Assembly (NCBI GenBank): GCA_903861145.1
Contig: CAIOTH010000023.1
Span: forward strand, 1 to 49,792
Source: an uncultured Bacteroidota bacterium
Lineage (GTDB): Bacteria > Bacteroidota > Bacteroidia > Chitinophagales > LD1
Reading direction: 5' to 3'
DNA length: 49,792 nucleotides
Positions 1 through 49,792 of the stretch are shown piece by piece. The notes under the pieces were generated by a model that did not search any database, was not told the DNA's origin, and was given only the letters and a program-made list of their open reading frames with translations. Position 1 is the stretch's first letter, and each line of letters begins with the position of its first letter. A program made the translations under genes and the position numbers.

Positions 1-978
1 CTTAAAGCGCTCAACTTTACCTGGCAATTAATTGCGGCATCCATTGCGGCGCAAATTGCCATATTTCCTTTGTGCCTGTTTTACTTTTACCAGTTTCCCA
101 ATCTTTTTCTTCTCTCAAATATTGCAGTAATACCGCTAAGTAACCTGCTAATATTTACGGGTACGGTTTTATTTGCTGTTGGCCACGTTCCTTATCTAAG
201 CGAAGTTGTGGGCTGGATTTTCAATCACCTGTTATTGCTGCTTGATAGGTTTGTTTTCTGGGTTGACACCTTGCCCTTTGCAATTACCAACGCCATTTGC
301 ATTTCGGGGGTTGAAATGGGTTTACTCTATCTGTTTATAACCCTTCTACTCTGGCTGACCGAGGAGCGCAAGAACAAGGTGTTGATTTCTGCGCTTGTAG
401 TATTACTGGTTTTATGCTCCTTTAGGAGCTACAAAACGATTGAGCAAAGAGGGCAAAAGCAAATTGTTGTTTACGATGTATCAAAACAAAAGGCCATTGC
501 CTTCATCTCAGACAAAGCGTTGTATTACGATTTCGATTCAACGCTGATACATGACCCAAACAGCATGAGGCTCCATATCCTTCATCATTGGTGGGAAAGC
601 GGTATATCAAAACAGACACCTTTGAACGATAGTGCAGCAACAATTACACCGGGCATATACTCAAAACGAATTGCCGTCGGCCAAATCGTTTTGTTTGAAG
701 GCAAAAAGGTATTGATTGTCGACTCGCTATCGGTTGCAGACTATGCCGGAACCAAACAAAAGTTGAAACCGGACCTAGTCATTCTCTCCGGCACCTTAAA
801 AGTATCAATACCGGTCCTCAAAAAATCTGTTGATTTTGAAGAGGTAGTTTTTGATTCAAGATGCCGACCGGCAAGCCGCAAGCGATGGAAAAAAGATTGC
901 GCTGACCTGAATATTAACTACTGGGATGTAAACGCCCAAGGCGCCTACGTTTGGAATTTGAGAGAAGGACAGCCCTAA
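1..978 (+). CDS. comEC: ComEC/Rec2-family DNA uptake channel, C-terminal part (5' truncated)
   Basis: The frame is open from base 1 to the stop at 976-978, about 325 residues; the true start lies upstream of the window. The first 100 residues are hydrophobic and carry the ComEC competence-domain signature: an AAQIA-FPLC segment, then N-ahead-of-P in a helix (SNIAVIPLSN). ComEC forms the inner-membrane channel that carries single-stranded DNA into the cytoplasm during transformation. After the last membrane segments (around residue 125) comes a soluble domain with no HxHxDH zinc motif. It resembles the degenerate metallo-beta-lactamase-like tail of many Bacteroidota ComEC proteins. Its stop lies one base from the stop of the convergent leucine-rich-repeat gene, and I see no terminator between them. 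The family call is fairly firm; competence is not shown. Confidence 0.8.
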   Translation, partial: LKALNFTWQLIAASIAAQIAIFPLCLFYFYQFPNLFLLSNIAVIPLSNLLIFTGTVLFAVGHVPYLSEVVGWIFNHLLLLLDRFVFWVDTLPFAITNAICISGVEMGLLYLFITLLLWLTEERKNKVLISALVVLLVLCSFRSYKTIEQRGQKQIVVYDVSKQKAIAFISDKALYYDFDSTLIHDPNSMRLHILHHWWESGISKQTPLNDSAATITPGIYSKRIAVGQIVLFEGKKVLIVDSLSVADYAGTKQKLKPDLVILSGTLKVSIPVLKKSVDFEEVVFDSRCRPASRKRWKKDCADLNINYWDVNAQGAYVWNLREGQP

Positions 979-979
979 A

Positions 980-2719
980 CTATCTCTTGTAGTCCCAATT
1001 AATAACCTTGCAATTAGGCAATGCTTCGCGTAAGGGGGTTACCTGCTCTTTGGTAATGTTGTTATAGCTCAAATCCAATAGCTCCAAATGGGTCATCTTC
1101 ATTAGCTTTTGTTTCTCAACCTCAAAATCCAGTTTTAGATTCATGCCTATGTTCAATTCTTTCAGCTGACTTAGGTTAGCAAAGGTTGCGGGCAATTCCG
1201 TCATATCGTTTGCTTTAAGGTCAAGCCATTTCAGGTTAGCGAGTTGGGTAAACGATACCGGTAATGTTGGAATCAGGTTATCGCGCAAATCAAGCTTTTC
1301 AAGGTGCGAAAGGTTATTGATGCAGTCGGGTAGTTGTTCTATTATATTGTCTTTAAGAATAAATACCTTCAGGTTTTTTAGCTGGCAAATTTCGTTAGGT
1401 AAGGCCTTAATTTTCTTCTCGGGCTTATTAAAAAAGTTGCCCTGCAAATTCAGCTCTTCAAGGTTAACAAGGTTAGCAACCTGTGCAGGTATTACGCTCA
1501 CATCATTCAGGCTTATATCAAGTTTGGTAAGTTTGGTTAATTGAGTTACCGATATAGGTAAGCTCGGTAGTTTATTTAATCCAAGGTTCAGATCAGTTAA
1601 CTCGGTTAAACCCGAAAATCCTTCAGGCAAAGTTTGCAGGGCATTGCCGGCCAGGTTCAGGTATTTCAGTTTCTTCAGCTTTCCAAAATCGGGGCCCAGG
1701 TCGGATATCTTATTCATGCGGGTGCCCATTTCGAAATAACCCAGGTCGAGGTATTCAAGATTGGTAAGCGCGCCAAAACCCAAAGGCAATGCAGTCAACC
1801 GGTTCGCCTTTAAATCCAAAACTTTAAGACTGGTAAGCTTGCTAATTTCAAGAGGTAGGTTGTCTATAGCGCATTCTTGCGCCAGCAATTCAGTTATGGT
1901 TGGTATTTGCGCCAAAGCAGTTAATACCTGAGCAGCATTTAAATTGAGGTTCTTACTTACATTGATTTTTTGAAGATGATTTATTTGGGCAAACGATGAA
2001 GGCAATACCTTAATGTCGTTACCCGAAATATTTAGGTCCTTCAGGCTAATCACCTGCCCTATTTTGTTATTCAGTTCCGAAAGGCCGCTATTGGCAAAGT
2101 TCAGTTCTTCAACCTGAAGGTTTTTGATGCGGTCGTAAACATCCTCATCGTACAGGTAGGCGTTATGTTCCAGGTTCAGCACGCGTAACTTCTTCAAAAG
2201 ACTGATAGAATCAGGTAGTGTGGTAAAGTTGTTGTCCTTCAAAATAACAACCTCAAGATTCTTCAACTCCTTAATATTAGCCGGCATGGTTTTGTATTCG
2301 CCACCGGTTAGGTTTAGCTTTTTAAGCTTGGGTAGTTGCGCCAGTTGGTCGAATAATTTAAACAAGTCAATGGCTTTCGACCTTGTGCAGGTAAACTCCT
2401 CCACGTTCTTAAGCTTTGTAATATCATTACTAAAAGTAGCCTTGGGATAATTGCTGAAAGAAAGCGCTCTTGTCCCTTCAACATTTTTTAAAGCATTCTC
2501 AATAGTCGCGTTCGCTTCCACTTCTGCTGATTGCTGGTTGCCGGCATTAGCACTCTTATACTTTTCGAACAACCCTTTGGTAATGGAATCCTGGGCACGC
2601 TTGCTAAGCTTGTTCCAGTCATCGGCGGTAAAAGGGTTGGTTATTTTTCCGGGCTCGTTTTGGGCAAATAAAAATGCATGGCATAAAACCGTCAGTATGA
2701 TTGTAATCGCTTTCTTCAT
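980..2719 (-). CDS. Secreted leucine-rich repeat protein
   Basis: 579 residues. The first 20 residues form a signal peptide (MKKAITIILTVLCHAFLFAQ) ending in the AQ cleavage context common in Bacteroidota. Roughly eighteen leucine-rich repeats of about 23 residues follow from about residue 120 to the end, of the LxxLxxLxLxxNxLxxLP type found in bacterial and plant-RI-like LRR proteins. A linker of about 100 residues separates signal and repeats. There is no T9SS C-terminal sorting domain, lipobox or membrane anchor, so the protein is probably periplasmic or released. LRR domains bind proteins; no ligand or enzymatic domain is visible. It stands alone, convergent with comEC and separated by about 90 bp from the MATE gene upstream. 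Specific function unknown. Confidence 0.85.
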   Translation of the reverse strand: MKKAITIILTVLCHAFLFAQNEPGKITNPFTADDWNKLSKRAQDSITKGLFEKYKSANAGNQQSAEVEANATIENALKNVEGTRALSFSNYPKATFSNDITKLKNVEEFTCTRSKAIDLFKLFDQLAQLPKLKKLNLTGGEYKTMPANIKELKNLEVVILKDNNFTTLPDSISLLKKLRVLNLEHNAYLYDEDVYDRIKNLQVEELNFANSGLSELNNKIGQVISLKDLNISGNDIKVLPSSFAQINHLQKINVSKNLNLNAAQVLTALAQIPTITELLAQECAIDNLPLEISKLTSLKVLDLKANRLTALPLGFGALTNLEYLDLGYFEMGTRMNKISDLGPDFGKLKKLKYLNLAGNALQTLPEGFSGLTELTDLNLGLNKLPSLPISVTQLTKLTKLDISLNDVSVIPAQVANLVNLEELNLQGNFFNKPEKKIKALPNEICQLKNLKVFILKDNIIEQLPDCINNLSHLEKLDLRDNLIPTLPVSFTQLANLKWLDLKANDMTELPATFANLSQLKELNIGMNLKLDFEVEKQKLMKMTHLELLDLSYNNITKEQVTPLREALPNCKVINWDYKR

Positions 2720-2810
2720 TTTTGTATTGCTCGTTACAGGTTACTTAAAATCCAATTATTGACGGCGGTAAACTTACTGAAACTTTGCTTCACCTTTCAA
2801 CCTCAGCTAA

Positions 2811-4166
2811 TTACAAGTCGGTAAACTCAATGGTCTCCAGTTTACTTCTAAACCGCAGGTACATTAATAAAGCGGCAGTACTCAATCCAATTACAAAGCC
2901 TATCCATATACCGCTAACGCCCATACCAAAATGAAAAGCCAGCAAATAACCGCAGGGCACCATAATTAACCAATATGATGCAAACGCCAGTATAGAAGGC
3001 ACTTTTGCATCCTGCATACCCCGTAACACGCCAACGCCTACTACCTGCAAACCATCGCCCAGCTGGAATAAAGCAGCCAAGAGTATTAACGACGATGCGG
3101 TTGAAATAACAACCGGGTCGCTGGTATAAATTTTGGGCAGTTGTTTGTTGAACACTAAGAACAACAGCGCAAATATTACCTGGCTGCATAGCGTAAGCAG
3201 GTATACGGTGTTACCCGAAATCCGCAACTCCTCTTTATCTTTTGCACCAAAAGCATACCCCGTCATAATAGTACCGGCAGCTGCCAGGCCCGATACCATC
3301 ATAAACGTAATACTGGCCAGGCTTATTGCCACCTGGAAAGAAGCAAGGCTCGATTCGCCCAACCACCCGGTCATTATCTGCCCGGCGCTAAACGCAGCTA
3401 TTTCAAAAAAGCCCATCAGGCCCGAAGGAATTCCTATTCGTAATATCTGGCCTACATAACTCTTAACCGGTTCGGCCACAGCTTTGTATTCCTTTATCAG
3501 CGCATCGGTTTTTTTATCGAGCAAAACATAAACCCCAATCATAAGGCACATCAAGGTGCGCGAAATACCAGTGGCCATTGCAGCACCAACAATGCCGTGC
3601 GCCTCAAACCCCAGGTGGCCATATATTAAAACCCAGTTTAAAAAAACGTTGCACACCAGGCCAATAATCATCACCATCATCGATACCTTGGTACGGCCCT
3701 GCCCATCTAAGTATTGTTTACCGAGGGTAAAAAATATAAGCATGGGGGTAGAGAAATTAAGCACATGCAAAAAGCTTTGCGCAAGGCCTGTAATCTTTTC
3801 GTTCTCACGAAACAGGTAAAAATGAGAGCCAACCACAACCATTATCACATAGAAGAGCACCGAAATTACCGCAGCCACTTTAGTAGCCGATTTCATGACC
3901 CCGATTGATTTCCAACCATGGCCCTCGCCAAATGCTTCTGATACCAAGGGCGATACCGAGTACAATACGCCCATGCCCAACAGCATAAACAAAAAATATA
4001 CCGAGTTGGCCACACCGCTGGCACCCATGTAAACCGCCCCGAGGCCGCCTACCTGCACCGTATCGAAAAAGCCCATTAACACCAAACCCAACTGCCCTGC
4101 CACAATAGGCAGCGCCAGCTTTAGTGCGCTCTTCATCGATATTTTATATTTTTCTACGGTAGACAT
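2811..4166 (-). CDS. MATE family multidrug/organic cation efflux transporter
   Basis: 451 residues, the usual length for the MATE family, with about twelve hydrophobic segments in two homologous halves. The N-terminal segment ALPIVAGQLGLVLMGFFDTVQVG matches the first MATE helix (LxxPxxxxxLxxxxxxxxDxxxxG), and an equivalent follows in the second half (GIPSGLMGFFEIAAFSAGQIM). MATE proteins sit in the inner membrane and expel cationic drugs or metabolites in exchange for Na+ or H+; coupling ion and substrate cannot be read here. The gene follows the rpmF terminator by about 60 bp and so is probably transcribed separately from rpmF. The NorM/DinF subgroup is not resolved. Confidence 0.9.
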   Translation of the reverse strand: MSTVEKYKISMKSALKLALPIVAGQLGLVLMGFFDTVQVGGLGAVYMGASGVANSVYFLFMLLGMGVLYSVSPLVSEAFGEGHGWKSIGVMKSATKVAAVISVLFYVIMVVVGSHFYLFRENEKITGLAQSFLHVLNFSTPMLIFFTLGKQYLDGQGRTKVSMMVMIIGLVCNVFLNWVLIYGHLGFEAHGIVGAAMATGISRTLMCLMIGVYVLLDKKTDALIKEYKAVAEPVKSYVGQILRIGIPSGLMGFFEIAAFSAGQIMTGWLGESSLASFQVAISLASITFMMVSGLAAAGTIMTGYAFGAKDKEELRISGNTVYLLTLCSQVIFALLFLVFNKQLPKIYTSDPVVISTASSLILLAALFQLGDGLQVVGVGVLRGMQDAKVPSILAFASYWLIMVPCGYLLAFHFGMGVSGIWIGFVIGLSTAALLMYLRFRSKLETIEFTDL

Positions 4167-4223
4167 TTGTTGGATTTAAAGGCAGCCCGAAAATAACCGA
4201 TTGCCCATCATGCTTTGTATAAA

Positions 4224-4257
4224 TAAAAAAACCCCACCGGCATAAAGCCAATGGGGA
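4224..4257 (-). terminator. Rho-independent terminator of the DUF177-rpmF operon
   Basis: Read on the minus strand, the stem is CCCCAUUGGC, loop UUUAU, then GCCGGUGGGG (4232-4256), followed by seven or more U (plus-strand A run at 4225-4231). On this strand all ten positions pair, two as G-U wobbles; on the plus strand the same positions would be C-A mismatches. The structure is therefore directional and belongs to rpmF, which ends 30 bp upstream. Confidence 0.85.
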
Positions 4258-4285
4258 AAAAAAATTTCTTCTCTGGTTTAGTGCC

Positions 4286-4474
4286 TTATTTCTGAACTCT
4301 TTCTATCACGGTTTTACCGCGGTATACAAGTTTGTCTTCGCTCCAGTGTGCGCGGTGCAATAAATGCGATTCGCCTGTAGTTTGGTCAACACCTGTAGTA
4401 GGGGCCGTAGCCTTGTAGTGAGTTCTTCTCTTATCTCTTCTTTGTTTCGAGATTCTATGTTTAGGATGTGGCAT
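4286..4474 (-). CDS. rpmF: 50S ribosomal protein L32
   Basis: 62 residues, starting [19 protein letters not shown], the conserved basic N-terminus of bL32, which lies on the surface of the large ribosomal subunit. The zinc-ribbon cysteines found in some L32 proteins are absent, as in many Bacteroidota: the positions that would be CxxC read LLHRAHW, so this is a non-zinc (C-minus) form. It lies 39 bp downstream of a DUF177 gene, the very widely conserved yceD-rpmF arrangement, and is followed by a strong terminator. Confidence 0.95.
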
Positions 4475-4513
4475 GGCACTATGTTTTTAATGATTATTTA
4501 ATTGTTTGTTGTT

Positions 4514-5056
4514 TTAATCCTTTTTTAAGTTTTTCAATGCAGCCCAACGCGGGTCAACATCTCCTTCCTTCTTATCTCTTCTTTCGTTTTCCGAATCTAA
4601 AATAAACTTCAGCACTTCTTTATTACACTGCGGCTCCTCGCCCGGCTTTTCGCAACCCAACTTTCTGATTGGCAAACAAAGATTAATGTATTCGTACACC
4701 AACTGTGCTACATCAATAATCGTTTCGTCGCGGCTTATAAAAATTACCTCGTCCTCATCGCTTAACTGCGTTGGGTCTTCCGAAAACTTGATATAAACCG
4801 TAAAGTCGCCGAAAATATTTTTATTAAATGGCTCCAGGCAACGGTCACATTCCGTTTTTACCCAACCATCAATAAAAAAATTAAGTGCAAAGAACGTTTC
4901 CTTTTTTTCAAACTCCAGCTTTACATGCACCTTACAATCCCGTATTGGCGACTCCTCGAAATGCTCGAAGAATTTCGCGTCAATGTCGTAATCAAAATTG
5001 TGAACACCAACCCTAAGACCAACATATGGGATTTCAAATTCCCTTAACCCTTTCAC
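4514..5056 (-). CDS. DUF177 (YceD-type) protein, large-subunit rRNA accumulation factor family
   Basis: 180 residues. The central segment carries the DUF177 cysteine signature: CDRCLEPF near residue 115 and a second group, CLPIRKLGCEKPGEEPQC, near residue 155, which could form a zinc-binding site. The YceD family is linked to 23S rRNA accumulation or large-subunit maturation and is nearly always next to rpmF, as here (39 bp apart, same strand). A TATATTTG promoter element lies about 86 bp upstream. The tail (KEGDVDPRWAALKNLKKD) is the usual DUF177 ending. Family call firm; biochemical role known only by association. Confidence 0.85.
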   Translation of the reverse strand: MKGLREFEIPYVGLRVGVHNFDYDIDAKFFEHFEESPIRDCKVHVKLEFEKKETFFALNFFIDGWVKTECDRCLEPFNKNIFGDFTVYIKFSEDPTQLSDEDEVIFISRDETIIDVAQLVYEYINLCLPIRKLGCEKPGEEPQCNKEVLKFILDSENERRDKKEGDVDPRWAALKNLKKD

Positions 5057-5141
5057 AGCTCAATGTTTATGGTAAGTGTTCCGGCTTTATAAAACTCAAT
5101 CTTCAAACAACTCAATATCTCAGCTTTCACAAAAAGGACGG

Positions 5142-5149
5142 CAAATATA
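5142..5149 (-). promoter_or_regulatory. -7 promoter box for the DUF177-rpmF operon
   Basis: The minus strand reads TATATTTG, a perfect match to the Bacteroidota -7 consensus TAnnTTTG, about 86 bp before the DUF177 start codon. No clean TTTG -33 box lies 19-21 nt further upstream, so confidence is moderate. Confidence 0.5.
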
Positions 5150-5227
5150 GCCGATTTACCGAAAAATAAAAAGGTTTTGCAAATAATTGGTGGAAATCAG
5201 GGGGTTGGGAGATAAAAGCGTTGGGTG

Positions 5228-5443
5228 GCCGACTCACCCATCTGCCTGTCGGCATCTTCCCTCTCTTTCAAAAAACCAAGCTGCGCAAGGTAATTTGACA
5301 TAGAGGGAAGAACCATTTTTGAGTTGCTGCCATACTATTTTTGTTTGCCAAACCCAAGCGCCGTGGTTCCCCTCTATGTCGATTGCTTTGCGCAAGCTTA
5401 GCTTTCGAAAGAGAGGGGATGCCGACAGGCTGGGGTGAGTTGG
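5228..5443. repeat. Long imperfect inverted-repeat (MITE-like) element
   Basis: The arms 5228-5314 and 5365-5443 are imperfect reverse complements of each other over about 80-87 nt, with a 50-nt loop. Matching blocks include CCTGTCGGCAT, CCTCTCTTTC, GCGCAA and GACATAGAGGG, and both outer ends read GCC-ACTCACCC. Differences are scattered substitutions and short gaps, so this is a diverged palindrome rather than a recent duplication. It encodes no protein. It lies in the 567-bp gap between the DUF177 gene and the orphan HTH gene. It could be a miniature inverted-repeat element or a large structured RNA; its size and terminal symmetry favour the former. Confidence 0.7.
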
Positions 5444-5623
5444 CTGTTAACGAATCGACCGCCCAAATTTTTCAATTTATGTAACCTTTTGTAACCCCCT
5501 CGCGCATTTAAGGGTTCCATTTCCAGCAGGGTGGGTCTCACTTTAAAAATATTAACTTATTGATTACCAACAAATTAATCTGTTCCATACAGCAAATTGG
5601 AACCCACCGTGGCTTTTCAAATG
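5444..5623. other. Intergenic region with scattered GGAACCC/GGTGGGT inverted motifs
   Basis: This 180-bp stretch lies just downstream of the orphan HTH gene. GGGTTCCA at 5512-5519 is the reverse complement of TGGAACCC at 5598-5605. A GGGTGGGT block at 5529-5536 faces ACCCACC at 5602-5608, and another TTCCA lies at 5583-5587. These could be binding sites or the remains of an element end. No terminator with a U-tract and no ORF are visible. Confidence 0.3.
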
Positions 5624-6265
5624 CTACTCTGTACTCCCTTTATTACCGGCAATAATCTGCTCAATTAATTGCAATTGCTCAGGCTTTAACTGCTGTATCA
5701 CCTGTTGGTTAATTACCGTTTTGTTTATCTGCACATAGTTATTCTGGGTGCTTACCTTAATTTCATTTGGCCTGAACGCCTTCGTAGTTTCAAGATATAA
5801 TTTAGCAGCCTTCATATCCCCCTTCAATGCAGCCTTAATTACGGTGCCCATAATATCCTGGCTCATTATATTAATAGCATCGTTTTTCTCGCCCCATGCT
5901 TCATTACCGCCATAGTCTTTCAAATGTTCACGCACCGTTCTACGGCTAAGGCTACAGGTAGTAGCCAGGTAGGTTTGGGTTGGCACAGTGCCGTTAGCCC
6001 GCGTATAGGCTTTCATAGCCCTCATTATTTTGGCATGGTTATGCTCCCAAATAAACTCCTTATCTAATATCGCCGCTGTTTTGCCAACAAGCGCATCACA
6101 CTCCTCATAACGCTCATACTCTGTCAGCTTTGCCAGCTTACTATAAAGCATATCCATAAAGGCGCTTTTTTCATCAGGCTTTAACGCTGCCAAATGCGGT
6201 TGTTCAATTTTTTCCAGGCACAACAACATATCAAATTTGTGTGCAGTTTGTGGTAATTTTTCCAT
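5624..6265 (-). CDS. Orphan helix-turn-helix protein resembling phage terminase small subunits
   Basis: 213 residues, no signal or membrane segment. A helix-turn-helix is readable at about residues 91-119 (GTVPTQTYLA then SLSRRTVREHL), and a following segment, KAALKGDMKAAKLYLE, recalls the small-terminase and related phage DNA-binding proteins. The C-terminus is rich in Gln and Asn (NYVQINKTVINQQVIQQL), like oligomerisation tails of such proteins. No large terminase, portal or other phage gene is near, so it is either a remnant or a domesticated regulator. It sits between a long inverted-repeat element and a small lipoprotein gene, in the most accessory part of the window. Function not recognised; the HTH is the only confident element. 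Confidence 0.55.
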   Translation of the reverse strand: MEKLPQTAHKFDMLLCLEKIEQPHLAALKPDEKSAFMDMLYSKLAKLTEYERYEECDALVGKTAAILDKEFIWEHNHAKIMRAMKAYTRANGTVPTQTYLATTCSLSRRTVREHLKDYGGNEAWGEKNDAINIMSQDIMGTVIKAALKGDMKAAKLYLETTKAFRPNEIKVSTQNNYVQINKTVINQQVIQQLKPEQLQLIEQIIAGNKGSTE

Positions 6266-6490
6266 GTTTTAATATTTTATTACGAAGTTACCTCAACCCA
6301 ACTCAACTCGTACGGGGTGCGGATAAGTTGTAGGCATATAGATATTAACTCGATTTGTTAAATATGCGTGCCTCGGTTAGCTTTGGGAGCTTCGTGGTAG
6401 TAAAATAGGCGAGCCACTTTGGGTCTTTATGCTTTGCATGAATATAACCAGAGGTAAAAGCTTGTGAGGATATATTTTTTATAATTAATT
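6266..6490. other. Intergenic gap without recognised features
   Basis: 225 bp between the orphan HTH gene and the lipoprotein gene. It is AT-rich, and I see no ORF, RNA gene, strong hairpin or clear promoter in either direction. Confidence 0.4.
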
Positions 6491-6898
6491 TTAATTAAAT
6501 TTTCCGACCTTAATGTTTGTAAAGCGAACAGAATCATTTAAGTTATAAATTAACATTATTTTCAAGCTATCAGATTTTAAATAGTATTTATAAAAAAAGG
6601 ACATCTGATCAGCTTGGCCCATTAAACTCTTACTATATACTCCAGTAACATAAATTGCATTTCCTACCTTAAATCTGCATGAATCATGAAGCTCACGTAG
6701 CGCACTTGCCATTTGCTCAACCGGTAAGTTTGCTTCTATAAACTCATTTTCAGCGCTCCCATCCTCAATTCTCTGAATTAAAGCATCAGCCTTTTCTTTG
6801 GCTAAATTCCTTTTACTATTATCCATCTTTAGCCCGCAACCAGTCGTAATAATTGTTGCAAATGCAATAACCCAAAAAAATAAACTTCTTCTATTCAC
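6491..6898 (-). CDS. Small predicted lipoprotein, unknown function
   Basis: 135 residues. The N-terminus has two Arg followed by a hydrophobic stretch and a lipobox-like ITTGC with the modifiable cysteine at residue 21, so the product is probably lipid-anchored. The mature part begins with a charged helix (residues 25-60) and ends in short beta-type segments (FFYKYYLKSDSLKIMLIYNL). This broadly resembles the small NTF2-like or DUF4878-type lipoproteins of Bacteroidota, but I cannot assign a family. It stands alone between AT-rich gaps. Confidence 0.6.
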   Translation of the reverse strand: MNRRSLFFWVIAFATIITTGCGLKMDNSKRNLAKEKADALIQRIEDGSAENEFIEANLPVEQMASALRELHDSCRFKVGNAIYVTGVYSKSLMGQADQMSFFYKYYLKSDSLKIMLIYNLNDSVRFTNIKVGKFN

Positions 6899-7005
6899 CG
6901 GATATAACTTTTTTATAACTAAAACGACAAATTATCCATTTCATTTTTGAAGCCCCAAGGCTTACTATTAATCATATATCGAAATTTGCCAGAGTAAATC
7001 CAATT

Positions 7006-7287
7006 TCAAATCCTGATACTCCTTAATGTTCCATAAATAAATACTACACACATAATTATAAGCAGAAAACCACTCAATCTGACCTGAAATAAGTAATATT
7101 TTCTTCCTTCACGTTTTTTTTGAAGAAATACAGATAATTTTTCAAGAGGATATAATTCTCGGTTCTTATTGACCAGTTGTGAATTATTCCAGTCCAACAC
7201 TTTTCGTGGCACAAACAACATTAAAATGCCATATACAATAAAAACAAATTGAATAATTATAAATAATATTTTCAGCATTGTAGTCAT
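7006..7287 (-). CDS. Small two-helix membrane protein, unknown function
   Basis: The frame is open from 7371, but I place the start at ATG 7287 (MTTMLKILFII; ATG 7278 also possible). The upstream 28 codons translate a double-hairpin REP-like element and lack protein character. The product is then 93 residues with two hydrophobic helices, at the N-terminus (MLKILFIIIQFVFIVYGILM) and near the C-terminus (SGFLLIIMCVVFIYG). A charged loop lies between them (residues 30-70, rich in Lys, Arg and Glu). No family recognised. It follows the aquaporin by about 70 bp on the same strand. Confidence 0.55.
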   Translation of the reverse strand: MTTMLKILFIIIQFVFIVYGILMLFVPRKVLDWNNSQLVNKNRELYPLEKLSVFLQKKREGRKYYLFQVRLSGFLLIIMCVVFIYGTLRSIRI

Positions 7288-7299
7288 TTCTTTCCATTT

Positions 7300-7353
7300 G
7301 AGCGAAGCGTCCTCGCTTCGTTCGATTATGCTCGTAGCTTCCGAGCTACGAGT
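7300..7353. repeat. REP-like tandem double hairpin (BIME-like)
   Basis: Two adjacent palindromes lie in the gap between the aquaporin stop and the next gene. The first has a 10-bp stem, GAGCGAAGCG/CGCTTCGTTC, at 7300-7309 and 7314-7323, with loop TCCT. The second has a 9-bp perfect stem, CTCGTAGCT/AGCTACGAG, at 7331-7339 and 7344-7352, with loop TCCG. Seven bases separate them. The similar stem lengths, 4-nt TCCN loops and close pairing resemble repetitive extragenic palindromes that are spread by RAYT-type transposases. No U-tract follows, so a simple terminator is less likely. Confidence 0.6.
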
Positions 7354-7357
7354 CAAT

Positions 7358-8005
7358 CTACTCACTCTCACTAATCAACAACCTATGCACCCCCACACCC
7401 AAAATAGCTCCCAAAAAAGGCGCAGTAAGGTATATCCATAAGTTTTCAAAATGCCCGCTAACAATAGCGGGAGCAATAGAGCGCGTTGGGTTAAGGCTGG
7501 TACCACTAATAGGCCCGCCAAACAAAACCAATAGCCAAACAGTAGCGCCAATAACAATACCGGCTGTTATCCCCTTCTCCTTAGCACCGGTAGAAACCCT
7601 CAAAATAATCATCATCAATATAAACGTCATCACCACCTCCAGTATAAACGATTGCACCTCTCCCCCCGGCAAGGGTTGCGTAAAGCCCAAAGTCTTGCTA
7701 TCGGGAAAAAGGAACTTCAGCAAGCCGCTCGCCAAAAAGGCGCCCAATAATTGCGAGCCCAAAAATGCAGGCACTTCTTTCCACTCAAACCTTTTATCAA
7801 CCGCAAAGGCAACCGTAACCGCAGGGTTAATATGTGTGCCCGATATATCACCAAAAGCATAAATCAGTGCAATAATCACGAGGCCCCAAACAGTAGCAAT
7901 ACCCACCAAACCAAGCGCATGCGTCTGCTGGTCAACAATCACCGAACCGGTGCCCACAAATATTAAAATGAAAGTGCCAATGCACTCGCTTAGGTATTTC
8001 TTCAT
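7358..8005 (-). CDS. MIP family aquaporin/glycerol facilitator-type channel
   Basis: 215 residues with six hydrophobic helices. The N-terminal half contains GTHINPAVT (NPA at residues 60-62). The second half carries GTSLNPTRS (residues 168-176), where NPT replaces the second NPA and is followed by the usual selectivity-filter Arg. The MIP family forms tetrameric inner-membrane pores for water or small neutral solutes. The short length and TSLNPxRS context are closer to AqpZ/plant-type aquaporins than to GlpF, but substrate cannot be fixed. It is not next to glycerol genes. The stop at 7358 lies directly beside the REP-like element. Confidence 0.88.
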   Translation of the reverse strand: MKKYLSECIGTFILIFVGTGSVIVDQQTHALGLVGIATVWGLVIIALIYAFGDISGTHINPAVTVAFAVDKRFEWKEVPAFLGSQLLGAFLASGLLKFLFPDSKTLGFTQPLPGGEVQSFILEVVMTFILMMIILRVSTGAKEKGITAGIVIGATVWLLVLFGGPISGTSLNPTRSIAPAIVSGHFENLWIYLTAPFLGAILGVGVHRLLISESE

Positions 8006-8144
8006 AGCCTTTAGTTATTTAAAATAAATATAGAAAGATTGATGAGTTTCCTTATTTAAAAATCCCCGGTTGCTATCACATTGGCTTCAGGAGAATTAAT
8101 CCATTAATGGCCGCAAAATCAGTTCGGGCCACTAAATCGCAAAC

Positions 8145-8178
8145 CTTAGTGGTTCTTAGTGCTCTTAGTGCCTTAGTG
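8145..8178. repeat. Short tandem CTTAGTG repeat block
   Basis: CTTAGTG occurs four times, starting at 8145, 8155, 8164 and 8172 (spacing 10, 9, 8). On the other strand this reads CACTAAG units. A related block with CTTTGCG units spaced 9 nt lies at 31124-31139. Both look like short dispersed intergenic repeats; neither is CRISPR-like, since there are no long unique spacers. Confidence 0.5.
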
Positions 8179-8250
8179 GTTAATTTCTCGCCTTTTAATT
8201 GGCCAATAAAAAAAGTTCCTCTTTTCTAGTATATCAACTTCTTTTACCCA

Positions 8251-8258
8251 TACATTTG
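8251..8258 (+). promoter_or_regulatory. -7 promoter box for kup
   Basis: TACATTTG matches TAnnTTTG exactly and lies 107 bp before the kup start codon. No TTTG -33 element is seen at the usual distance. If used, it gives a leader of roughly 100 nt that contains the alternative pairings described at 8265-8353. Confidence 0.4.
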
Positions 8259-8264
8259 AATGTC

Positions 8265-8353
8265 CTTAACCCAATTATGAATTCAGCAATTTCCGGAGAC
8301 TGTAAATCGCTTCACCAAATCCTCCAGGTTAAGAAGCATTATTATCGCTTAAC
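8265..8353 (+). promoter_or_regulatory. Candidate structured 5' leader of kup
   Basis: CTTAACC (8265-8271) can pair with GGTTAAG (8327-8333), enclosing a nested GGAG/CTCC pair (8295-8298 with 8322-8325). The same middle segment can instead pair with CTTAAC (8348-8353), which ends 11 nt before the kup ATG. The two pairings exclude each other, and the second would place a stem next to the ribosome entry site. This matches no riboswitch class I know and needs covariation support. Confidence 0.35.
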
Positions 8354-8364
8354 TAAATCCAATA

Positions 8365-10317
8365 ATGACTAACGATCAGCGCGGGCACGGGTTAAAACTC
8401 TCAACTGCCGGTGTACTTATTACACTGGGCATCATTTTCGGCGACATCGGAACTTCGCCCATTTACGTGCTAAACGCTATTGTTAGCGGCCACATCATAA
8501 CACCCGAGCTGGTCCTCGGCGGCCTTTCCTGCGTTTTTTGGACCCTCGTACTCATCACCACCATCAAATACGTATTCCTTGCGCTTGACGCCGATAACCG
8601 CGGTGAGGGCGGAATATTTGCCCTTTACGCCTTAGTGCGCCGCTACAAAGTTACCTGGACGATTTTTCCTGCCATCATCGGTTGCGCATCGCTTATCGCC
8701 GATGGATTTATTACACCACCCATTTCCATCTCATCTGCCATCGAAGGTTTAAGAATTTTGAACCCCGATATCCCTACCGTACCAATCGTACTGGCCATTC
8801 TTGCAGGCCTGTTTATTTTTCAGCAGTTCGGCACCCGCATCGTTGGTGGAATTTTCGGGCCCATCATGCTAATCTGGTTTACTATGATTGGTGTTTTAGG
8901 CATTAAAGAAATTATTAGATACCCGCAGGTATTGCATGCTCTTAATCCTTATTACGCCATTAATCTGTTAGTGCATTATCCCGGCGGCTTTTGGTTGTTG
9001 GGCGCGGTTTTCCTTTGCACCACCGGGGGCGAAGCACTCTACTCCGACCTGGGCCATTGCGGCAAATCAAATATCCGCGTAAGCTGGATTTATGTTTTAT
9101 CAATGCTTCTGCTTTGCTATTTCGGGCAGTCGGGTATGTTACTTGGTCAATACAGTGGCCAGCATTGGCCCGAAACAAAATCAACCTTCTACTCAATGAT
9201 GCCCGAATGGTTTTTGCCCATTGGTATCACCATTGCTACGCTTGCAACTATCATCGCATCGCAGGCCTTAATTTCGGGCTGCTTTACACTGGTAAACGAA
9301 GCCATGAAACTGCGTTTGTGGCCCAACCTTAAAGTTATTTACCCCACTACCCACCAGGGCCAAATGTATATACCGGGCATTAACTGGTTTTTGTTTTTTG
9401 GATGTATTGCCGTAACCCTCCTCTTCCGCGAATCGGGCAATATGGAAGCTGCCTACGGTTTGGCCATAACCATTAACATGTTAATGACTACGTTGCTGTT
9501 AACTTATTTAATGCACGTACACCGTCGGCCTGCTGTAGTAGTATGGGGTATCCCTATTGTATTCCTTACAATCGAAGGGGCCTTCTTTGTTTCGAACATG
9601 ATGAAGTTTAGCCACGGGGGCTGGTTCACCTTTATGATTGCCGTGTTCTTGTTTTTTGGCATGTGGGTTTTTTACCAGGCGCGCCTGCTTCGCAAAAAGC
9701 ACATCGAGTTTGTTGAGATTAAAGACTACATCGCCCCGCTAAAAGATTTAATGCATGATGAAACCATACCCAAAGAGGCCAATAACCTGGTATTTATGAG
9801 TATGGCCAACGATAAAAGCCACATCGACTCTAACATCATTTATTCCATCTTCCGCAAGCGGCCAAAGCGGGCTGATATCTATTGGTTTGTGCACGTCGAT
9901 ATCTCCAACGATCCGTTCGGTGCCACGTATGCCGTTGATACTATTGTTGCACGAAGAATATTTTTTGTGCGCCTCTCATTCGGTTTCAAGGTTGAACATA
10001 AAGTAAACCTGATGTTCAATAAAATTGTAGAGGAAATGGTTAAGAGTGGCGAGGTGGACGAAATCTCGCACTACCCATCATTACGTAAATACAACATGCC
10101 TGCCGACTTTAAATTTATTTTGTTGAACACCCGGGTAGCTATTGACGACGCCCTTACTCCTTTCGAGCAATTTGTTGTTAAGGGTTATCGCTTTATTAAA
10201 AGCATATCGCTTACATCTGCCGAAGATTTTGGACTAGAACTAACCAACGTTGAGGAAGAAACAGTGCCTATCCGTATAGCACCATCCAGCAAAATAGATT
10301 TGCAAAGGGTAACTTAA
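8365..10317 (+). CDS. kup: KUP-family potassium uptake transporter
   Basis: 650 residues, within the usual KUP length. The N-terminus contains the family signature GIIFGDIGTSPIYVL (about residues 22-36), followed by about twelve membrane helices up to residue 450 and then a 200-residue cytoplasmic domain typical of KUP/HAK proteins. The family imports K+ with H+ across the inner membrane and matters when potassium is low or pH is acidic. It is a single-gene transcription unit on the plus strand, flanked by a leader of more than 100 nt with possible alternative structures. The gap to the convergent pseudouridine synthase is 155 bp. Confidence 0.95.
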   Translation: MTNDQRGHGLKLSTAGVLITLGIIFGDIGTSPIYVLNAIVSGHIITPELVLGGLSCVFWTLVLITTIKYVFLALDADNRGEGGIFALYALVRRYKVTWTIFPAIIGCASLIADGFITPPISISSAIEGLRILNPDIPTVPIVLAILAGLFIFQQFGTRIVGGIFGPIMLIWFTMIGVLGIKEIIRYPQVLHALNPYYAINLLVHYPGGFWLLGAVFLCTTGGEALYSDLGHCGKSNIRVSWIYVLSMLLLCYFGQSGMLLGQYSGQHWPETKSTFYSMMPEWFLPIGITIATLATIIASQALISGCFTLVNEAMKLRLWPNLKVIYPTTHQGQMYIPGINWFLFFGCIAVTLLFRESGNMEAAYGLAITINMLMTTLLLTYLMHVHRRPAVVVWGIPIVFLTIEGAFFVSNMMKFSHGGWFTFMIAVFLFFGMWVFYQARLLRKKHIEFVEIKDYIAPLKDLMHDETIPKEANNLVFMSMANDKSHIDSNIIYSIFRKRPKRADIYWFVHVDISNDPFGATYAVDTIVARRIFFVRLSFGFKVEHKVNLMFNKIVEEMVKSGEVDEISHYPSLRKYNMPADFKFILLNTRVAIDDALTPFEQFVVKGYRFIKSISLTSAEDFGLELTNVEEETVPIRIAPSSKIDLQRVT

Positions 10318-10347
10318 TACAATTGATTTAAAAATCTAATTGTATTA
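10314..10347 (+). terminator. Weak AT-rich hairpin at the kup stop codon
   Basis: AATACAATT (10316-10324) pairs with AATTGTATT (10338-10346), and an inner GATT/AATC helix is offset by one bulged base. The stem overlaps the stop codon. It lacks GC strength and a U-tract, so it is only a possible 3' end structure. Confidence 0.25.
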
Positions 10348-10472
10348 CACCACTACTAATGGCGCTTAAACATAAGAAACGAAAGGGGTTGAATTAATTG
10401 CAATTCTCTCTTACAATTCTTAATCACTGTATTTGATCATAAGAACCATAATGAATCAGCGTTCTATAACAT

Positions 10473-11495
10473 TTAATTCATAAAGTGCTTAAGCAAGCGC
10501 ACTTCTTCTTCGGTTAAAAACCTCCAGCGGCCACGGGGCAAATCCTTTTTGGTAAGGCCTGCAAAAAACACGCGGTCCAGCTTTTCAACTTCATATCCTA
10601 ACGATTCAAATAAACGGCGGATGAATCGGTTTTTACCGGTATGTATTTGTATGCCAACCTCAGCTCTGTTCTTCGAGTTGGGGTAAGCAATTTCATCAAC
10701 TTCAGCAATTCCATCTTCAAGCACAACTCCACCTTCAGCAATTTTATCAAAGTCCTCTTTCATCAACTTCTTATCTAATACTACATGGTACACTTTCCTT
10801 ATCTCGCTACTGGGGTGAGTTAGTTTTTGGGCAAGCTCACCATCATTGGTAACTAATAAAACACCTGTGGTATTTCTATCCAGTCTTCCTACAGGGTACA
10901 AACGTGGCACCGTTGGCGATTTTATTTGGGCATAGGCACCGCGCAAAAGCTCCATAACTGTTCTGCGGTCTTTCTCATCCTTAACAGTGGTAATAAAATC
11001 CTTTGGTTTATTGAGAAGCACGTAATACTTCTTCTCCATGTTGAGTTTCTTACCCTCAAACTCGATATCATCGTTGGCCTTTACTTTGTAGCCCATTTCA
11101 ACTACCACCTTGCCATTCACTTTTACCTTGCCATCTTTTATCAGTTCATCGGCCTTACGGCGAGATGCAACACCCGAATGTGCCAGGTATTTATTAAGCC
11201 GTATATCATCCGAAACCTTAGGCATATCAACTATGGCTTCAATTTCTTCGTCTTTGTCTTTGGCTATTTTAGGTGAGAAGAACTTTTTTCTTGGAAACTC
11301 TTTCGATGATTTTTCAGCCCCATGGTCTTCATCCCCTTTAGGCTTGCGTTTCTTTAATGCGGGCGATTTTTTGGCGAAATACTTTTTAGCGGCATCAGCC
11401 AAAGGGTTTTTCTTCTTCTCCAGCTTTTTATAAGGAATGGAAGACGATTTGCCTATTGGCTTCGAAGAATTATCTGAATTCAATTTTTTACTCAC
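10473..11495 (-). CDS. rluB: RluB/RsuA-family rRNA pseudouridine synthase
   Basis: 340 residues. The first 95 form a low-complexity extension rich in Lys, Ser and Pro, common in Bacteroidota members. An S4 RNA-binding domain follows at about 100-150 (IRLNKYLAHSGVASRRKADELI). The catalytic domain after it carries the family motif YPVGRLDRNTTGVLLVTNDG, in which the first Asp (of RLD) is the conserved nucleophile. The family isomerises uridine to pseudouridine in 23S rRNA (RluB, position 2605) or 16S rRNA (RsuA). The S4 domain and length favour RluB, but the exact target is inferred. It is convergent with kup and about 80 bp from the start side of an OmpA-family operon end. Confidence 0.85.
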   Translation of the reverse strand: MSKKLNSDNSSKPIGKSSSIPYKKLEKKKNPLADAAKKYFAKKSPALKKRKPKGDEDHGAEKSSKEFPRKKFFSPKIAKDKDEEIEAIVDMPKVSDDIRLNKYLAHSGVASRRKADELIKDGKVKVNGKVVVEMGYKVKANDDIEFEGKKLNMEKKYYVLLNKPKDFITTVKDEKDRRTVMELLRGAYAQIKSPTVPRLYPVGRLDRNTTGVLLVTNDGELAQKLTHPSSEIRKVYHVVLDKKLMKEDFDKIAEGGVVLEDGIAEVDEIAYPNSKNRAEVGIQIHTGKNRFIRRLFESLGYEVEKLDRVFFAGLTKKDLPRGRWRFLTEEEVRLLKHFMN

Positions 11496-11576
11496 GATTC
11501 AAATATAGCAAACTTAGGCTGTCGTCATATATTCTACGCCCATGTTTCGTTCATCAAAAAACTACGGAGAATACTT

Positions 11577-13625
11577 TTACTTTACCTCAACCGATACAAT
11601 TTCAACCCTTCTTTCAAGCGCTGCCGCAGGGTTGTAAACCGAGTTACGTTTATCTTCAAGCTTATCGCTAACCGTTTTTGGCGCTGTCTCCTTACCCAAA
11701 GATTCGCTCTTTAAAATCAAAGCACCGCTATTAATATAAGGCAGCAAAGCGCCATCGCGGTAATGGAAGAAGTAATTCCTAAGCGAAGCCACACGTCTAT
11801 AACCAAGCTTCATGTTGTAGTCATTTAAATGCAACGGCGAGCAGTAACCCTTAACTATTATTTCAAGTTTATTGCCGGCTTTCATTATATCGAGCAACTG
11901 CGCGCTAAACGCCACCAAATCATAAAACCCCCTATCCACCTCTTTGCCAAACAAATCGTCTATTTGATTTTCAGCAGCCGTTTTGTCGCCACCCTTCAAA
12001 CCCTTGCTGAACTCCCTTTTGTATTGATAGTGCATCGCGCTGTAGGCCTCATAAGTTTCTTTATAGTCCAGCGCAGTCGTATCTCTCAAATTACAACACT
12101 CCGGCTCATCATTATGAAAATAAAGCTCAACCGGCAATAGCTGCTTTATTTTTTTAACCTGTACATCAACAAATTGCCGAGGCGGCGCCTGGGCAATAGT
12201 TGCGGTGTCGCGCGGCACAACCGGGTTGCTTGTAACTGCAGTATCTTTCTGCACGGTCGGCACTTCTACCACGGAAGTTGTATCAATTTTATGCTCCACC
12301 TTTTTACCGGTATTGTAAGCGTAAATATCGTTACAGCAAGTCTCCGCTTCAATAAAATAGGAGCCCTTACGATTAGAGGTCAAATACATCCTGCTGTCAT
12401 CTAAAGTCCCGGTATAATACAAATCGTTTTGAGCCGTATTAATTGGCTGCATTAGGTTAACAGGATTCGTCCATTGCCCATAAGCACCTTTAGTCTTAAA
12501 AATGTCATACCCCCCAAACCCATAATGCCAGTCCGATGAGAAGTAAAGCACTTTATCATTTGCATCATAAAACGGGGTTATTTCATTGCCCTGTGTATTG
12601 ATAACCTTACCCGCGTTTACCGGTGCACCATAAGTATGATCGGCATTTATTTTACTTACCCAAATATCAAGGCCGCCTTCGCCGCCAGTACGGTCGCTGG
12701 CAAAAAACAAAACGGGTTTTCCCTCATTGTCATAACCAAATGCCGGTTGGGTGTTAGTGGCACTGGCATCATTAATGCTAAGCCTTTCAGCATCGCTCCA
12801 CTTATAATTCTCATAATGCGTTACATAAATATCGCAACGGTTGGCTACTTTGTTTTTCTGCTCGCATTGGGTAAAGTACAAGGTTTTTGTATCTGGAGTA
12901 TAAGCTCCGTTGCCAATATTCAAATCGGCATTGCTGCCATTAGGCATGTAAATTTTTTCGGGGTTAGGCTGCTGGTTGTAAATCCTAACTAGGTATTTAC
13001 CATCCTTCTTATCATCCGAAATATTACGCAACGATGAATACTGAATTTTATCAGGATAAACAGGCATAGCATTAAACTCAGAATTAGGCGTGTTTACCTC
13101 TTTGCCAAGATGTTCAATTTTTACCGAGTCAGTTTGCTTTTGATGGTCCAGCACCCACGAACAAGCTTCTATATCCTGCTGCGCCTTGGCACTGTAATAA
13201 TCTTTAGGATGGTACCTGTTTTTAAAGCGCCTTAAAGCTTTAATAGCTTCATCGCTTTTGCAGGTGCAACTGCTGCGCAACATTTCGGCCAACCAAAATA
13301 ACGATAACTGGTATTTGTTGACTTTATCAAGGTCAACCACTTTTTTATAAGCGGCAGCGGCTCCCTCGTAATCATTAAACATGCGACTCGCCTCGGCAAA
13401 CTTGTAGTTCAATTCTACATTGCCATCATCTTTCTTTAAAGCTTCTTTATAGTAAAGCGAAGCGGCATAGTAATCGGCTTGCGCAGCTTTCTCATCGCCG
13501 CTTTTAACCAATTGCATAACCGTTTGCCCCGATGAAGCCTGCCCCGATAAATGCAACGATGCAAACAATAAGAGTATAACCGGTATAAAGCAATACCTGC
13601 CGGTTCTTATAAAAATGTAGGGCAT
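11577..13625 (-). CDS. OmpA-family protein with TPR and PD40 repeats (PorE-like)
   Basis: 682 residues. A signal peptide covers about residues 1-29. TPR-type helices follow at about 32-130 (AAQADYYAASLYYKEALKK). PD40/WD40-like beta-propeller strands span roughly 180-430, with repeated FFASDRTGGEGGLDIW and YFSSDWHYGFGGYDIF blocks. The C-terminal OmpA-like peptidoglycan-binding region at about 545-680 has GYCSPL, YNMKLGYRRVASLRN and the terminal ALERRVEI. This order recalls PorE, the periplasmic anchor of the type IX secretion motor, but I see no clear carboxypeptidase-regulatory-like domain between PD40 and OmpA. It is the third gene of a cassette with a PorP/SprF homologue (19-bp overlap) and a type-B T9SS substrate, so it probably anchors that surface assembly rather than the core motor. 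Confidence 0.75.
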   Translation of the reverse strand: MPYIFIRTGRYCFIPVILLLFASLHLSGQASSGQTVMQLVKSGDEKAAQADYYAASLYYKEALKKDDGNVELNYKFAEASRMFNDYEGAAAAYKKVVDLDKVNKYQLSLFWLAEMLRSSCTCKSDEAIKALRRFKNRYHPKDYYSAKAQQDIEACSWVLDHQKQTDSVKIEHLGKEVNTPNSEFNAMPVYPDKIQYSSLRNISDDKKDGKYLVRIYNQQPNPEKIYMPNGSNADLNIGNGAYTPDTKTLYFTQCEQKNKVANRCDIYVTHYENYKWSDAERLSINDASATNTQPAFGYDNEGKPVLFFASDRTGGEGGLDIWVSKINADHTYGAPVNAGKVINTQGNEITPFYDANDKVLYFSSDWHYGFGGYDIFKTKGAYGQWTNPVNLMQPINTAQNDLYYTGTLDDSRMYLTSNRKGSYFIEAETCCNDIYAYNTGKKVEHKIDTTSVVEVPTVQKDTAVTSNPVVPRDTATIAQAPPRQFVDVQVKKIKQLLPVELYFHNDEPECCNLRDTTALDYKETYEAYSAMHYQYKREFSKGLKGGDKTAAENQIDDLFGKEVDRGFYDLVAFSAQLLDIMKAGNKLEIIVKGYCSPLHLNDYNMKLGYRRVASLRNYFFHYRDGALLPYINSGALILKSESLGKETAPKTVSDKLEDKRNSVYNPAAALERRVEIVSVEVK

Positions 13626-14668
13626 ACGGCTCCGGGCTTGTTTATCTTTTTCGTTCTTGCCAAAATATAAATAACACTCAGTTCAATGCCCCCGTTATAC
13701 CGGCTCGCCGGCGTCAAATTCGAAAAGTCAATATCGTAGCTAACGTTAACCTGCAGGTTATCATAATCAACCCCCGCCATTAACCATCCGGCATTTACAA
13801 TACGGCCATAGGCGCCAAGATTAAGCGCAACGGTGTGGGCAGTCTTTACATCCAGGTGGTATTTAATGTGGCCTCCCAAATCAACCTCCTGCTTTGTTTG
13901 CTGGCGCTGATACATTACCTCGGGTACTATATCTATTTTCTTGCTCACCTTTATTTGCGCCCTGGTATGCACTGTAAACCGTGGATTTAACAACGACGTA
14001 TTATCGTTATAAAAAGATTGCCTAGGCCTTGTTAAGTGCATAGCACCAAAACCAATGGTAAAATTAGTGCGGTCATCTTTTACATACCGGTATGCAATGC
14101 CCGTCCCCAAATCAAAAACGGTAACGTGCGTTTGCGCAAAACTTTCGTTCATACCAATGTTCGGGTTAAACACATCACCGTTCCACTGGTTATCAAAATT
14201 AAGCTGGCTATAGTCAAAACTTCTGTTAACCAATCCCAACTGCAAGCCGTACGAAATAAAGTGATGGGCATTTTTACCAAGCGCCTTGATATATGAAAAC
14301 GAAAGGTCTGCGTTTAAACTTGTAAACTTCGAATCTCCCTCCACATCATAATAAAATAAAAAGCCGCCACCAACCCGGTCGTTATTCTTAAGCGTAATAA
14401 AATTCATCTCGGCTGAAAGCGAAATGGTATTGTATTTAACCGGCACCGTTGGCCACTGGTTTTTGTAGTTACCAATAAACCGGTAATCACCATCAAATAA
14501 ATTAGTGTTCGCCGGGTTTTGGTTCAATGGCGAAAAGTTGAACTGCGAAAAATGTATATCCTGCGCCGACACAAAAGCAGACAGAACAGCGCATAGCAAT
14601 AACAAGCCGGTCTTTAACAACAAGCCGTTGACGGTTATCCCGGGTTTATATGTATGCGTCGTACTCAT
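13607..14668 (-). CDS. Type IX secretion system PorP/SprF family outer-membrane protein
   Basis: 353 residues. The signal segment (about residues 13-36, ending FVSAQ) is followed by the family's conserved mature start, QDIHFSQFNFSPLNQNPA, and FDGDYRFIGNYKNQW. The rest alternates beta strands as expected for an outer-membrane barrel. SprF-like members are needed for secretion or surface attachment of substrates bearing type-B C-terminal domains, and each is often encoded next to its substrate. Here the gene overlaps the upstream type-B adhesin by 4 nt (ATGA) and the downstream OmpA-family gene by 19 bp, so the three are translationally coupled. Cognate pairing is inferred from position. Confidence 0.85.
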   Translation of the reverse strand: MSTTHTYKPGITVNGLLLKTGLLLLCAVLSAFVSAQDIHFSQFNFSPLNQNPANTNLFDGDYRFIGNYKNQWPTVPVKYNTISLSAEMNFITLKNNDRVGGGFLFYYDVEGDSKFTSLNADLSFSYIKALGKNAHHFISYGLQLGLVNRSFDYSQLNFDNQWNGDVFNPNIGMNESFAQTHVTVFDLGTGIAYRYVKDDRTNFTIGFGAMHLTRPRQSFYNDNTSLLNPRFTVHTRAQIKVSKKIDIVPEVMYQRQQTKQEVDLGGHIKYHLDVKTAHTVALNLGAYGRIVNAGWLMAGVDYDNLQVNVSYDIDFSNLTPASRYNGGIELSVIYILARTKKINKPGAVCPTFL

Positions 14669-17600
14669 CTTAGTAAAGTTACGTTGCCTTTCTTTTCAAA
14701 ATGATCTCCGGTTAAACACTGACCTTTTACATAATATCCAAAAACCGCGTCATCCATTTTCTTGCCTTTAAATGTGCCATCCCATCCCTTGGTTATATCT
14801 GTAGTTTCGAACATCTTCTGTCCCCAACGGTCAAACACGGTAAAGTAAATATTGGTTATGGCATTGGCCCTAACATACAATACATCGTTTTTGCCATCAC
14901 CGTTAGGCGAAAAAGCATTCGGCACATAAATATTGGTTTCAGCGCAAGGAGTATGTCTTACATATACAATCACAGTATCAAGTTTGATACACGACTCCGA
15001 GTCGCGCACTTGCACAAAGTAAGTATTCGTCACTTTCGGGTCCGCCAACGGGTTAGCAATATTCAGCGAACCAATAATACTAGTATCAGGCTGCCAATCA
15101 ACAGCCACCACATTGGCACTTAAAGTAAGGTTCAGTTGAGTTGTATCGCCGTAAATAATAGTATCAGGTATAGCAAACGCATGCACCGATGGCAAAACCG
15201 AGGTAACGTTCACTACAATCGAATCTTTCAATACGCAACCCAGTTGGTTCACCGTGGTTAACGTAAACGTTGTTGTTTGCGAAGGCCGAACCACCGGGTT
15301 AGCGGTGCTGTCTCCCGAAACAATCTGGCTCACCGGTTGCCAAACATACGTAAGCTGTTCGCCCGGTTCGGTACTCGATGCATGAATGGTCAGCGTATCA
15401 TTAGCACAAACCACATTACCGGCCAATAATCTCAGCGCATTCGTGTCAACCAATAATTTTTGGGTGAAGGTATCGGTACATGCGCCCGAAGAAATAACCA
15501 ACTGGTAAGTAGTTGATTGCGACGGCGTAGCGATCGGATTAGGTATATTGGATTGATTGAGATAAGTGGAAGGAATCCAGGTATAACTTACCAACGAATC
15601 CTGCCCCGAATTAACGCCAATTTGTTTCGACTGCCCGGCGCACAATGTAAAGGTAGGCAATGTATCGCTCGATGTATTTGTAATAGCTACTACCTGGTGT
15701 TTAACACTATCCTCTGCCCTACAGGTCGTTCCGTAGCTTACAATCAAACTAACTGTATAAACCCCGGTTTGCGTATAAACATGACTTGGGGTTGGACCGG
15801 TACCTGTATTGCCATCTCCAAAATCCCATTGGTAAGTTGCGTTAGGCGGCGCCTGGCTAAGGTTATTAAATTGAACAGTATCGGGTATGCAACCGGGTAT
15901 TGGGCTATTAAAAGCGGCGGTAATCTGTGCAACATTACCCACTTTTATATGCAGGGAATCTTTAAAAATGCACCCTGCACTACTAGTAACCGTTAGGTTA
16001 AACGTAGTTGTTTGCATAGGTAAAACTACAATGGTTGAAGTCCCCGAACCGGTTAGAATGGGTGAAACCGGTTGCCAGTTAAACGTGTATTGGTCGGGCG
16101 TCGAGTTAGTAGCAACCAATGTTAAGGTATCACCCTGGCAGGTTAAGGTATCACCTGCTATAGTTAAGGTATTTGCATCAACCAAAACTGTTTGCTTAAA
16201 AGTATCTGTGCAAACTCCATTCGAAACCAGCAACTCGTAATTTGTATTAATTGGTGGGTTTGCAAATGGGTTGGGCACATTGCTCTGGCTAAGATGTGTA
16301 GCTGGAATCCATAAATAAGTTACCAGCGAATCATACCCCGGTGGTAAACCAATCTGTCCACGCGTACCAGGGCAAATTGAAACCGGCGCAATAGTATCTG
16401 TCTTGCCGGTCGATAATACAATTATTCGCTTTCTTAAAGTATCCGAAAAATTGCAACTACCCGGGTCGGTTACAACTAATTGCACGGTATAAATACCACC
16501 TTGTGTGTAAATATGAGTTGGATTTGTTGCATTAGAGGCAGTGCCATCACCAAAGGTCCATGTAAATGTTGGCGAAACCACCGTTTTGCTCGAGTTAATA
16601 AACGAAAGTGTATCAGGTATACAAACTGTTGTAGGCACGCTAAACGCTGCAACAACAATAGGCAACTGCAAATCCATTTTAAATACGGCGTTGTTGCAAT
16701 TAGGGCTGTTGTTTGTGTTTGACACTACACCCGGTGTGGTTGGGAAGGTACTCATACCATTACACCCGGCACATACCGATTGATAAATTACCCCTTTGCG
16801 GTCGAACCTCGATGTTCCTCCATCCACATGTTCCTCATCACCGTTACTTCCAAAATAAGTAGCGAACGAAATAGCCGAGGCATCATCTTTCATTACCATC
16901 ACGTAAAAATCCTGGTTGTCGGTAGTTGGCTGAATTGCATTAGGGGTAACCTGTAACCCTTGTGTAGATAAAGGCGGTGCACCGGCTATGTTATAGTCCG
17001 CAAAAAAGTTAGAACCCCAACCGCTGATATAGGTTTTACTGCACACGTCCACCAAAAAGGCTGTAGGCGAAATATCCGGTTGGCCTCGGCCACTGCCAAA
17101 AGTAGTAGACCAAATAATCGTATCTAGCTTCTGGCTCAGCTTACTGATAAACTGCCCGCTTTTAGGATTGCTGAATGCTGCGTTAAATATAAACCTGCCT
17201 GTAGTATCTTCCGTTTGCCCGAAAACATAAGGATAACCGGCAACATCGGTTCTAACAAAATAAACCTGGTCATATTCAGGCGTTCCGTAAAAAGTAGATT
17301 GCAATAAAGCATTTCCGTTTTGGCTTAAATGTGCTATAAAACCTTCGGCCCTTCCTCCGCGGTTTGTAGTTTGCAGCGAACCTGGTGTATTCGGAAAATT
17401 ATTTGATATAGTACCACCCGCCACATACAAATCACCATTCGGGTCAAAATCGATAGAGTAAATTGCATCCTCATCATTGCCCCCTAAAAAGGTGCTCCAT
17501 ATAATAGCTGAAAGGCCGCTATTCATTTTAACCACCACGCCATCCGTTCCTCCTGCAAAAGTAGTTTGCAGCGCCCCTGCTGTAACCGGAAAGTTTGCAG

Positions 17601-18981
17601 AACGCGTACAACTGGCAATGTAAACGTTATCGTTCTTATCAATATTGATTTCGCCACGCACTTCATCCGCATAATTATAATTCAGGCTGGCATATTCCGG
17701 ATAAGTGAGCCCATCATTATCCGAACCACCCAGATAAGTAGAACCCAAAAGTGCCGTGCCCGAACTATTGAAACGCGTAACAAACATATCGCAACCGGTA
17801 GAGTAATGCACCCCAATGCCGTAAAATATACCGGGATCGAAACCACCGTTATAAGTAGTATCGAACGCGCCGTGCGTAACGGGAAAATTACTTGATGCAG
17901 TAGTCCCCAATACAAAAAGTTCATCATTACTATTTACAATAAGGCTATGCGGAAGCTCATCATGGTTACCACCCAGGTAAGTTGAATAAATTCTTACCGT
18001 TCCTGCCGAATCATATTTTGTGATAGATATATCGGTACCCGTTCCATCCAAACCGGTTTGCCCAAAACCTATACCGCCGGCCCATGTGGTTTGGAAAGCA
18101 CCCGGAGTTACCGGGTAACTATAACCCGAAAGAAAAAATGCAGTACCCGCAGCGTAAGCATTCCCTTTACTATCATAAGTAGCGCTGTATCCAAAATTAT
18201 CAGTAGTCGAACCGCTGAAAGTAGAGAATATAAGTATCGGGTCAATTATAAGGTCAGCCGTTTTATTATACCCATCAGGAAAAACAAACGAAACATTATT
18301 TCCGCTTAATTTAAAGTTGCAGGCCACTTGTTGCTTTTGCCCGTTAACCACCTGGTATGCGTATGGTTTAGTATCTACAACTTTCCCTACGGAAGTTTTC
18401 AGAATCAAATCTCCGTTAAGCATTGCTATGCCATCCAATCCCTCATAGTTTATCAGTACATCCTCACTATTACCACCGGGCTTTACCACAAAATCATACT
18501 TAACACTTACCGATACCGATGCCACATCCAAATCAATGTTGTTGTAAACGTTTTGATATACCACATGCCTGTAACCGCCTACACGCGAGGCCCAACGTTT
18601 TGGGTCTTTACCAATATAAAAGTTGTAATACTCTTTTTGCTTTTCGTTACCTGCAATTTTACAATCCGCATTAGCATTCAAAAAGTTCTCGCGAAACACA
18701 TGGCCGTGTATGGTAAGGTCCATATCAGGCTTATACAAATGCGGATGGTGCGAACGGCGCATGCGGTTCATATCAGCACTATCTTCTAAAACAAAAGTAA
18801 GGTTGGTTTTGCAAAGGAAAAGGCTGCCGTTATGAAACTCCGTTTCAAACAAAATCCGGCTATCCCACTGGTTTTTATTTTCCTTAAAGGCAAGCGCCCC
18901 GCAATCGCTGCAACCCGCACTTTGGGCCCGCATTTGCGAAACAAGTAGTATAAAAATAGATACGAGTAAATAATTCCTCAT
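14665..18981 (-). CDS. Giant surface protein with SBBP and PKD repeats and a T9SS type-B sorting domain
   Basis: 1438 residues. A signal peptide (1-20) precedes a domain at about 25-250 found in many such Bacteroidota proteins (YNFYIGKDPKRWAS, YDFVVKPGG). Residues about 255-700 hold SBBP beta-propeller repeats (NFPVTAGALQTTFAGG, WSTFLGGNDEDAIYS). Two PKD domains centre on TFGDG (about 807) and DFGDG (about 1052). The final 90 residues are the gliding-associated type-B sorting domain: IYVPNAFSPNGDGKND, FDRWGQKMFET, GWDGTFKG. The product would be exported by T9SS to the cell surface and may act as an adhesin. The PKD-plus-flanks unit is duplicated with a period of about 245 residues. It is the first gene of a three-gene operon with a PorP/SprF homologue. 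Confidence 0.88.
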   Translation of the reverse strand: MRNYLLVSIFILLVSQMRAQSAGCSDCGALAFKENKNQWDSRILFETEFHNGSLFLCKTNLTFVLEDSADMNRMRRSHHPHLYKPDMDLTIHGHVFRENFLNANADCKIAGNEKQKEYYNFYIGKDPKRWASRVGGYRHVVYQNVYNNIDLDVASVSVSVKYDFVVKPGGNSEDVLINYEGLDGIAMLNGDLILKTSVGKVVDTKPYAYQVVNGQKQQVACNFKLSGNNVSFVFPDGYNKTADLIIDPILIFSTFSGSTTDNFGYSATYDSKGNAYAAGTAFFLSGYSYPVTPGAFQTTWAGGIGFGQTGLDGTGTDISITKYDSAGTVRIYSTYLGGNHDELPHSLIVNSNDELFVLGTTASSNFPVTHGAFDTTYNGGFDPGIFYGIGVHYSTGCDMFVTRFNSSGTALLGSTYLGGSDNDGLTYPEYASLNYNYADEVRGEINIDKNDNVYIASCTRSANFPVTAGALQTTFAGGTDGVVVKMNSGLSAIIWSTFLGGNDEDAIYSIDFDPNGDLYVAGGTISNNFPNTPGSLQTTNRGGRAEGFIAHLSQNGNALLQSTFYGTPEYDQVYFVRTDVAGYPYVFGQTEDTTGRFIFNAAFSNPKSGQFISKLSQKLDTIIWSTTFGSGRGQPDISPTAFLVDVCSKTYISGWGSNFFADYNIAGAPPLSTQGLQVTPNAIQPTTDNQDFYVMVMKDDASAISFATYFGSNGDEEHVDGGTSRFDRKGVIYQSVCAGCNGMSTFPTTPGVVSNTNNSPNCNNAVFKMDLQLPIVVAAFSVPTTVCIPDTLSFINSSKTVVSPTFTWTFGDGTASNATNPTHIYTQGGIYTVQLVVTDPGSCNFSDTLRKRIIVLSTGKTDTIAPVSICPGTRGQIGLPPGYDSLVTYLWIPATHLSQSNVPNPFANPPINTNYELLVSNGVCTDTFKQTVLVDANTLTIAGDTLTCQGDTLTLVATNSTPDQYTFNWQPVSPILTGSGTSTIVVLPMQTTTFNLTVTSSAGCIFKDSLHIKVGNVAQITAAFNSPIPGCIPDTVQFNNLSQAPPNATYQWDFGDGNTGTGPTPSHVYTQTGVYTVSLIVSYGTTCRAEDSVKHQVVAITNTSSDTLPTFTLCAGQSKQIGVNSGQDSLVSYTWIPSTYLNQSNIPNPIATPSQSTTYQLVISSGACTDTFTQKLLVDTNALRLLAGNVVCANDTLTIHASSTEPGEQLTYVWQPVSQIVSGDSTANPVVRPSQTTTFTLTTVNQLGCVLKDSIVVNVTSVLPSVHAFAIPDTIIYGDTTQLNLTLSANVVAVDWQPDTSIIGSLNIANPLADPKVTNTYFVQVRDSESCIKLDTVIVYVRHTPCAETNIYVPNAFSPNGDGKNDVLYVRANAITNIYFTVFDRWGQKMFETTDITKGWDGTFKGKKMDDAVFGYYVKGQCLTGDHFEKKGNVTLLR

Positions 18982-19099
18982 CCTGCTATTTAGACGCTCA
19001 AGTTATTAAAATAGTGGCACTTATACAATTGCGAATTTGCCCCGGTTCTTTTTACATTCCAATGACAATCCATTCAAAGTTAAATTTAATATTTACAGA

Positions 19100-20476
19100 A
19101 TGAAAAAACTTTACACGTTTATTGTCATGGTTGTCCTTTTGCCTTTCACTAGCATGCTAAAAGCTCAAGCCACGTGGGCACCTACAGCGGCGCCTTCCGT
19201 TTGGGACAGGTACGATGACACTTATTTTATTAATCCCGATACCGGGTGGGCCGTAACTTTGTACGACAGCGACTCATATTCGCATCAGGTGTATGAATAT
19301 GCCACAATAGTAAAAACTACGGATGGAGGAAATACCTGGCAGAAAATGCTTGATTCTTCCAAAAGCATGTTCAGGGATATTGCATTCCTGGATGCCCAAA
19401 ATGGATTTATTGGCATGCTAGAACCAACCGTTATCGCTCAGGATACCGTCTTTATGTACCAAACCCACGATGGCGGTGTTACCTGGCAACCGGTTACCAA
19501 TTTACCTGGTCCTAAGCAAGCGGGCATTTGTGGCATGCGTGTTATCAATGATTCAACTTTATATGGTGTAGGTAGATATTACGGGCCTGCCGGTTTTTAC
19601 AAAACCACTAATAAAGGTGTAACATGGAGCTATCAGGATATGTCAGCTTATGCCTGCGGTTTAGTAGATGTTTTTTTCTTTAATGCCGATACAGGCTTTG
19701 CTTGCGGACCTAATTGCGACGGGCACCCTAACTTTGTAACTTTCGATTTCGGTAGTGGCACCATTTTATTTACCACCGATGCCGGAAATACCTGGCAGGT
19801 AAAAAAGGTAACCAGCCGCAAAAAGGAATGGTGCTGGAAAATGTCGTTTCCAACCCGCAATATTGGTTATGCATCGGTTGAATCAATCAGAACCAGCCCA
19901 CTCGATTCGCAATACTGTCTTAAAACAATTGACGGTGGGCAAACCTGGCAGGATGTTTTTATTGCCCAGGTACCAACTGAGGAGTGTGTTACCGGGGGCT
20001 TTGACGAGCAGGGCATCGGCTTTATCAATGATTCAGTCGGTTGGGTAGGAGGGAGAAACGACCAATACGGTCTTGCTCCTGTTTTCACTTACAAAACCAC
20101 AGATGGCGGCATAAATTGGACCCCTGAATACTGGGGAGAAAACATTAATCGCTTCCGTAAACTGTCCGATACTCTTGCCTACTTTTCAGGTAAAACAATT
20201 TATAAATACAGCAACGTTCATGTTCCGTTAGCTATAACCGACGTAAACATGCCGGCCGAAATTACCGTATATCCCAACCCAGCCAACACCGAAATAACGG
20301 TTAAAACAGACCAGGCCGATGTAATACGTATTTTTTCTACTACCGGCCAGTTACTGGCAGAGTCAATACAGCCTCCCGATAACCGTATAAACATCAGTTA
20401 TGTTGCCGCCGGCCTTTATATCATTCAGGTAAAAGCAAAAGATATTACGTGGAATATTAAATGGGAGAAGAATTGA
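19100..20476 (+). CDS. Ycf48/BNR-like beta-propeller protein with T9SS type-A sorting domain
   Basis: I start at ATG 19100 (MKKLYTFIVMVVLL), which gives a proper signal peptide; the in-frame ATG at 19037 adds 21 residues without signal character. The product is 458 residues. The body has at least five BNR/Ycf48-type strands of the pattern TTDGGNTWQ, THDGGVTWQP, TTDAGNTWQV, TIDGGQTWQD and TTDGGINWTP, which fold as a beta propeller. The last 75 residues are a type-A sorting domain (ITVYPNPANTEITV, then GQLLAES, then YVAAGLYIIQV), so it is secreted or attached through T9SS. It is divergent from the giant adhesin gene and ends at a bidirectional terminator. Function unknown. Confidence 0.85.
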   Translation: MKKLYTFIVMVVLLPFTSMLKAQATWAPTAAPSVWDRYDDTYFINPDTGWAVTLYDSDSYSHQVYEYATIVKTTDGGNTWQKMLDSSKSMFRDIAFLDAQNGFIGMLEPTVIAQDTVFMYQTHDGGVTWQPVTNLPGPKQAGICGMRVINDSTLYGVGRYYGPAGFYKTTNKGVTWSYQDMSAYACGLVDVFFFNADTGFACGPNCDGHPNFVTFDFGSGTILFTTDAGNTWQVKKVTSRKKEWCWKMSFPTRNIGYASVESIRTSPLDSQYCLKTIDGGQTWQDVFIAQVPTEECVTGGFDEQGIGFINDSVGWVGGRNDQYGLAPVFTYKTTDGGINWTPEYWGENINRFRKLSDTLAYFSGKTIYKYSNVHVPLAITDVNMPAEITVYPNPANTEITVKTDQADVIRIFSTTGQLLAESIQPPDNRINISYVAAGLYIIQVKAKDITWNIKWEKN

Positions 20477-20484
20477 TGCCTCAT

Positions 20485-20520
20485 AAAAAAAGCGCTCCTT
20501 AATTTAAGGAGCGCTTTTTA
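20485..20520. terminator. Bidirectional rho-independent terminator
   Basis: An 11-bp perfect stem, AGCGCTCCTTA (20491-20501) with TAAGGAGCGCT (20505-20515), has a 3-nt loop and is flanked by A7 on the left and T5 on the right. It can therefore end transcripts from both sides: the Ycf48-like gene (stop 20476) and the convergent fatty-acid operon (stop 20541). Confidence 0.9.
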
Positions 20521-20540
20521 TTTATTGTAACCTTCAAATC

Positions 20541-22343
20541 TTAATCCCAGAAAGGATATCCGTTTTCTGCAATCATTTTATCGGCAACTGCACGGCGGAT
20601 ATTTTTGGTATTAATCATTTCGTATTTGGTAAAACGCTTTAAGCCCATTGCCATAATACGTAGTTCATCGCCACCGGCAAATGCAGCCAATGCTTGTTTG
20701 CCGCTAATGTTAATGCGGTCCATAGCATCAAAGAAGAAGCACTTAACCATATCAACATAAAGTTGCGAAGCCTCTAAACCGTGCAGGTTAACAAGTTTTT
20801 CAGCACGTAACATAGCCGATTCCATGGTGTAAAGGTCCATCATCATATCAGCGCCGTGCATAATAATTTCCTGTTCCTTTTCAAGGCCCATCATCAGTTT
20901 TTGAACTGCACCCCCTATCACTAATAAGAAAGCCTTCTTCGCATTCTTCAGTGCTTTTTTCTCAGCGCCAAATACATCATCTGCATCCGGAGTAGAAAAA
21001 TCAGGCACGCTCATTAATTCCTTTTGAATGGCCATACCGGGGCCCATTAAATCAATCTCGCCTTTCATAGCACGCTTTAACAAAGCATCGATAGAAAGAA
21101 GGCGGTTGATTTCATTCGTTCCTTCAAAAATCCTGTTTATACGGGCATCGCGATATGCGCGGGCCATAGGGTATTCTTCGCTATATCCATAGCCACCAAA
21201 TGTTTGCAGGCACTCGTCAATAATAAAATCCAAAACTTCCGAGCCTAACACTTTTAGTATTGCGCATTCAATAGCATACTCTTCCGCTCCACCGGTTAAC
21301 ACTTCAGTTAAAGATTTACCTGCAGCTGCCAGCTCATGTTCCTTTTCGTTAATCAAACCGCAAATTCTCCATGCAGCCGATTCACCGGTCCAAAGTTTTA
21401 TACCCATTTCGCCCAACTTATGCTTAATAGCACCGAAAGAAGAAATAGGGGTTTTAAACTGCTGTCTTTCGTTAGCGTATTTTACCGTTTCATCAATAGC
21501 GCGTTTACAGCCGCCTAATACTCCGTTACCCAGCTTAAAGCGGCCTACGTTCAAAATCTGGAAGGCGATTTTATGGCCCTTTCCAATTTCGCCTAACAAA
21601 TTCTCAACCGGTACTTTTACGTTATTAAAAAACACCTGGCGGGTAGATGAAGTCTTAATACCCATCTTCTTTTCTTCTGCACCAATGCTCAAACCTTCCA
21701 TGGTCTTTTCCAAAATGAAGGCAGTAAATTTGTTGCCATCAACCTGCGTAAACACAACAAAAATATCGGCGATACCTGCGTTGGTAATCCACATCTTTTG
21801 ACCATTAACAACATAGTGTTTGCCATCAGCGCTTAATTCAGCTTTCGTTTTAGCACCCAAAGCATCGCTACCCGAACCTGGCTCGGTTAAGCAATAAGCA
21901 GCTTTTAATTCACCGGTTGCCAGTTTAGGCAAATATTTTTGGCGTTGCGCTTCAGTTCCATAATACAAAATAGGAAGTGTACCAATCCCGGTATGTGCAC
22001 CCATCGAAACGGAGAAACCGTGTCCACCGGCCAATACTTCACCAACAAATGAAGTAGTGATAAAATCCAAACCAGAGCCGCCATACTGTTCAGGTATAGC
22101 AAGGCCCAATAAACCAAGTTCGCCGGCTATGTTTAGCTTTTTTACAAGTAGGCCTTCTTCCTGTGCTTCGAGACCGGGCATAGCAGGGTCAATTTCGTTT
22201 TTTATAAAATCGCGGGCTGTTGTACGGAACATAATCTGTTCTTCAGTTATTTCCTCAGGAATAAAAACATTTTCCCATGATGTCTCCTTGATGACGAATT
22301 CTCCGCCTTTTAAGGTTGTCTTTTTACCGGTTGTAGCTTCCAT
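20541..22343 (-). CDS. fadE: Acyl-CoA dehydrogenase, VLCAD/ACAD9-type (copy 1, distal)
   Basis: 600 residues, longer than short-chain enzymes because of a C-terminal extension of about 180 residues as in VLCAD. The flavin and substrate motif YCLTEPGSGSDALGAKT is near residue 155. The expected catalytic glutamate is at about residue 407 in RIFEGTNEINR. The enzyme oxidises acyl-CoA to trans-2-enoyl-CoA with FAD and passes electrons to ETF. It is the last gene of the beta-oxidation operon, 57 bp after a second, collinear paralogue (22401-24197), and ends at a strong terminator. The two copies share long blocks (AAYCLTEPGSGSDALGAKTK, SSTRQVFFNNVKVPVENLLG) yet differ throughout, indicating an old duplication with possible chain-length division. 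Chain length is not readable. Confidence 0.92.
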   Translation of the reverse strand: MEATTGKKTTLKGGEFVIKETSWENVFIPEEITEEQIMFRTTARDFIKNEIDPAMPGLEAQEEGLLVKKLNIAGELGLLGLAIPEQYGGSGLDFITTSFVGEVLAGGHGFSVSMGAHTGIGTLPILYYGTEAQRQKYLPKLATGELKAAYCLTEPGSGSDALGAKTKAELSADGKHYVVNGQKMWITNAGIADIFVVFTQVDGNKFTAFILEKTMEGLSIGAEEKKMGIKTSSTRQVFFNNVKVPVENLLGEIGKGHKIAFQILNVGRFKLGNGVLGGCKRAIDETVKYANERQQFKTPISSFGAIKHKLGEMGIKLWTGESAAWRICGLINEKEHELAAAGKSLTEVLTGGAEEYAIECAILKVLGSEVLDFIIDECLQTFGGYGYSEEYPMARAYRDARINRIFEGTNEINRLLSIDALLKRAMKGEIDLMGPGMAIQKELMSVPDFSTPDADDVFGAEKKALKNAKKAFLLVIGGAVQKLMMGLEKEQEIIMHGADMMMDLYTMESAMLRAEKLVNLHGLEASQLYVDMVKCFFFDAMDRINISGKQALAAFAGGDELRIMAMGLKRFTKYEMINTKNIRRAVADKMIAENGYPFWD

Positions 22344-22400
22344 TTTAATTGTATTTAGAATTTGGTTTTGGGTTTTATTTTAATTGTTTGAATTAGCTTT

Positions 22401-24197
22401 TTAGAAAGGATATTGATTTTCTTCGATAATCTTATCTGCAATTCTTCTTCTTGCCGCAGTTGTATTAATTGGTTCATATTTAGTAAAGCGCTTTAAGCCC
22501 ATTAGCATAATACGAAGTGTATCTCCTTCATTAAATGCTGTGACAGCATGCTTGCCTGAAAGGTTAATTCTTTCCAGCGAATCAGAAATATAAACCCTCG
22601 CCAGGTCTATCTGTAGCGCTGCTGCAGCCTCGCCCCTAACGCTAATCAATTTTTCAACTCTAAGCATTACCGATTCAGAAACGAATAGCTCGATAAGCAT
22701 GTCAGAAATATCCATAATGATTTCCTGTTGCTTGTCAATATCCTGCATAAATTTCTGAACCGCAGCACCGGCAGTCATCAGTATCGCTTTCTTTGCATTT
22801 TGCAAAGCTTTTTTCTCAGCAGCAAAAAAGTCATCCGAGTCACTGCTGCTAAAATCGGGCACGCTCATTAGTTCTTTTTGAACAGCCATGGCATGAGTAA
22901 ACAAATCAAGTTCGCCCTTCATGGCTTTCTTAATCAACATACCTACCGAAAGCAAACGGTTAATCTCGTTAGTACCCTCAAATATTCTGTTTATACGTGC
23001 ATCACGATAAGCACGAGCTACAGGGTATTCTTCGCTAAAGCCTGTTCCGCCAAAAACCTGAACGGCTTCATCAACTACATAGTCAACAGTTTCAGAACCG
23101 AACACTTTTAGAATAGCGCATTCAATTGCATACTCTTCTGCCGCTTTTAATTTTGCCTGCACTCTGTCCATTCCCTTAGCAACAAGCGCATCAATTTGAT
23201 CTTCCAACATACCCGAAACACGGTAAGTGGCAGCATCAGTTGCGTAGGTTTTAACCGCCATTTCAGCCAGCTTATGTTTAATAGCGCCAAAAGACGAAAT
23301 AGGCACGTTAAACTGAATTCTTTCATTCGCGTATTTCACAGAGGTAGTAATAGCTTTCTTCGAACCACCTAAACACAACACGCACAATTTATAGCGGCCA
23401 ATGTTCAATGCATTGAAGGCAATTTTTGCTCCTTTGCCAACTTCACCCAACAAATTCTCAACCGGCACTTTTACATTATTAAAAAAAACCTGGCGGGTTG
23501 AGGAGCCTTTGATACCCAGTTTTTCTTCTTCTGCTCCCAGCGAAACACCTTCAGCTTTGGCATCCATAATTAATGCAGAAAATTTGTTGCCATCTATCTG
23601 CACAAACACAGTAAAAATATCAGCAAAGCCGCTGTTAGTGATCCACATCTTCTGGCCGTTCACGATATAGAACTTGCCATCTTCGCTAAGCACAGCCTTA
23701 GTTTTAGCGCCCAATGCATCGCTACCCGAACCCGGCTCCGTCAAACAATAAGCCGCTTTAATTGAACCATCACCTAGGCCCGGTAAATATTTTCTCTTCT
23801 GCTCTTCAGTTCCGAAATACAAGATAGGTAGGGTACCTATACCGGTGTGTGCAGCAAACGCCGCGGTAAACGAATGCCCTTTACCAATTTCCTCATTGAT
23901 AAGTGTATCCGTGTGCGAATCCACTCCCAAACCACCATATTCCTCAGGTATTGCGGCACCAAGCAAACCAAGTTCAGCCGATTCATGCATTAACTGCACC
24001 ACCAGCGCGTGGTCGCCTTTATCAATTTTGGCAACGTTAGGCGTTACACGCGAATCGATAAAATCCTGCGTAGTTTTAGCAAACATTTGCTGCTCCTCAG
24101 TAATTTCATCACGGGTATACACATCAGTAAATGGTGTTTCCTTTATCAGGAATTCTCCGCCTTTCACTACTTTTTTGGTTTCTGTTGTGGTTGACAT
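22401..24197 (-). CDS. fadE: Acyl-CoA dehydrogenase, VLCAD/ACAD9-type (copy 2, proximal)
   Basis: I start at ATG 24197 (MSTTTETKKVVKGGEFLIKE), giving 598 residues; the longer in-frame start at 24245 would translate the inverted repeat of the neighbouring cassette (residues such as YLILITKY). The same dehydrogenase motifs are present as in copy 1, including YCLTEPGSGSDALGAKT and RIFEGTNEINR with the catalytic Glu. N-terminal and C-terminal extensions align with copy 1. The gene lies directly after a four-helix-bundle gene whose 3' end and flanking repeat occupy its leader. That gene may have displaced an earlier intergenic region between thiolase and dehydrogenase. Confidence 0.92.
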   Translation of the reverse strand: MSTTTETKKVVKGGEFLIKETPFTDVYTRDEITEEQQMFAKTTQDFIDSRVTPNVAKIDKGDHALVVQLMHESAELGLLGAAIPEEYGGLGVDSHTDTLINEEIGKGHSFTAAFAAHTGIGTLPILYFGTEEQKRKYLPGLGDGSIKAAYCLTEPGSGSDALGAKTKAVLSEDGKFYIVNGQKMWITNSGFADIFTVFVQIDGNKFSALIMDAKAEGVSLGAEEEKLGIKGSSTRQVFFNNVKVPVENLLGEVGKGAKIAFNALNIGRYKLCVLCLGGSKKAITTSVKYANERIQFNVPISSFGAIKHKLAEMAVKTYATDAATYRVSGMLEDQIDALVAKGMDRVQAKLKAAEEYAIECAILKVFGSETVDYVVDEAVQVFGGTGFSEEYPVARAYRDARINRIFEGTNEINRLLSVGMLIKKAMKGELDLFTHAMAVQKELMSVPDFSSSDSDDFFAAEKKALQNAKKAILMTAGAAVQKFMQDIDKQQEIIMDISDMLIELFVSESVMLRVEKLISVRGEAAAALQIDLARVYISDSLERINLSGKHAVTAFNEGDTLRIMLMGLKRFTKYEPINTTAARRRIADKIIEENQYPF

Positions 24198-24205
24198 ATC
24201 ATTTT

Positions 24206-24236
24206 GGTATTTAGTAATTAGTATTAAGTATTTAGA
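24206..24236. repeat. Left 31-bp inverted repeat of the four-helix-bundle cassette
   Basis: Its reverse complement matches 24641-24671 at 27 of 31 positions with no gap; both outer ends read GGTATTTAGTA and both inner ends GTATTTAGA. The stop codon of the four-helix-bundle gene lies inside it (24232-24234), and it forms the leader of the downstream dehydrogenase. Confidence 0.75.
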
Positions 24237-24621
24237 CTGGTGCACCCACCTTGTTGAATTTTGTCAAGTCGGGATTTAGCTTTTGTTGCAAATTAAAGTT
24301 CATCTTCTGTATCTCCGTTAACCTGCTATATATAATTTCACTTACCTCTTTCGAAATCAATCCCAGCTTTTCAGAAACTATCACCTGCGTCTCCAACTCA
24401 TAGCACGATCCGTGAGCTATTGCTAAAAAATGGCAAAACTCCTTTTCCGAATTTCGACCCGCTCCCTCAGCAATATTCGAGGATATCGATACTGCACTTC
24501 TTCTCATCTGAGAAACCAAACCGTATTTTTCTTCTTTAGGAAATTCAACGGTTATCTTATAAATATCAACTACCAAGTCAATAGCTTTTGTCCAAACTTT
24601 CAATTGCCGGTAATTATGCAT
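24232..24621 (-). CDS. Four-helix bundle protein (23S rRNA intervening-sequence/Avd-like family)
   Basis: 129 residues, start ATG 24621. The family signature is clear: YRQLKVWTKAIDLVVDIYK at the N-terminus, then EEKYGLVSQMRRSAVSISSNIAEGAGR and ELETQVIVSEKLG. This family was first seen in proteins encoded by 23S rRNA intervening sequences and shares its fold with Avd of diversity-generating retroelements. Stand-alone copies are common in Bacteroidota and have no agreed function. Here it interrupts a fatty-acid operon and is bracketed by 31-bp inverted repeats at 24206 and 24641. No reverse transcriptase or variable repeat is nearby, so a diversity-generating retroelement is not supported. Confidence 0.88.
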   Translation of the reverse strand: MHNYRQLKVWTKAIDLVVDIYKITVEFPKEEKYGLVSQMRRSAVSISSNIAEGAGRNSEKEFCHFLAIAHGSCYELETQVIVSEKLGLISKEVSEIIYSRLTEIQKMNFNLQQKLNPDLTKFNKVGAPV

Positions 24622-24640
24622 AACAGCTACTCTTGAATTG

Positions 24641-24671
24641 TCTAAATACTAAATACTTGATACTAAATACC
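24641..24671. repeat. Right 31-bp inverted repeat of the four-helix-bundle cassette
   Basis: It begins TCTAAATACT and ends ACTAAATACC and lies between the four-helix-bundle start (24621) and the thiolase stop (24676). It matches the left repeat at 27 of 31 positions in inverted orientation. The unit between the outer ends, 466 bp, contains only the small gene. Confidence 0.75.
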
Positions 24672-24675
24672 TGCA

Positions 24676-25845
24676 CTACAGATTTTCAATGATTCCGGCA
24701 ATACCCTGTCCGCCACCAATGCATGCGGTTATCAAACCGTATTTTTGTTTGCGTCTCTTCATTTCATTAATGATTTGAACGGTCAAACGGCCACCGGTGC
24801 TACCCAATGCGTGACCTAACGCAATACCACCACCGTTAACGTTCAGGATATCAGTGTTCAGGTTCAATTCTTTAATAACCGCTAAAGATTGCGCTGCGAA
24901 AGCCTCGTTCAATTCTATCAAATCAATATCCTTCATATCCAAACCTGCACTCTTCAAAGCCTTTGGCACTGCCGCAACAGGGCCAATGCCCATCAAGGTA
25001 GGGTCGACACCCACAGATACAGTAGTTACTAAACGTGCTATCGGAGTAAGGTTAAATTGTTTAACCGCTTTTTCGCTGGCCACAATAACAAAAGCCGCAG
25101 CATCACTTGTTTGCGATGAGTTACCTGCAGTTACGCTTCCACCTACTTTAAAAGCCGGTTTCAAGCCTGCTAAAGCTTCTTTGGTAGTGTCTTTACGCGG
25201 GCCTTCATCTTGCGCTACAGTAAATTTTCTTGATTTCTTCTTTCCGCCTTCATAATACACTTCTTCAATTTCAACCGGTACAATTTCATCCTTAAATCTT
25301 CCCGCTTCAATAGCGGCAATTGCCTTTTGGTGTGAGTTGAAAGAAAATTCATCCTGTGCTTCGCGGGTTACGCCATATTTAGTCGCAACTAATTCAGCCG
25401 TTAAACCCATACCTATAAAATATTCAGGATGCTCAGCAGCTACCGCATAATCAGGCACTGTTTTGTAACCTACGGTAGGCACTAAACTCATGGATTCAGT
25501 TCCACCGGCTATAATGATGTCAGCCATGCCTGCTTTAATTTTTGCAGTGGCCATAGCAATGGTTTCTAAACCCGAACCGCAGTAACGGTTAACGGTTACA
25601 CCCGGCACTTCAAGTGGTAACGAACGAACCGCTACCCAACGTGCCATTTGCAAACCTTGTTCTGCTTCAGGTACTGCATTACCAACTATTAAGTCGTCAA
25701 CAGCCTTAGGGTCCAGACTTGGAACGCGCTTTAATAGATCAGTAATTGCATAATAACCTAAGTCAACGGGATTTGTAAAACGAAATCCACCTCTTTTTGC
25801 TTTACCTACTGCGGTCCTTGAACCGGCTACGATATATGCTTCCAT
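24676..25845 (-). CDS. fadA: Acetyl-CoA acyltransferase (3-ketoacyl-CoA thiolase)
   Basis: 389 residues, typical for degradative thiolases. The nucleophilic cysteine is at residue 89 in VNRYCGSGLETIAMA. The acid-base motifs are VNGGGIALGHALGSTGGR (His) and CIGGGQG near the C-terminus (second Cys). The enzyme cleaves 3-ketoacyl-CoA with CoA to give acetyl-CoA and a shortened acyl-CoA. It follows the bifunctional dehydrogenase/hydratase by 44 bp, as in fadN-fadA operons. Acetoacetyl-CoA thiolases look similar, but the operon context favours beta-oxidation. Confidence 0.93.
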   Translation of the reverse strand: MEAYIVAGSRTAVGKAKRGGFRFTNPVDLGYYAITDLLKRVPSLDPKAVDDLIVGNAVPEAEQGLQMARWVAVRSLPLEVPGVTVNRYCGSGLETIAMATAKIKAGMADIIIAGGTESMSLVPTVGYKTVPDYAVAAEHPEYFIGMGLTAELVATKYGVTREAQDEFSFNSHQKAIAAIEAGRFKDEIVPVEIEEVYYEGGKKKSRKFTVAQDEGPRKDTTKEALAGLKPAFKVGGSVTAGNSSQTSDAAAFVIVASEKAVKQFNLTPIARLVTTVSVGVDPTLMGIGPVAAVPKALKSAGLDMKDIDLIELNEAFAAQSLAVIKELNLNTDILNVNGGGIALGHALGSTGGRLTVQIINEMKRRKQKYGLITACIGGGQGIAGIIENL

Positions 25846-25889
25846 GTTTTATTAATATTTTGAATTGTGTTTTTAGATTTTGATTTCTA

Positions 25890-28334
25890 TTAGTTTCTCA
25901 ATGGTTTTCCTGAAGTAAGGATTGATTGAATTCTTTCAAGAGATTTCTTCTCTCCGCAAAGCGATAAGAATGCTTCTCTTTCCAAATCCAACAAATACTG
26001 CTCGCTTACTTTTGTTTCGGCCGATAAATCGCCACCGCACATTACATAAGCTATCTTCTTAGCAATCTTCATATCGTGCTCACTCGCGTAACCTCCAATA
26101 TTGAAGGCCGCAACGCCTGCATACAAAGCACCTAAACCGGTTTTGCCTAATACGGTAATATCTTCGCGTTGTGCTTTTTGAACGTAGCCAGCTTCAGCCA
26201 ATTCAATCGCTCTTTCTTTCGCAGCAGCAATCAAACGGTCGGAGTTCAACACAATCAAATCTTTCTTTTTATCCAACACACCAATTCCGTAAGCCTCATA
26301 CGCTGAGGTAGCAACCTTGGCACTTGCAATAGCCTGGAACTTCTCTACCAATTGAGGAATCATAGCGTCGCCATTGTAATATCCATCACTGGCGCGAAGG
26401 GCCATTTCTTTAGTTCCGCCACCACCAGGTATTAAACCCACACCAACTTCAACTAAACCAATATAGGTTTCAGACAAAGCAACTGCGGAGTCAGAGTGCA
26501 TGGTGAATTCACAACCGCCACCTAAAGTCATGTGATGAGGAGCAACTACCACCGGTATTGAAGAATAACGGGTGCGCATAGTAGAAGCCTGGAAAGCGCG
26601 AACCGCAAAATCCAGTTCATCAAAATCCTGCTCAATGGCCATCATAAATATCATAGCAAGGTTAGCACCTGCACTAAAATTTTCACCTTCGTGTCCTATC
26701 ACTAAACCTCTCCAGCCTTGTTGCTCAGCAACGTCGATGGCTTTGTTAATGCCTTCAAGCACTTCACCGCCAATGGCGTTCATTTTGGTGTTCCAGCCAA
26801 TATTCAAAATGCCATCACCAATATCATCCAAGCGGCAAGCGGCAGATTTCCAAACCGGTTTGTTACTTGCAGCTATATCACTTAAAATGATGAACGACTC
26901 AGTGCCCGGGATGGTTTTGTACGATTTGCTTGGTATATCGTAATATTTTCTTTTACCATTTTCAATTTTGTAGAAAGTTTCGTTTCCGGCTGCCAGCATT
27001 TCGGTTACCCATGGTGCAACATTAAACCCTGCTGCGGTCATTTTCTCAACCGTTTTACGAACGCCAACATTATCCCACTGTTCAAATGGCCCCATGCTCC
27101 ACATAAAACCACCGCGCATTGCGTCGTCAATTCTATAAAGCTCGTCCGATATTTCAGGTATGCGCTTGGTTACGTACTCATTCACATAATACGAAAGGGT
27201 ATTTAAGAACATCGCGCCTTTGTCGGTGCTCTTGGCAATAAATTTCAACCTGTCTTTCAGGTTCTCGATTGGCTTGCCACCTTCCAATACCGGGAACTTC
27301 ACCTTCTTGTTAGTAGGCTCATATTCCATGGTATTTACGTTCAGGGTAGTGAACGTTTTTTTACCATTGGCATCTTTCGATTTTTTGAAGAAACCCTGGC
27401 CGCTCTTATCGCCAAACCATTTGTTTTCTACCATCTTGTTTACAAACTCAGGCAGTTTGAACACATCTCTTCTTTCGTCATTTGGCAGATTATCGTAAGC
27501 ACCTTGTGCAACTTTAACCATCGTATCTAAACCAACCACATCGGTAGTGCGGAAAGTAGCCGACTTAGCTTTACCAATAAAAGTTCCACTCAAGGCGTCA
27601 ATTTCATCAACGGTTAATCCCATTTCTTGCTGCAACTTCAATACAGCGCAAATACTAAATACACCAACGCGATTAGCAATAAATGCAGGGGTATCTTTAC
27701 ACAATACAGTTTGCTTGCCTAAGTAAAGCGAGCCATACTCCAGTAAGAAATCAATTACTTCTTTATCAGTTTCTGCCGTTGGGATAATCTCCAGTAAACG
27801 CAGGTACCGCGGGGGGTTGAAATAATGCGTTCCGCAGAAATGCGCACGGAAATCATCGCTTCTTCCCTCTGCCATTAAATGGATAGGAATACCTGAAGTA
27901 TTTGAAGTAATCAAAGTTCCCGGTTTGCGGAATTGCTCTACCTTTTCAAACAACGATTGTTTAATGGCCAGGTTTTCTACCACCACTTCAATTACCCAAT
28001 CTGCGTTCTTTATCCACGATAAATTATCATCAAAGTTACCGGTGGTTATGCGGCTTGCGAAAGCCTTATCATAAACCGGCGATGGATTGCTCTTTAAAGC
28101 GAATGCCAAGGCATCGTTCACCATTTTATTTCTAAGCGCTGGTTTCTTTGCGTCTTCTTCACTCAACTTAGGAGTTACGATGTCCAACAAAAAAACTTTA
28201 AGGCCTATGTTGGCATAGTGCAATGCAATACGCGAACCCATTACGCCCGAACCCAACACGGCTACGGTTTTAATTTTCCTTGATTTAGCAGGCGTTACTT
28301 GCACTGCTTTTTTTTCGGTTGCTGCTGCTTCCAT
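25890..28334 (-). CDS. fadN: Bifunctional 3-hydroxyacyl-CoA dehydrogenase/enoyl-CoA hydratase, FadN-type
   Basis: 814 residues. The NAD-binding site is N-terminal (VLGSGVMGSRIALHYANIG, residues 26-44). The dehydrogenase catalytic region is near residue 165 (HFCGTHYFNPPRY). The hydratase fold is C-terminal, with GHEGENFSAGANL, HHMTLGGGCEFTMHSD and GLVEVGVGLIPGGGG. This dehydrogenase-first order matches Bacillus FadN and is opposite to E. coli FadB. The protein hydrates enoyl-CoA and oxidises the 3-hydroxyacyl-CoA produced. It is the first enzyme gene of the operon, 35 bp after a small secreted protein gene. Its leader contains two GTATTTAGA motifs in the minus-strand intergenic gap. Confidence 0.93.
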   Translation of the reverse strand: MEAAATEKKAVQVTPAKSRKIKTVAVLGSGVMGSRIALHYANIGLKVFLLDIVTPKLSEEDAKKPALRNKMVNDALAFALKSNPSPVYDKAFASRITTGNFDDNLSWIKNADWVIEVVVENLAIKQSLFEKVEQFRKPGTLITSNTSGIPIHLMAEGRSDDFRAHFCGTHYFNPPRYLRLLEIIPTAETDKEVIDFLLEYGSLYLGKQTVLCKDTPAFIANRVGVFSICAVLKLQQEMGLTVDEIDALSGTFIGKAKSATFRTTDVVGLDTMVKVAQGAYDNLPNDERRDVFKLPEFVNKMVENKWFGDKSGQGFFKKSKDANGKKTFTTLNVNTMEYEPTNKKVKFPVLEGGKPIENLKDRLKFIAKSTDKGAMFLNTLSYYVNEYVTKRIPEISDELYRIDDAMRGGFMWSMGPFEQWDNVGVRKTVEKMTAAGFNVAPWVTEMLAAGNETFYKIENGKRKYYDIPSKSYKTIPGTESFIILSDIAASNKPVWKSAACRLDDIGDGILNIGWNTKMNAIGGEVLEGINKAIDVAEQQGWRGLVIGHEGENFSAGANLAMIFMMAIEQDFDELDFAVRAFQASTMRTRYSSIPVVVAPHHMTLGGGCEFTMHSDSAVALSETYIGLVEVGVGLIPGGGGTKEMALRASDGYYNGDAMIPQLVEKFQAIASAKVATSAYEAYGIGVLDKKKDLIVLNSDRLIAAAKERAIELAEAGYVQKAQREDITVLGKTGLGALYAGVAAFNIGGYASEHDMKIAKKIAYVMCGGDLSAETKVSEQYLLDLEREAFLSLCGEKKSLERIQSILTSGKPLRN

Positions 28335-28369
28335 TTTTTGTATTTAGATTTTAGTTTGAAGTATTTAGA

Positions 28370-28711
28370 TTATTTCTGTTTCCGTTTTAAAAAGTAACAC
28401 CAAAAACTGTCGGCCCCTGTTGCATTCGGATTGGGTACTTGAGAATTTACTACTTCCCATCCGTCCTTTGACATTTCGGCAAGAAACTTCAACACCGCCG
28501 TTTGGTTTTCAAGGCTAATTTTAGCATCACTTTTATCCAGCTTGATTTCTTTACTCTCGCCGCTACTATAAGAGACAAATATTTTGGAACCTGAAACCAT
28601 CACCCGACCTGAAACAGTTGCATATTCATAAGCGCTGTTTCCACTCTGAGCATTTACAACTCCTGCTATTAGTAGCAAGACGATTAAAAGTGTCTGAGAT
28701 ATTTTTTTCAT
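28370..28711 (-). CDS. Small secreted protein, DUF4177-like, first gene after the operon operator
   Basis: I start at ATG 28711 (MKKISQTLLIVLLL), giving 113 residues with a signal peptide ending VNAQ. The longer start at 28732 would place coding sequence across the 16-bp operator at 28727-28742. The mature part ends with a GWEVVNSQV and FWCYFLKRKQK pattern resembling DUF4177, a small alpha/beta family of unknown function. Placement between the operator and fadN suggests co-regulation with fatty-acid degradation, perhaps in the envelope. No catalytic residues recognised. Confidence 0.65.
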   Translation of the reverse strand: MKKISQTLLIVLLLIAGVVNAQSGNSAYEYATVSGRVMVSGSKIFVSYSSGESKEIKLDKSDAKISLENQTAVLKFLAEMSKDGWEVVNSQVPNPNATGADSFWCYFLKRKQK

Positions 28712-28726
28712 ATCAGATTCTTTACC

Positions 28727-28742
28727 TACCAACCGTTTGGTA
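28727..28742. promoter_or_regulatory. Operator A, TetR-type, in front of the fad operon
   Basis: TACCAACCGTTTGGTA is a near-perfect palindrome (7 of 8 half-site pairs). It differs by one base from the reverse complement of operator B upstream of the tetR gene. It lies 16 bp before the start of the small secreted protein, so binding would block transcription of the operon or act as a roadblock to read-through from tetR. Confidence 0.7.
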
Positions 28743-28753
28743 AGCGGTTTTAA

Positions 28754-29353
28754 TTAAAATACCGGCTCCTTGGTTTCCTTGTCACTTGTTGTATGCTTAT
28801 CTATCCTATTCAGTATTCTCTTGGTTGTATTCTTTAAATAGGAATGGTCGTTAAACACCCGGCTAAACATCAGGCTTCCTTCTATTTCAGCCACACTGCG
28901 CTCGGCCAGTTCATTGGCAATCTTTTCGGGGTATTTATCCAGGTAAATGGTTTTAACGGCATGGAAGAAGTCCATAAAAAATCTTCTAACCAATTCAGCA
29001 AACTCCGGTACCATCAAGGCAGTTTCAACGCCCATGTTCCCTAAAAGCGAACCCTTTTCTTTATCAAGAAATACTGCTTCTGCCGAGGTAAATAGTCTTT
29101 CAAGGCGTTCTTGAGGAGAACAACTCTTATCGTAGGCGTGGCTAAACACATTGGTCTTAAAAAACTCGTGCACTTCCTTTATCACCTTCTTCATTAACTC
29201 CTCTTTGCTGGGGAAGTAATGATAGAGTGAGCCCTTCTGCAATCCGCAGGCCGCAGCTATATCCGACATAGAGGTATTGAAATAACTCTTCTGCCTGAAA
29301 AGCTTAAGTGCTTCTAGTATGATGGTTTGTTCGTCTACTTTTTGTTTTGGCAT
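28754..29353 (-). CDS. TetR/AcrR family regulator, candidate fatty-acid degradation repressor
   Basis: 199 residues. The N-terminal DNA-binding domain reads ILEALKLFRQKSYFNTSMSDIAAACGLQKGSLYHYFPSKEELM (residues about 8-52 in two parts), a classic TetR HTH with the YHYF recognition-helix end. The C-terminal 140 residues form the ligand-binding helices. Position upstream of fadN-fadA-fadE genes parallels Bacillus FadR, a TetR-type repressor released by long-chain acyl-CoA. A 16-bp palindrome precedes both this gene and the operon. The -33 box of its own promoter falls inside its operator, so autorepression is expected. Ligand is inferred, not seen. Confidence 0.85.
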   Translation of the reverse strand: MPKQKVDEQTIILEALKLFRQKSYFNTSMSDIAAACGLQKGSLYHYFPSKEELMKKVIKEVHEFFKTNVFSHAYDKSCSPQERLERLFTSAEAVFLDKEKGSLLGNMGVETALMVPEFAELVRRFFMDFFHAVKTIYLDKYPEKIANELAERSVAEIEGSLMFSRVFNDHSYLKNTTKRILNRIDKHTTSDKETKEPVF

Positions 29354-29379
29354 AATGGGCCTCGTTTCCTAAGCGAGTT

Positions 29380-29412
29380 CAAAACTAAAACACTTTTTTT
29401 ATTTACCAAACG
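29380..29412 (-). promoter_or_regulatory. tetR promoter, canonical Bacteroidota -33/-7
   Basis: On the minus strand, TTTG (within operator B) is followed by 19 nt and then TAGTTTTG (29380-29387), an exact TTTG-N19-TAnnTTTG arrangement. The -7 box lies 26 bp before the tetR start codon. The -33 element is part of the 16-bp palindrome, so repressor and sigma factor would compete. Confidence 0.75.
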
Positions 29413-29419
29413 GTCGGTA
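29404..29419. promoter_or_regulatory. Operator B, TetR-type, overlapping the tetR promoter
   Basis: TACCAAACGGTCGGTA, inverted, matches operator A at 15 of 16 positions. It covers the -33 box of tetR. I find no third copy in the window. Confidence 0.7.
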
Positions 29420-29645
29420 GGGAAAATAATTGTTAAGAATCCCACTTAGATTTAGCCGGCATCTCATTTGAGACCCCCCTATTGCATTAAATAATTGATA
29501 ATCAAGTATTTGAATTTTATTTTGATACCCCCCTCCTCAGCAATAAGGGAAAATTAGGTAGTCAAGGCATACAAGCAACTCCATTTACACATAAACATGA
29601 TGCTCCTTCCGCTTTACAAGCACTTATTTTTACATTCGCGCCACT

Positions 29646-30236
29646 ATGGGCAAACTTCTTTCAAGGTTTATTTTCTGGCTTTTCGGGTGGAAAATTGATG
29701 ACAGGTTAAAAGGCGATTTAAAGCAAAGTGTAATGCGCAGCGTTATTATAGCATCGCCACACACCAGCAATTGGGACTTTATTTTTTCGCGGGCCACCTT
29801 TTCGCTATTAGATATACCCGTCCGCTTTACTGTAAAAAAGGAATGGTTACGCTTTCCGTTTGGAGGATTGATGACGGCCATGGGCGCCATAGCTATTGAC
29901 CGCTCACCTAAAACCCCCGGCGCCGAACGTCCGAGCCAAACCGACGCCATGATTACGCTATTTGAACAGAATAAGGAACTAGCGGTCATGATTACGCCCG
30001 AAGGAACCCGTGCCCTCCGCACCAAATGGAAAACCGGGTTTTATCACCTTGCAGTTGGTGCCAAAGTGCCAATAGGTTTAGGTTATTTAGATTATAAAAA
30101 CAAAATAGCAGGTGTAGCGCGCCTAATGTACCCCTCTGGCGATATGGAAAAAGATATGAAAGAGATTATGGCCTTTTATAAAAACATACAGGGTAAACAT
30201 CCCGAGAAGTTTTCGGTTGATTTGGATTATGCATAA
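29646..30236 (+). CDS. PlsC-like lysophospholipid/1-acylglycerol acyltransferase family protein
   Basis: 196 residues. The catalytic HX4D motif is HTSNWD (near residue 38), and the substrate motif TPEGTR lies near residue 118, with GAIAIDRS between them, as in short PlsC-like acyltransferases. Such enzymes move an acyl chain onto a lysophospholipid or related acceptor at the inner membrane. It has one weakly hydrophobic N-terminal segment (RFIFWLFGW). It sits alone on the plus strand between the fad operon, divergent, and a convergent alpha/beta hydrolase gene whose stop lies 15 bp beyond. The upstream gap 29420-29645 holds no gene or clear structure. Acceptor unknown. Confidence 0.8.
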   Translation: MGKLLSRFIFWLFGWKIDDRLKGDLKQSVMRSVIIASPHTSNWDFIFSRATFSLLDIPVRFTVKKEWLRFPFGGLMTAMGAIAIDRSPKTPGAERPSQTDAMITLFEQNKELAVMITPEGTRALRTKWKTGFYHLAVGAKVPIGLGYLDYKNKIAGVARLMYPSGDMEKDMKEIMAFYKNIQGKHPEKFSVDLDYA

Positions 30237-30251
30237 CAAAACTTAATAACG

Positions 30252-31106
30252 CTATTTCTCAAAAAACTCCAACAACCGCTCATTCACCCACTCGGGATTA
30301 TCGTGCTGAATAAAATGCCCGCTCGTAGGGTCATAAATAATTTCAAGATTATCGCAATACTCTTTGGTATTATAGGTTAATTCTTTTCCAAGGGCTATAT
30401 CATTTTCACCCCACAACATCAATACCGGCATTTGAAGTTTACCCGTAATGTGCAAACCACCCAATTGTCTAAACGTGGCTCGGTAATAATTAATGGTGGC
30501 AGTTAATGCCCCCGGTTGACTGTAAGCCTCAACATACTTATCGATTTCAGCTTCAGTAATATTCAAAGTTCTGCCTTTAGGTAGAAACGTGGTAAACGCT
30601 TTTGTAAAAAAGCCTTTCAGATCTTTACCCAAAAATCTCTCAGGCAAGCGCGGTAGTTGAAATAAAAAGATGTAATAACTCTTCTTCCATTGGCTGAGAT
30701 TAAATCCCATCAAGGCCTTTTTCATTTCAGATGGATGGCAAATATTCAACACCGCCAGTTTTTTAACCACCTGAGGATATAACGTAGCAACCACCCAGGC
30801 TACCGCACCACCCCAATCATGGCCAACAATAATTGCTTTCTCTTCGCCCAACGCTTTAACGAGTTCGGCAATATCTTTAGCCAGTATATCAATTTTATAA
30901 TTTTGAACGCCCAGAGGCTTATCGCTCAAATTATAACCGCGCATATCAACAGCAACCACTCTGTATTTTTTTGAAAGCACCGGAATTTGATGCCTCCACC
31001 CAAACCAAAACTCAGGAAATCCGTGAAGCAGGATAACAAGTTCACCCTGCCCTTCCTCCATATAATGAAGTCTAATGCCATTAACTGCTGCAAAATGCTC
31101 CGTCAT
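30252..31106 (-). CDS. Alpha/beta hydrolase, epoxide-hydrolase-like
   Basis: 284 residues, no signal peptide. The oxyanion HGFPEFWFGWRHQ motif is followed by the nucleophile elbow GHDWGGAVAW, where Asp replaces Ser as in epoxide hydrolases and haloalkane dehalogenases. The acid lies in WGENDIAL, and the catalytic His in SGHFIQHDNP. The HGFPE tail after the oxyanion segment is more typical of soluble epoxide hydrolases. The gene is last in a minus-strand run after the beta-glucosidase, with a 44-bp gap containing a short CTTTGCG repeat. Substrate not determinable. Confidence 0.85.
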   Translation of the reverse strand: MTEHFAAVNGIRLHYMEEGQGELVILLHGFPEFWFGWRHQIPVLSKKYRVVAVDMRGYNLSDKPLGVQNYKIDILAKDIAELVKALGEEKAIIVGHDWGGAVAWVVATLYPQVVKKLAVLNICHPSEMKKALMGFNLSQWKKSYYIFLFQLPRLPERFLGKDLKGFFTKAFTTFLPKGRTLNITEAEIDKYVEAYSQPGALTATINYYRATFRQLGGLHITGKLQMPVLMLWGENDIALGKELTYNTKEYCDNLEIIYDPTSGHFIQHDNPEWVNERLLEFFEK

Positions 31107-31123
31107 ATTTCTTATGTATTAAC

Positions 31124-31139
31124 CTTTGCGCTCTTTGCG
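31124..31139. repeat. Short CTTTGCG intergenic repeat
   Basis: CTTTGCG occurs at 31124 and 31133 (9-nt period), flanked by TTAA-type ends (TTAACC on one side, GGTAAATTAA on the other). It is related in layout to the CTTAGTG block at 8145-8178. Confidence 0.4.
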
Positions 31140-31150
31140 GTAAATTAAAA

Positions 31151-32581
31151 TCAGGCTTTCAAAAATTCACTAAACCATTTGCCGCTATCTTTCACAATAC
31201 GTTTTTCGGTTTTATAGTCTACCCCCACAATACCAAATTTAGGACGGTAGCCATCGGCCCATTCAAAGTTGTCGGTAAAGCTCCAGATAAAATAGCCACC
31301 TACGTTAACCCCTTCTTTCTTGGCCCTTAAAACCTGTGCCAGGTAATCTTTTATAAATTGTGTGCGTTGCGGGTCGTGTATTTCGCCGTTTACTACCTCG
31401 TCTTTAAAGGCTGCGCCGTTTTCGGTAATGATGATTTTTTTGATCCCTTTATACGCTGCAAACTGTTTGATGATGCGATAGATGCCTTCGGGCAAAACTT
31501 CCCATCCCATATCTGTAACCGGGTGTCCTAGTTTTTTAGGCGAAACGGTAATGCCATGCAACCCGGGCACCAGGCCCAGGTATTTCACTACATCTCGGTT
31601 GTAATTTTGCAGACCAATAAAATCAAATTCAAAAGGCATATTCTTTTCATCATCCTCCTTAATATATTTTTGAATATGCTTTAACACCGGCAAATCTTTA
31701 ACCGGGTAGCCCAATCCCAAAGTAGGTTCTATAAACAAGCGGTTAATCATTACATCCCCGCGCACCGCCGCCTTTTTATTGATTTCCTTATCCTTCCATG
31801 CGTCCACCGAACTACAAGAAAAAGTAGTTCCGATATTTCCATTCTTTACATTGCTTTTCAAAATCCGGCCTCCGGCCCCATGACACATAACCGTATGATG
31901 CACCGCTGGCCAAAATGGTTTAAAGCCCATTTTCCCCGGCGCGTGCATTCCCAACAGATACCCGAGAGCAGTAAAAGCGGCGGGCTCATTAAACACCATC
32001 CAGTTCTTTACCCGGTCGCCGAAGTTGCGTGCGCATACGCCTACATATTCTTCAAACCATTTTATCACATCCCGGTTAACCCAACCGCCTTTCTCTTGCA
32101 AAGCCTGGGGCAAATCCCAATGATAACAGGTTACCCAGGGTTCCACATTTTCTTTCAAACATTTATCAATAACACGATTGTAAAAATCAATTCCTTTTTG
32201 ATTTACCTGTCCGGTGCCCTGCGGTATTACACGGCTCCAGCCAATAGAGAAGCGGGATGCAGGGATATGCATCTTGTGCATCAACTCAATATCATCATTG
32301 TAGAGGTGGTAGAAATCGTCGGCTTTATCAGCGGTTTCATGCTTTTCTATTTTGCCGGGGTGGTGATGTACAAAGTGGTCCCAAATGGATTCACCTTTGC
32401 CATCTTCATTCCAACCGCCTTCAATCTGGTAGGCAGCCGAGGCTGTGCCCCAAACAAAATCTTTTCCAAAATCGCTGCGTTTTAATTGTTCATCAGCCAG
32501 CAAAGCAGCCAGCAAATTATTCGGAACTAATGTTCCCGCACCAACTACGGCACTTAGTTTAAGCCATGCTTCTCTTGTCAT
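31151..32581 (-). CDS. GH1 family beta-glucosidase
   Basis: 476 residues. The acid/base glutamate is Glu199 in FNEP, and the nucleophile is about Glu387 in ITENG; DFVWGTASAAYQIEGGW is the GH1 N-terminal signature. GH1 enzymes hydrolyse beta-glucosides or related beta-glycosides with retention. Residues 1-30 (MTREAWLKLSAVVGAGTL...) look like the twin-arginine signal with a WLKLSA core common in Bacteroidota, but only one Arg (residue 3) is present, so export is uncertain. It follows a sodium:solute symporter and a small membrane gene on the same strand, suggesting uptake and hydrolysis of a beta-linked sugar. Confidence 0.9.
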   Translation of the reverse strand: MTREAWLKLSAVVGAGTLVPNNLLAALLADEQLKRSDFGKDFVWGTASAAYQIEGGWNEDGKGESIWDHFVHHHPGKIEKHETADKADDFYHLYNDDIELMHKMHIPASRFSIGWSRVIPQGTGQVNQKGIDFYNRVIDKCLKENVEPWVTCYHWDLPQALQEKGGWVNRDVIKWFEEYVGVCARNFGDRVKNWMVFNEPAAFTALGYLLGMHAPGKMGFKPFWPAVHHTVMCHGAGGRILKSNVKNGNIGTTFSCSSVDAWKDKEINKKAAVRGDVMINRLFIEPTLGLGYPVKDLPVLKHIQKYIKEDDEKNMPFEFDFIGLQNYNRDVVKYLGLVPGLHGITVSPKKLGHPVTDMGWEVLPEGIYRIIKQFAAYKGIKKIIITENGAAFKDEVVNGEIHDPQRTQFIKDYLAQVLRAKKEGVNVGGYFIWSFTDNFEWADGYRPKFGIVGVDYKTEKRIVKDSGKWFSEFLKA

Positions 32582-32679
32582 GCGATTTGTTGAATTTAAA
32601 AACGGGTGATTTTATTTCAATGAAATGAACGTAGTAACTTTTAACCAAAACACGAAACTTGGGCTTAAACAATCGGAGT

Positions 32680-32988
32680 TCAGAATAATTTCACGCCAAA
32701 TATAAATTTCAACCAGGCCACGCCAACGATAATAATCGGAATCAACAATAGCCCAATCTGCAAAACGCCGAATTTAACCGGCCACTTTCTATAAACCTAT
32801 CTCGCCCAATTTGCAAAAGGCAAAAGGATAATGAACGAGAAAAACACTCCTGTCATAAAAAAGGTATCACCCATCTCTCCGTCCGAAACACGGAGAAAAA
32901 AGCAAAACAGCAACACCAGGCCGAAAAGTAACAGCCAATAAGAAATCAGAATCACACGTACAAAAAATTTCAAACCCGTATCGTTCAT
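32680..32988 (-). pseudogene. Small membrane protein with in-frame amber codon (possible pseudogene)
   Basis: I start at ATG 32988 (MNDTGLKFFVRVILIS), 19 bp after the symporter stop; the longer in-frame start inside the symporter is unlikely. Sixty-three residues with two hydrophobic helices run to TAG at 32797-32799. The same frame then continues for 38 codons to TGA at 32680, reading VYRKWPVKFG followed by a strong third membrane helix (LLLIPIIIVGVAWLKFIF). A CAG-to-TAG change would explain the split of a 102-residue three-helix protein. Alternatives are a genuine 63-residue product, read-through, or a sequencing error. No family recognised. Confidence refers to the reading frame, not to the inactivation. 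Confidence 0.5.
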
Positions 32989-33007
32989 CTGCGTTTCAAA
33001 AACCGGT

Positions 33008-34675
33008 TTACCAAAACAATGTATACAACGCCGCCAAAATTCCGATAACAATAACTGAACCCACCAAGAATGTATTTGACACTTTAAATAAAGTGGTGTC
33101 AACCTCAAGGCCATTAGGTTTTACACCCCTTACATTGTCAATCAGGCTGATAATAAGCATGCCCATAACGCATAACACAAACACAATACCCATTCTATCT
33201 AAAAAAGGGATTTCAAACACCCCATTAGCACCGGCCTTAGATAAGCCAATATCAGCCAGCCCAGATAAGTTAGCATGTGCCGGCAAAATTTTAAGAAGCA
33301 GCGAAAAAACAAACCCACCCACCGTTGCAAATAAGGCGGCATTACTGGTAGTTTTCTTCCAAAAGAAACCCATGATAAACATGGCGAATATGCCCGGGCT
33401 CACAAAGCCAGTGTATTCCTGAATAAATTGAAACCCGCCCTTTTTATCAATGCCTAGTAGAGGGGCAATAATAATGGCTATAAGCATTGCTGCTACTACC
33501 GTTATCTTACCTACTTTAACTATTCGTTGCTCATCAGCGGCTGGTTTTATTTTTTTATAAATATCCAATGTAAATATGGTCGCAATGCTATTTGCTTTGC
33601 CAGCCAATGATGCCACAACAGCGGCGGTTAAAGCCGCAAACGCAAGGCCTTTCAACCCAACCGGTAACAGGTTAAGTAAAAGCGGGTATGCCCTATCAGG
33701 ATTTACCTCACCATTTTGTAGCAACTCACTAGTAAAGCTTCCTTGTTGGTATAGAACGTAAGCAGCAATACCCGGCAACACCACAATTACTGGCATTAAT
33801 AGCTTTAAAAATGAAGCAAACAAAATACCACTTCGCGCGGTAGGCAAATCTGCGCCTAAGGCGCGTTGGGTTATGTATTGATTACAGCCCCAATAATTAA
33901 GGTTAGCAATCCATAGTCCGCCTATCAAAACGGTAATACCCGGAAGTTCTATATAATTAGGATTATTCCTTTTCAAAATCATATGAAAGTGGTCGCCGGC
34001 ATGATCCATCATCAAACCAAAACCGTTAAACACACCGGTAGTTCCAAATTTTTCTGATACCAGGTTCAATGCTAAGTAAGTGGTAACCAATCCTCCTAAA
34101 ATCAAAAAGAAAACCTGGATGATATCCGTATAACCTATCACCTTCATACCGCCTAAAGTGATAACCACTGCAAAAATGGCGAGGGCATACATGCATAAAG
34201 TAAGGTTGTTACCCGAAATGCTGCTGATAGCCAAAGCTCCGAGGTAAAGAATAGACGTAAGATTAACCACCACATAAAGCAACAACCAAAATACCGCCAT
34301 AATCATAGCCACGGTACCATTATACCGTTGTTGCAAAAACTGCGGCATGGTGTAAATTTTATTTTTAAGATATACGGGCATAAAAAACACCGCTACAATA
34401 ATTAAAGTAGCAGCAGCCATCCACTCGTACGAGGCAATAGCCAAACCCATTTTAAAGCCTGAGCCGCTCATGCCAATAAACTGCTCGGCAGAAATATTTG
34501 AAGCAATAAGTGATGCCCCAATAGCCCACCACGTTAACGAACCCTCAGCCAGGAAATAATCTTTCGAGTCTTCGCTGGCTTTCTTCTTCCGGTTATATAT
34601 CCATAGGCCATAGCCTGCAACAATTACAAAATATATCAGGAAAACAACGTAATCAATGGCATGCAATGTCTTCAT
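33008..34675 (-). CDS. Sodium:solute symporter (SSS family, SGLT-like)
   Basis: 555 residues with about fourteen hydrophobic segments. The N-terminus reads AIDYVVFLIYFVIVAGYGLW, and the segments DYFLAEGSLTWWAIGASLIASNISAEQFIGMSGSGF (in parts) and WIANLNYWGCNQYITQRAL are characteristic of the sugar-transporting branch (vSGLT). Such proteins bring a sugar or related solute into the cell with Na+. It is encoded upstream of a small membrane protein gene and a GH1 beta-glucosidase, so a sugar substrate is plausible. A 63-bp gap separates it from the SGNH hydrolase gene upstream. Confidence 0.92.
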   Translation of the reverse strand: MKTLHAIDYVVFLIYFVIVAGYGLWIYNRKKKASEDSKDYFLAEGSLTWWAIGASLIASNISAEQFIGMSGSGFKMGLAIASYEWMAAATLIIVAVFFMPVYLKNKIYTMPQFLQQRYNGTVAMIMAVFWLLLYVVVNLTSILYLGALAISSISGNNLTLCMYALAIFAVVITLGGMKVIGYTDIIQVFFLILGGLVTTYLALNLVSEKFGTTGVFNGFGLMMDHAGDHFHMILKRNNPNYIELPGITVLIGGLWIANLNYWGCNQYITQRALGADLPTARSGILFASFLKLLMPVIVVLPGIAAYVLYQQGSFTSELLQNGEVNPDRAYPLLLNLLPVGLKGLAFAALTAAVVASLAGKANSIATIFTLDIYKKIKPAADEQRIVKVGKITVVAAMLIAIIIAPLLGIDKKGGFQFIQEYTGFVSPGIFAMFIMGFFWKKTTSNAALFATVGGFVFSLLLKILPAHANLSGLADIGLSKAGANGVFEIPFLDRMGIVFVLCVMGMLIISLIDNVRGVKPNGLEVDTTLFKVSNTFLVGSVIVIGILAALYTLFW

Positions 34676-34738
34676 CCACAGGCTGTTTAGTGAGCGTAAT
34701 AAATTTCAATTTAAAATAAATATCGGATAGCTAAAAAA

Positions 34739-35812
34739 TTAGTGGCCCTCCTTGCGCCCAAAAAAATCTTTCAGGTAATTTTCTATATAATCCGCGTAGT
34801 GCCTATGCCCCTTGTTATTTAAATGCCCATCGGGGTAATCATTAAAATTTGCTTTTGCATTTGGTAGCATAATCCAATCATCCTTCAAGTCCTTATCCTC
34901 TAATATATCTGAAAACTTCTTTCTGTAATCATCCAGGCTTTTATCCGCATCTTTAATTTCAGGAACCAGGATGAATTTAACCGCGAGATGGTTTTGCGCC
35001 GCCGCTTGCTGAATTTGCTTTAAATATTTTTTAGTGATGTGGCTATCTTTTACCACCGCTTCATACTTCAACTTTTCCTCAATCCTAAAGCGAACCGAGT
35101 AGATACGCGACAGCAAGGCGCTTTTTGCAATAATGCGCTCAAAAATATTTTTAGGATTCCGCAAAAAATATCTCTCGTACATCGCATAATGATAAACCTC
35201 CTGTGCCGAATTGAAGTGGATGCCATCCAAATCAGCCATAATAGCACCCGCATTGGTATCGTAATAAAAGGGGTCAAATGGTTTTACTTCCCTGTCCTCT
35301 GTCATTAAATCGTTACCCATATAAAAAACCACGAAGGTTATATCAGGCTTAAACCGCGGTATATATTTTTTTGCTACGGTGTAGTATTGAGGTGGGTCAG
35401 TAGCCGGGATACCCAGGTTTATTACTTCGTAATTGTTCTCATTTCTCACCAGGTCCACAAAACAATGATTCACCACGGGCTCAGCCGAAAGCCCCCAAGT
35501 AAAGCTATCACCAATAAAAAGCACTTTCTTTTTTGTTGAATCGAGTTTATCAAAATCCGGCGTGCGAAATCCTTCGTTATTTATTCCGGTACGCCGGTTA
35601 GCCCAATAAGCACTATCAGCCACCAAAATACCATCGCCATTAACCGTGTAATCATTAACCATGTAGAGCGAATCAACCGGTTTAAGGTTTAACCAATTTG
35701 GGCGCATATCGCCGGGCGCATAACCCATTCCACGTACTATAAACTCCACTATCCCCAGCAAAACAACTAACAAAAAGAGTTGGAAAGAAATGAGTTTTAG
35801 TTTGGAACGCAT
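34739..35812 (-). CDS. Membrane-anchored SGNH/GDSL hydrolase (first of two)
   Basis: 357 residues. One N-terminal membrane helix (about 6-27) is followed by a periplasmic SGNH domain. The nucleophile block is IGDSFTWG with Ser103, and the catalytic Asp-His pair is D328xH330 in DGHLNNKGH. The SGNH fold includes O-acetylesterases and acetyltransferase-like proteins acting on polysaccharides (AlgX/AlgJ and OatA-type relatives). The gene follows a second, different SGNH gene by 1 nt, and both belong to the glycan operon downstream of the dual glycosyltransferase. Whether it adds or removes acyl groups cannot be read. Confidence 0.78.
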   Translation of the reverse strand: MRSKLKLISFQLFLLVVLLGIVEFIVRGMGYAPGDMRPNWLNLKPVDSLYMVNDYTVNGDGILVADSAYWANRRTGINNEGFRTPDFDKLDSTKKKVLFIGDSFTWGLSAEPVVNHCFVDLVRNENNYEVINLGIPATDPPQYYTVAKKYIPRFKPDITFVVFYMGNDLMTEDREVKPFDPFYYDTNAGAIMADLDGIHFNSAQEVYHYAMYERYFLRNPKNIFERIIAKSALLSRIYSVRFRIEEKLKYEAVVKDSHITKKYLKQIQQAAAQNHLAVKFILVPEIKDADKSLDDYRKKFSDILEDKDLKDDWIMLPNAKANFNDYPDGHLNNKGHRHYADYIENYLKDFFGRKEGH

Positions 35813-35813
35813 T

Positions 35814-36857
35814 TTACTTTTTGGTTATTAAATTTCCCTCTATCAATTTCTTCTCTACTAATCGGGCCATCAAATTATACCCGTAAGGATTAAAATGCCA
35901 GTCGTTACGGTACGAATATTCAAGATAATTTTTACCGGCCAATCCTGTTGCAATATCATCCCACAAATTGATGCAGGGAATATTTCTAACTGCAAGCTGT
36001 TGCTGCAAAGAGATAAAGGATGCGCGAAATTTTGTCGTTTCCGGTGTTTTAAAACGGATATCAGAAGGAGTGGAATATAACAGTACAATAATCCTGGTTG
36101 AATCAGGCCCAACCAAATTTACAAACGAATCAACCACATTATTGTAGCACACAATGGCGCTGTCCGTATTAGCAAATAAATCCTGTTGAGTTGAAAAAAC
36201 TCCTCTAAAAGGAAAGCCACCCACTTTTTCAATAACCGCCCGTGCAAAATATGAGCCTCGATAGATTGGGTGATACCAGGGGCCTTTTCTAAAATGAGTG
36301 GTTCCGTCTTTATCAAACCGCTCAAAACCTCCGCGCATTAGGTAATCTGTAAAATCAGATGAGTTGATGGAAACGATAATATAATCGGCCCTACAGCCCT
36401 TTAAAATATCACGATGCAGCACATAATTATAAATAGGGTCGCTACCGGCAACGCCAGTGTTGATTACTTCGGCATTTACTCCATCGCCCCTCAACTTGCG
36501 CGCTAGTAAATGGGGCCACGTGCTGTCATAAGGTGCTCCCTGGCCCTCGGCAAACGAATCACCGGTCACAAATATTCTGATGGTCGTATCGCCTTTGCTT
36601 TTTTCAAAGCCGCGCTCCCGGATTCCGTATTTATTGATGGAATATGCATACCGAAAATCGCTGTTCGCCGGGGTTGTGGTATCACCCGGGGTATGCAAAA
36701 GGTACCATGAAGGATTGATTGCATTGTAGTAGGTAGAATACTTTTGCCCGATAGACTCTGAGTACGTAGCAAACCTTCCCGTCAAACGTAAAAAGGCTTC
36801 CGCGGCGGTTATTACTACAACCACTACCATAAGAATATATAGCAGGTAACGCTTCAC
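35814..36857 (-). CDS. Membrane-anchored SGNH/GDSL hydrolase (second of two)
   Basis: 347 residues. A signal-anchor helix lies at about 3-22. The nucleophile block VTGDSFAEG contains Ser101, and the C-terminal pair is D319xxH... in NDWHFNPYGYNL (Asp319, His321). The layout matches its neighbour (34739-35812) but sequence similarity between them is low outside the catalytic blocks, so they probably act on different positions or in opposite directions. The gene ends 1 nt before the first SGNH gene and starts 1 nt after the dual glycosyltransferase stop, indicating tight coupling. Confidence 0.78.
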   Translation of the reverse strand: MKRYLLYILMVVVVVITAAEAFLRLTGRFATYSESIGQKYSTYYNAINPSWYLLHTPGDTTTPANSDFRYAYSINKYGIRERGFEKSKGDTTIRIFVTGDSFAEGQGAPYDSTWPHLLARKLRGDGVNAEVINTGVAGSDPIYNYVLHRDILKGCRADYIIVSINSSDFTDYLMRGGFERFDKDGTTHFRKGPWYHPIYRGSYFARAVIEKVGGFPFRGVFSTQQDLFANTDSAIVCYNNVVDSFVNLVGPDSTRIIVLLYSTPSDIRFKTPETTKFRASFISLQQQLAVRNIPCINLWDDIATGLAGKNYLEYSYRNDWHFNPYGYNLMARLVEKKLIEGNLITKK

Positions 36858-36858
36858 T

Positions 36859-38916
36859 TTATTCTTGCAATTTACTTTTAAAGAAACTACTATATAAACG
36901 TGGTGCCTTTAAAAAATAATAAAGGTCCTTTTTTAAAATAGCGTATTTACCCACTGGTTTTTGCATCAATTTATATTGCACCAAAAGCTTTCCTAAGGCA
37001 GAGCGATATGGAATATCGTTTTTATCAATTTTCCGTGTACGCCACTCCTCATTCATCCAATGAACAAACAAAAAGTTTTTCGCGAACGCGGTATTGCCGT
37101 AAATAAACTCCTCAACTATTCGCCAGTCATCAGCATTTCCGCAACCGGAATTAACAAACTTTTGCAGTTTCAATTCCTTAACGTACTTATTTAATATTTT
37201 GATGGGCTTATGCCAATCCGTATTCTCACTATCCACCGTTAGTACCGCTTCTTCATAGCACAGTCGCATTAATTCGCTATTAATCGGGCCCTTCATAACA
37301 TTACCAACCATGTTAAGATCATGATGACTCCGAAAAAAATAAGGTTCCCGGATATCAAATGGTTGCAGACAAGTAACATCCATATCAACCCACCAGCCCC
37401 CTTTTTCATAAAGCAGTTTATACCTGAAAATATCTGAAAAGCCAGACACACTTCCCTTTCCGTGCCCGTATTGATTGGCCTTACTGTACCTGAATACCGA
37501 CGAGCGGGGTATAATTTCATTCGCATCGCAAATCACCACCTGTGGGGGTAATTCGTTTTTTAGTGGTTCGTACAACCATAAATGAAAAGTATGCCCCATT
37601 CTTATAAACGAATGAATGGTCAATAGTTCAACAACAGATAATTCATTGCCTATCCAAAGCCCGTTAATTACATTGTTATCTCCCATCCTTACCACGTTCT
37701 CCGAGCACAGGCTATCTTCAAGGGCTCGGTTGTCGCCGGGCAATAGGCATGAAACATAATCCCAAATGCCCCAACCTCTTCTGCCAAAATTATGGTAGAT
37801 ATGAATCAGCGCCGGCTTTAAACTCGCTACAAAGGCATCATCCGTAAAATTCCCCTCCTCATCAACCATAATGTAGATGTTGTTCCAATCGCTTATAAAA
37901 TTGAACCTTTTAGGAAGCACCGGGTTATTCTGCAAACCAAATTGCCAGGCAGTAGCAATTAGTGTTCCCTGATCACGCACCTTCCACTCGGGCCATGTAA
38001 ATATTTGCATGGTTTTATCAAACCAGGCATTCATAAAATCCTCACTGTTGTGGTCAAATAAAAAAACACCGCCGTTCCAGTGCTGAAAGTTTTTATCCTT
38101 TACCTCGATGCCAAAACGGCTCAAAATATAATCATGCAAATGCGGACAGGCCAAATTATAAACATCTCTTCCATCAGCATCAATCCACCGCTGTGTTTCA
38201 GCATTCCATCGCCAGCTTGAATTTGTTTCAATATCAGCAATCATGCTTTCGTCGTATGGGATTATAACATTGCCTTCCTTATCGTACCACGTTCTATCCT
38301 TTCGGTCAAAAAAATTATCATCGTCCAATTTAAATCTGTTCCTGGCCAGGTTAAAACGCAAGCTGGTATATAAGTAGCCGATTTTATTGCGTCGCATTAT
38401 TTCAAATCTCTCCAGTAATTTGTCCCTCTTCTCCTGTATAATCGGGTCGCGCCATTTACTGCGGGGGTCGTATTTTCCTTTCAGCGCTTCAATTTCAGCA
38501 ATGCGTATATTATTCTGTTCTGTGCAATCACAGTTAACCGCACTCAAACTGAACTGAGGCATTCGGCAATGGTCCGCCGCAAACGTTACCGGCCCTGTTT
38601 TATAATTAAAAATTTCATCGCAACCAGCACTTAAAGCAACAACATCAGTATCGAGATAACAATAGGTAAAACCCTTCGGTAAAAATTTATTAAGCCCCGT
38701 TTTAAGATAAATACTGGCCTGGTGATGGGTGAAATTTTCAGGCGTTTTTACGTCTATTATGTGTTCGTGTATAATAGGCGCACTGTTACGGCTTGTATCG
38801 GTAACTACAATAATTTCGTTCTTCGAAAAATGCTTTAGGTAACGCAGCGAAAATCGGAGCGTATCTAGGTGCCCTTTTTCTCCACACACCACAAAAACAA
38901 ATTTATTAGCTGACAT
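36859..38916 (-). CDS. Dual glycosyltransferase: GT8-like N-terminal and GT32-like C-terminal domain
   Basis: 685 residues, no membrane helix. The N-terminal half begins FVFVVCGEKGHLDTL and has a nucleotide-sugar DxD in CYLDTDV (residues 87-92) plus a later NGGVFLFDH block near residue 295, as in GT8-like enzymes. The C-terminal part from about residue 425 (GLWIGNELSVVELLTIHSF) matches the GT32/Gly_transf_sug family with its DxD in GGWWVDMDVT (about 511-513). Two complete DxD motifs imply two sugar transfers by one protein. It is the only glycosyltransferase in the locus. Donor and acceptor unknown. Confidence 0.8.
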   Translation of the reverse strand: MSANKFVFVVCGEKGHLDTLRFSLRYLKHFSKNEIIVVTDTSRNSAPIIHEHIIDVKTPENFTHHQASIYLKTGLNKFLPKGFTYCYLDTDVVALSAGCDEIFNYKTGPVTFAADHCRMPQFSLSAVNCDCTEQNNIRIAEIEALKGKYDPRSKWRDPIIQEKRDKLLERFEIMRRNKIGYLYTSLRFNLARNRFKLDDDNFFDRKDRTWYDKEGNVIIPYDESMIADIETNSSWRWNAETQRWIDADGRDVYNLACPHLHDYILSRFGIEVKDKNFQHWNGGVFLFDHNSEDFMNAWFDKTMQIFTWPEWKVRDQGTLIATAWQFGLQNNPVLPKRFNFISDWNNIYIMVDEEGNFTDDAFVASLKPALIHIYHNFGRRGWGIWDYVSCLLPGDNRALEDSLCSENVVRMGDNNVINGLWIGNELSVVELLTIHSFIRMGHTFHLWLYEPLKNELPPQVVICDANEIIPRSSVFRYSKANQYGHGKGSVSGFSDIFRYKLLYEKGGWWVDMDVTCLQPFDIREPYFFRSHHDLNMVGNVMKGPINSELMRLCYEEAVLTVDSENTDWHKPIKILNKYVKELKLQKFVNSGCGNADDWRIVEEFIYGNTAFAKNFLFVHWMNEEWRTRKIDKNDIPYRSALGKLLVQYKLMQKPVGKYAILKKDLYYFLKAPRLYSSFFKSKLQE

Positions 38917-38925
38917 TTCTTTATC

Positions 38926-39780
38926 CTAAACCGCGTTTAAACCATTAGCATTATTATAATAATGATACCTCTCTTCAAACTCATCAATAGCCACTTTACG
39001 GGGTTCGGCATATGGCCGACTACTTAAAAGTTTAGCATCTACTTTTCCCGTTTTAAGGTATTCGCTAAAATACTTAATCATAAAATCTCCTTCTATCTCG
39101 TAAACATCAATGGTGTTTCGCTCCTTATTGTGATAATGGTAAATAGGCACCGATTCATCAGGCACCACCAGCGAGGCACACGCAATTCTCGCTTTATCAG
39201 TTGTATTGGCCAACGAATAATGAAATAGTGCCGCATCATAAATAATTACCTCGCCGGCTTTCATCGGCAGCATAATTCCATATTTATCCGTTACTTCCTG
39301 AGATATCTCGCTAAAATCAAGCGCCCTGATTGGCTGGCCTCTAAACCCATCAAAAAATTTATTCGACCTGGGAATTATCCATAAGGCGCCATTGTCAGCA
39401 TTCACATCAACCAATGGGCTCCAAACATTTAAAGCCTGAAATTGAGTTTCGTCCACAAAAGTAGGATCCTGGTGCAGCCGCATTTGGTTGGGCTTGCCGG
39501 GCACTTTGGTAATAAATCCTGAGTATAGAAGTTTATAGTCTATTAAATATTCCCCTAGCCTTTTCAACACAATAGCACCGGTTAATTCTTTAATGTTCCT
39601 GCTTAAATCAAAATTTTTCGAGCTGGTTAATCTTTCCATGGCAGGTTGTTCCTCTACCCTATTGGCATAATAAATTCGCTCCAGTTCTTGTATATCATCC
39701 TCCGTAAGAAGTGGCACAATACAATATCCATTTGCCTCAAAGTGCATTTGCAATTTATCATCTTTAAAAACCCTCCTCAT
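38926..39780 (-). CDS. Phytanoyl-CoA dioxygenase (PhyH) family, Fe(II)/2-oxoglutarate oxygenase
   Basis: 284 residues. The iron-binding facial triad is His103 and Asp105 in RLHQDPTF, and His187 in LFHYSLANTT; Arg198 after it probably binds 2-oxoglutarate. The N-terminal helix region (NGYCIVPLLTEDDIQELERIY) is typical of the PhyH family. Such enzymes hydroxylate small molecules, lipids or sugars. Placed between an AsnB-like amidotransferase and the dual glycosyltransferase, it may hydroxylate a component of the glycan or lipid produced here. Substrate not predictable from sequence. Confidence 0.85.
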   Translation of the reverse strand: MRRVFKDDKLQMHFEANGYCIVPLLTEDDIQELERIYYANRVEEQPAMERLTSSKNFDLSRNIKELTGAIVLKRLGEYLIDYKLLYSGFITKVPGKPNQMRLHQDPTFVDETQFQALNVWSPLVDVNADNGALWIIPRSNKFFDGFRGQPIRALDFSEISQEVTDKYGIMLPMKAGEVIIYDAALFHYSLANTTDKARIACASLVVPDESVPIYHYHNKERNTIDVYEIEGDFMIKYFSEYLKTGKVDAKLLSSRPYAEPRKVAIDEFEERYHYYNNANGLNAV

Positions 39781-39853
39781 TTCGATTCAATTTTAAATTG
39801 GCCCAACTCCGATTGTCCAGGCATCAAAGATAAACAATAACACTCGTTAGTCT

Positions 39854-41626
39854 TCAACACCACCGCCTATACCACGTTTCCATCACTGCAACTTTCCATA
39901 GTCGCCAGTGATCCTTATTTGCCAGCAATTGTTGAATATAACCACCATTTACAATTCCATCTTTAACCAACCGGCTTTCATTTAGCCTGCTTTCGTACCA
40001 GGGCAAATTCATGTAATATTTATCGGGTCCTACAAAACCCTGCTTTTTGCGTTGCAAAACCTCGTTAGGCAAATGGCCTTTAATATTTTGGTATAACAAA
40101 TGCTTGGTCTCGCTTTTCTTATAATAAACATCTGACTTTAGCTGAAAAACAAATTCACAAATTTCATGGTCTAGAAAGGGCACCCGCACCTCTAAGGAGT
40201 TGGCCATACTAGCCCTATCAATTTTTGCCAAAACCAATTCGCCCATAAAATGCTTTACATCCATTACCTGTATTGCTTTTAAATCAGGAAGCGATTTGTT
40301 GTAAAGGGAGTGATAATACCAATCAGGATTCGGATTGATGTTTTGGTGCAAATCAGGATGCAATAGTTTCTGCAATTCATTACTATCAAACCGTCCCATG
40401 GCCATAGCATTTGCATAGTATCGCAAAATATAAGGATTAGAATCAGATCTGACTAATGAGAGCAACTGTTCCTTCAACGAACTTCGTTTAGGCTCGTACT
40501 CTTTTTGCCATTGGTAGCCCACTAAAAACTCATCACTACCCTCACCACTCATTACAGCCTTTACGCTTTTTGCGGCCTCCTGGCTAACCAGATAGGTAGG
40601 TATAGTAGATATATCGCCGTTGGGCTCATCATATACCCACACAAGGTGATCCAACAAATCCAACGATTGGGATTCAAGAATAAGGTTATGATGGTCGGTA
40701 TGGTATTGTTTGGCTACCATCTCGGCAAACAAATGCTCACTTACGTCCCACCCTTCAAACCCAATTGCAAAGGTTGATGGGGTATAACCAAACCTGCTCA
40801 TGTAGTAAATAATAGCTGAACTGTCATAACCACCACTTAAAAACGACCCAACCGGTACATCGCTGCGCGCGTGCGTTTTTACTGAATTCAGAAATAGCTC
40901 ATCAAATTTTTCCACTGCATCTTTATCCGAAATTGTATTCTCTGCAAAAGGAACATTCCAGTATTGCTTTACTTCAGTGCTTCCATCCGCTTTCAAAATT
41001 AAGTATGAGGCTACCGGAACTTTCTTCACCTCATTCCAAATACTTTTGGGGGTTGGCACATAGCGATAAACAAAGTAATCGGCAAACGAAGTGAGATCTA
41101 AAGTTGTATTAACGGTAATATTTGCCTTTATACCCTTAATTTCTGAAGCAAAAACAAAATTCCCGTTTTGGTGATAATAGTAAAGCGGCTTAATACCAAA
41201 CCGGTCGCGGGCCAAAAACAATTCCTTTCTGTTTTCATCCCAAATAGCCAGCGCAAACATGCCTTTCAGGCGCTTTAACACGTCATGTCCCCACTCCTCA
41301 TAACCGTGCAAAATTACTTCGGTATCGGTATGGCTTTTGAATTGATACCCTTTGCCCTCAAGCTCAGCCCGTAACTCAACATAATTATAGACTTCGCCAT
41401 TATAGGTTATCCAAAGTTTGCCATCAGCAGCACTCATGGGTTGCTTGCCCGCTTCGCTTAAATCTAAAAAAGATAGGCGGCGATGGCCCAACCCAACTGT
41501 TTTTGATTCGTTAAGATACGTCCCAAATCCATCAGGCCCGCGATGGCGCAGGGCATCATTCATGGCATTTATATCCTGCTCAACTATTGGCCTTCCCAAA
41601 TTTACCTGCCCTGCAATGCCGCACAT
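39854..41626 (-). CDS. asnB: Asparagine synthase (glutamine-hydrolysing) family amidotransferase
   Basis: 590 residues, with two domains. The class II glutaminase has the N-terminal nucleophile Cys2 (MCGIAGQVNL), LRHRGPDGFG and ITYNGEVYNY. The synthetase domain from about residue 235 has the pyrophosphatase loop FLSGGYDSS (residues 262-270). All catalytic residues needed are visible. AsnB homologues in O-antigen and capsule loci can make uronamides instead of asparagine, and the neighbours here favour such a role. The start ATG overlaps the UbiA stop by one base (TAATG), so the two are translationally coupled. Housekeeping asparagine synthesis remains possible. Confidence 0.88.
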   Translation of the reverse strand: MCGIAGQVNLGRPIVEQDINAMNDALRHRGPDGFGTYLNESKTVGLGHRRLSFLDLSEAGKQPMSAADGKLWITYNGEVYNYVELRAELEGKGYQFKSHTDTEVILHGYEEWGHDVLKRLKGMFALAIWDENRKELFLARDRFGIKPLYYYHQNGNFVFASEIKGIKANITVNTTLDLTSFADYFVYRYVPTPKSIWNEVKKVPVASYLILKADGSTEVKQYWNVPFAENTISDKDAVEKFDELFLNSVKTHARSDVPVGSFLSGGYDSSAIIYYMSRFGYTPSTFAIGFEGWDVSEHLFAEMVAKQYHTDHHNLILESQSLDLLDHLVWVYDEPNGDISTIPTYLVSQEAAKSVKAVMSGEGSDEFLVGYQWQKEYEPKRSSLKEQLLSLVRSDSNPYILRYYANAMAMGRFDSNELQKLLHPDLHQNINPNPDWYYHSLYNKSLPDLKAIQVMDVKHFMGELVLAKIDRASMANSLEVRVPFLDHEICEFVFQLKSDVYYKKSETKHLLYQNIKGHLPNEVLQRKKQGFVGPDKYYMNLPWYESRLNESRLVKDGIVNGGYIQQLLANKDHWRLWKVAVMETWYRRWC

Positions 41627-42690
41627 TAGTAGTCTTCCTCTATTTTAAAGTTCTCTCTTATCTTTTTAATATCCTTAAATAACTTGATTATAAAGTTGGG
41701 GAAAAGGATAAGGTGCAAGATAAGTAAGAAAACAAACTCGTGTCGGTAAACGCTTAGTATTATCAGCATAAAAACAGGCAGCCATCCCTCGTAAAAGTCA
41801 TTCATAAAATAGGTAAACTTAAACTCGAGAAGTCGCCTATCTGCATAACCAATTTTCCAGCCGCTCATTTTTAAATACGATATGATGGCAAAACATAGTA
41901 GCGGAATGATGAGGGGCGGAATATGAATACTCATAACCACCATCAAACAAACCAGGAGAAATACCTCAGCAGGAAAAAGATAATGATTAATGAAATTGAT
42001 GATACGCCATGGGCCGTACTTTACAACTGCCGTATTGAGGCCAGCCGCTTCATCTTGTTTTCGGTCTTCTATTTGGTGTAAAAGGATGTTGCGGATTCCC
42101 TTAATAAAGCATACAATGCCCAGTAATGTAAAGAAAGAGTAAAACCAAAGATCCAGGTAAGGAGCCACCAAAAACACGGACAGCGTAATCATAACCGGGT
42201 TGAGATGGCCGTAAAAGGCATCAAAAATTACACCTAAAGCAGCCTTGTCTTTTGCACGAAGTGGTTCTAAGCTATATAATATTAGTGCTAGTAACTGGGC
42301 AATAAATAAAAAGGTGGGATTCATTATAGGGAAAACGAAGATCCAACTCTGATACATTAGCATGCTCCATGCGCCAATACCAATAAAAAAAGGAATTGCA
42401 ACTGCCGTTAAACGTGCAGGTAGTTTTAGCTGAGCAAGGCGATTGACTTTACCTGCCAAAGAATCTGATTCAATATCGCACAAATCGTTAAAGAGGTAAC
42501 CAAAGGCCGCGATGCTAATGAGAGCAAGAAAAAACAGGCAGCCCCTAACTGCGGAAAACACTAGATATTCCTTGAAGCGAGCAAAGTACGGAACGGTAAA
42601 AAGAAAGATCAGCATCGCAAAATAAATCCAGCCCAGCACCTGCGGCACTATTGTGTTCCACCATGAATTTATTCTAATCAGCTTAAGCAA
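41626..42690 (-). CDS. UbiA family prenyltransferase
   Basis: 354 residues with about nine hydrophobic helices. The first aspartate-rich motif is NDLCDIESD (residues 68-76) and the second lies in QIEDRKQD (Asp209 and Asp213), followed by AAGLNTAVVKYG, typical of UbiA enzymes. YSLEPLRAKDKAALGVIFDA is the conserved cytoplasmic loop also seen in chlorophyll- and tocopherol-type members. The family transfers a polyprenyl chain onto an aromatic or other acceptor at the inner membrane; one branch makes prenyl-phosphoribose lipids. It is coupled to an AsnB-like enzyme by a stop/start overlap and divergent from a methyltransferase across 45 bp. Acceptor unknown. Confidence 0.85.
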   Translation of the reverse strand: MLKLIRINSWWNTIVPQVLGWIYFAMLIFLFTVPYFARFKEYLVFSAVRGCLFFLALISIAAFGYLFNDLCDIESDSLAGKVNRLAQLKLPARLTAVAIPFFIGIGAWSMLMYQSWIFVFPIMNPTFLFIAQLLALILYSLEPLRAKDKAALGVIFDAFYGHLNPVMITLSVFLVAPYLDLWFYSFFTLLGIVCFIKGIRNILLHQIEDRKQDEAAGLNTAVVKYGPWRIINFINHYLFPAEVFLLVCLMVVMSIHIPPLIIPLLCFAIISYLKMSGWKIGYADRRLLEFKFTYFMNDFYEGWLPVFMLIILSVYRHEFVFLLILHLILFPNFIIKLFKDIKKIRENFKIEEDY

Positions 42691-42697
42691 CTTTAAA

Positions 42698-42705
42698 TAT
42701 TTTTG
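42698..42705 (+). promoter_or_regulatory. -7 promoter box for the methyltransferase
   Basis: TATTTTTG matches TAnnTTTG, 30 bp before the methyltransferase ATG, within the 45-bp divergent gap. The -33 position would lie inside the UbiA coding start and shows no TTTG. Confidence 0.4.
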
Positions 42706-42735
42706 CCGCCGTAAATTTAAGTTTAGTTTTAGCTC

Positions 42736-43560
42736 ATGTTAGATTTTATCAAAAAGCTTTTTGATTCTAAACCCGTTCAGGAAACTACTCCTGCTTCCAG
42801 CGTTAGCGACGTAAAGCAATACTACGAAGATTGGACGCAACGTTATATTGAGTCCTTCGGCGATACTTTTCAGAGCCGCAGATTGAATGACCTACCCAAA
42901 TTGACCGAATATTTGATAGGGTCGGCTGGAATAAAAAGCGACATGAAAATAGTAGATGCCGGTTGTGGCATTTGCGGCCCGGCTATAATGCTTTGCCAAA
43001 AAATTGATATTCAGATTGACGCCATTACTCTATCAGAGGAGCAAACCGAAATAGCGAAGAAAAAGGTGGCCGAGGCGGGGCTAAGTGACAAGATAAATGT
43101 GATTTGCGGTGACTTTCAGAAAATGGATAGCTTTCTCGCTAAAGATGCCTACGATGGGGTTATCTATCTCGAGTCTTTTGTACACAGCGATAATACCCAG
43201 CGGGCGGTTGATGCGGCTGTGGCAATAACCAAACCTGGTGGTTTTATTTACATCAAAGATTTATACCATGGCACTGCCCGTAACGCACAGGAAAAAAAAG
43301 ATATAGCCCAGGTAGTTCAAAACTCTAACAAGCACATTTTAATGAATGTAAAGAAGCTGCATGAAGTAGTTGCCGCTTTTGAAAATGCACCCATAACTTT
43401 CGACTTTATTAAAAAGCTTGGGTTTGATGCCGATGTAGAAGTAGCCAATGAATTTATAAGAAGGAACATGATTCCCCTAAATCAAAATATCCAAAGCGAT
43501 ATCTTCTTTCTTAAGTTTTTAGATTACTACGAGCTGCGGGTTACCAAATTATTCAACTAA
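42736..43560 (+). CDS. Class I SAM-dependent methyltransferase
   Basis: 274 residues. The SAM-binding motif I is VDAGCGICGP (residues 73-82), motif II is near DAITLSEEQ, and CGDFQKM is the adenine-side acidic position, as in small-molecule and sterol/tocopherol-type C-methyltransferases. The N-terminal 28 residues are extra relative to the core. It is the only plus-strand gene in the glycan locus: divergent from the UbiA gene, and overlapping the convergent wzt stop by 4 nt (CTAA). Two roles are conceivable: methylation of the UbiA product, or methyl capping of the exported glycan. Neither is demonstrated. Confidence 0.82.
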   Translation: MLDFIKKLFDSKPVQETTPASSVSDVKQYYEDWTQRYIESFGDTFQSRRLNDLPKLTEYLIGSAGIKSDMKIVDAGCGICGPAIMLCQKIDIQIDAITLSEEQTEIAKKKVAEAGLSDKINVICGDFQKMDSFLAKDAYDGVIYLESFVHSDNTQRAVDAAVAITKPGGFIYIKDLYHGTARNAQEKKDIAQVVQNSNKHILMNVKKLHEVVAAFENAPITFDFIKKLGFDADVEVANEFIRRNMIPLNQNIQSDIFFLKFLDYYELRVTKLFN

Positions 43561-44801
43561 AGTTTAGTTACTGATACCGGTACTAATGGCTTTACGAGAC
43601 CTTGCAAATGCAGGTCTCGATTTGTTTCGGTGTTACTATCATCATCTGCCATTTTTATAGCGATAAACTTATCGGCCTTAAACATTAGGGCCTTTTTATC
43701 ATCGTTAACAACACGTAACTCTACCGAGTAAAGCCTGGTATTCAATAGGTTTGCCGGTATTTGAAACTCAACGTGGTATTGGCCTGCCCTATTAATTTGA
43801 AGTACCTCCTGCCGGGCAGAGCTGCAGGTAAAAATAAGCGCACCTGTTGCGTCATAAAACTTTAACCTGAATTCAGTGGTAATCTCTTCAAACAACTGCA
43901 CGTCTAAATAAATTGCAAAAGGATGATTGGTGCTAATACCGTTGTGGTTAGCTATATAATCCTTGATTCCGTATTTAAGCAAACGCATATCCTTTTGCTC
44001 AAATGGCGATTCATCCAGATTTTTGATATGAAAAAACTCGCCTTCTTCAAAATGAAAATATTGCGGCAAGGCAATGGTCATGTATTTTTGAATAATATCC
44101 GCCCCTCCTGTTTCAATTATCTGCCCATACTCCATTAAAATAATCCGGTTGCACAAAACCGAAATCTCGTTCATATTATGGCTGGCAATAAGCAGGGTTT
44201 TGCCGGCTGCAATTAACTCTTCAATCTTGTTTTTACACTTCATCTGAAAGTTAGCATCGCCAACATTCACCACTTCATCTATCAGGTATATATCAGCATC
44301 CAAACAGGTTATTATTGAAAACGCCAGGCGCAGGTACATACCCGAACTATAGTTTTTAACGGGCTCTTCAATAAATTTTCCGATGCCGCTAAACTCCACT
44401 ATTTCGTTAAAGCGCTCTTCAATCTTTTTGCGTGTAAACTTGTAAAGCGAGGCCGATAAGTAGATATTCTCTCTGCCCGTTAATTCCGGATGAAACCCCG
44501 CGCCTATGTCGAGAATAGAAACAGCTTTACCGTAAAAATTAATTTCTCCCTGGTCGGGTTGGCTGATGCCACTTAGTATGCGCAACAAGGTTGATTTCCC
44601 TGCACCGTTTTTACCAATAATACCCAGCGCTTCGCCTCTCTCCAAATTGAATGAAACATCCTTCAGCGCATGAAAATCTTCAGCAGCAGCGGTTGTAGAA
44701 TTAAAGAAATTAGCGATGGAGCCCTTCAAACTATCAATCCGGTTTTCGCGCATCCGAAAACTTTTCGATAGATTTTTAACCTCCAGCATTACCTCGCTCA
44801 T
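43557..44801 (-). CDS. wzt: ABC transporter ATP-binding protein with Wzt-type C-terminal domain
   Basis: 414 residues. Walker A is GKNGAGKST (63-71), the signature is YSSGMYLRLAF (about 157), and Walker B is YLIDEVVNVGD (about 176), in the O-antigen/teichoic acid exporter subfamily. From about residue 250 a second domain follows (beta strands, IYLDVQLFEEITTEFRLKFYD), matching the Wzt C-terminal carbohydrate-binding domain. This domain recognises a terminal modification on the polymer before export in known systems. It lies 12 bp after the wzm stop. The C-terminal domain is the reason to look for a capping enzyme next door. Confidence 0.9.
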   Translation of the reverse strand: MSEVMLEVKNLSKSFRMRENRIDSLKGSIANFFNSTTAAAEDFHALKDVSFNLERGEALGIIGKNGAGKSTLLRILSGISQPDQGEINFYGKAVSILDIGAGFHPELTGRENIYLSASLYKFTRKKIEERFNEIVEFSGIGKFIEEPVKNYSSGMYLRLAFSIITCLDADIYLIDEVVNVGDANFQMKCKNKIEELIAAGKTLLIASHNMNEISVLCNRIILMEYGQIIETGGADIIQKYMTIALPQYFHFEEGEFFHIKNLDESPFEQKDMRLLKYGIKDYIANHNGISTNHPFAIYLDVQLFEEITTEFRLKFYDATGALIFTCSSARQEVLQINRAGQYHVEFQIPANLLNTRLYSVELRVVNDDKKALMFKADKFIAIKMADDDSNTETNRDLHLQGLVKPLVPVSVTKL

Positions 44802-44813
44802 ATTCCGGTTGTA

Positions 44814-45635
44814 TTATAAATAGTCTGCAACAAATTTCTCATTCCTTACAAAAAAGTAAAGGCCGCTTATAAGCATTAAAGCGGCAATAGTAAACGAACA
44901 AGCCACCTGCACAAAATTGATAGGAAGGCCTATAAATATCCAACGATACAGCGCTATAACATTGGCCACGGGGTGCAGGTAATATATCCAGCTAAAGCTT
45001 TCGGGTACCATCGTGGTTGGATAAAATACAGGCGTAAGCCAAATGCCAAAGCCTATTAAATAAGGTATCAGGTGATGCAAATCTCTAAACCGAATGGTGA
45101 GCGCACTTAACCAAATGCCGATAGAAAGGCCCGACATAATATTCGCAATAACAACCAATGGCAAAAAAACGATTTTGGGCGAAATACCTACACCAAATAC
45201 CAGCAGCATCACCAACAACAAAATAAGCGAGATGCTAAATTCTACTAAGCCCACCAATGCTTTTGAAAGAGGAAGTACCAGGCGTGGGAACTGAATTTTT
45301 TTTATGAGTGCCTGATTGGCCATTAAGGCCGTGCCGCCCTGGCCCACCAGCGCGGTAAAATAAAACCAGACCATTATACCGGTAAAGGCAAACACTGCAT
45401 AAGGTACATTGAGGTGCAACGGAATAACACGCTGAAAAAAGAAATTAAAAATAATAAGCCCGGTTAAAGGTTGAACAAGGGACCAAAATACACCAAGGTA
45501 AGTCTGCGCGTATTGTATCTTAAGGTCTCGCACTGCAAATGAAAGAATCAGGTTTCGGGCATCAAAAACTTCTTTCAAATAGCTTCCAAGCGATTGGCGC
45601 CCCCCGCGAATGCTTTTATAAATCTTCCTTTCCAC
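44814..45635 (-). CDS. wzm: ABC-2 type polysaccharide export permease
   Basis: 273 residues with six hydrophobic segments. The start FDARNLILSFAVRDLKIQYAQTYLG and LGVFWSLVQPLTGLIIFNFFF are the hallmark of Wzm/TagG-type polysaccharide exporters. With the Wzt protein encoded 12 bp downstream it forms the inner-membrane pore for lipid-linked glycan. It follows the sulfotransferase gene by 3 nt and so is in the same operon. Confidence 0.92.
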   Translation of the reverse strand: MERKIYKSIRGGRQSLGSYLKEVFDARNLILSFAVRDLKIQYAQTYLGVFWSLVQPLTGLIIFNFFFQRVIPLHLNVPYAVFAFTGIMVWFYFTALVGQGGTALMANQALIKKIQFPRLVLPLSKALVGLVEFSISLILLLVMLLVFGVGISPKIVFLPLVVIANIMSGLSIGIWLSALTIRFRDLHHLIPYLIGFGIWLTPVFYPTTMVPESFSWIYYLHPVANVIALYRWIFIGLPINFVQVACSFTIAALMLISGLYFFVRNEKFVADYL

Positions 45636-45638
45636 CTA

Positions 45639-46535
45639 TCAAAGTAAATATTCTTTCAAATAAGGCTGATATAATTCTTCATTGCGCAAAATTTCGGCTT
45701 TGCCTTTAAGCGCTTCTAATACACCATCCATACCCTGCATGCCTTCTTCTTTATCAAGCATACGCGCCAAAGATTTTAATAAAAAATCGATATTGTGCCT
45801 GTGCAGTTGTATAATATAGAAACCATACAATAGCCTTTGCATCTTATAAGGCAACGGTTTTACCGCCCTGTACACCACATTCGAAAACCTACGATAAGCA
45901 TGTAGCAGCTTTCTATCTAAAGAGGCATTAATTTTTTCTGAAGTAAACTGAAAGGTGTTTTTAATACCCATTTTTTTTTCAATAATGGCGGTGAAAGAGT
46001 GGGGGTCGGCCCTAAGTAACTCATAGGGCAATACTATTACGTTATCATTTCCAAATTTCTCCCGGTAAAGGCCAATCACCCTGCTGTAATCAAATAAATC
46101 AGGAAAGTTATCCCACATGGACTTTAGCAGATTTTCAAAATCATAAGTGCCGCCAATGGCCAGGTACTGCGAGTAGAACGACTGAAAAAGCGATGTATAC
46201 CCCCGTGTTACAATCAAAATTTTTGCGGTAGGATAAATATCAAAAAGTGTATCACGCAGTTTTTCCTGGTAGGCTTTTATATCATACTTTTTAAGCCCGT
46301 TGCGCATACCCACAATATCCGAGTCACTTTTCCAAACACTTAAGTGCTCGCTGCTAATTACAAAGCATTCATGTATTGGCTCGGTTGATTCGGCATACCA
46401 CGAAAAATCATGCGAATTGTAAAAGCCTGTTATTGCCTTAAACTTATAAAACATAGCGGGGTGCTTCTCAAACCACCGCTGCAAATAAGTTGAGCCCGAT
46501 TTAATATAACCAATATGTATCAGCACTTTCGACAT
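45639..46535 (-). CDS. Sulfotransferase family protein (glycan modification)
   Basis: I start at ATG 46535 (MSKVLIHIGYIKSGSTYLQ), giving 298 residues and placing the 5'-phosphosulfate loop GYIKSGSTYLQ at residues 9-19. The longer start at 46586 overlaps rnz and adds 17 residues before the domain. A second PAPS-binding region is visible in ILIVTRGYTSLFQSFYSQY (Arg and Ser). The family moves sulfate from PAPS to hydroxyl groups of sugars, lipids or peptides. It is 4 nt after rnz and 3 nt before wzm, so it probably sulfates the exported glycan. A PAPS synthesis operon is not in the window. Confidence 0.78.
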   Translation of the reverse strand: MSKVLIHIGYIKSGSTYLQRWFEKHPAMFYKFKAITGFYNSHDFSWYAESTEPIHECFVISSEHLSVWKSDSDIVGMRNGLKKYDIKAYQEKLRDTLFDIYPTAKILIVTRGYTSLFQSFYSQYLAIGGTYDFENLLKSMWDNFPDLFDYSRVIGLYREKFGNDNVIVLPYELLRADPHSFTAIIEKKMGIKNTFQFTSEKINASLDRKLLHAYRRFSNVVYRAVKPLPYKMQRLLYGFYIIQLHRHNIDFLLKSLARMLDKEEGMQGMDGVLEALKGKAEILRNEELYQPYLKEYLL

Positions 46536-46539
46536 GGCA

Positions 46540-47451
46540 TCAAATCTCAAAAACAGTTCCCTCTTTAGCAAGGTAAGTTTCAGCAAAAACCTCGCGGCTT
46601 TGGCTTAAAAGCAAATCAAGGCTTTCGTAACGGGCAGAAAAATGGCCTATAACAAGTTTGCCGGCATTTGCCTTTTGGGCAACAATTGCCGCCTGGCGGC
46701 TTGTGGTATGAAAGGTCTCCAACGCTCTTTCGGTATGCTCATCAACAAAGGTTGCCTCGTGATATATTACACCAACTCCCTTTATTTGCTCAACAAAGCT
46801 TTCAGTAAAAACAGTGTCGCTGCAATACGCATAGCTGCGCGTTGCGGGTGCATCGGCGGTTAACTCAGCATTTGGAATCCTCCTTCCAGTAGCATCAGTA
46901 AAATCCTCCCCTTTCTTTATATCCGGAATTTGAGCATGGGGAATACTGTATTCAGTAATTTTCTCACTCAGTATTTTTCTAAGCCCCTTCTTCTCTTTAA
47001 ATAAAAACCCGGTAGTGGGTAGGCGGTGGGTTAAAATAATTGTTTCAACCTGCAAAAAATGATCTTCGTATATCACCCTTGGTGCATCGGCAGTTGTATG
47101 GTGATAATGTATCTCGAACTTGAGTTGAGTTTGCGAATGTTTGAAGTGCACATTCATTATTTCCTCTAATCCTGCTGGGCCGTAAATATGCAATGGGTGC
47201 TCACGCCAATTTAAATTGAACGAGGTAAGCAAACCTATTAAACCAAAATAGTGGTCGCCGTGTAAATGCGAAATAAAGATGTTATCGAGCTTACCGCGCT
47301 TAATACCAAATTTATTCATTCTAAACTGCGTGCCCTCACCACAATCAATTAAAAAATGATTGCCGTTGTAGTTTAGTATTTGCGAAGTAGGGTGTCGGTC
47401 GTGTGCGGGTATAGCCCCGTTGCTGCCGAGAATCGTCAGGTCAAATTGCAT
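46540..47451 (-). CDS. rnz: Ribonuclease Z, tRNA 3' processing endonuclease
   Basis: 303 residues. The zinc-binding signature SHLHGDHYFGL covers His62, His64, Asp66 and His67, with GSNGAIPAHDRHPTSQIL near the N-terminus and the tail HFSARYESLDLL. RNase Z cleaves tRNA precursors after the discriminator base. It follows a STAS gene by 15 bp and precedes the sulfotransferase by 4 nt, so a housekeeping gene heads the exporter operon. Confidence 0.95.
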   Translation of the reverse strand: MQFDLTILGSNGAIPAHDRHPTSQILNYNGNHFLIDCGEGTQFRMNKFGIKRGKLDNIFISHLHGDHYFGLIGLLTSFNLNWREHPLHIYGPAGLEEIMNVHFKHSQTQLKFEIHYHHTTADAPRVIYEDHFLQVETIILTHRLPTTGFLFKEKKGLRKILSEKITEYSIPHAQIPDIKKGEDFTDATGRRIPNAELTADAPATRSYAYCSDTVFTESFVEQIKGVGVIYHEATFVDEHTERALETFHTTSRQAAIVAQKANAGKLVIGHFSARYESLDLLLSQSREVFAETYLAKEGTVFEI

Positions 47452-47466
47452 CAGGCAGCTAAAATT

Positions 47467-47835
47467 TTAGGTTCTCAAATCGCGGTCAAGTTCTTCCATC
47501 ATCACATAGTCAACCGATTCGCTTAGCGATGGCACTATGTTCAGGATAGGTTCTAATTGCGATATTTTGATGAGTTTTTGGATATGTGCGTTTAACCCGG
47601 TTAATACAAAGGTGCCTGTGGCCTCTTTGCAAAGACGGTTACCTACTAAAAGGGCGCTTAGGCCAGATGAATCGACATATTGAACATCACCTAAATCAAG
47701 CACAATATTTCTGAAGCCCTCATTATTCAGAATCACAAGCTCCGACTTTAATTGCGGTGCCAGATTACTCAAAAGCTTGTCTTCATTCAACTTAACAATT
47801 ACAAGCCGGTCTCTTTTGTCTATCTGAAATCTCAT
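47467..47835 (-). CDS. STAS domain protein (anti-sigma factor antagonist-like)
   Basis: 122 residues, a single STAS domain. VLDLGDVQYVDSSGLSALL contains the D-S-S-G loop (residues 55-58) that is phosphorylated in SpoIIAA-type antagonists. No partner kinase or phosphatase is adjacent. It probably relays a regulatory signal by binding a partner protein. It heads the minus-strand run STAS-rnz-sulfotransferase-wzm-wzt. Confidence 0.85.
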   Translation of the reverse strand: MRFQIDKRDRLVIVKLNEDKLLSNLAPQLKSELVILNNEGFRNIVLDLGDVQYVDSSGLSALLVGNRLCKEATGTFVLTGLNAHIQKLIKISQLEPILNIVPSLSESVDYVMMEELDRDLRT

Positions 47836-48227
47836 AAGCAGGTGTCTTTAAAAGCCAATTATACTTCTAAATTACGATTTTTTCGGAAAAATTAATTTCA
47901 GCGCGAAAGTGTACCATAAATCGCTCTTTTCAAAATTTAATGTTGGCATTAAAAAAGCAGCGGTTTGAGAGGTAGATTTTAATACCTTATCTTTAATTAT
48001 CGAAAAATGCTTTGAAAGCCATATAACAAAACACCATGCAACTATGTTTACCTGCTTGTTGTTTTAATAGAATTAAGTTAGGTTTGATAAGCAGGTGCTA
48101 AGTAAATTGAAACAGTGGCAAATAAATGCCCCGGTTAATCGTCTTTTGAATAGTAAATAAATGGTAATAGTAACCGACAAAATGTCAAAAAAAATTGTTG
48201 GTTTAAAATTTGAACTAAAGGATAAAT
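47836..48227. other. Intergenic region between the STAS gene and clpC
   Basis: 392 bp of AT-rich sequence between divergent genes. It presumably holds both promoters; no exact TAnnTTTG box was found for either gene (TTAAAATTTG near 48203 is the nearest). I see no ORF, RNA gene, or strong hairpin. Confidence 0.4.
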
Positions 48228-49792
48228 ATGGATGCAAAATTTTCACCGAAAGTAAAGGAAGTAATCTCCTACAGCCGCGAAGAAGCCCTTCGCCTAAACC
48301 ATGATTACATTGGTATTGAGCACTTATTGCTCGGCCTTATTCGCGAAGGAGAAGGACTCGCCATCAAGACCTTAAAAAGCCTGGATGTTGACTCTGTAAT
48401 GCTTCGTAAAACCATTGAAGATTCTATTAAAGACAAGGTGGCTAAAGGAAACTTCAACCCAAACAATCTACCGTTGACGAAACAGGCAGAAAAAGTGCTT
48501 AAAATAACCGTACTTGAAGCTAAGGTTATGAAGAGCGACGTTATAGGAACCGAACACTTAATGCTGTCTATTCTAAAGAATAAAGACAATTTGGCTACTC
48601 AGTTACTGTCACAGTATGATGTAGATTATGACGTTTTCAAAGCAGAACTTGACTCCGTTCAACTTGACCCTAAAGCCGAGTTACCTAACGACCCACCTGA
48701 AGACGAACCGTTTGAGGATGATAAATCGAAAGGGTACGGTGCACAGCAAACCAAAAAACCGGGTGCAGCTAAGTCTAAAACACCTGTGTTGGATAATTTT
48801 GGCAGGGATGTAACCCACTTGGCAGAAGAAGGGGCGCTTGACCCTATTGTAGGCCGAGAAAATGAAATTGAGCGGGTATCTCAAATCCTTTCGCGCAGAA
48901 AGAAGAACAATCCTATTTTGATAGGTGAGCCCGGCGTAGGTAAAACAGCCATTGTTGAAGGCCTGGCTTTACGTATTGTGCAGAAGAAAGTATCTCGCGT
49001 GTTGTTCAACAAACGAATTGTGATGCTTGACCTGGCAGCTTTGGTTGCCGGCACTAAATACCGCGGACAGTTTGAAGAGCGTATGAAAGCCATTATGAAT
49101 GAGCTTGAAAAGAACCGTGATGTAATTTTGTTTATTGACGAAATACACACCATTGTAGGCGCCGGTGGCGCAACGGGTTCGTTAGATGCTTCCAATATCT
49201 TTAAACCGGCTTTGGCACGTGGTGAACTGCAATGTATTGGGGCATCAACGCTTGACGAATACCGCCAGTATATTGAAAAAGACGGCGCTCTGGCCCGTAG
49301 GTTCCAGCAAGTAATGGTTGATCCGCCATCGCCTGAAGAAACAGTACAGATATTAACCAACATTAAATCGAAATACGAAGAGTATCACAATGTTGAATAT
49401 TCGAAAGAAGCTGTTGAAGCCTGTGTAAAGCTTTCAACCCGCTACATTACCGACCGCTTTTTACCCGATAAGGCCATTGACGTAATGGATGAAGTAGGTG
49501 CAAGGGTGCATTTAAAAAACATCCATGTACCAAAAAACATTATAGAGCTCGAAAAGCAGGTTGAAGAAATAAAGAACCAAAAGAACCAAGTTGTAAAAAG
49601 CCAAAAGTATGAAGAGGCCGCCCGCCTGCGCGATAGCGAAAAACGCTTACTTGAAGAGTTGGAAAAAGCCAAATCCCAATGGGACGAGGAATCAAGAGTT
49701 AAACGTTACCCTGTAGGCGAGGAAGACATTGCCGAAGTGGTGGCTATGATGACAGGTATTCCTGTAACCAAGGTAGCGCAAAGCGAAAGCAA
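48228..49792 (+). CDS. clpC: ATP-dependent Clp protease ATPase subunit ClpC, N-terminal part (3' truncated)
   Basis: The frame opens at ATG 48228 and runs off the right edge: 521 codons. The Clp_N double repeat covers about residues 4-140 (FSPKVKEVISYSREEALRL, HDYIGIEHLLLGLIREGEG). An acidic linker follows (about 150-190). The first AAA+ domain has Walker A GEPGVGKTA (about 234) and Walker B ILFIDEIHTI (about 302). A UVR-type segment (KYEEAARLRDSEKRLLEE) at about 460-480 is diagnostic of ClpC rather than ClpA or ClpB. ClpC unfolds proteins for degradation by ClpP. The second AAA+ domain lies outside the window. Confidence 0.93.
   Translation, partial: MDAKFSPKVKEVISYSREEALRLNHDYIGIEHLLLGLIREGEGLAIKTLKSLDVDSVMLRKTIEDSIKDKVAKGNFNPNNLPLTKQAEKVLKITVLEAKVMKSDVIGTEHLMLSILKNKDNLATQLLSQYDVDYDVFKAELDSVQLDPKAELPNDPPEDEPFEDDKSKGYGAQQTKKPGAAKSKTPVLDNFGRDVTHLAEEGALDPIVGRENEIERVSQILSRRKKNNPILIGEPGVGKTAIVEGLALRIVQKKVSRVLFNKRIVMLDLAALVAGTKYRGQFEERMKAIMNELEKNRDVILFIDEIHTIVGAGGATGSLDASNIFKPALARGELQCIGASTLDEYRQYIEKDGALARRFQQVMVDPPSPEETVQILTNIKSKYEEYHNVEYSKEAVEACVKLSTRYITDRFLPDKAIDVMDEVGARVHLKNIHVPKNIIELEKQVEEIKNQKNQVVKSQKYEEAARLRDSEKRLLEELEKAKSQWDEESRVKRYPVGEEDIAEVVAMMTGIPVTKVAQSES

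Follow-up and report, generated by a model that had tools for sequence, protein, structure and literature searches.

Moenomycin biosynthesis comprises MoeO5-type prenylation of 3-phosphoglycerate and assembly of a pentasaccharide, and its pathway includes the AsnB-like amidotransferase MoeH5, a B12-radical-SAM methylase and ABC export; to our knowledge, the prenyltransferases involved are not UbiA proteins. This prenylated glycolipid logic, with MoeH5 making carboxamides as described in the excerpted text of PMC8778134, resembles that of the locus reported here. However, the likeness is drawn through the amidotransferase alone, and our locus encodes Wzm/Wzt, sulfotransferase, PhyH and SGNH proteins. 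The cyanobacterial merosterol pathway uses a UbiA-type prenyltransferase and a monodomain class II cyclase, MstE (PMC9401909 and PMC5618424, in excerpt). This resembles relatives of our locus, in which UbiA is coupled to a ~345-amino-acid monodomain class II cyclase with a DxDD motif and oxygenases lie nearby. In contrast, our locus has no cyclase, an aromatic acceptor is putative here, and the excerpts of these two papers name no AsnB, glycosyltransferase, Wzm/Wzt, sulfotransferase or SGNH protein for merosterols. UbiA, class II cyclase, oxygenase and sulfation also meet in a hypothetical cluster for the sponge adociasulfates, argued to be bacterial, which is a review prediction without a known cluster and whose excerpted description does not include Wzm/Wzt (PMC5618424).

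Two glycan systems are also relevant. Export of O antigen by Aquifex aeolicus-type Wzm/Wzt transporters employs an ABC-2 permease and an ATPase whose C-terminal domain matches the one found here, and a methyl cap is read by Wzt (excerpted text of PMC9445017); the methyltransferase and sulfotransferase of our locus may provide such caps. UbiA, AsnB and PhyH nevertheless lie outside that system as described in the same excerpt, and a Pfam search found no initiating phosphoglycosyltransferase among our ten genes. Polyprenyl-phosphoribose synthase (PPPRS) systems (Rv3806c; Citrobacter ORF12-15) involve a UbiA-fold protein in O-antigen-locus glycan assembly (PMC11127046, in excerpt), but with another second catalytic motif and with partner proteins that are missing from our ten genes. 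Among the matches listed from open-licence PMC text, we found no published description of the isoprenoid, glycan and export gene set together with the relatives' cyclase, in agreement with an initial sequence-only reading, which knew of no described pathway with this set.

Gene content of the locus

The locus resides at positions 34739-46535 of the window, which is the whole 49,792-nucleotide stretch of DNA analysed, from an uncultured Chitinophagales bacterium. Its ten genes are as follows.

34739..35812, - strand: SGNH1, resembling SGNH/GDSL hydrolases or O-acyltransferases (Lipase_GDSL_2, PF13472, E 3.6e-6; under the cut-off)
35814..36857, - strand: SGNH2, second SGNH/GDSL protein (PF13472, E 2.9e-8, above cut-off)
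36859..38916, - strand: two-domain glycosyltransferase, 685 amino acids (PF04488, Gly_transf_sug, residues 493-521)
38926..39780, - strand: PhyH-type Fe(II)/2-oxoglutarate oxygenase (PF05721, E 1.6e-20)
39854..41626, - strand: AsnB-type glutamine-dependent amidotransferase, GATase_7 + Asn_synthase (PF00733, E 1.9e-75)
41626..42690, - strand: UbiA-superfamily intramembrane prenyltransferase (PF01040, 38.4 bits; cut-off 34.2)
42736..43560, + strand: SAM methyltransferase, RebM/MitM/sugar O-methyltransferase-like (Methyltransf_25, PF13649, E 2e-12)
43557..44801, - strand: Wzt, ABC ATPase in which residues ~250-414 form a Wzt-type C-terminal domain (PF00005, ABC_tran)
44814..45635, - strand: Wzm, ABC-2 permease (ABC2_membrane, PF01061, E 3.2e-12)
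45639..46535, - strand: PAPS-type sulfotransferase (Sulfotransfer_3, PF13469, 31 bits; cut-off 27)

All ten are intact open reading frames whose Pfam matches agree with the families originally assigned to them. The glycosyltransferase had been read as two-domain, and relatives indeed often encode its halves as separate genes; likewise, the proposed Wzt-type C-terminal domain is borne out by a profile match to ABC transporter PDB chains.

Gaps and strands indicate at least two transcription blocks, sulfotransferase-wzm-wzt and ubiA-asnB-phyH-glycosyltransferase-SGNH-SGNH, with the + strand methyltransferase sitting between the - strand genes wzt and ubiA. The asnB and ubiA genes overlap by 1 base, and a gap of 1 base separates SGNH2 from the glycosyltransferase. 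The sulfotransferase probably starts at 46535, because a longer reading frame beginning with TTG would overlap rnz by 47 bases. An assembly chimera is unlikely given that GC content is uniform and that genomes G009 and G001 share both flanks, namely 48228 ORF-STAS-rnz at one end and SSF at the opposite end. No prenyl-diphosphate synthase was found by Pfam among the ten genes. Elsewhere in the window, a MATE protein is encoded at 2811-4166, 30 kb from the locus.

The N-terminal domain of the glycosyltransferase (~390 amino acids) has no glycosyltransferase Pfam match and carries a DTD motif noted by eye, and the C-terminal half is GT32-like (Gly_transf_sug); homologues occur in 26 of 30 family genomes. 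AsnB scores 507 bits against the NCBIfam model TIGR03108, below its cut-off, and 494 bits against TIGR01536, above its cut-off. Its best PDB match is 7ylz, a 'hydroxyamidotransferase' (E 5e-65), with asparagine synthetase B (1ct9) ranking behind, and the same genome carries five further AsnB-like genes elsewhere (36-45% identity). The nearest PDB entries to PhyH, which has an HxD...H motif by eye, are PHYHD1 and SnoK. For the methyltransferase, the family profile best matches 3bus (which we take to be RebM), MitM and a D-glucose O-methyltransferase. SGNH1 reaches 28 bits against a cut-off of 32.9, and inspection by eye reveals GDSFTWG and DGHLNNKGH motifs and an N-terminal hydrophobic stretch; homologues (54-74%) are present in G009, G001, G003 and G014, and also in G006 at a different site.

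No Pfam family matched the Wzt C-terminal domain at E 0.01. A profile built from six relatives matched PDB entries 8dky/6o14 and 7k2t/8dku, with E-values between 3.7e-4 and 2.8e-3; these are named only 'ABC transporter' in the search output, and presumably correspond to the carbohydrate-binding domain of Wzt from A. aeolicus and to the Wzt protein. The best NCBIfam models for Wzt are teichoic-acid and galactan exporters, and for Wzm the galactan exporter permease NF050109 (42 bits), all below their cut-offs. The pair thus resembles a polysaccharide exporter, with an ABC-2 permease and a Wzt ATPase bearing a putative carbohydrate-binding C-terminal domain. The sulfotransferase, which contains the motifs IKSGSTYL and TRGYTSLFQSFYSQY by eye, is predicted to be PAPS-dependent, with its domain above the cut-off and an APS kinase in the same genome (G000:C35) for PAPS supply.

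Features of the UbiA protein

Two Asp-rich motifs, NDxxDxxxD (residues 68-76) and DxxxD (residues 209-213), are invariant in a 10-row alignment (A1), and DxxxD is also found at the second-motif place in other aligned UbiA groups. The predicted model (pLDDT 83.9) matches the UbiA helical fold by Foldseek (E 2.8e-4) and aligns with A. fulgidus UbiA bound to DMAPP (4tq4; VIA Z 18.1, rmsd 3.3, 247 residues). Scores are lower for the phosphoribosyltransferase Rv3806c (Z 15.6) and for helical prenyl-diphosphate synthases (Z 14.4), although this margin is small. The motifs and fold are thus of prenyltransferase type, and prenyl transfer is the activity that we infer from them.

In genome G017, UbiA is fused to a GT4 glycosyltransferase in a 769-amino-acid protein, the UbiA part matching profile A1 and the glycosyltransferase part PF00534 (E 3.9e-36); clustering assigns two further members to this fusion family. 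In a UbiA tree, the window protein falls in a 13-row clade (support 99/95) in which eight rows have a terpene cyclase nearby and five have none found nearby, and cyclase-linked UbiAs also occur elsewhere in the tree.

Conservation of the gene unit

The ubiA and asnB genes are adjacent, with gaps of 0-4 bp, in all eight genomes with the close UbiA type, and Wzm/Wzt lies within 6.5 kb of UbiA in seven; the eighth, G011, is uninformative, its sequence spanning only 4.3 kb. Of the 30 family genomes, 22 have UbiA within 6 kb of the glycosyltransferase (in G009 the distance is 9.3 kb). Outside the family, ubiA-asnB-glycosyltransferase recurs in L095, L096 and L150, and is joined by wzm-wzt in L096, a Saprospiraceae MAG with the run Wzm-Wzt-x-epimerase-UbiA-AsnB-radical SAM-GT-GT-SGNH-SGNH. 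UbiA-AsnB-glycosyltransferase-Wzm/Wzt is therefore a conserved unit and no chance pile-up, as was originally proposed. A neighbourhood search in relatives had been suggested as a way to see whether the parts move independently: this holds for the sulfotransferase only, and not for ubiA-asnB relative to wzm-wzt. The sulfotransferase family is present in 18 of 318 order genomes. It is accessory and dispensable, because it has no match in G003 and G006, though both retain the rest of the locus, and in G007 and G017 it sits by itself next to rnz.

A terpene cyclase in relatives

In G009 and G004, a terpene cyclase lies beside the orthologous UbiA, at the place occupied by the methyltransferase in our locus. 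Its model (pLDDT 81.6) most resembles drimenol synthase (VIA Z 29.2) and MstE (25.8), and has a single alpha/alpha-toroid domain with DxDD, a motif found in 13 of 17 homologues; the sequence profile alone gives only E 0.1. The family was defined from G009, G004 and G006, and the bracketed counts (n = 14) omit these three. The cyclase is within 6.1 kb of UbiA in 14/17 genomes (11/14), within 3.8 kb of Wzt in 7/17 (4/14), and within about 5.5 kb of a member of our locus's sulfotransferase family in 5/17 (3/14); cyclase and sulfotransferase are close together in G009, G004, G011, G014 and G497. In three genomes, only 4-15 bp separate cyclase and wzt, and in two the cyclase is fused to an oxygenase (P450-cyclase and PhyH-cyclase).

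The monodomain class II cyclase that marks an MstE-type meroterpenoid cluster was found in neither the window nor the genome; the sole tblastn hit in the window covered 72 residues at E 0.28. The case for a terpenoid therefore extends to the source genome only by way of its relatives.

Proposed product and alternatives

We tentatively propose, with slightly less than even confidence, that the locus makes and exports, via Wzm/Wzt, an isoprenoid-tailed, amidated and sulfated glycoconjugate, either a prenylated glycolipid or an isoprenoid-tailed glycan. The product, all substrates and the sequence in which the enzymes act are predictions. UbiA would work in the membrane, where it would use a prenyl diphosphate to attach a polyprenyl group to a small acceptor, and the two-domain glycosyltransferase would build sugars on, or together with, this product. 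AsnB may convert a carboxylate, carried either by the acceptor or by a uronic acid, to an amide, and PhyH, the methyltransferase and the sulfotransferase would hydroxylate, methylate and sulfate the product, with methyl or sulfate perhaps forming a terminal cap that Wzt recognises through its C-terminal domain. Wzm/Wzt would then carry the product across the inner membrane, and outside it the two SGNH proteins may attach or trim acyl groups. The class II cyclase found in some relatives would also fold the prenyl chain.

Two products had been suggested earlier, a sulfated, acylated polymer or a prenylated sulfoglycolipid, and the latter is now the better supported owing to the UbiA-glycosyltransferase fusion and the terpene cyclase linkage. 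Only the two SGNH proteins would point to acylation, and AsnB with a neighbouring epimerase, as seen in five relatives, is equally compatible with a plain uronamide polysaccharide. Further points against our reading are the small structural margin for UbiA, the dispensable sulfotransferase, and the absence of a prenyl-diphosphate synthase and of an initiating enzyme from the ten genes in the Pfam search. A more specific version, which we hold to be possible but somewhat unlikely, is an envelope glycoconjugate of a new kind, whose sugar chain sits on a UbiA-made prenylated anchor (cyclised, meroterpenoid, in some relatives) that replaces the undecaprenyl-diphosphate primer, and which is amidated, sulfated and exported by Wzm/Wzt. 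With such an anchor, the UbiA-glycosyltransferase fusion would represent the most basic form of the initiating enzyme, and the lipid end would owe its shape to the cyclase encoded next to wzt.

It is unlikely that the cell instead secretes a small natural product of moenomycin-like logic, either a meroterpenoid or a prenylated glycoside, for which Wzm/Wzt was recruited as exporter, with no surface glycan. Such a molecule would suit the single glycosyltransferase gene among many tailoring enzymes in the window, the cyclase and P450 of relatives, amidation as with MoeH5 (PMC8778134, in excerpt) and the narrow spread, with only the source genome itself matching in a phylum draw of 395 genomes at E 1e-50. 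However, the Wzt-type C-terminal domain is known from O-antigen export (PMC9445017, in excerpt), SGNH proteins are present, and a UbiA-glycosyltransferase core that extends through one whole family, in most of its genomes, would be more usual for an envelope component.

The presence of two blocks in the window raises the question of whether one block for exporting a sulfated polysaccharide and another, unrelated block for modifying lipids merely share a variable site beside rnz. That site does appear variable, the export block is inverted relative to ubiA in G001, and the sulfotransferase is solitary in two genomes. Independent neighbours nevertheless seem improbable against the retention of UbiA-AsnB with Wzm/Wzt in seven of eight genomes, the closeness of cyclase to wzt, and the L096 run from Wzm-Wzt to SGNH-SGNH that includes UbiA-AsnB.

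Least likely is an ordinary undecaprenyl-linked surface polysaccharide exported by Wzm/Wzt, with UbiA as a polyprenyl-phosphoribose synthase of the mycobacterial DPPRS / Citrobacter PPPRS type that provides lipid-linked pentofuranose: the exporter with its C-terminal domain, the fold match to Rv3806c, a weak alignment of the first motif with that protein (E 0.13) and such a UbiA in an O-antigen locus (PMC11127046, in excerpt) fit, but D209xxxD213 is present in 10/10 A1 rows where the excerpt has the Citrobacter enzyme tested at R366/E369 (the two being matched by motif order, without direct alignment), PRP phosphatase, flippase and GT-C families are absent from the ten genes, and the cyclase and P450/PhyH linkage is left unexplained.

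Significance

Terpenoid chemistry (UbiA, class II cyclase, P450/PhyH) and Wzm/Wzt export are usually treated as separate fields. Both meet in one recurring Chitinophagales gene unit, in which fusions link UbiA with a glycosyltransferase and connect oxygenases with the cyclase. The locus offers concrete genes for testing the bacterial sulfated meroterpenoid synthesis predicted by the adociasulfate review. Should the product prove to be an isoprenoid-tailed glycan, undecaprenyl phosphate would be joined by a different lipid anchor for ABC-exported glycans.

Organization of the locus

The window spans all of contig C23 in a draft genome of 4.70 Mb (G000; other G numbers denote genomes of relatives, L numbers fetched DNA stretches and C numbers contigs). 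The sequence-only reading had placed ten genes at 34739–46535, and each was found intact there. Starting from rnz, the gene order is:

46535, minus strand: probable start of the sulfotransferase gene
minus strand, next: wzm, then wzt
plus strand, next: methyltransferase gene
minus strand, next: ubiA, asnB, phyH, two-domain glycosyltransferase (GT) gene, SGNH2, SGNH1
beyond SGNH1: SSF transporter gene

Intergenic gaps are short within the export block (3 and 12 bases) and within the ubiA block (−1, 73, 9, 1 and 1 bases), so each block appears to be co-transcribed. The methyltransferase gene and wzt overlap by 4 bases. Elsewhere in the window (11577–18981), a likely type IX secretion cargo unit consists of a 1438-aa PKD/SBBP protein with a CHU_C type IX secretion signal and, after it, PorP/SprF and a PD40 protein. 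A tentative FadD label at 22401–24245 was rejected, as this gene encodes an acyl-CoA dehydrogenase.

The best-supported account, which we hold with slightly less than even confidence, is that the locus yields an isoprenoid-tailed glycoconjugate, tailored and exported by Wzm/Wzt. UbiA would supply the isoprenoid tail, the glycoconjugate would be glycosylated, amidated, hydroxylated, methylated and sulfated, and Wzm/Wzt would export it, as either a polymer or a small glycolipid. Support for this account is genomic and structural, and from it we infer all substrates and the product.

UbiA is linked to a glycosyltransferase

The search set holds 30 genomes of the window's family, from four genera. 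UbiA matches occur in 28 of these (E ≤ 1e-10) and GT matches in 26 (E ≤ 1e-5), with G010 and G025 giving no match to either. UbiA lies within 6 kb of a GT domain in 22 of the 30 genomes (40 stretches), where those two genomes, G009 (spacing of 9.3 kb) and G005, G011, G013, G016 and G028 (short or different contigs) are counted as misses. The spacing is 0–62 bases in nine stretches. A PDB sequence search with the GT gave no match up to E 0.1. Most named database records with relatives of this gene are MAGs from Bacteroidota (titled Bacteroidetes bacterium, Chitinophagales bacterium, Saprospiraceae bacterium or similar).

The two activities also appear within one protein. A 769-aa protein of G017 (L077:6751–9060) carries an N-terminal UbiA-subfamily domain (profile E 1.6e-47) and a C-terminal GT4-type glycosyltransferase (PF00534, E 3.9e-36). 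Its UbiA part has no Pfam UbiA match at E 0.001 and was assigned by the ten-row UbiA profile (A1) together with motifs. Members of this family, 769–786 aa long, also occur in G015 (L065:7074–9434) and G007 (L069:7377–9686), the G017 member alone having been domain-scanned. The label 'UbiA-HAD' was rejected for these proteins, since the extra part is a GT4-type glycosyltransferase. Open frames of 772–778 aa around UbiA matches in G191, G176 and G016 suggest further fusions. Glycosylation of the UbiA product is supported most strongly by this fusion together with direct UbiA-GT adjacency.

Single in-frame stop codons were seen in several GT homologues (G016:C172, G021:C144, G008:C291, G027:C6, G022:C336 and G012:C92), which are either pseudogenes or assembly errors.

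A putative terpene cyclase accompanies UbiA in relatives

In G009 and G004, a gene for a protein of ~345 aa lies between wzt and ubiA, at the position of the window's methyltransferase gene. The G009 protein has no Pfam match at E 0.01 and no NCBIfam match at E 0.001, and the family profile reaches abietadiene synthase and squalene-hopene cyclases with E-values no better than 0.1. We assign it as a putative class II terpene cyclase from a structure model and a motif. The motif, DxDDT, is invariant in four homologues. The model, built from four sequences (pLDDT 81.6), matches the terpene-cyclase domain of a bacterial drimenol synthase at VIA Z 29.2 (rmsd 3.0 over 288 residues) and, at Z 25.8 (rmsd 3.0 over 297 residues), MstE, a monodomain class II cyclase in complex with geranylgeranyl dihydroxybenzoate. 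Scores of other class II cyclases extend to Z 18.6, and those of unrelated alpha/alpha-toroid proteins start at Z 19.9. DxDD is present in 13 of 17 homologues; the simple pattern is missing in G392, G002, G005 and G525.

The cyclase profile has matches in 14 genomes of an order-wide draw of 396 and in 3 of 395 genomes drawn from the phylum. In 14 of these 17, UbiA is encoded no more than 6.1 kb from the cyclase, or in 11 of 14 without G009, G004 and G006, where the cyclase was first seen near UbiA and then used to build the profile. Three of the neighbouring UbiA genes, those at phylum level, fall under the A1 threshold (E ≤ 1e-50) and were found by a broader HMM. No UbiA gene was found within 20 kb of the cyclase in G074, and in G011 and G005 the cyclase is on other or short contigs. 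A binomial value of 7e-29 for 14 of 17 was calculated on the assumption of independent genomes with two UbiA genes per 4 Mb; it takes no account of relatedness and includes the defining three, so only its direction is readable. The window's own genome holds seven UbiA-family genes, which raises the chance rate several-fold and leaves the rejection of chance unchanged.

Wzt is within 3.8 kb of the cyclase in 7 of 17 genomes (G009, G004 and G006, at 4–15 bases, and G074, G014, G002 and G011), or 4 of 14 without the defining three. The window's sulfotransferase family lies ~5.5 kb or less away in 5 of 17 (G009, G004, G014, G011 and G497), or 3 of 14, and is directly adjacent in G011 and G497.

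PMC9401909 describes MstE as the first monodomain class II cyclase, with a prenylated benzoate as substrate, and PMC5618424 describes a merosterol pathway in which MstE works with a UbiA-like prenyltransferase. Fusion partners of the relatives' cyclase are a cytochrome P450 in G191 and PhyH in G014; separate P450 genes lie nearby in G006, G002 and G497, and the one in G497 is fused to an acyltransferase.

The UbiA proteins of the window and G009 share 61% identity, and the window's belongs to a 13-row clade (support 99/95) with a cyclase nearby in eight rows; the other five include the window's, and one of the genomes, G011, has a cyclase on another contig. Cyclase-linked UbiAs of G160, G392, G292 and G002 fall outside this clade. 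A profile search of the window's own genome gave no cyclase match, and the only candidate remnant in the window is a 72-residue tblastn match at E 0.28. The window's product is therefore presumably of the same series but uncyclised, and perhaps methylated.

The UbiA-AsnB-export unit is conserved

Two paralogous cluster types are present in the family. Type I, that of the window, is defined by a close UbiA (45–61% identity to the window's) in eight genomes, a 220-aa UbiA fragment of G008 (L080) that clusters with this type having been left out. UbiA abuts AsnB in all eight, and Wzm/Wzt lie within 6.5 kb in seven, the eighth (G011) being on a 4.3-kb contig. Type II, found in all four genera, has the order (methyltransferase)-UbiA-(AsnB)-(epimerase)-GT-radical SAM, where bracketed parts are not constant; pieces of such a cluster are on C113 of the window's genome (L062 and L063). 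The type I core is also seen beyond the family, as UbiA-AsnB-GT in NORP154 (L095), cyclase-UbiA-AsnB-GT in the near-complete genomes G191, G229 and G187 (some with extra genes between), and Wzm-Wzt-x-epimerase-UbiA-AsnB-radical SAM-GT-GT-SGNH-SGNH in a Saprospiraceae MAG (L096). The UbiA profile matches 51 of 396 order-wide genomes at E ≤ 1e-40, 24 of them in the family, and only the window's own genome in a phylum-wide draw of 395 at E ≤ 1e-50. Recurrence in type I genomes and these counts indicate a conserved, taxonomically narrow unit.

Of 318 order genomes, 18 carry a member of the sulfotransferase family (E ≤ 1e-20), and in 11 of these wzm and/or wzt is no more than 5 kb away (G000, G009, G001, G004 at a contig end, G011, G014, G016, G008, G013, G147 and G123). 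Neighbourhoods were examined in all but G194 and G044; in G015 the gene is on a 4.7-kb contig, and the G002 and G168 stretches show no wzm/wzt neighbour. G003 and G006, both of which keep UbiA, AsnB, Wzm and Wzt, gave no match to the sulfotransferase. In G007 (L212) and G017 (L214) it stands alone beside rnz, the rest of the cluster being absent there; this site looks like a variable spot. The sequence-only reading had joined all these genes into one unusual UbiA-AsnB-PhyH-sulfotransferase-ABC export locus. Its union of UbiA-AsnB with Wzm/Wzt held in type I genomes, and the sulfotransferase moves independently in part. Chance neighbourhood is rejected by the recurrence across genomes, and we consider a mere neighbourhood of two systems improbable.

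Several additional genes occur in these clusters. In type II clusters (L064, L066, L061, L057 and others), the GT gene is followed by genes for about three radical SAM proteins of ~500 aa that begin with a SPASM/twitch domain, usually with one of them on the GT strand and two on the opposite strand; ~515-aa family-1 proteins were rejected as MBOAT acyltransferases and are likewise radical SAM proteins with this N-terminal domain. Tandem runs of four or five PhyH genes, one of double length (~636 aa), lie near type II UbiA in L188 and L189 (G009 and G001) and L063 (G000:C113). In the orthologous cluster of G009 (L044:431–3493), phyH and GT are separated by genes that include those for a B12-binding radical SAM protein and an Arylsulfotran_2 (PF14269) protein. 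That of G001 (L045:7304–12122) has a GlcD-like FAD oxidase, a GlpD-like dehydrogenase and a tyrosine phenol-lyase (TIGR02618, above cut-off) that, speculatively, could provide a phenolic acceptor.

The second UbiA motif argues against a phosphoribose donor

The window's UbiA keeps N68, D69, D72 and D76 together with D209 and D213, all invariant in the ten-row alignment. Against the PDB, the UbiA profile gave two weak matches only, 8j8j (E 0.13) and UBIAD1 (E 0.22). The AlphaFold model (pLDDT 83.9) is nearest to Archaeoglobus fulgidus UbiA with DMAPP or GPP (VIA Z 18.1), followed by digeranylgeranylglyceryl phosphate synthase (16.4), the UbiA of A. pernix (16.3) and the phosphoribosyltransferase Rv3806c of M. 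tuberculosis (15.6); helical prenyl-diphosphate synthases (14.4) rank below Rv3806c.

A UbiA protein in mycobacteria serves galactan-linked arabinan. Given this role and the match of Wzt to a galactan exporter model, a phosphoribose donor (as for Rv3806c, or polyprenyl-phosphoribose synthase) was considered. Such a role would be compatible with the modelled fold taken alone, and the second motif argues against it: part of PMC11127046 places R366 and E369 there in polyprenyl-phosphoribose synthase, whereas the aligned UbiA rows have DxxxD, the reference position being set by motif order with no direct alignment. This reading was therefore dropped as the leading one, and a plain Und-PP polysaccharide with UbiA as phosphoribose-donor enzyme is an improbable rival. 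A secreted small natural product is likewise an unlikely rival, somewhat less so than the polysaccharide. For the isoprenoid-tailed glycoconjugate, the UbiA acceptor may be an aromatic acid, glycerol-phosphate-like or a sugar.

Tailoring and export functions

The closest NCBIfam models to AsnB are TIGR03108 (XrtA/PEP-CTERM amidotransferase, under cut-off) and TIGR01536 (above cut-off), and its closest PDB entry is 7ylz, named a hydroxyamidotransferase. Five further AsnB-like genes (36–45% identity) are present in the window's genome, so the locus AsnB need not be the cell's asparagine synthetase. A family named from sequence as NAD-dependent epimerase adjoins AsnB in G004, G014, G021, G018 and G026, and the AsnB substrate may be the UbiA acceptor or a uronic acid. 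PhyH keeps HxD...H, as judged by eye. APS kinase is present in 28 of the 30 family genomes, including the window's, making PAPS supply likely.

The C-terminal domain of Wzt matches PDB entries 8dky/6o14 and 7k2t/8dku. Recognition of a methylated terminal sugar by A. aeolicus Wzt is described in part of PMC9445017. By analogy, we infer that a terminal cap for export could come from the methyltransferase or from the sulfotransferase, encoded 3 bases before wzm.

Among the matches listed for open-licence PMC text (title and start of abstract), none dealt with a locus that combines UbiA, AsnB and Wzm/Wzt or the cyclase, UbiA and Wzt. The components of the locus belong to known kinds; the new element is their combination, which might turn out to make a glycolipid anchor of a new kind.
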